DNA from: a virus
Strand: one strand, 5' to 3'
DNA: 41,641 nt
IMG/VR virus record: IMGVR_UViG_3300025154_000201
Location: 1 to 41,641 of that record
The notes beneath the pieces are model-generated. The model ran no database searches. It saw only the letters and a program-made list of their open reading frames with translations, and was not told where the DNA came from. The position numbers and the translations under genes were made by a program. The first letter of the stretch is position 1; every line of letters begins with the position of its first letter. Positions 1-41,641 of this stretch are shown here, one piece after another.

Positions 1-1
1 T

Positions 2-217
2 AGACTCTGCACCTTACAAGGTGAAGAGTCTATTGTATTCGAGGTCGAGGACCCCGCCGCCGTCGGCGGCTGGCGCACCGCCAGTATAGACGGGGAAGCG
101 TTGAAGATATACCTCGGCCACGACCAAGTCACCTTTTACTCCCCTGCATATATCCGCCCACACAAATCAGAAACGACAGCAGACTGCGGCCTTAGAGTCG
201 TCACCTCCGGGGTGTGA
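2..217 (+). CDS. C-terminal fragment of a phage structural protein (partial)
   Basis: An open frame enters the window from the left and runs 71 codons to a TGA at 215-217. No start codon is needed inside the window because the frame has no in-frame stop back to base 2. The product fragment is mixed polar and aromatic (for example the stretch LGHDQVTFYSPAYIRPHK) and has no motif I recognise. It precedes tail-appendage genes with no gap, so a tail or baseplate role is inferred from position only. Confidence 0.6.
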   Translation, partial: RLCTLQGEESIVFEVEDPAAVGGWRTASIDGEALKIYLGHDQVTFYSPAYIRPHKSETTADCGLRVVTSGV

Positions 218-219
218 CA

Positions 220-963
220 ATGGGCGCCTTCTCGCCAGTAGGTAGAACAGCTGGAGTTCCGACTAAACGTCCTAATACTGGTCGCCACCGCACTCCTGGC
301 CTCCGCCTCAACGCCGAACCCCTCGCACAAGTCGAATCCCGCTGGTTTTATCCCAGAATTACAGCAGGACAGGACTACACCATCCCGGCTAACTCCGCGT
401 TGTCGTTTGACGGCACCACCTGGCTGACTGCTGGTGATCGAGTCTGGCCTGCGTCGAAGAAGTGCAAGGTGCGGGCTACGGCTTCACCTGGACCCGATGT
501 GGTGCTGACCTTCAACCTTGTATTTAACGGCGTGACCGTGCCGTGGATATTGAGCACTGGCGGAGTTGATGGGTTGGTTGGTGAGGGGTTGGCGTTTCTG
601 GCTTTGGCTGCTGATGGCTGGGTTGATGTTATCGGCTTATCAGTCGCGGACTATGACCGTGTAGAGCCTACTTTACGACCGATATTTTTCATTGACAAAA
701 TTACACTGAGGCCAACCGCCGACGCCATCGACCTAGCATTGGCAAGCCCGCTGTTAAATACTTGGTCAATGCTGGGGACAGAATCAGAGGATAGGCTGTT
801 GCTTTACGTCTACGATACGCCAGAGAGTATCATAAGTAAAGCATTCCAGTATGTTAAAGAGGTAGATATCTGGAACGGGTTTATGGCAACTGCCAACCGT
901 TTCGAGGACGGATCAATTTATCAGTTTGAGGATGGTTCAGTGTTCAGTGATTGGACACTATAA
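220..963 (+). CDS. Hypothetical phage tail-region protein
   Basis: A 247-residue protein read from the ATG at 220. A GTG six bases upstream (214) is an alternative start that overlaps the previous stop; neither has a strong Shine-Dalgarno sequence. The protein has no signal peptide or membrane segment. Its last 20 residues contain a duplicated short phrase (FEDGSIYQFEDGSVF), typical of structural beta-repeats. I do not recognise the family. Its position between a structural fragment and the large fibre-like gene suggests a tail or baseplate component. Confidence 0.7.
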   Translation: MGAFSPVGRTAGVPTKRPNTGRHRTPGLRLNAEPLAQVESRWFYPRITAGQDYTIPANSALSFDGTTWLTAGDRVWPASKKCKVRATASPGPDVVLTFNLVFNGVTVPWILSTGGVDGLVGEGLAFLALAADGWVDVIGLSVADYDRVEPTLRPIFFIDKITLRPTADAIDLALASPLLNTWSMLGTESEDRLLLYVYDTPESIISKAFQYVKEVDIWNGFMATANRFEDGSIYQFEDGSVFSDWTL

Positions 964-987
964 CCTTTCAATAAAGGAATGAAATAA

Positions 988-2901
988 ATGTCAAAATTAT
1001 CAGAATATACCGAATTAACTGATGCGACGAAAATAGCCAACGCTCGAATGCACGTAATCGATCCTTCAGATACCACAATGGGGCCTGAGGGGTCGAGTAA
1101 AAGCGTTGCTGTGAGTTCGTTATTGCCATCTGCTGGCCTCGACCTTCACGGCGTGGGCAAAATCCGGCTCAAAGGTCATCACCTTGCAGTGCAAGTTGCA
1201 GGCCACGAATACGAGTCTATCCTTCCTGGAACCCCATGGACCACTGCAGGTGGCAACGGCACGGTCTACATGCCAAAAATGGGGCCGCTCGAAAAGCGGG
1301 TTGTTACCCATGGCAACGCTGGAGACAAGAGCGGCCTGATTGATGGTACGTGGGGAGTACCTGTCGATGGTGCTGCTCCGTTGGTGGTGCAAGATTTCAC
1401 GCACCTTCTTGAAACCAGTTCATACCGATATCTGGCAGTGCCTGCCGTAACGTACATACTGCAAAGGATTTATTATCACCTCGGGATGACTCTTGCGGAA
1501 GTGCAGGCCCACGCCGGTGTCAGAGTCAGGGCATACTATGGCAACATCCAGCTTACCGCTCTGGAGGCTGACGAGACTGCTGGAACTGGACTCTATGATG
1601 ATATTAAATTCTACGATAAATTGAAAACTCCCGCCGATATGGATGCAGAAGACTTGTCTATATATACCCAACGGCAGGAACTTTTCATCAATGTAGATGA
1701 GGCCGATTACCCTGAAGGCGAGGCAATGACCTGGTGGATTAAGACGATTGATCCAGCTGAGACCTTCAAAATTTATACCAACCAGGACGAGACTCTACCG
1801 TGGCGGGCGATTGATGTGATCACCGAGGAGCATATTGCCCTGACTCCTACGCAGTTGATCTTTCCGGCGATCAACGTGACGGCTCCGGCAGATAACTCGG
1901 TTGGGCAGTCGTTGACGCCGACGATTACGAGTGCTAAGGGAGAGACCCAAGGATATCTAGTATGTCTGAAAACAACCGGCCAGGCTGGCCTTGGGGCCAA
2001 TTCAGATATCACTTTTGACAGTATGTCTGGTAATCTAGGGTTCACGTCGCCTTATGTAACCTTGAAGGCTGGAGTTACATATAGGCTGTCTGCTGGCATT
2101 GGCGCGACTTTTACAGATGTAGCTGCCGATATAAACTATAAATTCGTTAACTCATCTAACGTTGCTTTACCTAATTCAGGGGCAGGTCATTTAGTTTCTG
2201 TTGGTAATGCCAATGGGTATGCATTTGAGGGGACGGCTTTAGCAATCTATACTCCCGCCGTGGATACCCAAGTTAAACTGCGTTGTACTTTCATAAGCGG
2301 CGGCACATTTACCGCGCGTTCTGACGGCACTTGGATGTCGATAGAGGAGGTTACCAGTAAGAAGTTGGACTACGACATAGCAAAATCTAGGGTTCGACTT
2401 ATCCGGGCTGAAACCCATATGGCAGTTATAGATGAAACGGTTGATGGCCTGTCCTATACCGTGCCCACGGAGAAAAAACTCTCAGGAGCTACGGATTACC
2501 TATTGACCGTGGATCATCTCAACTCTGATCATATCCCGGTACAAAGAAGCGCTGTTGTGCATTTCAAGACCGCTTTCAATATTGAAGTAGCCATCAATAC
2601 CAGCGTTGTTAGAAACGGCGTGACTCTGAACCTGGCTGCCGGTGATTTGATCGAACTGAACGTAGGTGAGTCCCTGAACTCCGTAGGCTATCAATTCCAT
2701 GTTTCTAATCAATCACTGGTATTCCCCGCAGCAGCCTACCAGTCTGAAGGGTTCAGGTTCAGGGATACGATAGGTACCGAACTGAACTTCATGGTTTACT
2801 CAGTAACAGGGATAGCGCCAAATAGAACCGCCCAATGCTTCATCGAAGTGAACGCTAAGGTGATTTCGGACGCAAAACTTGTATTAGCGGAGGTGGCATA
2901 A
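988..2901 (+). CDS. Large putative tail fibre / tail appendage protein with Ig-like segments
   Basis: A 637-residue protein starting at ATG 988, preceded by AAAGGAAT about nine bases upstream. The N-terminal third is globular. Around residues 290-310 a VTAPADN...PTITS phrase matches the opening strand of bacterial Ig/fibronectin-like modules, followed by long Gly/Thr/Ser-rich beta-type sequence to the C-terminus. No catalytic motif is visible. The stop codon overlaps the start of the next gene (TAATG), so the two are translationally coupled. A role in the virion appendage is inferred from composition, size and neighbours. Confidence 0.65.
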   Translation: MSKLSEYTELTDATKIANARMHVIDPSDTTMGPEGSSKSVAVSSLLPSAGLDLHGVGKIRLKGHHLAVQVAGHEYESILPGTPWTTAGGNGTVYMPKMGPLEKRVVTHGNAGDKSGLIDGTWGVPVDGAAPLVVQDFTHLLETSSYRYLAVPAVTYILQRIYYHLGMTLAEVQAHAGVRVRAYYGNIQLTALEADETAGTGLYDDIKFYDKLKTPADMDAEDLSIYTQRQELFINVDEADYPEGEAMTWWIKTIDPAETFKIYTNQDETLPWRAIDVITEEHIALTPTQLIFPAINVTAPADNSVGQSLTPTITSAKGETQGYLVCLKTTGQAGLGANSDITFDSMSGNLGFTSPYVTLKAGVTYRLSAGIGATFTDVAADINYKFVNSSNVALPNSGAGHLVSVGNANGYAFEGTALAIYTPAVDTQVKLRCTFISGGTFTARSDGTWMSIEEVTSKKLDYDIAKSRVRLIRAETHMAVIDETVDGLSYTVPTEKKLSGATDYLLTVDHLNSDHIPVQRSAVVHFKTAFNIEVAINTSVVRNGVTLNLAAGDLIELNVGESLNSVGYQFHVSNQSLVFPAAAYQSEGFRFRDTIGTELNFMVYSVTGIAPNRTAQCFIEVNAKVISDAKLVLAEVA

Positions 2902-3713
2902 TGGCGAATAATGTAAGTAAGGCGGCAGGATTTTATGACTATAACCCTAATACTGTTCCTGGGTTAGTAGCCCGTTTCAGGCCGGAGGAACTCCCGGCAA
3001 GCGGTGCAGTAGCTACATGGACAGCAAACGTGGGGACTAATGCAACTCAGGCAACAGGGGCCTCCCAGCCGGTCATTAGTGCGAATCTTTTGAATGGCTA
3101 TAAGGGGGTGTACTTTGACGGCAGTAATGACTGGCTCACAACAGGAATACAGAACAGTGCTATATACAGCACATCGTCGGTTATAGCCGTTGTTAGGACT
3201 CCATCAGTACACACAGGTAACAACGGGAGGATGTTATGTGTAGCTAGTGGTTCTGGTGTTTCCTATGCTATAAATGGTCCTCTGGCAGATGGTAAAATGA
3301 GAGGTCTTAACGCTAGCGTCGCTTGGATGGACCCTAGTAGCAGTGCTCTTGGAGTTGATACTGCTTTTATGCTTGAGTATGTATGGAATGATGCCGCAAA
3401 TACCATGACATATCATCAAGATGGTAATGCACAAGGTACTGCAACATATACTACAGCGCCGACAGCAACAAATACTGCACTCATGCAGATGTGCAAGGAA
3501 AGTGCGGCAACATATTATGGCAACCTAACTATATATGAGATGATGGTATTTAACACCACATTGAGCGAGGCTAACCGAGTGGCGTTAGAGGGCTTCTTGG
3601 CCGATAAGTTTGGGAGAAAAGGTACATTGCCAAGTACCCATTGGCACAAAAATATTAAGCCGCTATCAAAAATGCTCTTCTGGGGATCTGAAGCTTTTGC
3701 TTCAGCGGCATAG
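2901..3713 (+). CDS. ConA/LamG-like tail appendage protein, copy 1
   Basis: A 270-residue protein whose ATG overlaps the preceding stop. The sequence looks like a jelly-roll concanavalin/LamG-type carbohydrate-binding fold: an early VPGLVARFRPEELP segment, then YFDGSNDWL, and near the end LTIYEMMVFNTTLSEANR followed by an FLADKFGR helix. The final residues carry an LFWGSE motif shared with the next gene. Such domains sit at the tips of phage tails and bind surface glycans. This is a family resemblance judged by eye, and a receptor-binding role is inferred. Confidence 0.65.
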   Translation: MANNVSKAAGFYDYNPNTVPGLVARFRPEELPASGAVATWTANVGTNATQATGASQPVISANLLNGYKGVYFDGSNDWLTTGIQNSAIYSTSSVIAVVRTPSVHTGNNGRMLCVASGSGVSYAINGPLADGKMRGLNASVAWMDPSSSALGVDTAFMLEYVWNDAANTMTYHQDGNAQGTATYTTAPTATNTALMQMCKESAATYYGNLTIYEMMVFNTTLSEANRVALEGFLADKFGRKGTLPSTHWHKNIKPLSKMLFWGSEAFASAA

Positions 3714-3721
3714 GGGGCTGA

Positions 3722-4504
3722 ATGGCAGCTAATGTATCAAAACCGATAAACACATGGTCAGGGTGGAATCCGGGGATGATGACCGGAATGCACATCTATG
3801 TAGATGGAACCAACATATCTGCGTCCTCGTGGGTTGCTCAGTATGGCTCGGGATCGTTCGCGAATTATGGTACCACGCCAACTATAGTTCTCATCAACGG
3901 CATCAACGGCAATGCGTTTAACATCTCAAGCAATGCCTCGATGATGACAAAGAATATCGGGGATATCTCAGGCAACGGCTTTGCCTACGGATGTCTATGT
4001 TATTCAAACACTGCGCAGGAGTGGAAGAATCCTGCGGCACTTACTCGGTACTTTGACCCGGCTGATAAGTTTTTCTCTCGGATCGAAACTGGCGGGGGAT
4101 TCACCTCAACCTACTCAGGTGAGAGCGTCTCCCTGGGCAGTGTAGCCGGGGATCTCAACGATAGCCAGTGGCATTTTGTAAGTTCCCGTGGTGGTGGTGC
4201 CAATGGTTCCACATTCATGAGGAACGGTGTAATATCAAACGGTGGGGCTTATAATGAGCCAGAGACCTTTAACCGGATGAACCTCGGATGTCATTACAAA
4301 AACACCAGGAACTTCACAGGGGTTGTGGCGATGGCATTCTTCTGCACTGCGGACCCTGGTGTTTATGATCTTCAACGATTAGAGAAGTGGGTAGCTGATC
4401 GGTTCAGCCTTACCGGTAGGCTGGCTGCTTCTCAATGGTTCAAGACTCGTCCGCTGCTCACCAAACGGTTGTTCTGGGGAACTGAGATGTTTAAAAATAT
4501 TTGA
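3722..4504 (+). CDS. ConA/LamG-like tail appendage protein, copy 2
   Basis: A 260-residue paralogue of the preceding gene, starting eight bases after its stop with AGGGGGCT as the ribosome site. Both begin MA.NVSK and both end with a WVADRF / FLADKF helix, a short linker and LFWG(S/T)E. The middle parts have diverged strongly, which fits selection on a receptor-binding surface. The protein has no signal peptide and no enzyme motif. Decoration or receptor-binding function is inferred from the paralogy and location. Confidence 0.65.
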   Translation: MAANVSKPINTWSGWNPGMMTGMHIYVDGTNISASSWVAQYGSGSFANYGTTPTIVLINGINGNAFNISSNASMMTKNIGDISGNGFAYGCLCYSNTAQEWKNPAALTRYFDPADKFFSRIETGGGFTSTYSGESVSLGSVAGDLNDSQWHFVSSRGGGANGSTFMRNGVISNGGAYNEPETFNRMNLGCHYKNTRNFTGVVAMAFFCTADPGVYDLQRLEKWVADRFSLTGRLAASQWFKTRPLLTKRLFWGTEMFKNI

Positions 4505-4532
4505 TTGATAAAAAACTACAATTAACCAAAAT

Positions 4533-4649
4533 ATGAACTCAAAAGACCAAGAACAACGAACTGCAAGCACACTATTGAATCTCGCCATAGCCATCGTGCT
4601 CCTGGTGATGTGCCTGGGTATTTGGTTTGTGAATATAGGAGGATGTTGA
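4533..4649 (+). CDS. Small single-pass membrane protein upstream of the holin
   Basis: A 38-residue ORF from ATG 4533 to TGA 4647-4649. The first 14 residues are polar (MNSKDQEQRTAS), followed by one long hydrophobic segment (LAIAIVLLVMCLGIWFV) and a short tail ending in Cys. The stop overlaps the start of the holin gene as TGATG, so the pair is probably translationally coupled. One membrane helix in the lysis module fits an antiholin, a pinholin-like or a spanin-like accessory, but no family is recognised. There is no clear Shine-Dalgarno, which lowers confidence. Confidence 0.5.
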   Translation: MNSKDQEQRTASTLLNLAIAIVLLVMCLGIWFVNIGGC

Positions 4650-5179
4650 TGAGCTGGCAGGATATTGGTGGATGGCTAAAAAAGAATGCAGGGCCAGGAG
4701 CGGCACTTGTCGGTTCGCTTGTATCGGGTAATGTTCCTGGGGCAATTGCTGCTGGTATTTCAATGGTGTCGTCGGTTACAGGGACCAATGACCCTGATCA
4801 GGCGATGACTGTATTGCAGGGTGATCCACAGGCCATTGTTAAGTTGAAAGAGTTGTGGTATCAGAACGAGGCTACCAATCGCTTGCATTTGGAAGAAATG
4901 ACGCGGCTCGAACTGGATGATAGGCAAAAAGAGCACCACGAGACGCAGGAGACTGTCAGGGCTGGAGATAAAGCTGATGGCGGGATAAAGTACGTTCGTC
5001 CGACACATGCCACAGCGGCGCTTGCTGCGGCCATTTTCTACGCTTTCACGACAACTCCAAGTGTAGAGATTCTCGTCCTACTTTTGGCTCTACCTTTTAC
5101 TTATGCTGGTCTGCGGGAAATCGGCAAAGGTATGGGCGCGTACACCTCAATGAAAACCATGATTGCCGGAAAAGGATGA
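4649..5179 (+). CDS. Phage holin, 3TM (GTA-type) family
   Basis: A 176-residue protein. The start at ATG 4649 is chosen because AGGAGG (4637-4642) lies six bases upstream. The layout matches the 3TM holin family: an amphipathic Gly/Ala-rich N-terminus with a hydrophobic stretch near residues 17-42, a long charged central helix (about 60-110), then two adjacent C-terminal membrane segments (about 121-135 and 139-154). Holins form the inner-membrane lesion that lets the endolysin out. The GH108 endolysin lies about 650 bases downstream, which supports the call. Confidence 0.75.
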   Translation: MSWQDIGGWLKKNAGPGAALVGSLVSGNVPGAIAAGISMVSSVTGTNDPDQAMTVLQGDPQAIVKLKELWYQNEATNRLHLEEMTRLELDDRQKEHHETQETVRAGDKADGGIKYVRPTHATAALAAAIFYAFTTTPSVEILVLLLALPFTYAGLREIGKGMGAYTSMKTMIAGKG

Positions 5180-5613
5180 AATCAATGACCGACGAGCCAA
5201 TAATTTTCACTTGGCTGCACACGTATTGGAAAGAGATATCCGCTATGGTCCTTGGCATTGTGGCTGTATCAAAAAACCAATACGATCTTGGCTCACTAAA
5301 GTCGTGGAGAAAAGGTCTTGAAGAGAAGGGTATTGTCACCTTAGACATGTGCCATCCCGCACAGAAAAGCTGCCAGGACATTATCACAGAGCGGCTGATC
5401 GCCAGTGACAAGCTTTTGACAGAGCGCCTTGCCCGTGGCGATGATCATTTCCGGTTATTGCGTGAGGACATCAGTTTGCTCAGAGACGATTATGCCACCA
5501 TCCACACAGCCGTAGCAAAAAACACCGAGCGGCAGGATAGTGTACTGGAGATCCTGGCAACCGTAAAAATGCGGCACGACAACAAACCGGCGAGGGAACG
5601 TGACCTGTCCTGA
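5176..5613 (+). CDS. Hypothetical lysis-module protein with N-terminal hydrophobic segment
   Basis: A 145-residue protein whose ATG overlaps the holin stop (ATGA). A second ATG at 5185 is a possible alternative. Residues 10-30 contain a weak hydrophobic segment (ISAMVLGIVAV), followed by a charged, helical and probably coiled-coil C-terminal half (LLREDISLLRDDYATIHTAV). One membrane-proximal segment plus a coiled coil in this position resembles inner-membrane spanins in general shape, but I cannot assign a family. Confidence 0.6.
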   Translation: MKSMTDEPIIFTWLHTYWKEISAMVLGIVAVSKNQYDLGSLKSWRKGLEEKGIVTLDMCHPAQKSCQDIITERLIASDKLLTERLARGDDHFRLLREDISLLRDDYATIHTAVAKNTERQDSVLEILATVKMRHDNKPARERDLS

Positions 5614-5668
5614 CTGTGGCGCCAAACTAATCCAATGCACCTGCCCTTTTTGCGGTTGGTCGGCATGA
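5600..5668 (+). CDS. Candidate 22-residue zinc-ribbon miniprotein
   Basis: A GTG-initiated ORF ending at TGA 5666-5668, with GAGGG a few bases upstream of the GTG. It overlaps the end of the preceding gene by 14 bases. The product contains CPDC near its start and CTCPFCGW near its end, so two CxxC pairs are spaced as in a small zinc ribbon. The size and GTG start make it uncertain. The regular Cys spacing is the main argument that it is translated. Confidence 0.35.
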   Translation: MTCPDCGAKLIQCTCPFCGWSA

Positions 5669-5696
5669 GGCATTTCTCCCGGCTGGAGGCCGGTCT

Positions 5697-5885
5697 ATGA
5701 ACGCAATCGAACGTATCGAGGCATTGATCCGCATGGAGGAACAGGTTGAACAAAAAGATGATGCAGGCGTGTACATCCCTCAGTATCAGGATGCGGCAAA
5801 AAAGATTGAGGCATTTCGGCAATGTTTACAAATTGTGAGGGATTATGAATGTTCAAACGTGGCTAAAACGCTGTCTGGGGCATGA
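5697..5885 (+). CDS. Small hypothetical helical protein
   Basis: A 62-residue protein with TGGAGG nine bases before its ATG. It is largely charged and helical (IERIEALIRMEEQVEQ) and has no membrane segment. It overlaps the start of the endolysin gene by 41 bases in another frame. Its place inside the lysis module suggests a lysis or late accessory protein. The family is not recognised. Confidence 0.5.
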   Translation: MNAIERIEALIRMEEQVEQKDDAGVYIPQYQDAAKKIEAFRQCLQIVRDYECSNVAKTLSGA

Positions 5886-6324
5886 GGGTGGATACTGGGA
5901 CGATCCGGTCGGTGGACCCACTAAATGGGGGATCAGTCAACGAGCGTATCCTCAGCTCAACATCAGATCTCTTACGGTCGAGCAGGCTGAAGCAATCTAT
6001 ATTGCCGATTTTATCACACCGTTACAGCTCGATAAATACTACACGCCCGGACTTGCCTTCCAGCTCTTCGACTTTGGAGTGAACTCCGGGCCAAAGACGG
6101 CGATCAAGCAGCTGCAGCAGGCCCTGGGGCTGAAAGATGACGGTGTTGTCGGACCTGTTACCAGAGCAAAGCTTGCCTCCACCTCAGATTCTGATCTGGT
6201 GATGTTGATCTTGGCTGAGCGCCTGGATTTCATGGCCGACTGTAAGAACTTCCTGCCGAATGCCCGAGGATGGGTGAAGCGTATTGCGCAGAACCTCCGT
6301 TACGGCGCCGCCGACACGGACTGA
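5845..6324 (+). CDS. Endolysin, glycoside hydrolase family 108 (N-acetylmuramidase) with peptidoglycan-binding C-terminus
   Basis: A 159-residue protein read from ATG 5845 with GAGGGA upstream. The N-terminus carries the family signature HEGGYWDDPVGGPTKWGIS, in which Glu14 of EGGY is the expected catalytic acid. The C-terminal half contains the PG_binding_3-type region (FDFGVNSGPKTAIKQLQQAL ... DGVVGPVTRAKL). The enzyme cleaves the glycan backbone of peptidoglycan once the holin releases it. It has no signal peptide, consistent with holin-dependent export. It lies directly behind the holin cluster. Confidence 0.9.
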   Translation: MNVQTWLKRCLGHEGGYWDDPVGGPTKWGISQRAYPQLNIRSLTVEQAEAIYIADFITPLQLDKYYTPGLAFQLFDFGVNSGPKTAIKQLQQALGLKDDGVVGPVTRAKLASTSDSDLVMLILAERLDFMADCKNFLPNARGWVKRIAQNLRYGAADTD

Positions 6325-6326
6325 TT

Positions 6327-6542
6327 ATGTACTTCCTCACCACTGACAAACAAGAATGCCAAGACTGCGGGATGTGTGAAATTCTGCTCAAAGGATTCCG
6401 GTCTGAGTGCGAAGGCAGGCTCCCCTTGGCCGATTGGGTGCTACGAGACGCGGAGACAAAATGGAAGATAGCGTTTGTGATGCAATCCTGCCCGGAACAC
6501 GCCATCCATATAGAGGAAGCCGATGCACAGAGTAGCGGCTGA
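6327..6542 (+). CDS. Ferredoxin-like cysteine-rich protein 1
   Basis: A 71-residue protein. The start at ATG 6327, three bases after the endolysin stop, is preferred over a longer upstream frame that would lie inside the endolysin gene. Cysteines at 11, 14 and 17 form a C-x2-C-x2-C cluster (ECQDCGMC); Cys28 and a later SCPEHAI phrase (Cys55) resemble the CP-x2-AI half of bacterial 4Fe-4S ferredoxins. The order of these parts suggests a single iron-sulphur cluster, but the spacing between the halves is unusually long. It forms a pair with the next gene. Confidence 0.6.
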   Translation: MYFLTTDKQECQDCGMCEILLKGFRSECEGRLPLADWVLRDAETKWKIAFVMQSCPEHAIHIEEADAQSSG

Positions 6543-6726
6543 TCCATTGAAATGCGGTCGAGGCTGTACCGAGCCGTGTGTTGCGGCGTATCCCTTGTTC
6601 GGAGTCTGGGGTAAGGTCGCGATGGTCATCAAGGATGACCCCGAGTTCGCGGAGATCTGGACCGGTCTGTGCAAGGCCAAAGAGGCGTGCGAGCGGCACG
6701 CCATTCGTTTTGAGGTTATGGGGTGA
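6523..6726 (+). CDS. Ferredoxin-like cysteine-rich protein 2
   Basis: A 67-residue protein with GAGGAA upstream of ATG 6523, overlapping the previous gene by 20 bases. Five cysteines (11, 15, 19, 50 and 56) parallel the five of its neighbour, and ACERHAIRFE near the C-terminus aligns with SCPEHAIHIE of protein 1. The first cluster has C-x3-C-x3-C spacing rather than C-x2-C-x2-C, so cluster type is uncertain (4Fe-4S, another Fe-S form, or zinc). It is the last + strand gene and its end overlaps the convergent - strand gene. Confidence 0.55.
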   Translation: MHRVAADPLKCGRGCTEPCVAAYPLFGVWGKVAMVIKDDPEFAEIWTGLCKAKEACERHAIRFEVMG

Positions 6727-6913
6727 GGTGACTTCTGTTGGCGGCCGAATCCTCATCATGTTCTTCAAGGTCTAGAGTAAAGGTACCTACGGTCTGGCCA
6801 AAGTGAAGTAAGTCAATTAGCCGGACCTCCTGCACTTTTACAGGTCCATTTGGTGCTGTCAAGTAGGTGGTCTTTCGGGTGTACGGCCTGCTGTACTGGT
6901 AGTCTCCAAACAC
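6716..6913 (-). CDS. Small hypothetical protein, last gene of the - strand operon
   Basis: A 65-residue protein starting at GTG 6913. GAGGAG lies six bases upstream and overlaps the stop of the preceding gene, which supports the start. There is no recognisable domain, and the C-terminus is acidic (LDLEEHDED). Its end overlaps the convergent + strand gene by 11 bases, so early and late transcripts meet here without an obvious terminator between them. Confidence 0.5.
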   Translation of the reverse strand: MFGDYQYSRPYTRKTTYLTAPNGPVKVQEVRLIDLLHFGQTVGTFTLDLEEHDEDSAANRSHLTP

Positions 6914-6916
6914 GGT

Positions 6917-7168
6917 TCACTCCTCGTCTTCGTCCGGGATCTGCCGATCAGGTATCTGATCAAGCAGCCACTCGACAGCCTTGACTAGGTTGTCAATTTC
7001 AAACTCAACCCGTCCTGAGTTAGTGAGTCTGAAAGCTATTTCCATTATACCCTTTTCCCATCTATCTTTGCGGACAATAGTACCATCCCTACGAAACTCA
7101 TAGTCTTCAGGATCCTTTCCGCGAAATTCAGGGATGATGAAGTCCTCCATTGTTACTTTTCTTGGCAC
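6917..7168 (-). CDS. Small acidic hypothetical protein
   Basis: An 83-residue protein. The GTG at 7168 is chosen because AGGAGG lies six bases upstream; an internal ATG at 7150 is the alternative. The C-terminus is strongly acidic (PDEDEE). It overlaps the upstream zinc-ribbon gene by 41 bases. No family is recognised. Confidence 0.55.
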   Translation of the reverse strand: MPRKVTMEDFIIPEFRGKDPEDYEFRRDGTIVRKDRWEKGIMEIAFRLTNSGRVEFEIDNLVKAVEWLLDQIPDRQIPDEDEE

Positions 7169-7337
7169 GTTTCGCCTCCTCTGGAAATAGTTTTTGATAG
7201 CAGTCCTTGTGCAGGATTCTGTTGTGGCCGTCGACCTCAACCTCGACGTGGTGGTTGCCTCGGAGCTGCCGCCCGCACTCCCAGCAAAAGCGCACTCTTG
7301 GCTTGGTCACATTGGTCTCCCATCTTTGAATGGACAT
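7128..7337 (-). CDS. Small zinc-binding protein
   Basis: A 69-residue protein with AGGAGC upstream of its ATG. It contains a CWECG knuckle at residues 18-22 and an HKDC pair around residues 43-46, a C2-HC arrangement expected to bind one zinc ion. The C-terminus is basic and lysine-rich (EEAKRAKKS), which could contact nucleic acid. It lies among several small zinc-ribbon ORFs. Its exact function is unknown. Confidence 0.55.
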   Translation of the reverse strand: MSIQRWETNVTKPRVRFCWECGRQLRGNHHVEVEVDGHNRILHKDCYQKLFPEEAKRAKKSNNGGLHHP

Positions 7338-7452
7338 TTCGCTCCTGTTCCCAGAAGCCGTTTTTACAGTTGTCGCACCAGAGGCCCTTGGAAGGGCTGC
7401 ACAAGGCAGCCCTTCCGCAGTACGGGCACTGGCACTCGGTGCTACCGGCCAT
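7237..7452 (-). CDS. Zinc-ribbon protein overlapping its downstream neighbour
   Basis: A 71-residue ORF. The first half is a convincing C4 zinc ribbon (CPYCG ... WCDNCKNGFW). The second half overlaps the next zinc-binding gene by 101 bases in another frame and loses zinc-ribbon character, so the true product may be shorter, frameshifted or an overprinted gene. The coding sequence contains an 11-bp perfect hairpin at 7390-7416. The start overlaps the stop of the preceding gene by 11 bases. Confidence 0.45.
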   Translation of the reverse strand: MAGSTECQCPYCGRAALCSPSKGLWCDNCKNGFWEQERNVHSKMGDQCDQAKSALLLGVRAAAPRQPPRRG

Positions 7453-7936
7453 GGATGTTCTGGCTTACTCGCGGGCCACCAGTAAAGGTCTTCTCCTGTG
7501 GCGCTGCATTTGGCGCTGCATTTGGCACTGCCTTTGGCACCACCAAGACCAGTTGTTGGACGGGCAAATCCGACTCGTCTTGCGGTTTGCCGTCTTTGAG
7601 TTCTGCAGGAACCACAATAGCGGTGACACAGCCGCTGGCGTGCTCTATAAATCCAATGATACTTCCAGAGAAGTTGGTGACGGAATCTTTTACTTTGTCC
7701 AGCAACTGAAACGTGTGTTGTACAGGTGGCTCGGGTTTTATGAACTGCTTCTCAACAACCTCTAATACGGTTTCGTCAAACCAGTTGGATGCCTGTACAC
7801 TTCCGTCGTCCTTTAATTTCACTGGATCCAATCGAAAGCGGGCCACACTGAAAGCTTTGATGAAGCGGGCGCCAACGTAACCGGTAAAGCCCGTGAGTTT
7901 GTCCTTGGCCATGTCGCCCAATTCAATCCTATTCAT
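7442..7936 (-). CDS. Phage protein with two copies of a KDKxTGFxG domain
   Basis: A 164-residue protein built from two related halves: residues 1-63 (LGDMAKDKLTGFTGYVGARF ending in a VLEVVE strand) and about 75-135 (LLDKVKDSVTNFSGSIIGFI ending VQQLVLVV). This short beta-rich domain is common in uncharacterised phage early proteins. The C-terminus has a low-complexity PNAAPNAAP linker. No catalytic motif is seen. It lies next to the ligase gene, so a replication-accessory role is possible, but the function is unknown. Confidence 0.65.
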   Translation of the reverse strand: MNRIELGDMAKDKLTGFTGYVGARFIKAFSVARFRLDPVKLKDDGSVQASNWFDETVLEVVEKQFIKPEPPVQHTFQLLDKVKDSVTNFSGSIIGFIEHASGCVTAIVVPAELKDGKPQDESDLPVQQLVLVVPKAVPNAAPNAAPQEKTFTGGPRVSQNIHGR

Positions 7937-7957
7937 ACTGTCTCCTTTGTTTTGAAG

Positions 7958-9358
7958 TTATCTCTTCTTTGACTTCACTTTCAAGATGTATTCAAGGTCG
8001 TCGGCCACGTTCTTGTCTGGGCGGATCTCGACAAATCTAGCATGGTCGAATGACCTGGGCTTGTCCGGATCCTTGGACTTGGATACGGCATTGAACCTGA
8101 CCGTGCAGATCTTGCCGATAAACGTCTCAGGGTCCTCGTCACGCATCGCGTCGGTCATGCCTGAGCATTTGCCTACCAGTCCGCCGCAGGAGCTTCTGAT
8201 GTGGAACGAGCCCAATCTGTGTTCGTGTTTGCCGCCGGCCTTGCCCTTCTCCCAGCCGTAGATCTCGACCTCACACTCCTTGACGGCCTTGAGTTTGGCC
8301 ATGTACAAGCTGGTGCCGTCTTTCCAGACCTCGTCCGGGTGCTTGACGATGGTGCCCTCGTAAGGTTCTTCGCCTTCCGGCACTGGCCGGGAGCGCACTT
8401 CGTAGTAGTGATCCCAGGCTTCTTCTTTTGTCCGCACCAGCCGGGTCTCTGTCTGGTGAATGATGTCGTAATCGATTGTGGCGGCGTCGATAACTTGGGC
8501 GACACACTCTCGCCGTTGCTGGACAGAGAGTGGGCTGTAGCCGTCGAAATAATGGTCGTAGGGTAGGCAGGTCCAGAGGGAAAAACTGATGCGGCTAAGC
8601 TCCTCCTGGCTGCCGTACCCGCCCTGGAATTTATTGATCGTGGCGTTGCCGAGTGTCCGTGGCAGCCAAGGGAAGCTGTCGTCTCCGGAAAGGACCAAGC
8701 CCTCGCCCTCGAACACGATTCCGGAGGCGAACGTGTCCTCGTCCACGCCGTCGACGTTAACGACGCCCGGGTCGAGGGCGAGGAAGTTCTCGTCGAAGTA
8801 GCCGCCGAAGTCGAACACCTTGCCGTTCCTGGATTCAAATATCGGCTTGCCGCCGGTCGGGATCTTGATCCTGATGAAGAGGCCGTTTTCTTTAAGCTCT
8901 GAAATCCCATAAATAGAGTTAGTGCCTTCAACCGGTGTTGAAAAGATGCGGTCGAGTTCGGCGTCCGTCGAGCACCGTTGATAACCAAAATACGGGATCT
9001 CCCCGGGCAGGATCTCGTGCAGTGACTTCGCGGAGAATCCACAATCCGGGTTCTTTCGGAGGATCTTGTTTAAGACCTCCAAGTGTTCGGGGGACTGGCT
9101 GCCGAGACCTGCCAACTGTTCCTTCTGGGCCTTGCTGGCGGACCCCTGGGCGTTCAAGACGTCGAGCAGGTCGTAGAAGTCGCCCTCGATCGGGTCTGTG
9201 GCTACGACCCTGCTGACGTTGAACGTCAGAGATTCGTCCAGGCAGTATTCCATAAAGCGGCTGAAGGCCGGATCTCCCATATAGTCAAGAACGAGCTTAC
9301 GTTTTCCTGCCTTGTTCGCGGCGTTGATCTCTGCTGCTTTTCTTAGAATTTCTTTCAT
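7958..9358 (-). CDS. ATP-dependent DNA ligase (T4 gp30-like)
   Basis: A 466-residue protein. ATG 9358 is chosen because AAGGAG lies nine bases upstream and the ATG overlaps the previous stop (ATGA). The predicted adenylation lysine is Lys156 in ELKENG, close to Lys159 of T4 ligase. Downstream are a FEGEGLVLSGDD segment (motif III region), RTLGNATINK, an EGTIVKHPDEVW motif IV near residue 340 and an AKLKAV motif V, followed by an OB-type C-terminus. It seals nicks using ATP. It sits at the end of a recombination/replication operon. Confidence 0.85.
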   Translation of the reverse strand: MKEILRKAAEINAANKAGKRKLVLDYMGDPAFSRFMEYCLDESLTFNVSRVVATDPIEGDFYDLLDVLNAQGSASKAQKEQLAGLGSQSPEHLEVLNKILRKNPDCGFSAKSLHEILPGEIPYFGYQRCSTDAELDRIFSTPVEGTNSIYGISELKENGLFIRIKIPTGGKPIFESRNGKVFDFGGYFDENFLALDPGVVNVDGVDEDTFASGIVFEGEGLVLSGDDSFPWLPRTLGNATINKFQGGYGSQEELSRISFSLWTCLPYDHYFDGYSPLSVQQRRECVAQVIDAATIDYDIIHQTETRLVRTKEEAWDHYYEVRSRPVPEGEEPYEGTIVKHPDEVWKDGTSLYMAKLKAVKECEVEIYGWEKGKAGGKHEHRLGSFHIRSSCGGLVGKCSGMTDAMRDEDPETFIGKICTVRFNAVSKSKDPDKPRSFDHARFVEIRPDKNVADDLEYILKVKSKKR

Positions 9359-9792
9359 CCAACACACTCCTTCTTAAATTTTTGGAACTCCGACACTCTG
9401 AACGCCTTGTCCTTAATTCGTTCGGCGTACTCCGCATCCATGGCCATCCTGTCTTTTATCGATACCGTGGCAAAGACGTATTGATTGTAGACGTCTTCTG
9501 TTTCAGCCACCAGCAGGTTGAAAACCTCGCCGTTCTCACACTTCACATACCAGGAGCTGTAACCATCAAATCGGTAGGGCTCGCCGGCGCCATACCGGAG
9601 CACATCCATGCCCAAGCCCATACCGTCGAATTGTTTCTGACGCAGGACGTAATCCTTGTCTGGGTTGGCGCCGGCAACCCCGAAGGCGACGGAGCCGGAG
9701 AGGACGCTCACGGCCTCGATGTAGGCCTTGTGGTGCGGCTTGAGCGGGGCTGCGGACTTGAGCAGTTCCTGCATTTCATTTGTCACCGGCAT
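9355..9792 (-). CDS. Nucleotidyltransferase-like protein
   Basis: A 145-residue protein starting at ATG 9792, with GGAGGTG upstream. Residues 33-47 read GSVAFGVAGANPDKD, resembling the G-S ... D-x-D active-site signature of the pol-beta (MNT-type) nucleotidyltransferase superfamily, with Asp45 and Asp47 as candidate metal ligands. The rest of the small domain fits a minimal nucleotidyltransferase. The substrate is unknown. The gene is coupled by ATGA to the ligase gene and follows sbcC, so a role at DNA or RNA ends is possible but inferred. Confidence 0.5.
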   Translation of the reverse strand: MPVTNEMQELLKSAAPLKPHHKAYIEAVSVLSGSVAFGVAGANPDKDYVLRQKQFDGMGLGMDVLRYGAGEPYRFDGYSSWYVKCENGEVFNLLVAETEDVYNQYVFATVSIKDRMAMDAEYAERIKDKAFRVSEFQKFKKECVG

Positions 9793-10027
9793 CAGGCACC
9801 TCCAAAGTTTGTTTATAAAATCGTTTATTTGGGTGCCCGGGATCTTCCCACCAGGAGGTGGTGCCCAATGGCACTGGATTACGGTTGACAATTGCGGACG
9901 GGCTGCCATCGTCGGCAAACTTCATGCCCAAGGCGTTTAGCGCCAGCCGCATTCTGACCGGCATCGGCACCTTGGAGTATTCCATAAATGAGTCGAGTTC
10001 CAGTTCATACGTTCTCGTTTCTTTCAT
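9776..10027 (-). CDS. Small hypothetical protein between sbcC and the nucleotidyltransferase
   Basis: An 83-residue protein with GGAGGTG before ATG 10027, starting four bases after the sbcC stop. It has no recognised motif. It includes an aromatic, proline-rich segment (SWWEDPGHPNKRFY). It overlaps the next gene by 17 bases, consistent with being part of the same operon. Confidence 0.6.
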   Translation of the reverse strand: MKETRTYELELDSFMEYSKVPMPVRMRLALNALGMKFADDGSPSAIVNRNPVPLGTTSWWEDPGHPNKRFYKQTLEVPDAGDK

Positions 10028-10030
10028 CTT

Positions 10031-12505
10031 TCACACCTCCACAATATTGTCTGCCAATCCGTCGCTGACCTCTTCGTGAGTGACCAGAATTACTTGAGGA
10101 ATTCCAAGGGACGCTACCTGGGCCATGGCCGCTGCGGTTCTCTCAACGTCCATCCCTGCTGCAATTTCATCTAACAAAACAAAATCCGTGGCCGGACAGA
10201 ACACCGCCCTGATCGCGGCCCGCATCGCCAACCCGAGGGAGTCCAGCGTCGACCCCGACAGCCTGACGGTTTTAATGCCGTTGACTTTAAAGACCTTGCC
10301 CTCCCTGGTGATGTCGGAAACGGTGCCGCGAATAGAAGAGAAGCACTCGTTGGCCGCGGTCAAGAGCGTGTTCCAGACGCCTTCGATTACGGTCGTGCGG
10401 GCCTCCGCGACCGCCCTATGCAGGGCGTTGTTCTCCGCGGACTTCAGTATCTGGTTTCTGACGCCCGGGATGTCGCCCTTGATCCCGGCCACGTCCTCGC
10501 CGTGTTTCTTGACGGTCTGCTGGTCGAGGGCAAGTTTGGTCGCAGCCGCATTCACGCCCTCGATCTGGGCGTTGAGCTTTGTCTGTAGCTCCACCAACTG
10601 TACCTTGCCAGTGGATATTGAAACTACAAGCACCTCAATTTGCTCGGATGGGTCCTTGAGCTTGGCCGACTGGGGCCGCAAGCCCGTGAGCTTGACCTCG
10701 GCCGCAGACAACTCCGCGCAGCATTTATGAAACTCCTTGGCCTTCCCCTCCAACTGGGTGGCCAAGCCCGTGCAGTAGACCACGTCGTTGTTGGCCTTGT
10801 CGATCTGCTGCTGGTTGGTTTTCTCCGGAGCGTCTGCGCCCCAAGATACGCTCCAGGGGTAGACGTCCTTATTCACCCATAGAGAAGTAGATGTAACAGT
10901 CTCCAACAGGGCGACGACCTTGTCCTGGACCGTGATGATACCTTCCAGTATCCTGACAGTCTCTTCTGTTTCAGTAAGGGTTTCCCTCAATTTACCAATA
11001 CTCTCGTTGATCTGTCCGAGTCCCTTCGCCCGAGCCTGCTCCAGAATAACGATCAACTCCTCAGTCTTCTTAAGGGTGCGGTCGAATTCCTTCTCCAGAT
11101 CTTTTTCCTGCTGCGCACGGGCATCACGCTGCTTTTGATAGGCAGCTTTGAGATTAGCCTCCAGGGCCAACCTGGTATCATTTAAGAGCACCAGCTCGTC
11201 GTTGACGCTGTCGTTGATAGCTGCAGCCTTCTCGCTGAGATCTGTCCCACAGGTCGGACAAGTAGTCTCGGCCATCAGCTTGGATTTCTCCACAGCCATG
11301 CGGGTGCCCACGTCAGCGATCTCTTGTTTGAGCTTGGCCACCTCCTCGGAGTCTCCGGTCATCGCTTTCAGCACTGCCTTCTGTTTGGAGATGTCCGCTG
11401 CTTTTGCCTGCAGAGCCTCCACTTGCTTGTCTATTATCGGCGAGGCCTCAAGCGTAGCCGCCTTCTTCTCACTGGCCTTTAGTTCCGCCTGCAGCACTAC
11501 TGCCGCTTTCCTTGTACCCTCCAGTTCTTTGTGGAGGTCCTCCAGGCTTTCATCCCACGTATCGTCGCAGCCGACGAAGTCGACAACCCGCCGGTAATCG
11601 TGGTAGGCTGTCTGCTTTTTCTCCAGATCGGCAAGGAACGCCCGGGCGCCATCCAGCCGACTCTTGGAGCAATTAATCTCCGTCTCCAGAATTTTGACCT
11701 GATCGGCTATCTTCTTCTGGCTACCCTGCAAATCACTTACGGCTTGCTCCTGGTCGGCTACGGCCTTGACCGCGCTGTCGAACTCCCGCTTTTGGCTCCG
11801 CAGAGTTTCCAGCTCTGTGTTCTGCTGAGCCAGGACGTCGACCGCAGCAGCGACTTTGTTCTTTGCGGCGTCGACTCTTACCTCCCACTCTTTCAGGCTT
11901 TTCTGGTCAGCAGCCAGATCCGGCAGCTCTTCCGCTTCCTTCGCAGTCAATTTTTCCTCGAGGGCTGCAATCTGTTGATTCAGGGCCTGTTGGTCAATGA
12001 CTGGGTACTTGGCCTTCATCCGCTCGACCAGCTGATCGATCTGGTCAAAGTTGGCGAGGTTCTCAATGAACTTGGTAGCGTCCGCGTTGCCGGACTCCAG
12101 TATCCCCTGGATCTTGCCCTGCTGGGCAATCATGACGTTTCGCTCTGTGCCCTTCTCGATGCCGAAGTGGCGCAGGAAAAAGTCCGTGACGTCGCCGTGG
12201 CCAGAGACCTCGACCTTGCCGTCGTCGCTGACAACGGAAGCAGATGCCTTGGATCGATGAACAGTGTACTGGCCATAGCGCAGGTTGGTGGCCAGGCTGC
12301 CGACCTTCTCGCCTTCCGTGACCACATCCTCCCAGCCGCCCCGGAGGGCGCTGCTGCCAAAGAAGGCAATGGCGATCGCTTCCAGGATGGTGGTCTTGCC
12401 AGCCTCGTTGGCGCCGCGGATGACGTTAAATCCGGGGCCGAATTGGAAAAATCGTTTTCTGTGAATCCCAAAATTTGTCAGGGTAATGCTGTCTATTGTT
12501 GGCAT
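10031..12505 (-). CDS. SbcC/Rad50-like ATPase (T4 gp46-type recombination endonuclease subunit)
   Basis: An 824-residue SMC-type ATPase. Walker A is GANEAGKTT at residues 31-39. Long coiled coils flank a zinc-hook CPTCGTDL near residue 415. The C-terminal half-site has the ABC signature RLSGSTLDSLG, Walker B FVLLDEIAAGMD and an H-loop VTHEE. The partner nuclease SbcD lies immediately upstream. Together they process DNA ends for recombination-dependent replication, as gp46/gp47 do in T4. The start has AAAGGAGC upstream. Confidence 0.92.
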   Translation of the reverse strand: MPTIDSITLTNFGIHRKRFFQFGPGFNVIRGANEAGKTTILEAIAIAFFGSSALRGGWEDVVTEGEKVGSLATNLRYGQYTVHRSKASASVVSDDGKVEVSGHGDVTDFFLRHFGIEKGTERNVMIAQQGKIQGILESGNADATKFIENLANFDQIDQLVERMKAKYPVIDQQALNQQIAALEEKLTAKEAEELPDLAADQKSLKEWEVRVDAAKNKVAAAVDVLAQQNTELETLRSQKREFDSAVKAVADQEQAVSDLQGSQKKIADQVKILETEINCSKSRLDGARAFLADLEKKQTAYHDYRRVVDFVGCDDTWDESLEDLHKELEGTRKAAVVLQAELKASEKKAATLEASPIIDKQVEALQAKAADISKQKAVLKAMTGDSEEVAKLKQEIADVGTRMAVEKSKLMAETTCPTCGTDLSEKAAAINDSVNDELVLLNDTRLALEANLKAAYQKQRDARAQQEKDLEKEFDRTLKKTEELIVILEQARAKGLGQINESIGKLRETLTETEETVRILEGIITVQDKVVALLETVTSTSLWVNKDVYPWSVSWGADAPEKTNQQQIDKANNDVVYCTGLATQLEGKAKEFHKCCAELSAAEVKLTGLRPQSAKLKDPSEQIEVLVVSISTGKVQLVELQTKLNAQIEGVNAAATKLALDQQTVKKHGEDVAGIKGDIPGVRNQILKSAENNALHRAVAEARTTVIEGVWNTLLTAANECFSSIRGTVSDITREGKVFKVNGIKTVRLSGSTLDSLGLAMRAAIRAVFCPATDFVLLDEIAAGMDVERTAAAMAQVASLGIPQVILVTHEEVSDGLADNIVEV

Positions 12506-12525
12506 CTGTTTGCTCCTTTAATTTG

Positions 12526-13548
12526 TTATGCCAACAATAGACAGCACTTTTCCCGGTACTTCTCCGGTACGGCCTGGATCAGCAACTCAACCACATTGAT
12601 GTTGGTGACCTCCTCCGCCTGCAGGACTTTGCCCTCGACCACGACCGAGACGGCGTTGCTGACGACAAACGCCGACGACTTCCGGCGGAACTTGTCGACC
12701 TCCTGAATGACCTTGGCAAAATCCGCTTTTGCGACCTCGCCGTGGACCCGGACGAACTGGGCTGTGTCCGGGACGGTGTCCAACAGTTCTACTGGCACGT
12801 CGTAATAGTTGCCGGCGGCGGTCCAAGTCCGCTCTTTAACGATCTGCCCGTTCTCAATTCTCAGCAGGAACTTCTCGTCGTTGCCTTTGCAGTCTGAGAT
12901 ACTTGTCGGGAACTGATTACCAATCACATGCACGTTCGGGAACGGTCGGCGGCGCTGGTGCTCATGGCCGCAGATGACCGTGACGCCCTTGTCGTGCAAG
13001 GTCTTGACCTGGTCCTTCGAGATATTGATACTGTGATCCCCTACCGCAAAAGGATTATCAACATTGCTATGTAGGTACAGGAAGTCGACCTCGTCCGTGA
13101 CCGCGCTTACGGCTGCGTCGAACTGCTCCTGGTTGAACATATGCGGGATTACGTAGTGGACCTTGCCGTCGTCCTCGAACAGGTAGGGGGCGTCGAAGAC
13201 GAACACGACGTTGCCCTGGCTGATGTTGGCGAGTAGCTCAAGGGAGCAGAGGTTCTGCCTGTCCTTACTACGTGAATCATGGTTGCCTCTAACCAGGATC
13301 AGGACGCAATTTGGAGCGTCGGCCATAAAACTCACCAGGGCCTTGTACACCTCAAGAAACACCCACTCTTCTACCTTGGCCTTGTTGAAAAGGTCCCCGA
13401 GGATGAGCAGGTGGTCCGCGTCCTTGCTGCGGGCAAGGAGGTTCTTGAACTGATTGACAGCGTAGAGCTGCAAGGCCTCCCTCGATGTCTCCGTCGTGCC
13501 GCCTACTCGATTGACATCAAGATGTATGTCGTTGATTGCCTTTATCAT
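12526..13548 (-). CDS. SbcD/Mre11-like nuclease (T4 gp47-type)
   Basis: A 340-residue metallophosphoesterase. The metal-binding series is visible in order: NDIHLD (Asp7, His9), GDLF (Asp52), RGNHD (Asn89, His90), then a later LHSN and GHEH. These match the Mre11/SbcD two-metal site. The ATG has AGGAGG upstream and overlaps the stop of the HNH gene. It forms the nuclease subunit with the SbcC homologue 20 bases downstream. Confidence 0.92.
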   Translation of the reverse strand: MIKAINDIHLDVNRVGGTTETSREALQLYAVNQFKNLLARSKDADHLLILGDLFNKAKVEEWVFLEVYKALVSFMADAPNCVLILVRGNHDSRSKDRQNLCSLELLANISQGNVVFVFDAPYLFEDDGKVHYVIPHMFNQEQFDAAVSAVTDEVDFLYLHSNVDNPFAVGDHSINISKDQVKTLHDKGVTVICGHEHQRRRPFPNVHVIGNQFPTSISDCKGNDEKFLLRIENGQIVKERTWTAAGNYYDVPVELLDTVPDTAQFVRVHGEVAKADFAKVIQEVDKFRRKSSAFVVSNAVSVVVEGKVLQAEEVTNINVVELLIQAVPEKYREKCCLLLA

Positions 13549-14249
13549 ATTACCTCCTGAATTCTATTAGGCAAACTATGCTCTGTAATAAAATTGTTTC
13601 GACTTTTAAGTGCAGCTTCTACAGTGCTAAAAACACCTAAATTTATCTGCCTACCCGGTGCACCTTCCGGGGCTCCACTAAAAACTCTGGAGCCGATGTA
13701 AGCTCGGAATCCAGTACCACTGGGCGATACGCCGGCAATCCCAGTTTTAGAGTTTCTAGTTTTACTGCCATACTCTCTGTTATGGTTATTCACCAACCTG
13801 GTCACAAACCTACAGTTATCTGGTGTGTAGTCCCCGTTGTTATCTTCTCGATCAATGTCCAGTCCTTTCACCCACCCGTTATTCTGACACCAAGAGACAA
13901 ACTCAGCAGGATTATCCAGCCACTTATCCCAAACCTTAATGCCTCTGCCACCATATCGGGCGTACAGCCTATCTTTCTCAGAATAGCACCGTCTTAGTAT
14001 TAACAACCAAATAGGGTATATTGGGGAGTCTGACACTCCGTGGGTTGTGTTACTTGATACCCGCACTTCCTCACGGTGGCAGCCACAAGACTGTGTGTGA
14101 CCTGATCTTAAGTGGGTAGATGCCACGGCAGCTACATTGCCGCAGGAGCACTTACAAGACCATATGGTGTGTTTACCTTTGTTAGGTAGCTGACTTAACA
14201 CAGTTAGTTTCCCGTATTGCTCCCCGATTAGGTTAATAAATTTGCCCAC
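13545..14249 (-). CDS. HNH homing-type endonuclease
   Basis: A 234-residue protein if read from GTG 14249, which has GGAGG eight bases upstream; ATG 14255 is an alternative that overlaps the previous stop. The N-terminus has a zinc-binding CKCSCG ... SCGC set. The central GLDIDREDNNGDYTPDNC segment is characteristic of phage HNH endonucleases, and the C-terminus contains an AP2-like DNA-binding region (GIAGVSPSGTGFRAYI). Such genes are selfish mobile endonucleases. Both ends overlap neighbouring operon genes, so it is inserted without breaking translation coupling. Confidence 0.8.
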   Translation of the reverse strand: MGKFINLIGEQYGKLTVLSQLPNKGKHTIWSCKCSCGNVAAVASTHLRSGHTQSCGCHREEVRVSSNTTHGVSDSPIYPIWLLILRRCYSEKDRLYARYGGRGIKVWDKWLDNPAEFVSWCQNNGWVKGLDIDREDNNGDYTPDNCRFVTRLVNNHNREYGSKTRNSKTGIAGVSPSGTGFRAYIGSRVFSGAPEGAPGRQINLGVFSTVEAALKSRNNFITEHSLPNRIQEVI

Positions 14250-14251
14250 GG

Positions 14252-14731
14252 TCATTTCCTCCAATCGAATTCCCACCCAATAAGTTCATAAAGAAAATCC
14301 ATCAACACCCCTGACTCGTCGTAAGCGACAAAGTTTCTGCCCTCAGGGTCGAAGTAGTTGTGGATCGTTTCAATCCGTTTGGCAATTTCCTCCAGCAGGT
14401 ATTTCTTGCGGCGGTCGGATCCCCGGTCCAATTGATCTTGAACTACTCTGGCACACATGCATGCCAAGTTGACAGGTGTCAACCGTATCCGCTGCTGGCC
14501 CTCTAAAAAGTCGTGCCATTTCAAAATCGCCGGCTGGATATGGCGTTTGAAATTATTGATGTCGTCGCCCGTGGCCTCCCATACGGCGATGGTGTCGTCC
14601 ACGACCTCCTTGGTGTCCTCGATAAATTTTCTCCAGTCAACCCGCGACACCGTTCCGGGTATTGACATCACTGCCAAACACCCGGAAACGGCCGCGAGCA
14701 CTGTGAGCTGTTGGTTGGTGCATTTGCTCAC
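14252..14731 (-). CDS. Hypothetical protein with hydrophobic N-terminus
   Basis: A 159-residue protein starting at GTG 14731, with GGAGGAG eight bases upstream; the GTG overlaps the stop of the preceding gene (GTGA). Residues 8-28 form one hydrophobic segment (LTVLAAVSGCLAVMSIPG) that could be a signal anchor or a signal peptide. The rest is charged and helical and has no recognised motif. It pairs with an upstream membrane protein gene. Confidence 0.6.
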   Translation of the reverse strand: MSKCTNQQLTVLAAVSGCLAVMSIPGTVSRVDWRKFIEDTKEVVDDTIAVWEATGDDINNFKRHIQPAILKWHDFLEGQQRIRLTPVNLACMCARVVQDQLDRGSDRRKKYLLEEIAKRIETIHNYFDPEGRNFVAYDESGVLMDFLYELIGWEFDWRK

Positions 14732-15066
14732 TGCTTGATCTCCTCCTTTAGATAAAACTGCAGATACGGCGCTCTGGCTGCCAGCTTGGTTCTATATATT
14801 TCAGCTTCTTCCTTGTCGTCGAACCACACCGAGCTAAGTGTTACTGAGCTGAAAGTGCCCTGACTTATTACCCACCACACAGTTTCCGGCCTTTTCGGCT
14901 TCCCCCAGATACGGAGAGTCACCAGCAGACAGAGTGCCACACCGAGCTGACAGAGAATCATTTGGTATGTGGTCAGCATTCCCGCCAAGCTCGACAAGAG
15001 AAAACCCAAGACGGCTATATGCGGACCGGCCCACCAAGCTGCCAGCTTCACACGGTATCGCCACAT
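14728..15066 (-). CDS. Small membrane protein with two predicted helices
   Basis: A 112-residue protein with GGAGGTGGAGG before ATG 15066. Two hydrophobic segments (about residues 15-31 and 36-52) are followed by a soluble C-terminal tail. No family is recognised. It is coupled to the next gene by overlapping stop and start codons, which suggests that the two membrane-associated proteins work together. Confidence 0.6.
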   Translation of the reverse strand: MWRYRVKLAAWWAGPHIAVLGFLLSSLAGMLTTYQMILCQLGVALCLLVTLRIWGKPKRPETVWWVISQGTFSSVTLSSVWFDDKEEAEIYRTKLAARAPYLQFYLKEEIKQ

Positions 15067-15314
15067 ACCGCCTCCACCTCCTGGACGGACTCACAATGAA
15101 ACGACCGCCAGCCGACGCCGATCTCGTAAACATTCAGAAGCCCCGGCGGGGTGACTTTGACTTTGTCGCTCTTGGGGTGGTGTTCGTCCGGGACAAGCCC
15201 TAAGTCCCTGGTACAGACCATTTCCCGCAAGGACTTGTCTTTCTTCTCAAAAGTAACCTTCAAGGTGGTGTGCTTGGCAAACAACTCTTTTACTTCTGCT
15301 TCGGTAAATTTCAT
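15048..15314 (-). CDS. WYL_2-like (DUF2693, Sm-like) small phage protein
   Basis: An 88-residue protein with AAAGGAGC upstream of ATG 15314. The phrases VTFEKKDKSLREMVCTRD, a loop, and VGWRSFHCESVQEVE match my memory of the small Sm-like WYL_2/DUF2693 family common in phage early regions, where VxFxKKDGxxRxMxCTR is typical. The family is thought to be a ligand- or nucleic-acid-binding beta barrel. The molecular role here is not known. Confidence 0.65.
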   Translation of the reverse strand: MKFTEAEVKELFAKHTTLKVTFEKKDKSLREMVCTRDLGLVPDEHHPKSDKVKVTPPGLLNVYEIGVGWRSFHCESVQEVEAVCGDTV

Positions 15315-15338
15315 GGTACGCTCCTTTAAAATGTGTTG

Positions 15339-16073
15339 TTAAATGCCCTTCTCAGTCAACCACATTGCTTTATCCCTCAACGCTTGGGCACCGACCTGGA
15401 CCTTGTCCACGTTCAAGGTGTCGACGATCTGGAAATACTGGTCATACAGGTGGAGCCCATCCGAGAACGCGACGATCTTGCCGTCTTCGACCTGCATCTC
15501 AGCGGCTTGCAAGTACGCGAGCACGATCTCTTTCAATCTCTGCAGGCCGCCGAGGTTCTCAGGCAAGCCGGCGTACAGATCCCAGGACCGGAAATACACG
15601 GTCATATTCAACCGCCCGTTCACCACCTTGAATGATATAGATCGGAGACAAGGAGGGTCATCAAGAAAGGTGGTCTCAATGTTACCGATGCAGATCGTCG
15701 CTTGGTTGGTATTGCCGTTCGACGATACAAGCAACTCCACAATTCTGACCAACTGCTTGGAAATGAATTCGCCGTAAGTGTAGACCTCGTTGTCGCTCTT
15801 TTCCGATCCAACGATGTAGCGCAGGAAGTAGGCCTCGATCTTCTCGTCGCTTGTGGGTGGTGGCACCCCAGGCGGCAAAATCGGTGCAAGCGGGCGGGTC
15901 CCCGGTTGGTCAATGACGATCTTTACCCCCTCCAGCTGCTTGCGGATCTGACCGACATAGGACCCACCCTTTACCAGGAAATCATAGCCGTTCTTGACAC
16001 ACAGCCACATTACCTCCCGCCAGGCCGAGTCGATCGTTGCTGCCCTCACGCAGCAGCACTCTTCATTTATCAT
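15339..16073 (-). CDS. Thymidylate synthase-like enzyme (dUMP-type active site)
   Basis: A 244-residue protein with AAAGGAGC upstream of ATG 16073. Thymidylate synthase landmarks are in order: a nucleophile in PPCLR (Cys142), FRSWD (Arg162, Ser163, Asp165), GLPENL (Asn173) and HLY (His208, Tyr210). The Asn at 173 corresponds to the residue that selects uracil over cytosine, so dUMP is the likely substrate. The product could be dTMP or, in phages with modified bases, 5-hydroxymethyl-dUMP. Shortness and PPCL instead of PCH suggest an archaeal or phage branch. Confidence 0.7.
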   Translation of the reverse strand: MINEECCCVRAATIDSAWREVMWLCVKNGYDFLVKGGSYVGQIRKQLEGVKIVIDQPGTRPLAPILPPGVPPPTSDEKIEAYFLRYIVGSEKSDNEVYTYGEFISKQLVRIVELLVSSNGNTNQATICIGNIETTFLDDPPCLRSISFKVVNGRLNMTVYFRSWDLYAGLPENLGGLQRLKEIVLAYLQAAEMQVEDGKIVAFSDGLHLYDQYFQIVDTLNVDKVQVGAQALRDKAMWLTEKGI

Positions 16074-16096
16074 TTACTTGCTCCTTTGATTGGGTC

Positions 16097-16633
16097 CTAA
16101 ATTCTGGTGTCTACATCTGCTTCCACTATCCACGGCCTTATCAGACTCTCCCCCAACTCCGTATACGCTTCCTTGGCCTCGGGGTACTTCTCAAACAACC
16201 GCCTGACCGCAGTCTCCATCCTCTCCCGGTGCCCGGCGACGTCGCTCTTTGGTGGGCGGTCGTCCGTCCATTTGTCGTTGAGCATGGCGTCGCGGAGGAC
16301 AACAAGGGAGGTGATGGCTTTGGTGATGTGGTTCAACTCCGAGTCCGGGTCGATGTCCTCTCCCTCCCACCAGGAGTCAATGTGCCGGCGGGCGGCGTCG
16401 TAATAGACCGAGCCCCTAACTCCGATAACTCTAAAATTGTGCCTGCCATATTTGAGGGCCCCTTCAAGCATGGCCACACCTACCTCGGCCATAACATTTT
16501 GGGGCAGCACAGACTGAGGTGGCTTCTTTATACCAATCGCGTCTTTCGGGTTTGATGGCTTGGTGTTGACTGTGCCTTTTCCGCCTTCTCTATCCAAAGA
16601 CTCTAGGTAATCAGTTATAATAGCATCATTCAT
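16097..16633 (-). CDS. dATP/dGTP diphosphohydrolase-like protein (former DUF5664)
   Basis: A 178-residue protein. The core (SNPKDAIGIKKPP, GALKYGRHNFR, YYDAARRHIDSWWEGEDID, HITKAITSLVVLRD) matches the all-alpha phage family annotated as the N-terminal domain of dATP/dGTP diphosphohydrolase. The EGED and later His/Asp residues resemble MazG-type metal ligands. Members hydrolyse purine dNTPs, and some belong to the diaminopurine (Z) pathway, but the family also occurs in ordinary phages. It sits between the thymidylate-synthase-like gene and the resolvase gene; the stop/start overlap is ATGA. Confidence 0.65.
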   Translation of the reverse strand: MNDAIITDYLESLDREGGKGTVNTKPSNPKDAIGIKKPPQSVLPQNVMAEVGVAMLEGALKYGRHNFRVIGVRGSVYYDAARRHIDSWWEGEDIDPDSELNHITKAITSLVVLRDAMLNDKWTDDRPPKSDVAGHRERMETAVRRLFEKYPEAKEAYTELGESLIRPWIVEADVDTRI

Positions 16634-17076
16634 CCTTCCAACTCCTTTCTGACGTCCAGCATCAGGTCTTTGATGTCCGAATACCTCTTATACTCGTCGG
16701 TAACTTTTAGGCTCTTGTCGACCTTCTTGGCATCCTCGAGCGAAACAAAGATCCAGTAGGGTGCCTTAGCGTAACGGAAGTAGATACAGAACCCCGCCAA
16801 CCCCCCCGCCATAACAAACCTGGTCATCTTCGGCGTCTGGGTGAAGCGGGATGCCGGCACTCTGGTCTCGCTCTTGCTCTCCTTACACTCCAACAGCATC
16901 ATCGCCGAGCCGTCATACATCACTTCGTAATCGGCGGGCTGGGCAGGTACCCGGCCCATACAGACGCCGGCATCAGGGAATCGGTGCCCCCACCAGAGCG
17001 GGTCTTTCATCAGCTCCTTGAGGTGCTTTGTAAAAAGCCCCTCCGCTATTTTTCCGTCGCCACTTTGTCCCGCCAT
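16630..17076 (-). CDS. RecU-like Holliday junction resolvase (PD-(D/E)xK nuclease)
   Basis: A 148-residue protein with AAGGA about ten bases upstream of ATG 17076. The nuclease core is visible: Glu12 in the first helix, Asp49 in QPADY, and Glu63-Cys-Lys65 in LLECKESKS, followed by RFTQTPKMTRFV and AGFCIYFRY, a pattern of RecU/PBP-related factor A nucleases. It would resolve branched recombination intermediates and fits the neighbouring SbcCD and polymerase genes. Its start lies inside the end of the upstream small gene. Confidence 0.7.
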   Translation of the reverse strand: MAGQSGDGKIAEGLFTKHLKELMKDPLWWGHRFPDAGVCMGRVPAQPADYEVMYDGSAMMLLECKESKSETRVPASRFTQTPKMTRFVMAGGLAGFCIYFRYAKAPYWIFVSLEDAKKVDKSLKVTDEYKRYSDIKDLMLDVRKELEG

Positions 17077-17219
17077 GCCGCTGTATCCTTTTTTAAGAGG
17101 CCAATAATGTACTCACGAACAGAGAGTCCCTGCTCGTAAGCCTTGTGTTTCACCTTTCCCCACAGATCCCGATCAACATTTCTGAGGAGGAACGAGGTTG
17201 ATTCTTCCGTGTCTTTCAT
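17046..17219 (-). CDS. Small ribbon-helix-helix-like DNA-binding protein
   Basis: A 57-residue ORF from ATG 17219 to TAG 17046-17048, with GAGG upstream. The sequence TSFLLRNVDRDLWGKVKHKA, then a GLSVREYIIGLLKK helix, fits the strand-helix-helix pattern of Arc/MetJ-type proteins. It would bind DNA as a dimer and may regulate nearby genes. It overlaps the resolvase gene by 31 bases and its start overlaps the stop of the next upstream small gene (ATGA). Confidence 0.6.
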   Translation of the reverse strand: MKDTEESTSFLLRNVDRDLWGKVKHKAYEQGLSVREYIIGLLKKDTAAWRDKVATEK

Positions 17220-17392
17220 GCCTTGTACCTCGCTTTCTTTTCTTCATCCATTCTGATAACTCCACCATAGAGGTTCAAAGTATTCTCAATTAACGTCTCT
17301 GCCATCTCCTGCTTCTCAAGGCTTGGGATTATGCCTTTTCTGTATAGCTCCCTGGCGAGTCGTTTTGCTTCATTCTTGGCTGTCGTGCTCAT
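17216..17392 (-). CDS. Small charged helical protein
   Basis: A 58-residue ORF from ATG 17392 with AAAAGG just upstream, ending in a TGA that overlaps the next start. The product is lysine- and glutamate-rich and helical (KNEAKRLARELYRKG) and has no recognised domain. Coupling with the ribbon-helix-helix gene suggests a two-gene unit. A partner or antitoxin-like role is only a guess. Confidence 0.5.
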   Translation of the reverse strand: MSTTAKNEAKRLARELYRKGIIPSLEKQEMAETLIENTLNLYGGVIRMDEEKKARYKA

Positions 17393-17458
17393 AGGCCTTT
17401 TATTACCAGCCTAGAAATTTAGTGTCCTTATGGCTCTTCTTGTGTGATATTGGGTGCC

Positions 17459-17478
17459 TGATTGTGGCGTGGAATCAG
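17459..17478. repeat. 20-bp direct repeat, copy 1
   Basis: An exact 20-base sequence that recurs at 21451-21470. In both places the repeat begins at the TGA stop codon of a - strand gene and extends into the downstream spacer. No palindrome or T-run is seen, so it is probably not a terminator. It may be a trace of a recombination junction or a shared 3' element. Confidence 0.6.
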
Positions 17479-17678
17479 TCAAACGTCTTGGCTCGTATCG
17501 TGATATCTATCGACTTCGTTATGACGATAAAATCCCCGTTCTCGTCTCCATTGTTTCCAGGGTCAGTATAATCAACTTCCCACCAATCTCCCTCAGCCAG
17601 GCCTTGTATGTCGTAGATGTCATCAAGGTGTAGCTTTTGACCTTTCCTGAATTCAAACTTCTGTTCTGTGGTCGGCAT
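17475..17678 (-). CDS. Small acidic hypothetical protein
   Basis: A 67-residue protein; ATG 17678 is chosen because AAAAGGA lies upstream at a suitable distance. It is rich in Asp and Glu (EGDWWEVDYTDPGNNGDENG) and has no known motif. A 14-codon leader ORF beginning MKVVSGN ends one base before its start. It lies downstream of the DNA polymerase terminator. Confidence 0.5.
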   Translation of the reverse strand: MPTTEQKFEFRKGQKLHLDDIYDIQGLAEGDWWEVDYTDPGNNGDENGDFIVITKSIDITIRAKTFD

Positions 17679-17679
17679 A

Positions 17680-17724
17680 TCAAATCCTTTTTGGCGCAGC
17701 ATTGTTGCCCGATACTACTTTCAT
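17680..17724 (-). CDS. Leader mini-ORF MKVVSGN (copy 1)
   Basis: A 14-codon ORF (MKVVSGNNAAPKRI) from ATG 17724 that ends one base before the start of the next gene and reads through its ribosome site. The first seven codons are repeated before another gene at 22504. It lacks an obvious ribosome site of its own. It may be a regulatory leader or only a conserved DNA/RNA element. Confidence 0.3.
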   Translation of the reverse strand: MKVVSGNNAAPKRI

Positions 17725-17736
17725 ATTTATCACAAA

Positions 17737-17756
17737 CACCCAGCAGTCACTGGGTG
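17737..17756 (-). terminator. Probable transcription terminator after DNA polymerase
   Basis: A 7-bp perfect stem (CACCCAG / CTGGGTG) with a six-base loop, followed on the - strand by TTTGT. It lies about 35 bases after the polymerase stop codon. The T-run is short, so termination is likely partial. Confidence 0.5.
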
Positions 17757-17788
17757 CCTATGCCAATGTAGCCGGCGGTACAGTTACG

Positions 17789-20700
17789 CTAATGTGGTAT
17801 CTCATTGCACTGCTTCCAGCTATCTTTTGCTAACCACGCCTCACACCCCTCCCACTCAATCTCATCAAGATCTGCGAAGTTGAGACCGACAGCAAAAGAG
17901 GATACAATAGGCACAGACATATCTGCATATTGCTGGGTCATGATTGGCTTTAATTCAGCGGAGAAAGCGGCTAAGTCCTTCTTCGCCACACTAAATACCA
18001 ACTCATCGTGATAAGGAAAAATAAACCTCGCGTCATAGCGAAACATCAACCCCGATCGCCAGATCGCACCCATCACCAGCTTCGTCATCTCAGCCGACGA
18101 CGACTGGATGCGGAAGTTCAACGCCGAGCGGATGATATGCTGGTGGTCTTGCGTCCGCAGCAGTGGGACAATATGCTTCTTGGCGCCCAGAAAAGTCTCT
18201 GAGTAGCCCTGTCGCTGGATCTGTTCCCCGTACTCCTGCTTCCACCGATCAATCCCCGGGAAGGCCTCGGACTTGGCATCCAGGAACCCTTGCGCCTCTT
18301 CTTCCGGGATCTGCAGCTTCTTGCCCAGCATCCAGGCACCGCCGCCGATCGACACATACTGGGACAGGAAGTTGGTCGGCTTGGCCTTGACGCCGCGATA
18401 CTCCTTGGCCTTCTTATATAGAGGATGCTCTTTATCATCTAAGGCAGCCGCCAAGTCATCGTAGGTGTCAAACTCATTCTTCTGCTTCTGACTGATGGCA
18501 AAGGCGGTGATGGTGTGCAGGTCTTTGAGGTTGTCGCCGACGTAGCAGGCAAGGGATGCCGGGTCCTGGGTTTCATGGGCGCCGACCCTCAGCTCCTGGC
18601 CGGAGAAGTCCGGGGCCACGATCACAGCGTCTTCGTGGTGAGGTTCGATGCAGCCTCTGATTTTCTTACCCTCCTCCGAGCGTTTTGGTTGCTGATTGAC
18701 GTTCGGGCCACTCGGAGCGAACCGGCGAGATGTCGTGGACGACTGCTTGAGCGAAGGGTGGATCTTGCCGGTCTTCCAATGGACAAGAAGAGGATACGAG
18801 CTGTAAAACAGCCCCTCCCTGGTCTTATAGTTGATCACCCGCATGATGGCGTCAATGACCTCACCCTCTTCTTTGGTGGCGTCCTTCTTGGCCCACTTCA
18901 GCACATCTTCATCCGTAGACGGGTCACCCTGAGTCCGGCCAGCCTCACGCATGGTATCCGTCACTTGATTGTAGTACCGGATAGGTAGGTTCATCACCTC
19001 ATACAGAAGTTTTCGTTTCTGCAGAGAAGAGTTGGCGCTAAACTCCACCCTGGGGACAAAGTTGTCGACCAGGAGTTGGTTCATGCCACCGACGTCCTCC
19101 GCCTCAACCAAAGCGGCATACTGTTCCAGCAGCTTGCCGACGCCGGCTTCCAGTTCTCCGGCCTCAACCAAGATGGCTGCTACGATCTTGTCGAGCTTAC
19201 GAAACCTGGTCTTCAGCGGCACCCCGTAGGTCAGCAGCTTATAGCCCCGTTTGATCTCAGCAACGGAAACATCAACCAGTGGCTCAAACACTGCTCCCGG
19301 CCAGCCCATCTGAATGAGGTACGCGTCGATCTTTTTCTGAGCCTCTTCCGCGGCTTCCCGATCTTCCTGTTGGAGTTGTGCCAGCTTATCCAGGTTGCAG
19401 TTGGTGCCTTCCACAAAAGAGAGGGCGGTCATGTACATGGCGTCGGACTCAACCGCCACGTAGGCCGCAAAGGTCTCCTCGACGTCCATCACCAATTCGA
19501 AGAAATTGAACAGGTGGCCGCCCATAATAGTGTCGTCGCAGCCATAAGCAGTGGTCTCTGCCCCGGTAAGCTCCCGCATACCTCGCATCCGGACAGTCTC
19601 GTTGCCTTCAGCGTCTTTTTCAACGATGCTGACCACATCCTTATAGGCGACCTGCTTATACCGATAGTATCTGGAAGATAATGATTTCAACCCCTTCGTC
19701 TCGTTCTCGTCGACGTAGCCGGCGGCGATCTGGCTGCAGTAGATATCCGGCACCCAGGTGTTCCAGTCCAAGTAAAATACCGGGATCTCGAAACCAGAGG
19801 CGTTGTGGGCTATCTTGGGTTGATCAATACTGAGCATAAGATCGCGGGCCTGTTCGGTGGTGATGTTGTCCGTGTCCGCGTGGTCGATAGAAAAGTAGAA
19901 GGTGTGCTGGAGGTTGTTGCCGACGGTGAGAGACATACCGACCAGTTTTGACTCGTGGACGTCGATCTGGATCGGGGCCTTCTGCTTGCCAAGGTTCTCA
20001 TAAATCGTCTGCAGCCACGCCTTAGATTCCTCCGGGACGTCGGTCTCGCAATCGATCGGAACAAAGCGCGTTACCGGCAGATGCTCGGCGATAAAGTCTT
20101 TGGCCTCCTTCAAATTCCCGGCGGTTACCAGAATACAATTCTGGTAGAACTCGTCAAAAGCCTCGTCGTAGCTCTTACAAGTGCGGTCATGGGCAAAGCC
20201 TGGCTCCCACTTTAACCAGTGCAATTTGATCGGCAACCAACCAGCCAGCGCCCAGGTAGTATAAACGGTATCGGCGGAATCGATGATCTTCTGGAACGGT
20301 TTGAAGTCGGAGACGTCACCCTGGAGCAAATGCAGCTTCTTATCCTCGATCAGACTGGTGAGGTCGTCGAGGCCTTCCTCTCCAAACTGCAGCCACATCT
20401 TCAGAAACACCCCCTCCCCGAAGCCGACAGCGCCCATCCCGGGGCCGAAGTCGCCCGTATCAGAAACGAGCGAACGATACAGCCTGATATACTTCCGAGG
20501 CATCTCTGGCAAGAACCGCGAGCCGCAGTCGCTGCCGGCAATAAGCTCGCCGTCCATCCAGACCGGGGCGCCGATCGAGATCAAGTCCTTGTCCTTAGAC
20601 CAGATGATGCAGCTGTCCAGCTTGGAGGCGATGAAGGCGATGGTGTCGTCGGCTTCAGTCCTTTTTGCTGTTAGGCAGATACCGCCGAGTTCCCGCAAGA

Positions 20701-21010
20701 ACAACTTGACCGCGTCCATGCACTTATTGAACTCCTCATAGTACACCGCCGGCCTCTTGACTCGGTGTTCCTTGTAGGCCGGGTATATGGCCTGGCGCCG
20801 CTTCCGCGAGTCGACGTCGTCGTAGACCCCTACGGTAGCCATAGGCGTAAGCCCGAGCGCGTCCAATGTCTTGCGGTAGGTGTTGAGAAAATTCGAGTAT
20901 CCATATTCGGCAGTGTTAATTTGCTGATTTTCCTCACGAAAGCCATCCGGATCCTTGCCCACCAGCAGAGAACTGGTGACGATGGAGTTGAGGTCTATTA
21001 CAAGTTTCAT
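17789..21010 (-). CDS. DNA polymerase I-type (family A) with 5'-nuclease, 3'-5' exonuclease and polymerase domains
   Basis: A 1073-residue protein, longer than E. coli Pol I. Residues 1-230 resemble a FEN/5'-3' nuclease (AIYPAYKEHR, EADDTIAFIA, WSKDKDL). Near residue 317 the FVPIDCETD motif and a later IAHNASGFEIPVF fit an active 3'-5' proofreading exonuclease. Polymerase motif A is VAPDFSGQELR near residue 800, the O-helix contains AKPTNFLSQY near 875, and motif C is PYHDEL near 1000. The ATG at 21010 has AAAGGAGC upstream. It is the likely replicative polymerase of the phage. Confidence 0.9.
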   Translation of the reverse strand: MKLVIDLNSIVTSSLLVGKDPDGFREENQQINTAEYGYSNFLNTYRKTLDALGLTPMATVGVYDDVDSRKRRQAIYPAYKEHRVKRPAVYYEEFNKCMDAVKLFLRELGGICLTAKRTEADDTIAFIASKLDSCIIWSKDKDLISIGAPVWMDGELIAGSDCGSRFLPEMPRKYIRLYRSLVSDTGDFGPGMGAVGFGEGVFLKMWLQFGEEGLDDLTSLIEDKKLHLLQGDVSDFKPFQKIIDSADTVYTTWALAGWLPIKLHWLKWEPGFAHDRTCKSYDEAFDEFYQNCILVTAGNLKEAKDFIAEHLPVTRFVPIDCETDVPEESKAWLQTIYENLGKQKAPIQIDVHESKLVGMSLTVGNNLQHTFYFSIDHADTDNITTEQARDLMLSIDQPKIAHNASGFEIPVFYLDWNTWVPDIYCSQIAAGYVDENETKGLKSLSSRYYRYKQVAYKDVVSIVEKDAEGNETVRMRGMRELTGAETTAYGCDDTIMGGHLFNFFELVMDVEETFAAYVAVESDAMYMTALSFVEGTNCNLDKLAQLQQEDREAAEEAQKKIDAYLIQMGWPGAVFEPLVDVSVAEIKRGYKLLTYGVPLKTRFRKLDKIVAAILVEAGELEAGVGKLLEQYAALVEAEDVGGMNQLLVDNFVPRVEFSANSSLQKRKLLYEVMNLPIRYYNQVTDTMREAGRTQGDPSTDEDVLKWAKKDATKEEGEVIDAIMRVINYKTREGLFYSSYPLLVHWKTGKIHPSLKQSSTTSRRFAPSGPNVNQQPKRSEEGKKIRGCIEPHHEDAVIVAPDFSGQELRVGAHETQDPASLACYVGDNLKDLHTITAFAISQKQKNEFDTYDDLAAALDDKEHPLYKKAKEYRGVKAKPTNFLSQYVSIGGGAWMLGKKLQIPEEEAQGFLDAKSEAFPGIDRWKQEYGEQIQRQGYSETFLGAKKHIVPLLRTQDHQHIIRSALNFRIQSSSAEMTKLVMGAIWRSGLMFRYDARFIFPYHDELVFSVAKKDLAAFSAELKPIMTQQYADMSVPIVSSFAVGLNFADLDEIEWEGCEAWLAKDSWKQCNEIPH

Positions 21011-21045
21011 GTATGCTCCTTTGGTTGGTTAGTATTCAGCGCTTC

Positions 21046-21432
21046 TCACTTGCCTGCGCTTAAATCAACATCAGGGATGATTGACTGCGGTTTGAAAATA
21101 ACTTTATAGTGGTACGAGCTGACACTGGCTGGTTCGAGCTGTTCAACAAAATAAGTGACATTGTCAGAAAGACCGAGAAAGTGTTTTTTGTAGCTTTGGG
21201 GGCTTGTTTTGCAGGTTACTTCAAGTTGCGTTGTCTGGTCAGTGATTGAGCACAGCCCCTCAATAGTGAGCATGTACGTGTCGGTGATCCCATTAAAGAA
21301 CACTACTCTACGGTTGATTTGAAACATGTCTGCATCTTTTGACAAGTTGTAAGATGCAAGCTCTGCGTCGGTCGAGCATCCAACTGATGTGAGAACAACA
21401 GCAATCAAGATAAAACCAAAAAGTTTCTTCAT
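21046..21432 (-). CDS. Phage lipoprotein (beta-sandwich type), possible superinfection exclusion
   Basis: A 128-residue protein; ATG 21432 is preferred, with AGGAG upstream. A classic lipoprotein signal peptide is present: MKKLFGFILIAVVLTSVGC with the lipobox cysteine at residue 19. The mature part (NRRVVFFNGITDTYML, HFLGLSDNVTYFVEQL, IIPDVDL) resembles beta-sandwich lipoproteins of enterobacterial phages. It would be anchored in the cell envelope of the infected host. Phage-encoded lipoproteins often block superinfection; that function is inferred, not shown. Confidence 0.7.
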   Translation of the reverse strand: MKKLFGFILIAVVLTSVGCSTDAELASYNLSKDADMFQINRRVVFFNGITDTYMLTIEGLCSITDQTTQLEVTCKTSPQSYKKHFLGLSDNVTYFVEQLEPASVSSYHYKVIFKPQSIIPDVDLSAGK

Positions 21433-21450
21433 TCTTAATCTCCTTAGGGT

Positions 21451-21470
21451 TGATTGTGGCGTGGAATCAG
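21451..21470. repeat. 20-bp direct repeat, copy 2
   Basis: Exact match to 17459-17478. It starts at the stop codon of the - strand gene ending at 21467 and extends into the spacer before the lipoprotein gene. The two copies are about 4 kb apart and bracket the polymerase and lipoprotein genes. Confidence 0.6.
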
Positions 21471-21736
21471 GCAGCTGTCCTGACCACTTCTTCACCGCAA
21501 AATGGACAGTGCTTCAGCGCGAAACTGATTGTTTCTTTTTTCTTTTTTACGTTGCCGTTTTTGAGAATATGCATGTACTCAATTTTAATTGGCATTACTG
21601 GTCGGTGGCTTAATTCGTTTCCGGTAAGCATGAATCCGTAGCCATCTAACTCAACCTTCAATTGTTGCGCTTCCGGCCTTTGTGCTTGCACAGTTTCGAG
21701 TAATTTTGCTTCCATTTCTTTTTTGCAATCACACAT
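21467..21736 (-). CDS. Small phage protein with terminal CxC / CPFCG zinc motif
   Basis: An 89-residue protein with AAAAGGAGC upstream of ATG 21736. It begins MCDCKKE and ends CPFCGEEV, so two cysteine pairs at opposite ends could bind one zinc ion and bring the termini together. The middle resembles small early proteins of enterobacterial phages. Function unknown. Its stop codon lies inside the 20-bp repeat. Confidence 0.55.
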   Translation of the reverse strand: MCDCKKEMEAKLLETVQAQRPEAQQLKVELDGYGFMLTGNELSHRPVMPIKIEYMHILKNGNVKKKKETISFALKHCPFCGEEVVRTAA

Positions 21737-21748
21737 ATTTGCTCCTTT

Positions 21749-21946
21749 TCATGCTGGTGTAATGGTGTTGCCTTTGACTATAAAATCCAACGTGTCACCG
21801 TTGTGTCCCATAGGATGAACGATAATATGAACGCCGTATTCATGAATTCCTTGGACCGCTACTCTGAAGTCTGGAGTAATTTCAACAGATCCATTTATTC
21901 CTTCGCTTTGCACTTTCATTTCCAACAATTCTTGCAATGTTTTCAT
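21749..21946 (-). CDS. Small hypothetical protein
   Basis: A 65-residue protein with AAAGGAA upstream of ATG 21946. It is a compact alpha/beta sequence (SVEITPDFRVAVQGI, GDTLDFIVKGNTITPA) without cysteines or membrane segments. It is part of the early operon between polymerase and helicase genes. No family is recognised. Confidence 0.55.
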   Translation of the reverse strand: MKTLQELLEMKVQSEGINGSVEITPDFRVAVQGIHEYGVHIIVHPMGHNGDTLDFIVKGNTITPA

Positions 21947-21968
21947 GGCACTTTCCTTTGTAGTGGGA

Positions 21969-22457
21969 TCAGGCCGTTGCCCTTAATATATCGATGGCAT
22001 TTATGGCCGCAATTTTGTCAAACTCAGGGGCTGGTGTTGACCGAATGATAAACTCCATTTGGTTAAGTTCTTCTGGCTTTTCAGCTCCTATTAGTCCAAT
22101 TAGCGCCGAGCGAAGTTTCGCTATCTTCTGTTCCGCACTTCTCATCGGGTGCTTTTCACACTCCTTGATATGGGCAGTAAGTAGCTCATGCTTTGCTGTG
22201 GGTGTTCCATCTGGGTACTCGTGACCACAGTAGACGCAGGTTACAATGTTGCCTTCTCTCTCGCCGTTAAGAGCATATTCAAACATCTGTCGGGCCTGCA
22301 CCGCTGTCAGAAGATTCGTGCCGACAGGCCACGTAGGGTCATATCCAGCCGCGTCTGGAGAAGGGTCAAAAAAGATTCTTCCGTCAGGTGCAAAATCTTT
22401 AGGCAAAGGCCAGCACAGGAAACGATCAACCATTTTATCAATTTGTTTTTTACTCAT
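21969..22457 (-). CDS. Phage early protein with C2HC zinc-finger-like segment
   Basis: A 162-residue protein; ATG 22457 is chosen for the AAAAGGAGC site and because the preceding leader ORF stops there. The N-terminal phrase DRFLCWPLPKDFAPDGRIFF is widespread in enterobacterial phage proteins. A zinc-finger-like CVYCGHEY ... H ... H ... CEKH segment lies in the middle. The C-terminal third is helical. Function unknown; nucleic-acid binding is plausible. Confidence 0.6.
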   Translation of the reverse strand: MSKKQIDKMVDRFLCWPLPKDFAPDGRIFFDPSPDAAGYDPTWPVGTNLLTAVQARQMFEYALNGEREGNIVTCVYCGHEYPDGTPTAKHELLTAHIKECEKHPMRSAEQKIAKLRSALIGLIGAEKPEELNQMEFIIRSTPAPEFDKIAAINAIDILRATA

Positions 22458-22504
22458 GTTCCGCTCCTTTTCATGTAGTACCGGTTGCCAGATACTACTT
22501 TCAT
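22454..22504 (-). CDS. Leader mini-ORF MKVVSGN (copy 2)
   Basis: A 16-codon ORF (MKVVSGNRYYMKRSGT) starting at ATG 22504. Its TGA overlaps the next gene start (ATGA), and it reads through that gene's Shine-Dalgarno sequence. GGAGG lies just two bases before its own ATG, which is close. The first seven codons match the leader at 17724. The DNA can also fold as a GTAGTA/TACTAC hairpin. Confidence 0.35.
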   Translation of the reverse strand: MKVVSGNRYYMKRSGT

Positions 22505-22518
22505 CTCCTCCAATAAAC

Positions 22519-22552
22519 AAAAGCCCTGGTAAATCACTTCACCAGGGCTTTT
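22519..22552 (-). terminator. Rho-independent terminator
   Basis: A 12-bp perfect stem (AAAAGCCCTGGT / ACCAGGGCTTTT) with a ten-base loop, ending in TTTT on the - strand. It lies 20 bases after the stop codon of the gene at 22574-23356. It is symmetrical and could act on both strands. Confidence 0.75.
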
Positions 22553-22573
22553 ATCCTCACAAACTACACAGCC

Positions 22574-23356
22574 TTATTTAACGACAACAGTACTGAAGTC
22601 AAAACACTTGAAGTCCTTGCCGCTAAACGACTTGTCCTTGGCGGTGATCCGGATCTTCTGGGCAGCCTCCTCAGTCATCGTTCTCATACCGATCTTGACG
22701 GTGGTCTGCAGTTGGTACCGCTCGAACGCCTTCACGGACATGGGCGACAGCGAGAACGTGACCATGTTCCCGATCTCGTCGTGCTCCTTCTCGGCATCGT
22801 CAAGGATAACGATCAGATCGTTGTACCTCTTGCAGGCAGCCTTGCCGTAGCCCTCTTCCTTCAGCATGGCCAGGTGGTCAGCGACAGTGCCGGAGCCGTC
22901 CGAGAGGTTAACCCCGTCCCCGGAAAACTTGCACAACTCCTTGGGGGCGCCGTCCTCATTTGGAGCCACGGCAAACTGGTCGTTATAGGACACGATCGTA
23001 GCCTCGCACCACTGCCCGAGAGAGCCCTCGTCACCCTTGATGCCGGCAGGGGACGCCTTGAAGCGTGGCAGCGTGCCAAAGTCCAGAGCAGGGATCGCGT
23101 TCTTAAAGCCAGAGAGCGCCACGCCAACAAAAGCATTTTTAACCGCAGGCGGAGCTGCCTGTTTCTTCACCGCTACCGCCTTCTCCTCGACCGGGGCGGC
23201 GACCTCGGCAACGTCCTCGCCTTTTACAACCTCAGCGACCTCGACCGGGGCAGCGACCTCAGCAACGTCTTCGCCTTTTACAACCTCAGCGACCTCGACA
23301 ACTTTCTTGGCAGTAGCAGCAACGGCAGAGTCAGCAGTTTTCTTTCCTAAACCCAT
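22574..23356 (-). CDS. Abundant-looking early protein, possible ssDNA-binding protein
   Basis: A 260-residue protein with GAGGTA upstream of ATG 23356. The first 70 residues are a low-complexity Ala/Val/Glu/Lys tail that contains an 18-residue tandem duplication (VKGEDVAEVAAPVEVAEV). The remaining domain (GTLPRFKASPAGIKGDEG ... MVTFSLSPMSVKAFERYQL ... FKCFDFSTVVVK) is not one I can name. Its own promoter and terminator, and its position next to helicase and primase genes, suggest an abundant replication accessory such as a single-strand binding protein. That role is inferred. Confidence 0.6.
   Translation of the reverse strand: MGLGKKTADSAVAATAKKVVEVAEVVKGEDVAEVAAPVEVAEVVKGEDVAEVAAPVEEKAVAVKKQAAPPAVKNAFVGVALSGFKNAIPALDFGTLPRFKASPAGIKGDEGSLGQWCEATIVSYNDQFAVAPNEDGAPKELCKFSGDGVNLSDGSGTVADHLAMLKEEGYGKAACKRYNDLIVILDDAEKEHDEIGNMVTFSLSPMSVKAFERYQLQTTVKIGMRTMTEEAAQKIRITAKDKSFSGKDFKCFDFSTVVVK
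23186..23293. repeat. 54-bp tandem duplication inside a coding sequence
   Basis: Two adjacent 54-base units (23186-23239 and 23240-23293) differ at only a few positions and keep the reading frame, duplicating 18 residues of the Ala/Val/Glu-rich N-terminal tail of the gene at 22574-23356. Confidence 0.85.
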
Positions 23357-23462
23357 GGTAATACCTCATTCTTGATTTTAATTTACAGCGTTGGTTGACA
23401 GTTTAGTTGACATAGACAATTACTTTTCTGGTTGGGCACCTCCTTGTTATTGGTTGATAAGA

Positions 23463-23491
23463 ATCATAACTTATGTAGCTTTACTTATCAA
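23463..23491 (-). promoter_or_regulatory. Sigma-70-like promoter for the 22574-23356 gene
   Basis: On the - strand TTGATA (23491-23486), a 17-base spacer and TATGAT (23468-23463) form a near-consensus sigma-70 promoter. It lies in the 138-base spacer between the helicase and this gene. Downstream in the leader are two TGTCAAC direct repeats, 12 bases apart, a possible operator. Confidence 0.45.
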
Positions 23492-23494
23492 GCG

Positions 23495-24913
23495 TTATTT
23501 GCTTCTTTTCAACAAATCCCGCATTGATGTATGCTGCATCGTGATCTTCTGCAACAGGTCGTCCTTGCCCAACAGGGCAGTAAACAAAGTCTCCTGGATA
23601 GTGTCGATCGCGATCAGGCATTTGACTATACACTTATTCACCTGACCGGTACGATCAAGACGACCAGTGAGCTGCTCAAACCTGCTGGGCGTAAGTGGCA
23701 ATTCAGCAAGGACCATTCGAGAACAGACCTGTTGCAGACCATCCGTACCTACCCCGAATGACCCCCAATTACCGACCAGCACCTGGCAGGCGTCGTTACC
23801 CATGAAGTCGTCCAGGTTGCGCCTCTGCTCTTCCCGGGTGTGGTCGCCCCAACAGCCGACGGCGTACACCCCCCTGCCTTGAAAGAACTCCAGAATCCCC
23901 TGGTTGGTGTCCCTATAGTAGGCCGCGATGATGAGTTTGCCCTCGTCCTCGTTGTAGAGGTCCCAGAGGATCTCGTGCAGTACCGCCTGGATACTACGGA
24001 AGTCCATCCTATCAGGACAGGTGACAAACCTCTGCAAGGCGTGAAACATCCTATTTGTTTCCGTGCCGTCCAGCACCTGTCCGGAGTCAGTCGTAAGCAA
24101 CTGCTCGCTTACGAACTCATCGTAAAGCTTTCGGTGTCTGGCGCCCAGTTCATACGGAACATCCTGAATAACCAGCCCTGGTAGTTCCGCCAGCTCGCTG
24201 TCCGGAATCAGCACGGCGTTCTTGTAGAGGTTTTCCCGCATCAACTCCTCCCCCTTCCACTCCGTTACCTTGCCGAAGAAGTCGACGTTACCCACATGCA
24301 GGTTTTCAAACTTGCGCTTGGTGGGGTAGATCGTGGGGTCGAGGAGCTTACAAATAGCATAGACGTCGGCCGGGCGGTCGACCGGAGTGCCGCTCAGAAG
24401 GGTCGTCCGTTTATTAGAAGTGAACTGGTGGTAGTAGCGCCAGATCTTGTTGCTGATGTTTCTAAGGCCCTCCTGGGCCTCATCGTAAACAACGTGGATG
24501 TTATTCTTGCTGCCCAACTCATTACTTATTCTCTTGAAATCCTTGACAAATATGTTTCGGGACATGACAATAACGTCCGGGTTGACCAGATCCATGGTTG
24601 CTCGCTGGCCGGGTGTTCCATAATAGGCAAGGACATCCAGCCCTCCACCAGTTACATGCCGGATACGTTGCAGCCAACGCTGCCACTGCACCACCAGGGA
24701 CGGCGGCACGATGACGACGCCCTGGTTGACGTCGTGGGCGAGGGCGTCAAAGAGCAGGCGCCAGGTGGCCATGGGCGTTTTGCCTCGACCCACCTTCAGC
24801 GGCAGCAGTAGATTGCGAAACGTCACGGCCGTATTCAAAGCCTTACGCTGATACGCATAGGGCTCAAAAGGAAAGATAAATTCTTTATTAATAATTTCAA
24901 ACACATCAGTCAT
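23495..24913 (-). CDS. SNF2/DEAD-like superfamily 2 helicase
   Basis: A 472-residue protein; ATG 24913 overlaps the preceding stop (ATGA) and has GGAGGAG seven bases upstream. Helicase motifs are in order: VGRGKTPMA (Walker A, residues 41-49), VVIVPPSLVVQW (Ia), VVYDEAQE (II, DEAQ), LLSGTPVDRP (III), then VLVGNWGSFGVGTDGLQ (V) and EQLTGRLDRTGQ (VI). This is the compact phage SNF2-like translocase type. It follows the primase gene and probably remodels DNA during replication or recombination. Confidence 0.85.
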   Translation of the reverse strand: MTDVFEIINKEFIFPFEPYAYQRKALNTAVTFRNLLLPLKVGRGKTPMATWRLLFDALAHDVNQGVVIVPPSLVVQWQRWLQRIRHVTGGGLDVLAYYGTPGQRATMDLVNPDVIVMSRNIFVKDFKRISNELGSKNNIHVVYDEAQEGLRNISNKIWRYYHQFTSNKRTTLLSGTPVDRPADVYAICKLLDPTIYPTKRKFENLHVGNVDFFGKVTEWKGEELMRENLYKNAVLIPDSELAELPGLVIQDVPYELGARHRKLYDEFVSEQLLTTDSGQVLDGTETNRMFHALQRFVTCPDRMDFRSIQAVLHEILWDLYNEDEGKLIIAAYYRDTNQGILEFFQGRGVYAVGCWGDHTREEQRRNLDDFMGNDACQVLVGNWGSFGVGTDGLQQVCSRMVLAELPLTPSRFEQLTGRLDRTGQVNKCIVKCLIAIDTIQETLFTALLGKDDLLQKITMQHTSMRDLLKRSK

Positions 24914-27594
24914 ATACCTGCTCCTCCGTTTAACAACTTTATCCCCTTCCACCCTCGTTTATTGTCCTGACGAGTCTGCGCCCCGTATTTCTCCTCCATC
25001 GCGCAGCAGAAGACATTGTAATCCATTGCATCCCCGGGCCGCTTACTTGGGGCGTTCTCGGCAAACCAGCTACGGTACGCCTTGTACAGAGGTTTGCTCA
25101 AGGTAAAATACTTCTTTGCCGCCTCAGGGGTCAGCCCCGGCGAGGCCGCATCCAACAACTCGATCACATCTGTATCCACCAGGAAATCGGCCAACGGGTT
25201 CTGACCGATAAACGTTTGCTCAGACACTCTGGTATTTGAGGCCGTGGCTGTGAAGACATTGTTCCTATATAACCTGCAGGCGCCCTCCATGGCCCAGTGG
25301 AATATATCCGCCGCTTCCTGCCGGACAATCGTCTGTGCCAGACCAGGCACCTTCTGTTCATCCGGGATTGTATTATCAAAAGAGAAAAACAGCCACCTCC
25401 GCTTCATACCCTTGGAGTCATCGTTTAGGATCAATCGATGGTTCGTGGAGAACAGGTGGGCGGCAGTGGAATCAAAGGATACGGCCCGTTCGTACACGGC
25501 CCGGGCGGTAATAGTCCCTGCATCTATTATTGTCTTGAAGGCCGCCGACGGCAACGGCTTACCCTTTTCCAACTCCGGACAGATATTCAAAAGCTTGCCG
25601 GCCAGCATGATTTTATGATTGTCGTCATAAAACTTCTCCGGTGACACCGCGGAGATAAACTCCTTAGGCATAATGCCGGAGATAATGTCAAGCATAGTGC
25701 CTTTGCCGTTCTGGCCTGTGCCCCTAAACAATATAGCCTTCTGCCACTGCCTGGTAAGTACCCCCAGAAACACGGCACCCATGGCCTCCTGCATGAGCTG
25801 GATCTGGTTTAGATCCCTCTCAAAAGCCCACTCCAAAAAAGTCATAAACAACTTCGGCATTTGCGGTTGCGCAGAAGATTCAAACGGGAAGACAAACCGG
25901 ACCCGGAGGGCGCGGTCGACCGGGACCTTCTTTATGACCGCGTTGGCGGCGTCCAATTGCCAGTACCCGTCCTTGGTGGCCACCACCGGAGTAAGCTCCG
26001 AGAAGAACAACGGCTTATCGAGCAGATCAATAACATGTCCGGTGATCGCTTTATATTGGGCCACCGTCCTGCATTGCTCGCAGCCATCATACAAGGTTAT
26101 CACCTTGTCCATCGCTACGTTTGGTTGTCGCTTTACCCACCTATTCTTGTCAAAAGAGTAGATGGAGCCCTCTGTAGCGATGACGTTGTCGCCCAGGGCG
26201 GCGATGACGCCCATGGCCATCTCATTATGGGTGAGGGCGGCAGCTTTCTTCCTCTCCTGGTTCTTCTTGTCCAGCTCCGCCATTTCCTTGACGACCGCTG
26301 TTTTTGATACCCCAACCTCCTTTGAAATATACTTTGCCAGCTTGTCCCTGCCTGTAGGGGTCGCTTCAAGATTGTTATAATGTCCCTGCCAGACAGCCTC
26401 AAGATCCTCCGTTGCCGTGTCCATCAATTTGGCCAGGACGTAATCGATATCGAACTTTACCCGGTAAATCTGCTTCCCGTGAGCAAACGAATGAATGCAG
26501 ACACCGTCATCATCAACAAAGATCTTGGCCTTACTCTTACCGTACTCAGGTTCGAGTGGATCCCGGACAACCATGCCGTTATAGTCATCAGGGCTCAAGA
26601 GAATGTTCCTGACCGTAATCGGCTCCATATCATCGGTATAGACCACATCGTCAGGGAGCAACTTGTTGTCCATCCTGGACTCGACCACAACCCGGGCCTT
26701 GGCTTTGGTGATACCCTGGCGCTGGGCTATCCTTGTGGCCTGCTCAGCTATGTACTCCGCCCGCTTCTCTGCGATCTGGCCTTCAACCGCCCGCTTGGCC
26801 ACGGACACGTTCATCTCATGCCGGTAGACGTCTTGTGGCTCGGCAATGAGATCGAGATCTACTACCTTGCCGGAGATGAATTGAGAAAATATGACCTGCT
26901 TTTTGAGCCCCTTTCCACACACGCCGCCGGCGGCGAAGTCAAGGCGCTCGGGGCTGAACACCGCCATATCAAAGATCGTCCGTTCAAGCGGGATTCCGGC
27001 TGCGGTGATGAAGATATAACCCAGCTCTTTTTCCCAGGCAGACATGAAGAGATTTTTGACGAACTCCTCCATGTTTCCAGGGTTCTTATACTGTACATAG
27101 ATCCGCTGGTTCCTAAGGCCGGCGTAGACCGTATTGTCGTCCCCGACAATATTGGAGGAGGCGGAGGGGCGCCATACCATGGCTGCGGTGGCCAATTGTG
27201 GATCAAGCGACCTGAGAGCCTCTATCAGTTCTTTTTTGGTAAGCGGGGTTGCTCCCGGGGGCGGGTCGTAATCAAACATCATGATGCCGTCTTCCGGCCA
27301 GAAGAACTTATCGAGTGTTCGGGTTATCGCCCCTGGATTTGCCGGCAGCAGTTGCCGCGACACTATCGGCACCGGCCTGATCAAGGCTTCAATGGCCACT
27401 CCGTGGACTATCGCCTGGGTGTGGTCCAGTTTGTCAATTACGCCGGGGAGGTTCTTAAAGTCGATATTGATTGTCTCGACTTTGCCACGGTCGAGGAAAC
27501 ATTGGCTACTGTCTTTGGTCAGCTCCCCGTCAACGAGGCTGTACCGCTTGGTAAGGATGCCGCTGTCTTTTGTTATAACAGAAAACTGAATCAT
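24910..27594 (-). CDS. Primase-helicase with D5-type SF3 helicase domain
   Basis: An 894-residue protein. Near residues 104-113 the phrase GIMMFDYDPPP gives a D-x-D pair (Asp108, Asp110) as in archaeo-eukaryotic primase/PrimPol domains. A central charged region links to the superfamily 3 helicase, with Walker A FRGTGQNGKGTML near residue 627, a Walker-B-like LLNICPELEKG and sensor STNHRLI. A winged-helix-like C-terminus completes the D5 layout. It would prime and unwind DNA for the family A polymerase. The start overlaps the preceding stop (ATGA). Confidence 0.85.
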   Translation of the reverse strand: MIQFSVITKDSGILTKRYSLVDGELTKDSSQCFLDRGKVETINIDFKNLPGVIDKLDHTQAIVHGVAIEALIRPVPIVSRQLLPANPGAITRTLDKFFWPEDGIMMFDYDPPPGATPLTKKELIEALRSLDPQLATAAMVWRPSASSNIVGDDNTVYAGLRNQRIYVQYKNPGNMEEFVKNLFMSAWEKELGYIFITAAGIPLERTIFDMAVFSPERLDFAAGGVCGKGLKKQVIFSQFISGKVVDLDLIAEPQDVYRHEMNVSVAKRAVEGQIAEKRAEYIAEQATRIAQRQGITKAKARVVVESRMDNKLLPDDVVYTDDMEPITVRNILLSPDDYNGMVVRDPLEPEYGKSKAKIFVDDDGVCIHSFAHGKQIYRVKFDIDYVLAKLMDTATEDLEAVWQGHYNNLEATPTGRDKLAKYISKEVGVSKTAVVKEMAELDKKNQERKKAAALTHNEMAMGVIAALGDNVIATEGSIYSFDKNRWVKRQPNVAMDKVITLYDGCEQCRTVAQYKAITGHVIDLLDKPLFFSELTPVVATKDGYWQLDAANAVIKKVPVDRALRVRFVFPFESSAQPQMPKLFMTFLEWAFERDLNQIQLMQEAMGAVFLGVLTRQWQKAILFRGTGQNGKGTMLDIISGIMPKEFISAVSPEKFYDDNHKIMLAGKLLNICPELEKGKPLPSAAFKTIIDAGTITARAVYERAVSFDSTAAHLFSTNHRLILNDDSKGMKRRWLFFSFDNTIPDEQKVPGLAQTIVRQEAADIFHWAMEGACRLYRNNVFTATASNTRVSEQTFIGQNPLADFLVDTDVIELLDAASPGLTPEAAKKYFTLSKPLYKAYRSWFAENAPSKRPGDAMDYNVFCCAMEEKYGAQTRQDNKRGWKGIKLLNGGAGI

Positions 27595-28013
27595 ATGAGC
27601 GGCTCCGGAGGATATAGATATCGTTCGTGTTTAGTGACAGCTTTTGGCACATGCCCCTCCACGGAACTGTGGGAGTCAAGCACTCGGAACAGCCACTCAC
27701 AATCAGGCTCGGACCTGCCATTCTGGTGCCGGCAGAACTTCTCCCAGGACACCTTCTCGAACTGCTCTCTGAACCGTGTGTTGTGTTTGCACTTGTTCCC
27801 GATCACGTTGGTATATGTCTTCGCGGCTTTGAGTGTGTTGGTGTCTGTAAGGGTTATGCCTGAGCCGATATGCAGCACCCGGAAAAAGCCACCGGTCAGT
27901 TCAACTATGCAGACTTGGTCCCCGTCGCGAACAGGCACTGCAGGTACCACTCGATACGGGATTCTCGGATGGGCGACAGTTATTTTCGGCAACGGCGGCT
28001 TTTTCGTCTGCAT
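27591..28013 (-). CDS. Hypothetical protein upstream of the primase
   Basis: A 140-residue protein read from ATG 28013, with GAGGA upstream. It overlaps the XRE regulator gene by 113 bases in another frame, an unusually long overlap. The sequence is mixed (CIVELTGGFFRVLHIGSG; KVSWEKFCRHQNG) with no recognised motif. It is coupled to the primase gene by ATGA. Confidence 0.55.
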   Translation of the reverse strand: MQTKKPPLPKITVAHPRIPYRVVPAVPVRDGDQVCIVELTGGFFRVLHIGSGITLTDTNTLKAAKTYTNVIGNKCKHNTRFREQFEKVSWEKFCRHQNGRSEPDCEWLFRVLDSHSSVEGHVPKAVTKHERYLYPPEPLI

Positions 28014-28194
28014 ATAGGAAGTCCTCTACGGTTACCTGGTTATTAGTAAGCTTGTGGATTAGCGCCAAATGGTATAGGGTGGGCTTAGCCAGTGCCCGTT
28101 CATACTTGCTGATCATGGTAGTATCAACCCCTATCACCGCGGCTACCTGTTTCTGGGTAATGCTATTGTCCTTTCTCCAGGAGCTAAGTTTCAT
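27901..28194 (-). CDS. XRE-family helix-turn-helix regulator
   Basis: A 97-residue protein. Residues 11-55 form a Cro/cI-type helix-turn-helix (ITQKQVAAVIGVDTTMISKYERALAKP). The C-terminal 40 residues have no fold signature and overlap the next gene. It heads the replication block and lies just downstream of a strong dyad (28229-28260), so it probably regulates this operon, perhaps through that dyad or the TAGGTCA palindromes. The target is inferred. Confidence 0.75.
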   Translation of the reverse strand: MKLSSWRKDNSITQKQVAAVIGVDTTMISKYERALAKPTLYHLALIHKLTNNQVTVEDFLYADEKAAVAENNCRPSENPVSSGTCSACSRRGPSLHS

Positions 28195-28228
28195 CGTTAT
28201 TTCCTGCTTATAGAAGTTAGGTAATAAA

Positions 28229-28260
28229 TAGAATCAGCACTCCGTGGAGTGCTGATTCTA
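28229..28260 (-). terminator. Strong 15-bp palindrome, likely terminator
   Basis: TAGAATCAGCACTCC and its exact inverted copy are separated by GT, giving a long hairpin ending in TATTTATT on the - strand. It lies 22 bases after the stop of the gene at 28283-28738 and before the XRE gene. It is flanked by an outer AGTTAGGT/ACCTAACT inverted repeat. It may also be an operator. Confidence 0.6.
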
Positions 28261-28282
28261 GCGAACCTAACTGTTTAACCTA

Positions 28283-28738
28283 CTACTGTTTATTATGCAA
28301 GGGGAATCTTCCCTGCACTACCACACCTTTCTTCTTGTCCAAAGATTTATATGTCTTAAGCCTGTCGGTGACAAACTGGTACCACCCAGCAGCAGTTTCG
28401 TCCCAGAACTCCCGGATCGGTGGGTGACAGCCTTTTTCCATGACCCTGGATATCAGGTCTTCAGCCGGCAGCACTTCACACAGGGACTCAAACGACATAC
28501 CTTGACAAGTGTAATTGACTGAGTCGATGCAGTGGTGCAGCACAACCGTGTCCGCAATCGCCTGCTCCGGCGGAAGCTCCCAGTTCAGCAAGGTATCGAC
28601 CTTAGTGGAGTGTAGCCAGAACATATTCCACAATCCTGGCCTGCCGACAAACTCTTCTCTTGCCCCTAATCCCGCCGGCACCCCGTCTACCATAACGGTG
28701 TATGCCTGCGGTGGGTGCGGTGACCACAAGTTATTCAA
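28283..28738 (-). CDS. Hypothetical early phage protein
   Basis: A 151-residue protein starting at TTG 28738 with AGGAG five bases upstream. The sequence includes LHHCIDSVNYTCQGMSFE and a C-terminal ETAAGWYQFVTDRL helix; no known motif is seen. It is the first host-phage gene on the right-end side of the IS607-like element, whose end lies about 20 bases upstream, so the insertion spared the start region. Confidence 0.55.
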   Translation of the reverse strand: MNNLWSPHPPQAYTVMVDGVPAGLGAREEFVGRPGLWNMFWLHSTKVDTLLNWELPPEQAIADTVVLHHCIDSVNYTCQGMSFESLCEVLPAEDLISRVMEKGCHPPIREFWDETAAGWYQFVTDRLKTYKSLDKKKGVVVQGRFPLHNKQ

Positions 28739-28755
28739 ATTGACTCCTGGTTTAT

Positions 28756-28840
28756 CTAACTTATAAAAAGTTAGAAAGGGGTCCTTTCGCCCCTCTAAAA
28801 TTAATGTAGATTTCCTGCTTCGCCGACGGCAGTTTCACAC
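28756..28840 (-). ncRNA. Putative omega-RNA / right-end element of tnpB copy 1
   Basis: The region after the tnpB stop is conserved with the second tnpB element (GAAGCAGGAA ... TACATTAA on the - strand) and is followed by two hairpins: AGAGGGG pairing with CCCC plus TCT, and CTAACTT/AAGTTAG. The GAAGCAGGAA phrase is typical of IS200/IS605- and IS607-group right ends whose RNA guides TnpB. The guide would be read from the bases just beyond 28756. Confidence 0.55.
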
Positions 28841-29983
28841 AGATAAGTTTGTGCCAGAGCTGCTATCTCCACAGGCTTGAAATCCCGAGAACCCCTCGGT
28901 ATAAGCTCTCAATCCTTCTACTTCTATTGTCTTAGCCGCGTGGAGGTCCCGATCCATGTCAGGGGTCCCACAGTCGCAACTGAACGTACGATTGCTCAGT
29001 GGCATTTCGTGCAGCTGCCCACAGTTCATACAAAGCTTCGTGCTCGGAAAAAATCTTCCTACAGTATGAACTCTGACCGCCTTATACTCCAGTTGGCGTC
29101 GGATCTCTGCGAAGGAACAGTCAGAGATAACCTTCGCCAACTTACGGTTTCTTACCATCCCGGCTACATTCAGATCCTCAATACAAATGTCTGAATAGTT
29201 AGTAGCCAAATAATGGGTCATCTTGTGGGTAGCATCTTTTCGGATGCAGCTGATTTTGTAATGGAGCTTGGTTAACTTTTCCTTAGCCTTCTTCCTGTTG
29301 TTGGATCCTTTCTTTTTCCTGGCCAAGGACTTATTGAGCCGACGCAACCTCACTTCATATGTTTTAGTGACTCTGGGGTTCTCAAACACAACCCCGTTTG
29401 ACAGCGTAGCCAGCTTGGTGACACCGAGATCCACACCAATAGAAGAATGTACTTGGTTATCGCTACACTCTTCCCCATCAGTTATGTTGACTGCGATTGA
29501 AGCGAACCAACCGGTTGCACCCTTTGAGACCACTGCTGACATGATCTTGCCCTGAAACCTAAGTGGCTCGGTCATCCGAACAATACCCAACTTGGGTATC
29601 TTGATATAATCTTCATGGATTGAAAATTTATCGTTAGGGATGTAGAATGAGTCTTTGACTCCTTTCTTTTTAAATCTAGGAAAACCAAGCTTCTTTCCTT
29701 GCTTCACATTCCTGAAGAAATTCTTGAACGCTCGATCCAGGTCATCAAAAGCTCGTTCAGGCGAGCACTTGGTGACTTCTGTGATCCAGGGGAACTCTTG
29801 CCTCTTTATAGCATTAAACTGCTTCTTCAGCCCAAAAGCTGAAGGCTTCCCACCCGCTTCGTACTGCCGCACCCACTCCGCCAAGCCCCAGTTGTAAGCA
29901 AGCCTTGCGCACCCGCAAGCCTTAGCAAAATAGGTAGCTTGCGCGTTATTTGGATTCAGGCGGATCTTGTGGCTTCTTTGCAT
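28835..29983 (-). CDS. tnpB: TnpB RNA-guided nuclease, copy 1
   Basis: A 382-residue protein. RuvC-type catalytic residues are in order: Asp185 in IGVDLG, Glu269 in CIEDL, and DRD at 344-346. A zinc finger has CMNCG at 318-322 and CDCG at 336-339. The usual DRDxNAA motif reads DRDLHAA, with His in place of Asn. TnpB proteins are programmable nucleases guided by RNA from the element's right end and promote element retention. The start overlaps tnpA by 28 bases. The protein appears intact. Confidence 0.9.
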   Translation of the reverse strand: MQRSHKIRLNPNNAQATYFAKACGCARLAYNWGLAEWVRQYEAGGKPSAFGLKKQFNAIKRQEFPWITEVTKCSPERAFDDLDRAFKNFFRNVKQGKKLGFPRFKKKGVKDSFYIPNDKFSIHEDYIKIPKLGIVRMTEPLRFQGKIMSAVVSKGATGWFASIAVNITDGEECSDNQVHSSIGVDLGVTKLATLSNGVVFENPRVTKTYEVRLRRLNKSLARKKKGSNNRKKAKEKLTKLHYKISCIRKDATHKMTHYLATNYSDICIEDLNVAGMVRNRKLAKVISDCSFAEIRRQLEYKAVRVHTVGRFFPSTKLCMNCGQLHEMPLSNRTFSCDCGTPDMDRDLHAAKTIEVEGLRAYTEGFSGFQACGDSSSGTNLSV

Positions 29984-30570
29984 TTCCGCCCACCGCGTCG
30001 CCCGTAGAGCCGGGCGGAAAAAGAGGCAATCAGAGCCACCACATCCTCAGCGAACTCCTGTTCGAACTCAACCGATTCCTTTGTCTGAAGAACGTCGACC
30101 TCGACCCCCAGCGACTCACAGTAACCTTTAAAAGTCTCAAAGCCATAACGGCTTAGACGATCCTTGTACTCAACCACCACGCAGGACACGTCGGGATCCG
30201 GAAGCCTCTTCAGCAACTTTTTAAACTGCCTCCGATTTTCATTCAACCCACTACCAATGTCCTTGTACAGCTCGGTGTTTTCGTACGTTGAACTGGCGTA
30301 CTCAAGAAGTCGGCCGACCTGTCTCTCAAGGTTGTCCGCCTGCTTCTGCGTTGAACACCTCGCATACACAAGTGCAGTCCTACGGGCTACACTTCCGACC
30401 CGGGCCTCGACCTCCGACAGTGGCACTCGTCGTTGGTTACCTTCGGACCTAACGGTCTTTATCTTCCCCGCCCGATCCCAATCCCGGATGGTTTGAGTGG
30501 TCACCCCCAGCCTTTTTGCGGCCTCTGACAACCGCAGAAGCGTAGTCGTAGTGCTCTTGGAACTCTTCAA
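29956..30570 (-). CDS. tnpA: IS607-family TnpA serine recombinase
   Basis: A 204-residue protein from TTG 30570, which has GGAGGAG seven bases upstream. Residues 11-50 are a MerR-type helix-turn-helix (LRLSEAAKRLGVTTQTIRDW). The resolvase domain follows with the nucleophile Ser73 in YARCSTQKQ and a later YKDRLSRYGFETF, the IS607 layout. It catalyses transposition through a circular intermediate. It overlaps a small ORF upstream and tnpB downstream. Confidence 0.9.
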   Translation of the reverse strand: MKSSKSTTTTLLRLSEAAKRLGVTTQTIRDWDRAGKIKTVRSEGNQRRVPLSEVEARVGSVARRTALVYARCSTQKQADNLERQVGRLLEYASSTYENTELYKDIGSGLNENRRQFKKLLKRLPDPDVSCVVVEYKDRLSRYGFETFKGYCESLGVEVDVLQTKESVEFEQEFAEDVVALIASFSARLYGRRGGRKCKEATRSA

Positions 30571-30661
30571 GTGACATCTCCTCCTCGAGTGGTGGGATTA
30601 TTGGATATACCGATCCGTCTTCTGTTTCAAACTCATCTTTTGTTACCCGGACTATACGCAT
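30449..30661 (-). CDS. Small ORF overlapping the start of tnpA
   Basis: A 70-residue ORF from ATG 30661, with GAGAGG six bases upstream, overlapping the first 122 bases of tnpA in another frame. The first 45 residues (MRIVRVTKDEFETEDGSVYP ... SLEEFQEHYDYASAVV) look like a genuine acidic small domain, while the rest is out-of-frame tnpA sequence. A sigma-70-like promoter overlaps its start. It may be an element-borne accessory gene or a remnant cut by tnpA. Confidence 0.45.
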   Translation of the reverse strand: MRIVRVTKDEFETEDGSVYPIIPPLEEEMSLEEFQEHYDYASAVVRGRKKAGGDHSNHPGLGSGGEDKDR

Positions 30662-30679
30662 ACAAGACCTCTCTGTCAA
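30651..30679 (-). promoter_or_regulatory. Sigma-70-like promoter at the left end of the IS607-like element
   Basis: On the - strand TTGACA (30679-30674), exactly 17 bases, then TATAGT (30656-30651). The second tnpB element has the same arrangement at 34163-34190. Transcripts would start within the 70-residue ORF and carry tnpA and tnpB. Confidence 0.6.
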
Positions 30680-30692
30680 TAAGTTTTTATAA

Positions 30693-30720
30693 GTTTTTAT
30701 AAGTTATTTGGTAGCTGCTT
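30693..30720. repeat. 28-bp identical repeat at IS left flank, copy 1
   Basis: Exactly identical to 34227-34254. It covers the last four codons and stop of the flanking host gene plus an AT-rich TTATAAAAAC stretch. Similarity continues imperfectly for about ten more bases into the gene. Confidence 0.85.
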
Positions 30721-30988
30721 CAACCTCCTTAAGAAGTTCTACGACATGGTACACGAAGCCATTCTTACATTGAAGGGTTCCGATGAAGGTGAACGGCTCG
30801 GGTATGTCGCCGTTGGTGAAATAGTACGTGACACACCGTGGCTCAAGCGGGGCGGTAGGATCTACCACTGCCCACACATAAACCTGGTCTTCAATGGCCC
30901 CATCCTGCAGCCCGGCACTTAGGATCTGTGCCCCCACTGGCATCGGTATAGGGGCTGTGGTAACCCCATACTTGTAAATTCTTTTCAC
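30704..30988 (-). CDS. DUF7352-like small phage protein
   Basis: A 94-residue protein. GTG 30988 is preferred, with GAGGTG upstream; an ATG at 31009 would overlap the previous gene. The pattern IYKYGV ... IPMPVGAQILSAGLQDG ... VYVWAVVDPTAPLEPR ... FIGTLQCKNGFVYHVVEL matches a widespread uncharacterised phage family. Function unknown. The last codons (EAATK) and downstream bases are identical to the end of the gene at 34238. Confidence 0.65.
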   Translation of the reverse strand: MKRIYKYGVTTAPIPMPVGAQILSAGLQDGAIEDQVYVWAVVDPTAPLEPRCVTYYFTNGDIPEPFTFIGTLQCKNGFVYHVVELLKEVEAATK

Positions 30989-30998
30989 TTCGCACCTC

Positions 30999-31295
30999 TT
31001 ATCTAACATTCTTGAGTGTTTCAGTCACAATATCAGCGACTATTGCACGGATGTAAACCTGTCGTTCCCTTGTAGTGACTCCTATAATCCCATTAACACA
31101 GTCATTGATAGCCGCTCGCAACGCAACCCCAACTTGAGCAGGTATCTGTTTCTGTATGTGTCCTAATTTGGCTGCCAATACCGTATCAAGCTTAGCCTGA
31201 ATCACGTCTTCTGATACTTTGGCAATAGCCCTACCGACCTCAGCCTCAACAGCTGCCCGAAGAGCTGAATCCGGTATTTCAATCGTTAATTTCAT
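30999..31295 (-). CDS. Hypothetical helical protein
   Basis: A 98-residue protein from ATG 31295 with AAAGGAG upstream. It begins MKLTIEIPDSALRAAV and is rich in Ala and amphipathic helices (EAEVGRAIAKVSEDVIQAKL). No cysteine cluster or membrane segment is present. It is part of the early block; function unknown. Confidence 0.55.
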   Translation of the reverse strand: MKLTIEIPDSALRAAVEAEVGRAIAKVSEDVIQAKLDTVLAAKLGHIQKQIPAQVGVALRAAINDCVNGIIGVTTRERQVYIRAIVADIVTETLKNVR

Positions 31296-31314
31296 ATTGT
31301 TTCTCCTTTTTTTA

Positions 31315-31905
31315 TTAATGTCTGTCAAAGACTACAGCCATCCCCGGCTGCAGCGCGTCCCAACATTTGTAGTCGCATTGTCCGCAGTGACCAGGACAGC
31401 GAAGGTGGATCTTATGCAGTGGCGCCCTGGAGTCCTCGGCAAGGAAAGCTTTCGGGAAGTCTTCAAACTTCTCCTCCGGAAAGGCGAGCCCCGGCCACAC
31501 AGAAATCACGATCGTGAGGTTGGCCGGCTTCTCGCTGAAGTCCAGGTCGTAACGCTTGGTAAAGCAAAGAAACTTGGTGGTCGGAAACAACTCGGCAAAC
31601 CCGAGGACGTCGTCGGCGTATGCTTGGTCGACAATATCGCCGCCGACGTGCCAGCGAAACAGCCGGGGGTGGTTGCTCTGCAGCCACGCCCACAACTCAT
31701 ACGAGAACGCCTCGGGGTCGCCCCGCCACAGCGCGAGGTTGCCGTCCCACGCCGTTCGCACATTCGGGTACATCCGGTACGCCTTCATAGCGTAACAGCC
31801 GTCGCCAAAGCAGGGCACACACGGGGCACAACTGAGGCCAGGCGGCAGGGAAATGTTAGGCACAGCACCGATCTTGCTGTTGCCTTCACTTATCATTAGT
31901 TTCAT
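31315..31905 (-). CDS. GP88-like cysteine-rich phage protein
   Basis: A 196-residue protein with AGGAGGAGC upstream of ATG 31905. The N-terminal NSKIGAVPNISLPPGLSCAP then CVPCFGDGCYAMKAYRM, and a C-terminal CPGHCGQCDYKCW, match the phage gene-product-88 family, which carries conserved cysteine clusters that could bind metal. The biochemical role of the family is not established. A TAGGTCA palindrome lies 21 bases upstream of the start. Confidence 0.65.
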   Translation of the reverse strand: MKLMISEGNSKIGAVPNISLPPGLSCAPCVPCFGDGCYAMKAYRMYPNVRTAWDGNLALWRGDPEAFSYELWAWLQSNHPRLFRWHVGGDIVDQAYADDVLGFAELFPTTKFLCFTKRYDLDFSEKPANLTIVISVWPGLAFPEEKFEDFPKAFLAEDSRAPLHKIHLRCPGHCGQCDYKCWDALQPGMAVVFDRH

Positions 31906-31925
31906 CTGTTGCTCCTCCTCCTTTC

Positions 31926-31940
31926 TAGGTCACTGACCTA
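31926..31940. promoter_or_regulatory. TAGGTCA palindrome, site A
   Basis: TAGGTCA-C-TGACCTA, a perfect 7-bp inverted repeat. On the - strand its first three bases are the TAG stop of the gene ending at 31938, and the next start (31905) is 21 bases away. Confidence 0.8.
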
Positions 31941-32237
31941 CAGTATTCTAATTACTTGCATTTTCTGCGCGATGTACCACATGCCGCCCTGATGCTCCGG
32001 GCGCTTGAATTCGTAGAAGTCGTCGAACTCTACTTCGGCCCACACCCGCCCATCCATCTTCAGGTGGGCGGCATGCGGGGAATTGGTGATATGCCAGCCC
32101 GGTCTGTGGGCGTAGCCTTTGGTGGGGTGGTCCTCGGCCTGCAGCTCGACCCCGATCGGGATTACCTGCCTGGCGTTGATAAACAGAGGGCCGAGAGTTC
32201 CATTCCTTCTTTGACGCAGGAGCTTATAGCCAATCAT
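31938..32237 (-). CDS. Conserved small phage protein
   Basis: A 99-residue protein whose ATG 32237 overlaps the preceding stop (ATGA). The sequence GYKLLRQRRNGTLGPLFINA ... AEDHPTKGYAHRPGWHITNS ... GRVWAEVEFDDFYEFKRPEHQGG belongs to a family I recall from many phage genomes without known function. Its stop codon TAG is part of palindrome site A. Confidence 0.65.
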   Translation of the reverse strand: MIGYKLLRQRRNGTLGPLFINARQVIPIGVELQAEDHPTKGYAHRPGWHITNSPHAAHLKMDGRVWAEVEFDDFYEFKRPEHQGGMWYIAQKMQVIRIL

Positions 32238-32494
32238 TCGTCGTCCTCCCACTCAGTATCCTCTTGTTTCACCTCGACGCTGACCATATGTTGGACCTGA
32301 AGCTCAAACTGAACCCCGCAATCCACACACTTCAAATCACCGCGCTTCCCGTCCTCCTGCAGGTCGGCAACCACCGCCAGCGGCGCCCTAGCCAGAGTGT
32401 ACTTATTCAAACTGCACGGTCCTGCTTTGCTTTGAAAAATATTGACGCGGCCACAGCGAGGGCAGGAAATTTTCACATAGTCGAACATACCCAT
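32234..32494 (-). CDS. Zinc-ribbon protein
   Basis: An 86-residue protein; ATG 32494 gives the best spacing to GGAGGT, with ATG 32497 as the alternative. CPRCG near residue 11 and CVDCG near 57 form a C4 zinc ribbon split by about 40 residues. The C-terminus is acidic (QEDTEWEDDE). Possible nucleic-acid or protein adaptor; function unknown. Confidence 0.6.
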   Translation of the reverse strand: MGMFDYVKISCPRCGRVNIFQSKAGPCSLNKYTLARAPLAVVADLQEDGKRGDLKCVDCGVQFELQVQHMVSVEVKQEDTEWEDDE

Positions 32495-32850
32495 CATTTA
32501 CCTCCGATAGGAAAAGGTTTGCACTCCAGGAAGTTGACAGCCCGCTTAAGGGCGAGGTCGTGGGCCCGGGAGGACATATCATTGCGAGCGCAGATCGCCA
32601 GCAACACCTTCAGATCCACAACGATAGAGTCGACCTCCTGGTCCTCCAGGGTGTGGTTGTCCTCGTCCGCGTCAGTGATGCCGTCAAGGAGGTGGAGGAC
32701 GCCATCGAGCGCAAGCATCTCTTCATCCTCCGGCGCCCGATACTCCATATTGTCTACCATATTTCGGCACTCTGCCCGGACTTTCACAAGGGCGGCTTTC
32801 TGCTTCCTCAACAACTCGATATCTACATTCTTCAGTACTAAACTTTTCAT
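32494..32850 (-). CDS. Hypothetical early protein beside the second tnpB element
   Basis: A 118-residue, mainly helical protein from ATG 32850, with AGGA upstream. It has a basic first helix (ELLRKQKAALVKVRAECRNM) and an acidic centre (TDADEDNHTLEDQEV). No family is recognised. The right end of the second tnpB element lies about 20 bases upstream of its start. Confidence 0.55.
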   Translation of the reverse strand: MKSLVLKNVDIELLRKQKAALVKVRAECRNMVDNMEYRAPEDEEMLALDGVLHLLDGITDADEDNHTLEDQEVDSIVVDLKVLLAICARNDMSSRAHDLALKRAVNFLECKPFPIGGK

Positions 32851-32868
32851 CTCAGTCCTGGTTCCTTT

Positions 32869-32945
32869 AACTTACAAAAACTTGCAAGTTCGAAGTTTAA
32901 TGTAAAGTTCCTGCTTCAACGTCAGAAGTTTCACTTGATGCAAAT
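32869..32945 (-). ncRNA. Putative omega-RNA / right-end element of tnpB copy 2
   Basis: After the tnpB stop the - strand reads GAAGCAGGAA ... TACATTAA as in copy 1, followed by a perfect AACTTGCAAGTT palindrome (32879-32890) and an AAGTTA end. This is the position of the TnpB guide RNA scaffold; the guide would be read from bases just below 32869. Confidence 0.5.
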
Positions 32946-32946
32946 C

Positions 32947-34050
32947 TCAAGTCAGAGCTTCCAACTCCACAGGCTTAAAATTCGGCAAACCCTGCCGTAT
33001 TCCTTCTAAAAGAATATTCCTAGCAGCATTGAGGTCCCGGTCCACTGGACCGAAGCCGCAGTCACATTCAAAAGTTCTTTTAGACAAGGGCATCTTATTC
33101 AATTGGCCACAGTTTGAACAGAGTTTGGTGGAAGGAAACCACCTACTCACTTGGATGACCTTATCTACTTTATACAGAAGTTGTCTCTTTATTTCCCCAA
33201 AGGAAGCATCAGCCAGAGACTTGGCTAAGTTCTTATTCTTCATCATGTTCTTACTACTGAGATCTTCTATACAGACACCAGAATAGTTCTTGGAGACTGT
33301 AGAAGTCATCTTATGAATGTCATCAGCCCGAACACAGGATATTTTATGGTGAAGTTGACCCAACTTCTCTTTCGCTTTCTTCCAATTTTCCGAACCTTTC
33401 TTCTTCCTGGCTAAGGATTTGTTTAGCCTTCTCAACCCTTTCTCATACTTCTTGGTTGTTTTTAGGTTTTCAAAGACTGTGCCATCGGAAAGAGTAACCA
33501 GTTTGCTTATACCTAAGTCAATCCCAACTAAGCCTCCAGATTGGTTTTCTCTGGGGACTTCACCAAGATCTACTGAGAAGGAAGCAAACCACTTTCCTAC
33601 TTTTTTTGAAATAACAACAGAGTTGATTTTGCCTAAGAACCTTACTGGCTCTGTTATTTTAACCCAGCCGAGTTTGGGAATTTTGACTTTATTCCCATCC
33701 AGTTTCAGGACACTTCCGGAAATATAAAAAGAATCATGGACTCCCTTCTTTTTAAATTTTGGGTAGCCTTTCTTCTCCTTGAAGAACTTCTGGAAAGCCT
33801 TATCAAGATTAGCAAAAGCTCTCTCTGGAGCCCATTTAGTCACCTCAGCCACAAAAGGGAATTCAGTTCTCTTTATTGAGTTGAATTCCTTTTTCAGGCC
33901 AAAGGAGGACGAGGCGATCCCTGCCTCATACCTCTCCTTCCACCTGCCTAAAGCCCAGTTGTAGGTAAACCTAGTTACCCCGGCACACTTGGAGAAGTAG
34001 GTGGCCTGCTTGTTATTTGGACTTAGTCTTATTTTGTGACTTCTTCGCAT
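32947..34050 (-). CDS. tnpB: TnpB RNA-guided nuclease, copy 2
   Basis: A 367-residue paralogue of tnpB copy 1, related along the whole length (both begin with SHKIRLxPNNxQATYF). RuvC residues appear intact: Asp in GIDLGIS, Glu in VCIEDLS, Asp in DRDLNAA (canonical Asn present). The zinc finger has CSNCG and CDCG. Downstream of these the C-terminus ends shortly after the last RuvC motif, as usual. The start at 34050 overlaps the zinc-ribbon ORF by 38 bases. It is probably an active nuclease. Confidence 0.88.
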   Translation of the reverse strand: MRRSHKIRLSPNNKQATYFSKCAGVTRFTYNWALGRWKERYEAGIASSSFGLKKEFNSIKRTEFPFVAEVTKWAPERAFANLDKAFQKFFKEKKGYPKFKKKGVHDSFYISGSVLKLDGNKVKIPKLGWVKITEPVRFLGKINSVVISKKVGKWFASFSVDLGEVPRENQSGGLVGIDLGISKLVTLSDGTVFENLKTTKKYEKGLRRLNKSLARKKKGSENWKKAKEKLGQLHHKISCVRADDIHKMTSTVSKNYSGVCIEDLSSKNMMKNKNLAKSLADASFGEIKRQLLYKVDKVIQVSRWFPSTKLCSNCGQLNKMPLSKRTFECDCGFGPVDRDLNAARNILLEGIRQGLPNFKPVELEALT

Positions 34051-34156
34051 AGTCCTTATTCCAGTACGGCGAGGTGCATTTAGGGCATTTTACAGGTAGT
34101 TTCTCCTGTCTTTTGATCCATTCATGACCACATCTTTTACAATTTAGTTTTTCCAT
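34013..34156 (-). CDS. Small zinc-ribbon protein upstream of tnpB copy 2
   Basis: A 47-residue ORF from ATG 34156 to TAA 34013-34015. It has a clear C4 zinc ribbon: CKRCGHEWIKRQEKLP then CPKCTSPYW, followed by a Lys-rich tail. It overlaps tnpB in another frame, just as tnpA does in the first element. GGAGG lies 12 bases upstream, slightly far. The layout suggests that it belongs to the element. Confidence 0.6.
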   Translation of the reverse strand: MEKLNCKRCGHEWIKRQEKLPVKCPKCTSPYWNKDYAKKSQNKTKSK

Positions 34157-34162
34157 TCCTTC

Positions 34163-34190
34163 ACTATACCTCCATCATGGAAGAAGTCAA
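34163..34190 (-). promoter_or_regulatory. Sigma-70-like promoter of tnpB element 2
   Basis: On the - strand TTGACT (34190-34185), 16 bases, TATAGT (34168-34163). Both this and the promoter of the first element are preceded by CTTA and have the identical TATAGT, supporting a shared left end. Confidence 0.5.
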
Positions 34191-34226
34191 TAAGAAAACT
34201 GATCAAATTCTCCCTAAGTTTTATAG

Positions 34227-34254
34227 GTTTTTATAAGTTATTTGGTAGCTGCTT
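34227..34254. repeat. 28-bp identical repeat at tnpB left flank, copy 2
   Basis: Exactly identical to 30693-30720. It includes the last codons and stop of the gene at 34238 and the adjoining TTATAAAAAC sequence. Confidence 0.85.
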
Positions 34255-34768
34255 TTACCTCCTTTATATCGTCAACGTGGCCTTCGCAGACGAAGGAAAC
34301 GAAGAAGTCAGTATCGAGCGTGGCGTTAAGTTCAGAAACAGCCTCACGGCGGGCCTCGGCTACGGCCTCTTTCACATTTACGGCGTCGACCTGGGCGAGG
34401 AATGTTTCCTGTCCGTAGTCATCCGCCAAGTAGTCCGGCAACACCAACAGCACCGTATACGGCTTGGGGTCCACCACAGGGAGCCGGTACAGGACTTTGA
34501 AGATGTCGCGCATATCTTTGAAGTTATCGAACGACACAATAGCAGTATCAGAAAGTACCCCCAAAATAACGTGGGCAGACTCCAACATCCTCGGCGTCAC
34601 TGTAGGAGTGGTAGCGAGGGCCTGCTCAATGCCTTTGACTACGGCCTTTCTAGCCACAGTCACGGGATGGTTGTTGCCTTGAGGAGCTTGCTCATAATCG
34701 TAGAATATGTCACCCATCGCAGCCACAGTAGCTTTCGCCAACTGGTCAATCTCACTTTTTGTCAGCAT
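34238..34768 (-). CDS. Hypothetical early protein
   Basis: A 176-residue protein; ATG 34768 is chosen for AAAGGAG upstream. It is alpha/beta, with a helical first half (KSEIDQLAKATVAAMGDIFY) and a C-terminal half containing KPYTVLLVLPDYLADDYG. No motif is recognised. Its C-terminal codons (AATK) match those of the gene at 30704, so its true 3' end may have been replaced when the element arrived. Confidence 0.55.
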   Translation of the reverse strand: MLTKSEIDQLAKATVAAMGDIFYDYEQAPQGNNHPVTVARKAVVKGIEQALATTPTVTPRMLESAHVILGVLSDTAIVSFDNFKDMRDIFKVLYRLPVVDPKPYTVLLVLPDYLADDYGQETFLAQVDAVNVKEAVAEARREAVSELNATLDTDFFVSFVCEGHVDDIKEVKAATK

Positions 34769-35159
34769 TTCTTTTCTCCTTTCTGTCAATGCTGTACAGA
34801 AACGCCGAGAGGTCGTCGTCGGCATCGATGAGTTTTCTGAGGTTATGCTCCTGTGATTGGTCAGGCGTGCAGTCCCAGTCGTTAGTGGACATCGCCCTGG
34901 AAAGCTCAAGCAACCGCATCAGGACCTTCTCGGTTGTATCCTCCTCCGCTTCTTCCTTGGCTACACCTAAGGCGTAGCCTTGCTCCTCCGGACTTGGATA
35001 ACAAACTATGCAGGGCTCAGGGACAAGTACCAGATCGTTAGTGCCGCTGTGATGAGGAGAGACCTTGTAATCTATCCCCAAACCACAATTGGCGCAGACC
35101 ATCTCCACCCCGGAGACGGTCTCATCAGCCGACGTTTTAGCTCTTTCAAACCTATCCAT
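34752..35159 (-). CDS. Hypothetical protein with CxxC pairs
   Basis: A 135-residue protein from ATG 35159, which overlaps the preceding stop as TGATG with GAGGTGAAG upstream. CANCG and CIVCYP (about residues 22-55) form a likely zinc-binding site. The C-terminal half is acidic and helical (AKEEAEEDTTEKVLMRLLEL). No family is recognised. Confidence 0.55.
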   Translation of the reverse strand: MDRFERAKTSADETVSGVEMVCANCGLGIDYKVSPHHSGTNDLVLVPEPCIVCYPSPEEQGYALGVAKEEAEEDTTEKVLMRLLELSRAMSTNDWDCTPDQSQEHNLRKLIDADDDLSAFLYSIDRKEKRNADKK

Positions 35160-36013
35160 CACTTCACCTCGTAATCAAAAGGAAAATCTTTCAAAAGCTC
35201 ACGCAAATCCACGGCACCCTCCTTGGTATAGGGCTCACGCCAACCAAAGCAGAACTTATCCGTATGCGAGTAGTAGATGACGTTGTCCAACTCTCGAAAC
35301 TTGTGGTCAAGCAGCCAGGTATAGGCCGTGGTCTTCTTCTCGGCCTCAAAGATAAGGGCGCCGGCTTTCACCTGCGCCTCCGAGACCAGGGCTGCGACTT
35401 TCTTCCTGGCCTTGGAGAGCGCGAACTGGCTTTCTGCTTGAAGATACTCCGTATATAAGTCGTTATCCGGTGTACCCGCAACACCCCCCCACAAATCCCC
35501 TATCTGTCGTTTGAGAATATCAGCCGATTTGTGTAGTGAGTTCTCTCCGAACGGCAACCTACAATTACGGAAGGTCTCTAAATTTTCTTCGGTAACAAGA
35601 GAAAACTCCTCCCACAACCAACAGTCTCTGCTACTGAATGTTACGCGAAACTTCCCTTCATGGATTTGGATATTGTGAGGTAGTGGTGCCAATCTTTTGC
35701 GGAGTATCTGGTCACAACAATTTGCCACTTTCCAGCTTTCCCCGCGGGTATTCTCAAACGGCGCCGGCGTGGACCCTGGATGCCAGTGCCCAACAAAATA
35801 ACTTGCCCGAGACAACTCGGCTATTTGCTTTGTCGTTAGCGCTTCTATAATCTCCATAATTGCCTGTGTCATTGGGATGTCGAGCGCCCTGTTCTGTTGC
35901 AGCTCACTCACAAGCGGACAAAGTTCAGAATGAGCTGACCTCACCTCATGTGGTTGGTTTTCAAACGCTGGTAACGCTTGCGTGAAGTATGCTTTTTTGT
36001 AGTTAAAATTCAT
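35159..36013 (-). CDS. Hypothetical early protein, 284 residues
   Basis: Starts at ATG 36013 with the AAAAGGAGC site and the ACGACA spacer seen before several genes here. A helical, Ala-rich segment (ALSKARKKVAALVSEAQVKA, about residues 198-217) may form a coiled coil. The rest has no recognised motif. A TAGGTCA-type palindrome lies 25 bases upstream of its start. Confidence 0.55.
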   Translation of the reverse strand: MNFNYKKAYFTQALPAFENQPHEVRSAHSELCPLVSELQQNRALDIPMTQAIMEIIEALTTKQIAELSRASYFVGHWHPGSTPAPFENTRGESWKVANCCDQILRKRLAPLPHNIQIHEGKFRVTFSSRDCWLWEEFSLVTEENLETFRNCRLPFGENSLHKSADILKRQIGDLWGGVAGTPDNDLYTEYLQAESQFALSKARKKVAALVSEAQVKAGALIFEAEKKTTAYTWLLDHKFRELDNVIYYSHTDKFCFGWREPYTKEGAVDLRELLKDFPFDYEVK

Positions 36014-36037
36014 TGTCGTTGCTCCTTTTGATTATTA

Positions 36038-36052
36038 TAAGTCAGTGACCTA
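36038..36052. promoter_or_regulatory. TAGGTCA palindrome, site B
   Basis: TAAGTCA-G-TGACCTA, one mismatch in one arm. It lies between two - strand genes, 25 bases upstream of ATG 36013. Unlike the other sites it does not supply the upstream gene's stop codon (which is at 36063-36065). Confidence 0.7.
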
Positions 36053-36062
36053 TTGATCCTTG

Positions 36063-36272
36063 CTACAGCTCAGCGATGAACTTCTCGGACGATTCCTCAT
36101 CCAGCCCGCAGAACCACCGGCTGAAATCACGTTGCATCAACTGCCATTTCTCCTTGAGGTAATTCTCATGCTGGCCTTCCTCGCCGAAAAAGGCACAGAA
36201 CTCATCGTAGTCCATATTGTAGGCCTTGACACAGGCATTACGGACAAGCTTTGCTTTCTCTCTTGTGTTCAT
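36063..36272 (-). CDS. Small hypothetical protein
   Basis: A 69-residue, charged, helical protein from ATG 36272, with GAGGAGG upstream and an ATGA overlap with the previous gene. Aromatic residues are frequent (NMDYDEFCAFFGEEGQHENY). No domain is recognised. Confidence 0.55.
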   Translation of the reverse strand: MNTREKAKLVRNACVKAYNMDYDEFCAFFGEEGQHENYLKEKWQLMQRDFSRWFCGLDEESSEKFIAEL

Positions 36273-37240
36273 TGTCGTGCCTCCTCAATTTTGTGTTCAA
36301 CCCATTCCCAGTAGCCCAGGTTGGTACTCCACTCACTGACATCATCAACCCAATCAACCCGAGGAAATTCTGGGTATTCTCCCCAGACATCATCCTTCAC
36401 CCTACAGATCAAAGTGTGGGCGTCGGCGTCTTTCAGATAGGTGTTCGTGATGTAGCAGTACAACCGGTGCGCGATCTCGGACAGCGACTTGCCCTCCCGC
36501 TCCTCGGCGCTCAGGACCTTCTCAGCCCAGTCCCTCACATATTCAGTAAGGCCGTCCAGAACTGGAGCTTCCAAGAAATCCTGTAGCTCCTTCTTGGTCA
36601 ACACGCTCAACGCCATGTGCCAGGCGGCGTCCTTGGCCTCCTGCAGGCAGTAGTCCTCTTCTCCAATGAAGCCACAGCATGAATCGGACTCTCCAATCTG
36701 GGTATCGTCGGCATCATACAGGGCAACATTGTATTGGTAAATCTCGCCGGCCAGGTAGTGGTTGTAGACCCTGATGTCCTGGTTGAGGCGTTTGGCCAGG
36801 ACGGCTTTGGCCTCGTCGACCTTGCCCTCGGCAGCGAGGTCGTGGTACTGCTTGATAACATCGCTGTCCGCATCCAGGTGCGGGGAGATAAAGCCGACAA
36901 TCGGGCTGACGTCCCAGCGACGGTCAGGGAAGTTGCCAGACCTGCAGAGAGCAAGTACATCGCCGCTGTGACTGTACTGCTCAAGGCCCATGTAGAGGTT
37001 GCCGTCATAGTCCTTCAGGACCTCACCGCCGAGGGCAGCCTTCACAGCACCGTCGTCACTGTAAAGTGGCTGGGCTTCATCCCATCCCTTGCCGGACATA
37101 AAAGTGCAGAAACTGGCCTGATCGTCAAACACATTGATTGAGGCCATATCCATATCCCTGGTCGGGTCCTGGGCGAATTCGTCCCGCTCGACCTCGATCT
37201 CGAAGTACATTCCTCGTACCAACTCGATTCTCTCTGTCAT
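36269..37240 (-). CDS. Hypothetical early protein, 323 residues
   Basis: ATG 37240 is preferred over 37249 because it restores the AAAAGGAGC spacing and the ACGACA-ATG start context shared by other genes here. The sequence is acidic throughout, with a recognisable EIYQYNVALYDADDT ... DSCCGFIGEEDYCLQEAKDA region that occurs in other uncharacterised phage proteins. No catalytic motif was identified. The acidic, surface-like composition could suit a DNA mimic or inhibitor, but this is speculation. Confidence 0.55.
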   Translation of the reverse strand: MTERIELVRGMYFEIEVERDEFAQDPTRDMDMASINVFDDQASFCTFMSGKGWDEAQPLYSDDGAVKAALGGEVLKDYDGNLYMGLEQYSHSGDVLALCRSGNFPDRRWDVSPIVGFISPHLDADSDVIKQYHDLAAEGKVDEAKAVLAKRLNQDIRVYNHYLAGEIYQYNVALYDADDTQIGESDSCCGFIGEEDYCLQEAKDAAWHMALSVLTKKELQDFLEAPVLDGLTEYVRDWAEKVLSAEEREGKSLSEIAHRLYCYITNTYLKDADAHTLICRVKDDVWGEYPEFPRVDWVDDVSEWSTNLGYWEWVEHKIEEARQ

Positions 37241-37261
37241 TGTCGTCATGCTCCTTTTGTA

Positions 37262-37287
37262 AGCGAGGACGACTATTCGCCCTCGCT
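37262..37287 (-). terminator. Hairpin after the RdgC-like gene
   Basis: AGCGAGG and CCTCGCT form a 7-bp stem around a 12-base loop, eight bases after the stop at 37295. There is no T-run on the - strand, so it may be an attenuator or an RNA-stabilising hairpin rather than a full terminator. Confidence 0.35.
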
Positions 37288-37294
37288 TTTGTTG

Positions 37295-38191
37295 TTAGAT
37301 GGACTCTTCAACCCACCCATGCATTCCGGACAAGTCCGCTCCGAGGTATTCCTGGTACTCGGCGTGGACGGCGTCAACCAGCTCAGTGATGAGGTGGATC
37401 CGCTCCAGGACCAAGCCGTCATCGATATCCCCGGCGGCGGCCACGGTCGGCAGCTTCATCCCTTTAAAGACCATCACGTCAGGTACGAGTGTGCAGACGC
37501 CCTTGCCGTCGACCTTGATCTGGGCTTGGGAGATCTTCTTACCTAGGGCCAGGGCCTTGAACGCTTCCGGGCCCCCGGCACAGACTACCTGTTGTTCGGG
37601 GCCTTCCCCGATCACCATCCTGCCGGCAATGCTGATCTCCTCCGACTGCCACCACGCCCAGGCCAGGAAGTCCTCGTTACGCTCGTGCTCGATCACAGTG
37701 AGGTCCCCGCCGAACGTCTCAGAGAACAGCTCCAGAAAGGAATCCATAGGGCTGCCCGGGGCACCAAGGAAAAAGAGCCGGTGATCATGAACGCGCCATA
37801 CTGCCTCAAAAGTAGCTGAAGTGGGCCTGGCTTTTCGCAGCAACTCAATCTGGATCCGTGCCTTGATCTCGATATGAGAGGCTCGGCTGAGTTTAGGGAC
37901 TTGTTTCTCCTGCATCACCCGGCGAATCTCCTTGGCGACCAGTTTTTTTAGTACGGCTCCCGGGACCGTCCGTTTGTCAACCCGCATCGACAGCACAACA
38001 TATTCACCAAGCACCTGGGATGGCGCCGAGGTGTCAAACATATCCGACGGGTTCACCCAGCCGACCGAGAACTCGTCGTAGCTGTCGTCGATGTCCATGA
38101 AGAGGTGTTCGCGTACCTGCTTGTCGTCGAAAACAACTTCTGCAGGGACGACCAACTCAATAAGATTTACTGCTCCTTTTAGTAACGGCAT
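37295..38191 (-). CDS. RdgC-like recombination-associated protein
   Basis: A 298-residue protein with AAAAGGAG upstream of ATG 38191. The order of elements resembles RdgC: an N-terminal FSVGWVNPSDMFD segment, YVVLSMRVDKRTVPGAVLKK, a helical EIRRVMQEKQVPKLSRA, and KARIQIELLRKARPTSATFE followed by a wall of strands (RVHDHRLFFLGAPG). RdgC forms DNA-encircling rings that modulate RecA. The match was made by eye and is moderate. In a phage it could control recombination. Confidence 0.5.
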   Translation of the reverse strand: MPLLKGAVNLIELVVPAEVVFDDKQVREHLFMDIDDSYDEFSVGWVNPSDMFDTSAPSQVLGEYVVLSMRVDKRTVPGAVLKKLVAKEIRRVMQEKQVPKLSRASHIEIKARIQIELLRKARPTSATFEAVWRVHDHRLFFLGAPGSPMDSFLELFSETFGGDLTVIEHERNEDFLAWAWWQSEEISIAGRMVIGEGPEQQVVCAGGPEAFKALALGKKISQAQIKVDGKGVCTLVPDVMVFKGMKLPTVAAAGDIDDGLVLERIHLITELVDAVHAEYQEYLGADLSGMHGWVEESI

Positions 38192-38219
38192 AATACTCCT
38201 TTTAATTGTTGGGTTTTGA

Positions 38220-38242
38220 GCCTGAAATTGTGGTCTTCAGGC
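38220..38242 (-). terminator. Hairpin overlapping a stop codon
   Basis: GCCTGAA and TTCAGGC form a 7-bp stem with a nine-base loop, spanning the stop codon of the gene at 38237. The - strand tail TCAAAACCC has no T-run, so strength is doubtful. Confidence 0.35.
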
Positions 38243-38512
38243 CGGATTACTACAGCGTCTGCCCAGGTCGATAAAGCCAGCCTGTCTCAGCCAGTCGACC
38301 GTGATGTGGGGTGGGGTCGATTCGTGATCGCGCAACACCTCACCACTCTCGGCGGCGAACTTCCGGCAGCATCGATACAGCCTGCCATCTGAACCACGCC
38401 CGCCCCGGTCCCCAGCCTTCTCCACATATACATCTTCTTTACCTACCCGGGAGACATAACAAGAAGGGCCTCTCTTTATTAACCACTTGGCTCCGTTGTG
38501 TTCAAAGTACAT
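38237..38512 (-). CDS. Small hypothetical protein
   Basis: A 91-residue protein with AGGAGC upstream of ATG 38512. It is basic and glycine-rich in the middle (KAGDRGGRGSDGRLYRCCRK) and could bind nucleic acid. No known domain. Palindrome site C lies 17 bases upstream. Confidence 0.55.
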   Translation of the reverse strand: MYFEHNGAKWLIKRGPSCYVSRVGKEDVYVEKAGDRGGRGSDGRLYRCCRKFAAESGEVLRDHESTPPHITVDWLRQAGFIDLGRRCSNPA

Positions 38513-38528
38513 CGCGGCTCCTGTAGGA

Positions 38529-38544
38529 TAGGTCAGTTGACCTA
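38529..38544. promoter_or_regulatory. TAGGTCA palindrome, site C
   Basis: TAGGTCA-GT-TGACCTA, perfect arms with a two-base centre. On the - strand its first three bases are the TAG stop of the gene ending at 38542; the next start lies 17 bases on. Confidence 0.8.
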
Positions 38545-38808
38545 TTGAATTGTCCGGAAACTACGGCGGGCATTACCAATCTTCTCAACCACAGGCCTGT
38601 CGATATTGCCGCCGGCGTTGTGCTTCACCCGGGCCTTGTTGCCGCTGAGGATCTTGTTCCCGCTTTTGGCCTCTTTGGCGCAGAAGCAGCGGTAGCAGAG
38701 ATCCGCGGACGGCTTTCTATCCAGGACGTTCTGTTTGATGTGGCGGTCACAACCAGGGGTGCTGCACTTCTTGGTGGACAGATTATTATAACGATGCGCT
38801 TTCTTCAT
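38542..38808 (-). CDS. Small zinc-finger protein
   Basis: An 88-residue protein with AAGGAG upstream of ATG 38808. It has KKCSTPGCDRHI and LCYRCFCAKEA, giving a C4-type zinc site, and a basic tail (NKARVKHN). A nucleic-acid-binding or adaptor role is plausible. Its stop is part of palindrome site C. Confidence 0.6.
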   Translation of the reverse strand: MKKAHRYNNLSTKKCSTPGCDRHIKQNVLDRKPSADLCYRCFCAKEAKSGNKILSGNKARVKHNAGGNIDRPVVEKIGNARRSFRTIQ

Positions 38809-38841
38809 TGTTCTTTTCTCCTTCGTGGTTTGTTTATGGAA

Positions 38842-38871
38842 GGAACAGGGCAGAGTCGACCGCCCTGTTCC
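38842..38871 (-). terminator. Hairpin terminator after 38880-39818
   Basis: A 10-bp perfect stem (GGAACAGGGC / GCCCTGTTCC) with a ten-base loop, nine bases after the stop at 38880. It is GC-rich but followed only by TTCC on the - strand. Confidence 0.5.
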
Positions 38872-38879
38872 ATTAATTG

Positions 38880-39818
38880 TTACAGTTCCCTGGCGTACCA
38901 GGTGCAGTCGCCGTCCGGGCTGCAGACCTGGACCTCGGCGACGGTGTACTTCCTGCCCTCGTCGTCATTTTCATAGTCAGGCTCAGCTACTACCCAATCG
39001 ATTGTTGGAGACCGAAGGACCCCGCCGGCTGCCTCAACCAAGCGCTGGAGGTGTTGCAGTTCCTTCAGCTCTTCCAAGGTAGGGCGTTTTTTCGCCACCC
39101 CGCCGTGGTTGCCGCGCTCATACCCGTCCGGGGCGTGGTCGTCCTGGTACTCCCGCTGGGCGACCGACACCCAATCCCCGGCCTGCAACTCAAGCATCAG
39201 GTGCAGCCGCTCAGATCCGTGGTCTAACGCCCAGGCTTTTAAGGCAGCAAGTCCTGCAACTCTTTTTTGGAGACGCTCCGCTTCAGCTTTTTCCTCCGCC
39301 TCCCGCCTCGCGGCGACCTCTCTGCTCTTCTTGGCCGTAACCATGGCTGCAATTGCCCGGGCCCGTCCGGCCACCCTTGGGTCCTTACAGATCTCAGACA
39401 GCTCTTCAGACGGCACATTAAACCACGTAGGTGACGGGCTGGAGTAATACTCTGTCCAAGCGGCGCACAGCTCCTCGTCGGTTGACGATTCAAACTTCTC
39501 TACCGCGGCCTCAATCCTGGCTTTCTTCTGTACTGCTTGCTCAGCCAGGCTCCGGACCCGACTTCGCAACACTTTCCGGATCGATTCGACCGAGGCGTCG
39601 ACCACCGGGTCGACCACGGCGGAGCCGAGGCCGTAGTAGGGGTCGAGGTGGTATTCGCCGCCCCAGCTGTTCACCGGCAGCGCCGCCACAATCGCCAGCT
39701 CTTCCTGGGTCAACTCCGCGACCGGAATTTCGACTACGGCGGTGCCGTACTCCATTTTGCCTGCGAGGATTGCCAGCTTCTGGTCGATCCTTACGAACAT
39801 CTTTGAAGTCTTCATCAT
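38880..39818 (-). CDS. Hypothetical protein with coiled coil
   Basis: A 312-residue protein with AAAGGAGC seven bases before ATG 39818. Residues 75-110 and 150-200 are Ala/Lys/Glu-rich and probably coiled coil (KKSREVAARREAEEKAEAER). The C-terminal domain (DWVVAEPDYENDDEG ... EVQVCSPDGDCTWYAR) looks like a small beta fold. No known family is recognised. A KVV-leader-like sequence (AAAGTAGTA ... GGCAACCG) precedes it. Confidence 0.55.
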   Translation of the reverse strand: MMKTSKMFVRIDQKLAILAGKMEYGTAVVEIPVAELTQEELAIVAALPVNSWGGEYHLDPYYGLGSAVVDPVVDASVESIRKVLRSRVRSLAEQAVQKKARIEAAVEKFESSTDEELCAAWTEYYSSPSPTWFNVPSEELSEICKDPRVAGRARAIAAMVTAKKSREVAARREAEEKAEAERLQKRVAGLAALKAWALDHGSERLHLMLELQAGDWVSVAQREYQDDHAPDGYERGNHGGVAKKRPTLEELKELQHLQRLVEAAGGVLRSPTIDWVVAEPDYENDDEGRKYTVAEVQVCSPDGDCTWYAREL

Positions 39819-39905
39819 AATACGCTCCTTTACGACTTTTGCCGCAGTCGTAGCGGTTGCCGGAGTGCCGCCCGGCTCGGGTTACTACTTTGGTTTTGGG
39901 GGTGC

Positions 39906-40181
39906 TTACAACATTCCGAAAAAGTTACAAAGCCGCTGCAGGAACAGATACGACTTGAGGCTGCAGCGATACGCCTGAGGATAGCCGCGGCGAAGTTCCC
40001 AATCGTAGGCAAGGGCGTAAATTTTGTTCGCCATGGCCTTTTCAGCCAGGGTAAAATTCTCAGATTCCCAAGCCCTCTTACCCTTACCGAACTTCCGCTT
40101 GTCCCACTGCTCGACGATCACGCCGCAGCCCATGACCTTGAGTTCGTCGCCTGTTACCTCATACGTCAGAATTGGTTTCAT
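39906..40181 (-). CDS. Small hypothetical protein
   Basis: A 91-residue protein; ATG 40181 is chosen because GGGGGAG lies upstream and ACGACA precedes it, as in neighbouring genes. The sequence has an N-terminal beta part (ILTYEVTGDELKVMGCGVIV) and a helical, tyrosine-rich C-terminus. Function unknown. It overlaps the upstream small gene by 23 bases. Confidence 0.55.
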   Translation of the reverse strand: MKPILTYEVTGDELKVMGCGVIVEQWDKRKFGKGKRAWESENFTLAEKAMANKIYALAYDWELRRGYPQAYRCSLKSYLFLQRLCNFFGML

Positions 40182-40335
40182 TGTCGTTATCTCCCCCACC
40201 TAAGTGAATAGAATTGTCTGCCCAGAAAGCGCAGTCTTCACATAACTGGGATGGTTCTTTCCAAGTAAATAAGACTGTGCCGCCCCCGCCAGAACAGAGA
40301 AATGGAATAAGTTTTACCTCAGACTCAGGCCCCAT
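40159..40335 (-). CDS. Small protein with CxxC, 58 residues
   Basis: An ORF from ATG 40335 with GAGAGGG upstream, starting two bases after the previous gene's stop. Residues 32-35 are CEDC in a segment LCEDCAFWADNSIHL, and Cys14 precedes a Gly-rich stretch. It fills what would otherwise be a 155-base gap in the operon. Function unknown. Confidence 0.5.
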   Translation of the reverse strand: MGPESEVKLIPFLCSGGGGTVLFTWKEPSQLCEDCAFWADNSIHLGGGDNDNETNSDV

Positions 40336-40336
40336 A

Positions 40337-40849
40337 TCACCCTCTCAAATACGCCGGCCCATACGGACCCATATGCTTCAGGCCATTGTGCTCATCAAAG
40401 ATGTTGCCACGGGCGTGCTTGGCGGGGGTCTTCCAGCTCGCGGCCTTCAGCATATCCCCATTGGTCTTGTCGATAAAGCAGTAAGCCGAGGTGTCCCGGA
40501 CGACCTTGATGTAGCGTTTGCCTTCGTCGCTGCGAAAGGCGGGGGCGGCAAGGCTGTGGGGATTGTTCTGCTGGAAGTTGTCGTCCGAGACCTTCTTGCA
40601 GCCGGCAAGAAAAGTTATAAACTCCGGTGTAGCTAGGGTAACTGTGGGCATTATTCCGCTCCTTTTATTTGTTTGTTTGATTTCGGCCATAACCTCAGCC
40701 ATGTGCTCCTCGGGGATTTCGATACGGATTTCGTCATGTCGCACATAACAAACCCCGCCGTACTTCTCCGCTATGGCCTGGATCGCTATTGTCTGTTCCT
40801 GCATAAGCTTCGCGGCAGTCATTTGTTGTTTCAGCATTGCCTGGTTCAT
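40337..40849 (-). CDS. Two-part early protein with internal ribosome site
   Basis: A 170-residue frame. Residues 1-60 are a helical domain with YVRHDEIRIEIPEEHM. Residues 67-170 (MPTVTLATPEFITF ... RYIKVVRDTSAYCFIDKTNG ... HARGNIFDEHNG ... MGPYGPAYLRG) match a small protein found alone in many phages. Between them a perfect AAAAGGAGC ribosome site and ATG 40651 are translated in frame as KRSGI. The second domain is therefore probably also made separately, or the two genes fused by loss of a stop. Confidence 0.6.
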   Translation of the reverse strand: MNQAMLKQQMTAAKLMQEQTIAIQAIAEKYGGVCYVRHDEIRIEIPEEHMAEVMAEIKQTNKRSGIMPTVTLATPEFITFLAGCKKVSDDNFQQNNPHSLAAPAFRSDEGKRYIKVVRDTSAYCFIDKTNGDMLKAASWKTPAKHARGNIFDEHNGLKHMGPYGPAYLRG

Positions 40850-40867
40850 TATAGTTTGCTCCTTTTA

Positions 40868-40882
40868 TAGGTCAGCGACCTA
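40868..40882. promoter_or_regulatory. TAGGTCA palindrome, site D
   Basis: TAGGTCA-G-CGACCTA, one mismatch in the arms. Its first three bases on the - strand are the TAG stop of the gene ending at 40880; ATG 40849 follows 19 bases on. Confidence 0.75.
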
Positions 40883-41200
40883 GCCATCAGCTACGCCTTT
40901 CTCAAAATTTTTATAAGTCACCATCATCTTAACCCTGCTCTTTGCCAGCCAGGTGTGGTGCGCCGCCAACGTCTCGTCCGCCTCGAACCGGCAGATCCGG
41001 GCCGGAACAAACGGCTCGGTCACGACCCCGACCGCGGCGTAAGCCTCGACGTGGTCCTTGTTGAATTGGTCCAGCTCCTGTTGGGCTTGGATAAGCACCG
41101 GGCCTGGCTGGCGACTCGTCTGAAACAAGGACCAACCGATAATCTTGATCCTTTCCCCGACAAGCAGCCCCACCCCGTAGATCTTTTTAGTAGGCGGCAT
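40880..41200 (-). CDS. Hypothetical early protein
   Basis: A 106-residue protein with AAGGGGG upstream of ATG 41200. Sequence elements include GVGLLVGERIKIIGWSLF and a C-terminal TWLAKSRVKMMVTYKNFEKG; no known motif. It overlaps the upstream gene by 14 bases and its stop is part of palindrome site D. Confidence 0.55.
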   Translation of the reverse strand: MPPTKKIYGVGLLVGERIKIIGWSLFQTSRQPGPVLIQAQQELDQFNKDHVEAYAAVGVVTEPFVPARICRFEADETLAAHHTWLAKSRVKMMVTYKNFEKGVADG

Positions 41201-41453
41201 ATTGCCCCCTTATTACCTGCTCGTGCCAGATCGAGCAGTCATTGATCTTTAAGCCCCGCTTGACTTCGGCGGCGGCATCCTGGGCGGGGGTCTCCTGTTC
41301 GCCCACGACCTCGATTAAGGCGCTGCGATCGTGCCACAAACGAGACAGCTTCACCTCCGGATGTCGCCCTTGCATATGGTCGAGCATACGCAGGGCCTCC
41401 CTGTTCTTGTCCTGGTCAGCCGCAAGGTTGACCACTATCGCGATTTTGATCAT
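41187..41453 (-). CDS. Hypothetical early protein
   Basis: An 88-residue protein with AAGGAGG just upstream of ATG 41453. It begins MIKIAIVVNLAADQDKNREA, a beta-alpha start, and has no recognised motif. Palindrome site E lies 11 bases upstream, so the palindrome abuts the ribosome site. Confidence 0.55.
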   Translation of the reverse strand: MIKIAIVVNLAADQDKNREALRMLDHMQGRHPEVKLSRLWHDRSALIEVVGEQETPAQDAAAEVKRGLKINDCSIWHEQVIRGQYAAY

Positions 41454-41463
41454 CGATCCTCCT

Positions 41464-41478
41464 TAGGTCACTGACCTA
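41464..41478. promoter_or_regulatory. TAGGTCA palindrome, site E
   Basis: TAGGTCA-C-TGACCTA, perfect 7-bp arms. On the - strand the first three bases are the TAG stop codon of the partial gene running off the right edge. The Shine-Dalgarno of the next gene follows directly. Confidence 0.8.
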
Positions 41479-41641
41479 TTCTTCATCACTTTCCCCGATC
41501 TCTTCGACGAGAGCCCGATCAAGTTGTTTTAAGAAATCGATTTGTTCTTCCCGTTCTCGGATTCCCCGGGCAACCTCCTGCCGAGCCGCTGGGTAAAGCC
41601 CCTTGATAAGAAACTCCCGCAGGAGCCCATCAGTAACCCTA
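41476..41641 (-). CDS. C-terminal part of an early protein (partial)
   Basis: An open frame entering from the right edge and ending at TAG 41478-41476. The 54 visible residues are charged and helical (ARGIREREEQIDFLKQLDRA) and end in an acidic EEIGESDEE tail. The start lies beyond the window. No domain is recognised. Confidence 0.6.
   Translation of the reverse strand, partial: RVTDGLLREFLIKGLYPAARQEVARGIREREEQIDFLKQLDRALVEEIGESDEE

Follow-up and report, generated by a model that had tools for sequence, protein, structure and literature searches.

A short palindrome preceding early genes of an uncultured phage as a candidate distributed operator

Operators of XRE/Cro-type phage regulators are palindromic, lie in promoters and are autoregulated. 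Inverted repeats associated with gene starts were recognized in phages by 2011 and, to our knowledge, no function has been agreed upon. The ESAS of cluster K mycobacteriophages are inverted repeats located before the SD and starts of a subset of non-structural genes (PMC3203893, PMC12699233). Their arms are imperfect 17-mers separated by spacers of 4-13 bp, mostly in gaps above 50 bp, and they usually stand beside the 13-bp SAS GGGATAGGAGCCC, which overlaps the RBS (PMC3203893, PMC12699233). Upstream stop codons can fall inside the repeat (PMC3203893). A hairpin was judged unlikely and a DNA-binding protein preferred, with the function unproven (PMC3203893, PMC12699233); Pope et al. considered a position so near the ribosome site hard to explain by an operator alone (PMC3203893). 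The stoperators of cluster A mycobacteriophages (L5 repressor) are asymmetric 13-mers recognized by the monomeric immunity repressor of a temperate phage, and their orientation is essential (PMC9283540). Many near-identical sites are found genome-wide in short intergenic gaps, where they were proposed to stop elongating polymerase (PMC9283540).

The window considered here is the whole of IMG/VR virus record IMGVR_UViG_3300025154_000201 (41,641 nt), from an uncultured phage. Comparison with cultured phages yielded no near DNA match and distant protein matches only. The window encodes a family A DNA polymerase, an SNF2/DEAD helicase, SbcCD-like proteins, a thymidylate synthase, a primase/helicase-like protein (named after distant phage matches) and many unknown early proteins. 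The early block is non-structural and tightly packed, 6.2 % of 30.7-41.64 kb being intergenic, and its genes carrying the sites described below are on the minus strand. A first-pass annotation had reported five sites with the same inverted repeat, TAGGTCA-N-TGACCTA, without giving the strand of the genes. All five coordinates stood, and full identity did not: of the sites, which follow TAGGTCA-N(1-2)-TGACCTA, two were perfect 15-mers, one was a perfect 16-mer with a longer spacer and two displayed one mismatch. The sites and the genes behind them are as follows.

41464..41478, minus strand: site 1, TAGGTCAGTGACCTA, perfect; stop codon of the upstream gene is TAG 41478-41476; SD AAGGAGG abuts the palindrome; ATG at 41453
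41187..41453, minus strand: gene behind site 1, 88 aa, no family
40868..40882, minus strand: site 2, TAGGTCGCTGACCTA, one mismatch; TAG 40882-40880 ends gene 40880-41200; SD AAAGGAG; ATG at 40849
40337..40849, minus strand: gene behind site 2, 170 aa, C-terminal part DUF7717
38529..38544, minus strand: site 3, TAGGTCAACTGACCTA, 16-mer with perfect arms and a 2-nt spacer; TAG 38544-38542 ends gene 38542-38808; SD AGGAG; ATG at 38512
38237..38512, minus strand: gene behind site 3, 91 aa, no family
36038..36052, minus strand: site 4, TAGGTCACTGACTTA, one mismatch; upstream stop separate, at 36065-36063; in-register TATAAT behind the palindrome, followed by SD AAAAGGAG; ATG at 36013
35159..36013, minus strand: gene behind site 4, 284 aa, phrog_26133, unknown function
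31926..31940, minus strand: site 5, TAGGTCAGTGACCTA, perfect; TAG 31940-31938 ends gene 31938-32237; SD AAAGGAGGAGG; ATG at 31905
31315..31905, minus strand: gene behind site 5, 196 aa, GP88 family

Each ATG had a good SD. Palindrome and ATG were separated by 10, 18, 16, 24 and 20 nt at sites 1 to 5, respectively, which agrees with the annotated 11-25 bases once these are counted to the A of ATG. As also annotated, the TAG of the palindrome was the in-frame stop codon of the preceding gene at four of the five sites, 36052-36038 being the sole one not fused with a stop. The gaps carrying the sites measured 22-49 nt, and the SD regions (AAGGAGG, AAAAGGAGC, CAGGAGCC and AAAGGAGGAGG) had no 13-mer in common.

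Scans with the primase-like protein, the polymerase, the 36269 protein and an early protein of G001 retrieved two relatives only, G001 and G008. The former (49.5 kb, of which viral locus L006 is a part) is a close relative, matching most proteins of window positions 1-16 kb with 82-100 % identity. It displayed two further sites at the head of its early block, which is divergent from the structural genes; both lie some 30 nt ahead of its first start codons.

48220 in G001: site 1, TAGGTCACTGACCTA
48358 in G001: site 2, TAGTTCACTGACCTA, with an arm mismatch

All seven sites known in this lineage are thus start-associated, and their restriction to the early block, first noted for the window, was also true of G001. 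One end of the window overlaps G001, and we infer that the remaining ends of the two records face the same unsequenced gap; the known sites would therefore start with the first gene of the early block and extend into it from there. Both records appear to lack part of the block. The third relative, G008, has a polymerase 76 % identical and does not reach the early block; its lone weak palindrome match fell in a stretch aligned to structural genes of G001. The divergent region of G001 upstream of its first palindrome (L006 5945-6090) also contains two near-copies of GATTATCAAAAAANAGTTTTTCAAAAAATTGGGT and, just before that palindrome, a terminator-like hairpin with a TTTTTT end. An RdgC-like gene occupies 37295-38191 in the early block of the window. 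In G008 its counterpart separates the SbcD-like from the SbcC-like gene and seems to be broken into two ORFs (L039 about 6625-7764).

Like ESAS, the seven sites are inverted repeats placed immediately before the starts of non-structural genes, with a stop codon within the repeat at four of the five window sites. They differ by their 7-bp, near-perfect arms, their spacers of 1-2 bp and the short gaps that hold them in the window; no SAS (GGGATAGGAGCCC) accompanies them and there is no sequence relation. Arm length, spacer and absence of SAS consequently place them outside ESAS. With stoperators they share near-identical repeats in short intergenic gaps, but the palindrome is symmetric and no integrase was detected in the three related records. 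With XRE/Cro operators they share a 15-bp odd-centred palindrome, an identical copy of which precedes XRE genes in two other phages; unlike these operators, they occupy internal gene junctions lacking canonical promoters and do not precede the XRE gene of the window (27901-28194). The window sites may thus work like ESAS or stoperators while belonging to neither, and represent a known kind of arrangement in unusually compact form. A short near-perfect palindrome with a testable XRE link offers a cleaner system for settling whether such repeats act as DNA or RNA.

Grouping every arm-7 inverted repeat of the window by its arms gave these five sites, and no others, as the largest same-arm family. 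In 200 second-order Markov nulls the maximal same-arm family was two (170 times), three (29 times) or four (once). Stretches up to 45 nt upstream of minus-strand starts make up 9.0 % of 30.7-41.64 kb and include all five sites. The scan proposed in the first-pass annotation, allowing up to two mismatches, uncovered no other site in the window and the two further ones in G001; with up to three mismatches a single additional match appeared in the window, at 14183. The motif was not scattered inside genes and was present in a close relative, contrary to what the first-pass annotation had named as refuting. The exact 15-mer occurred in four copies in 379 bacterial genomes (roughly 2 Gb), and the palindrome was found at 26 loci, L006 included, in 2.9 million viral contigs. 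A small copy number is all that speaks for chance or a compositional artefact as origin of the family; with a family size above all 200 nulls, every copy at a gene start, such a rare background and recurrence in G001, the probability of this explanation is negligible. A literature search with the exact palindrome gave 14 hits, mostly nuclear-receptor work and no bacterial or phage paper. A more general phage signal was also sought: the half-site pattern combined with an SD was present in 40 viral contigs versus 78 for the reversed-half-site control, which indicates no database-wide enrichment, and many of these matches were coding or resembled ordinary hairpins.

In an unrelated phage (L023), TTGACT and TATATT stand 17 bp apart before a gene for a 57-aa XRE protein, and the exact palindrome fills the spacer between them (TTGACT-N17-TATATT); the SD and ATG of the next gene are preceded by another exact copy. 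In another phage (L026), of which the part compared showed no DNA similarity to the window and one protein at 32 %, the exact palindrome is followed by an SD and a gene for a 100-aa XRE/HTH_3 protein; its TAG ends an upstream ORF of 46 codons. Two bacterial MAG contigs (L080 and L082) harbored the exact palindrome between a pair of divergent genes, of which one looked TetR-like by eye. In L082 it is flanked by TTGACA and TATTTT, in the 17-bp register seen in L023. Judged from these contexts, the MAG copies suggest that a TetR-type regulator uses this sequence as its operator, and the palindrome outside the lineage looks like a transcription operator that may serve regulators of different families. 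No tie to the palindrome emerged for XRE proteins in general: 12 additional XRE relatives, drawn from other genomes and phages, had no close upstream match, which limits the XRE link to the two phages above. An unrelated viral contig (L025, 130-200) displayed three consecutive GTCATTGAC cores before a small gene in an operator-array-like arrangement, the last core being the exact palindrome.

Two proteins of the window came into consideration as regulators.

27901..28194, minus strand: XRE/HTH_3 protein, candidate regulator
17046..17219, minus strand: ribbon-helix-helix-like protein, second candidate as assigned in the first-pass annotation; also present in G008

Family models gave no confirmation of the ribbon-helix-helix assignment, and the palindrome precedes the start of neither candidate gene. 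No integrase (PF00589) was found in the window record (G000), G001 or G008, which look like fragments and include a small XRE protein; this absence speaks mildly against a lysogeny repressor.

We consider it fairly probable that the palindromes are distributed operators, predicted to be bound by a dimeric DNA-binding protein that regulates the early genes. A homodimer, probably with a helix-turn-helix of the XRE kind, would bind the palindromes on DNA. Its operators would be spread over the early block in the only free DNA, namely between the stop codon of one gene and the SD of the following one, gaps so short that TAG doubles as stop codon at four junctions; a regulator site could in this way be fitted into a nearly gapless operon. 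The bound protein would hold back RNA polymerase, either at nearby promoters or, as a roadblock, during read-through, and the genes behind each site would be switched as a set. The five same-arm copies, against a null maximum of two to four, reveal a shared sequence and not merely a shared shape, and the copies in L023 and L026 precede XRE genes, one of them at a promoter position. TATAAT (36038) and TATAAA (40868) follow the palindrome in the register seen in L023, but no in-register -35 hexamer was encountered at the window or G001 sites, so that these do not correspond to a plain operator-in-promoter as in L023. For the same reason either the regulator would block passing polymerase or weak or activator-dependent promoters would overlap the sites. 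Against the operator reading stand the lack of a site before either candidate regulator of the window, an XRE link drawn from two phages, and one spacer of 2 nt instead of 1 nt, which a rigid dimer might not accept and which RNA would accommodate more easily. The closeness to the ribosome site is, as for ESAS, hard to explain by an operator alone.

In a rival reading the palindrome would act as an mRNA hairpin of 6-7 bp with a loop of 3-4 nt directly before the SD, coupling translation of two genes either through a protein that binds it or through melting by a ribosome stopping at the UAG of the 5' arm. Such an element would have the SD close behind its 3' arm and, at four of the five window sites, UAG in its 5' arm; 1- and 2-nt spacers would serve equally well as loops, and both window mismatches turn into G-U pairs on the mRNA strand. 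When the gaps were folded in isolation, the palindrome hairpin was the best fold at each of the five (-4.8 to -8.7 kcal/mol); with flanks included, it was lost from the MFE at several of them and z-scores were ordinary (-1.07 to +0.96). No compensatory change was seen among the seven sites, which are so nearly identical that they supply no covariation for a covariance model, and the arm mismatch of G001 site 2 (TAGTTCACTGACCTA) breaks an RNA pair. Strong hairpins with 12-bp stems and no U-run (z about -5) do occur in two other early gaps shortly before the SD, at 37261-37288 and 38842-38871, and are possible mRNA processing or stability elements. They may be counted in favor of RNA structure in this block, but their unrelated sequences imply that a hairpin alone needs no fixed sequence, and identity among the palindromes is much stricter than a hairpin requires. 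The palindrome of L023, moreover, sits in a promoter spacer, upstream of the expected transcript. On balance the pattern of conservation points to selection on the sequence itself and hence to a protein that reads it, and the hairpin reading is unlikely. Among the functions proposed in the first-pass annotation (operators, RNA hairpins near the ribosome site, or cassette borders), operators were thus the best supported and the hairpin fared poorly on folding; the former are preferred because the same sequence is repeated, covariation is lacking and the L023 copy lies inside the promoter spacer of an XRE gene. A combined use of the junction, in which the palindrome would serve as upstream stop, as operator and as upstream edge of the next ribosome site, appears rather unlikely; if true, read-through transcription as well as translational coupling would be set by one bound protein at many junctions within the early operon.

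It is quite improbable that the sites belong to an activator or to phage-specific promoters, in which the palindrome would replace the -35 element and polymerase would be positioned on a TA-starting -10 hexamer overlapping the palindrome end. Besides the two hexamers given above, TATTTT and TATTTA (G001) and TATCCT, TAGAAA and TAAGGA occur in this register, as do -10-like hexamers in L023 and L082. The fit is nevertheless uneven (TAAGGA at 41464) and accompanied by no -35, transcripts would begin within or just before the SD, and a promoter scan of the region gave only a modest excess (13 versus 8.8 +/- 3.4). Borders of exchangeable gene cassettes, whether recombination or homing sites, would account for the exact position at gene borders and for the differing location of RdgC in the window and G008. 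None of the relatives found, however, had the block with a different filling between sites, the RdgC gene of G008 is without palindrome, and each site stays close to the next start, a spacing that a recombination site does not need; cassette borders are therefore highly improbable.

Three other features of the early block concern individual genes. Within gene 40337-40849, the DUF7717 part may begin at an internal ATG (40651); as this codon has its own AAAGGAG, the ORF may specify two overlapping in-frame products. An apparent IS607-type insertion, assigned by eye, occupies 28835-30570 inside the block and comprises two overlapping genes, one TnpB-like (28835-29983) and one serine-recombinase-like (29956-30570). 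A second TnpB-like gene, at 32947-34050, has no adjoining recombinase gene; over several stretches it resembles the first copy at 73-78 %, in its flanks as well as in coding DNA.
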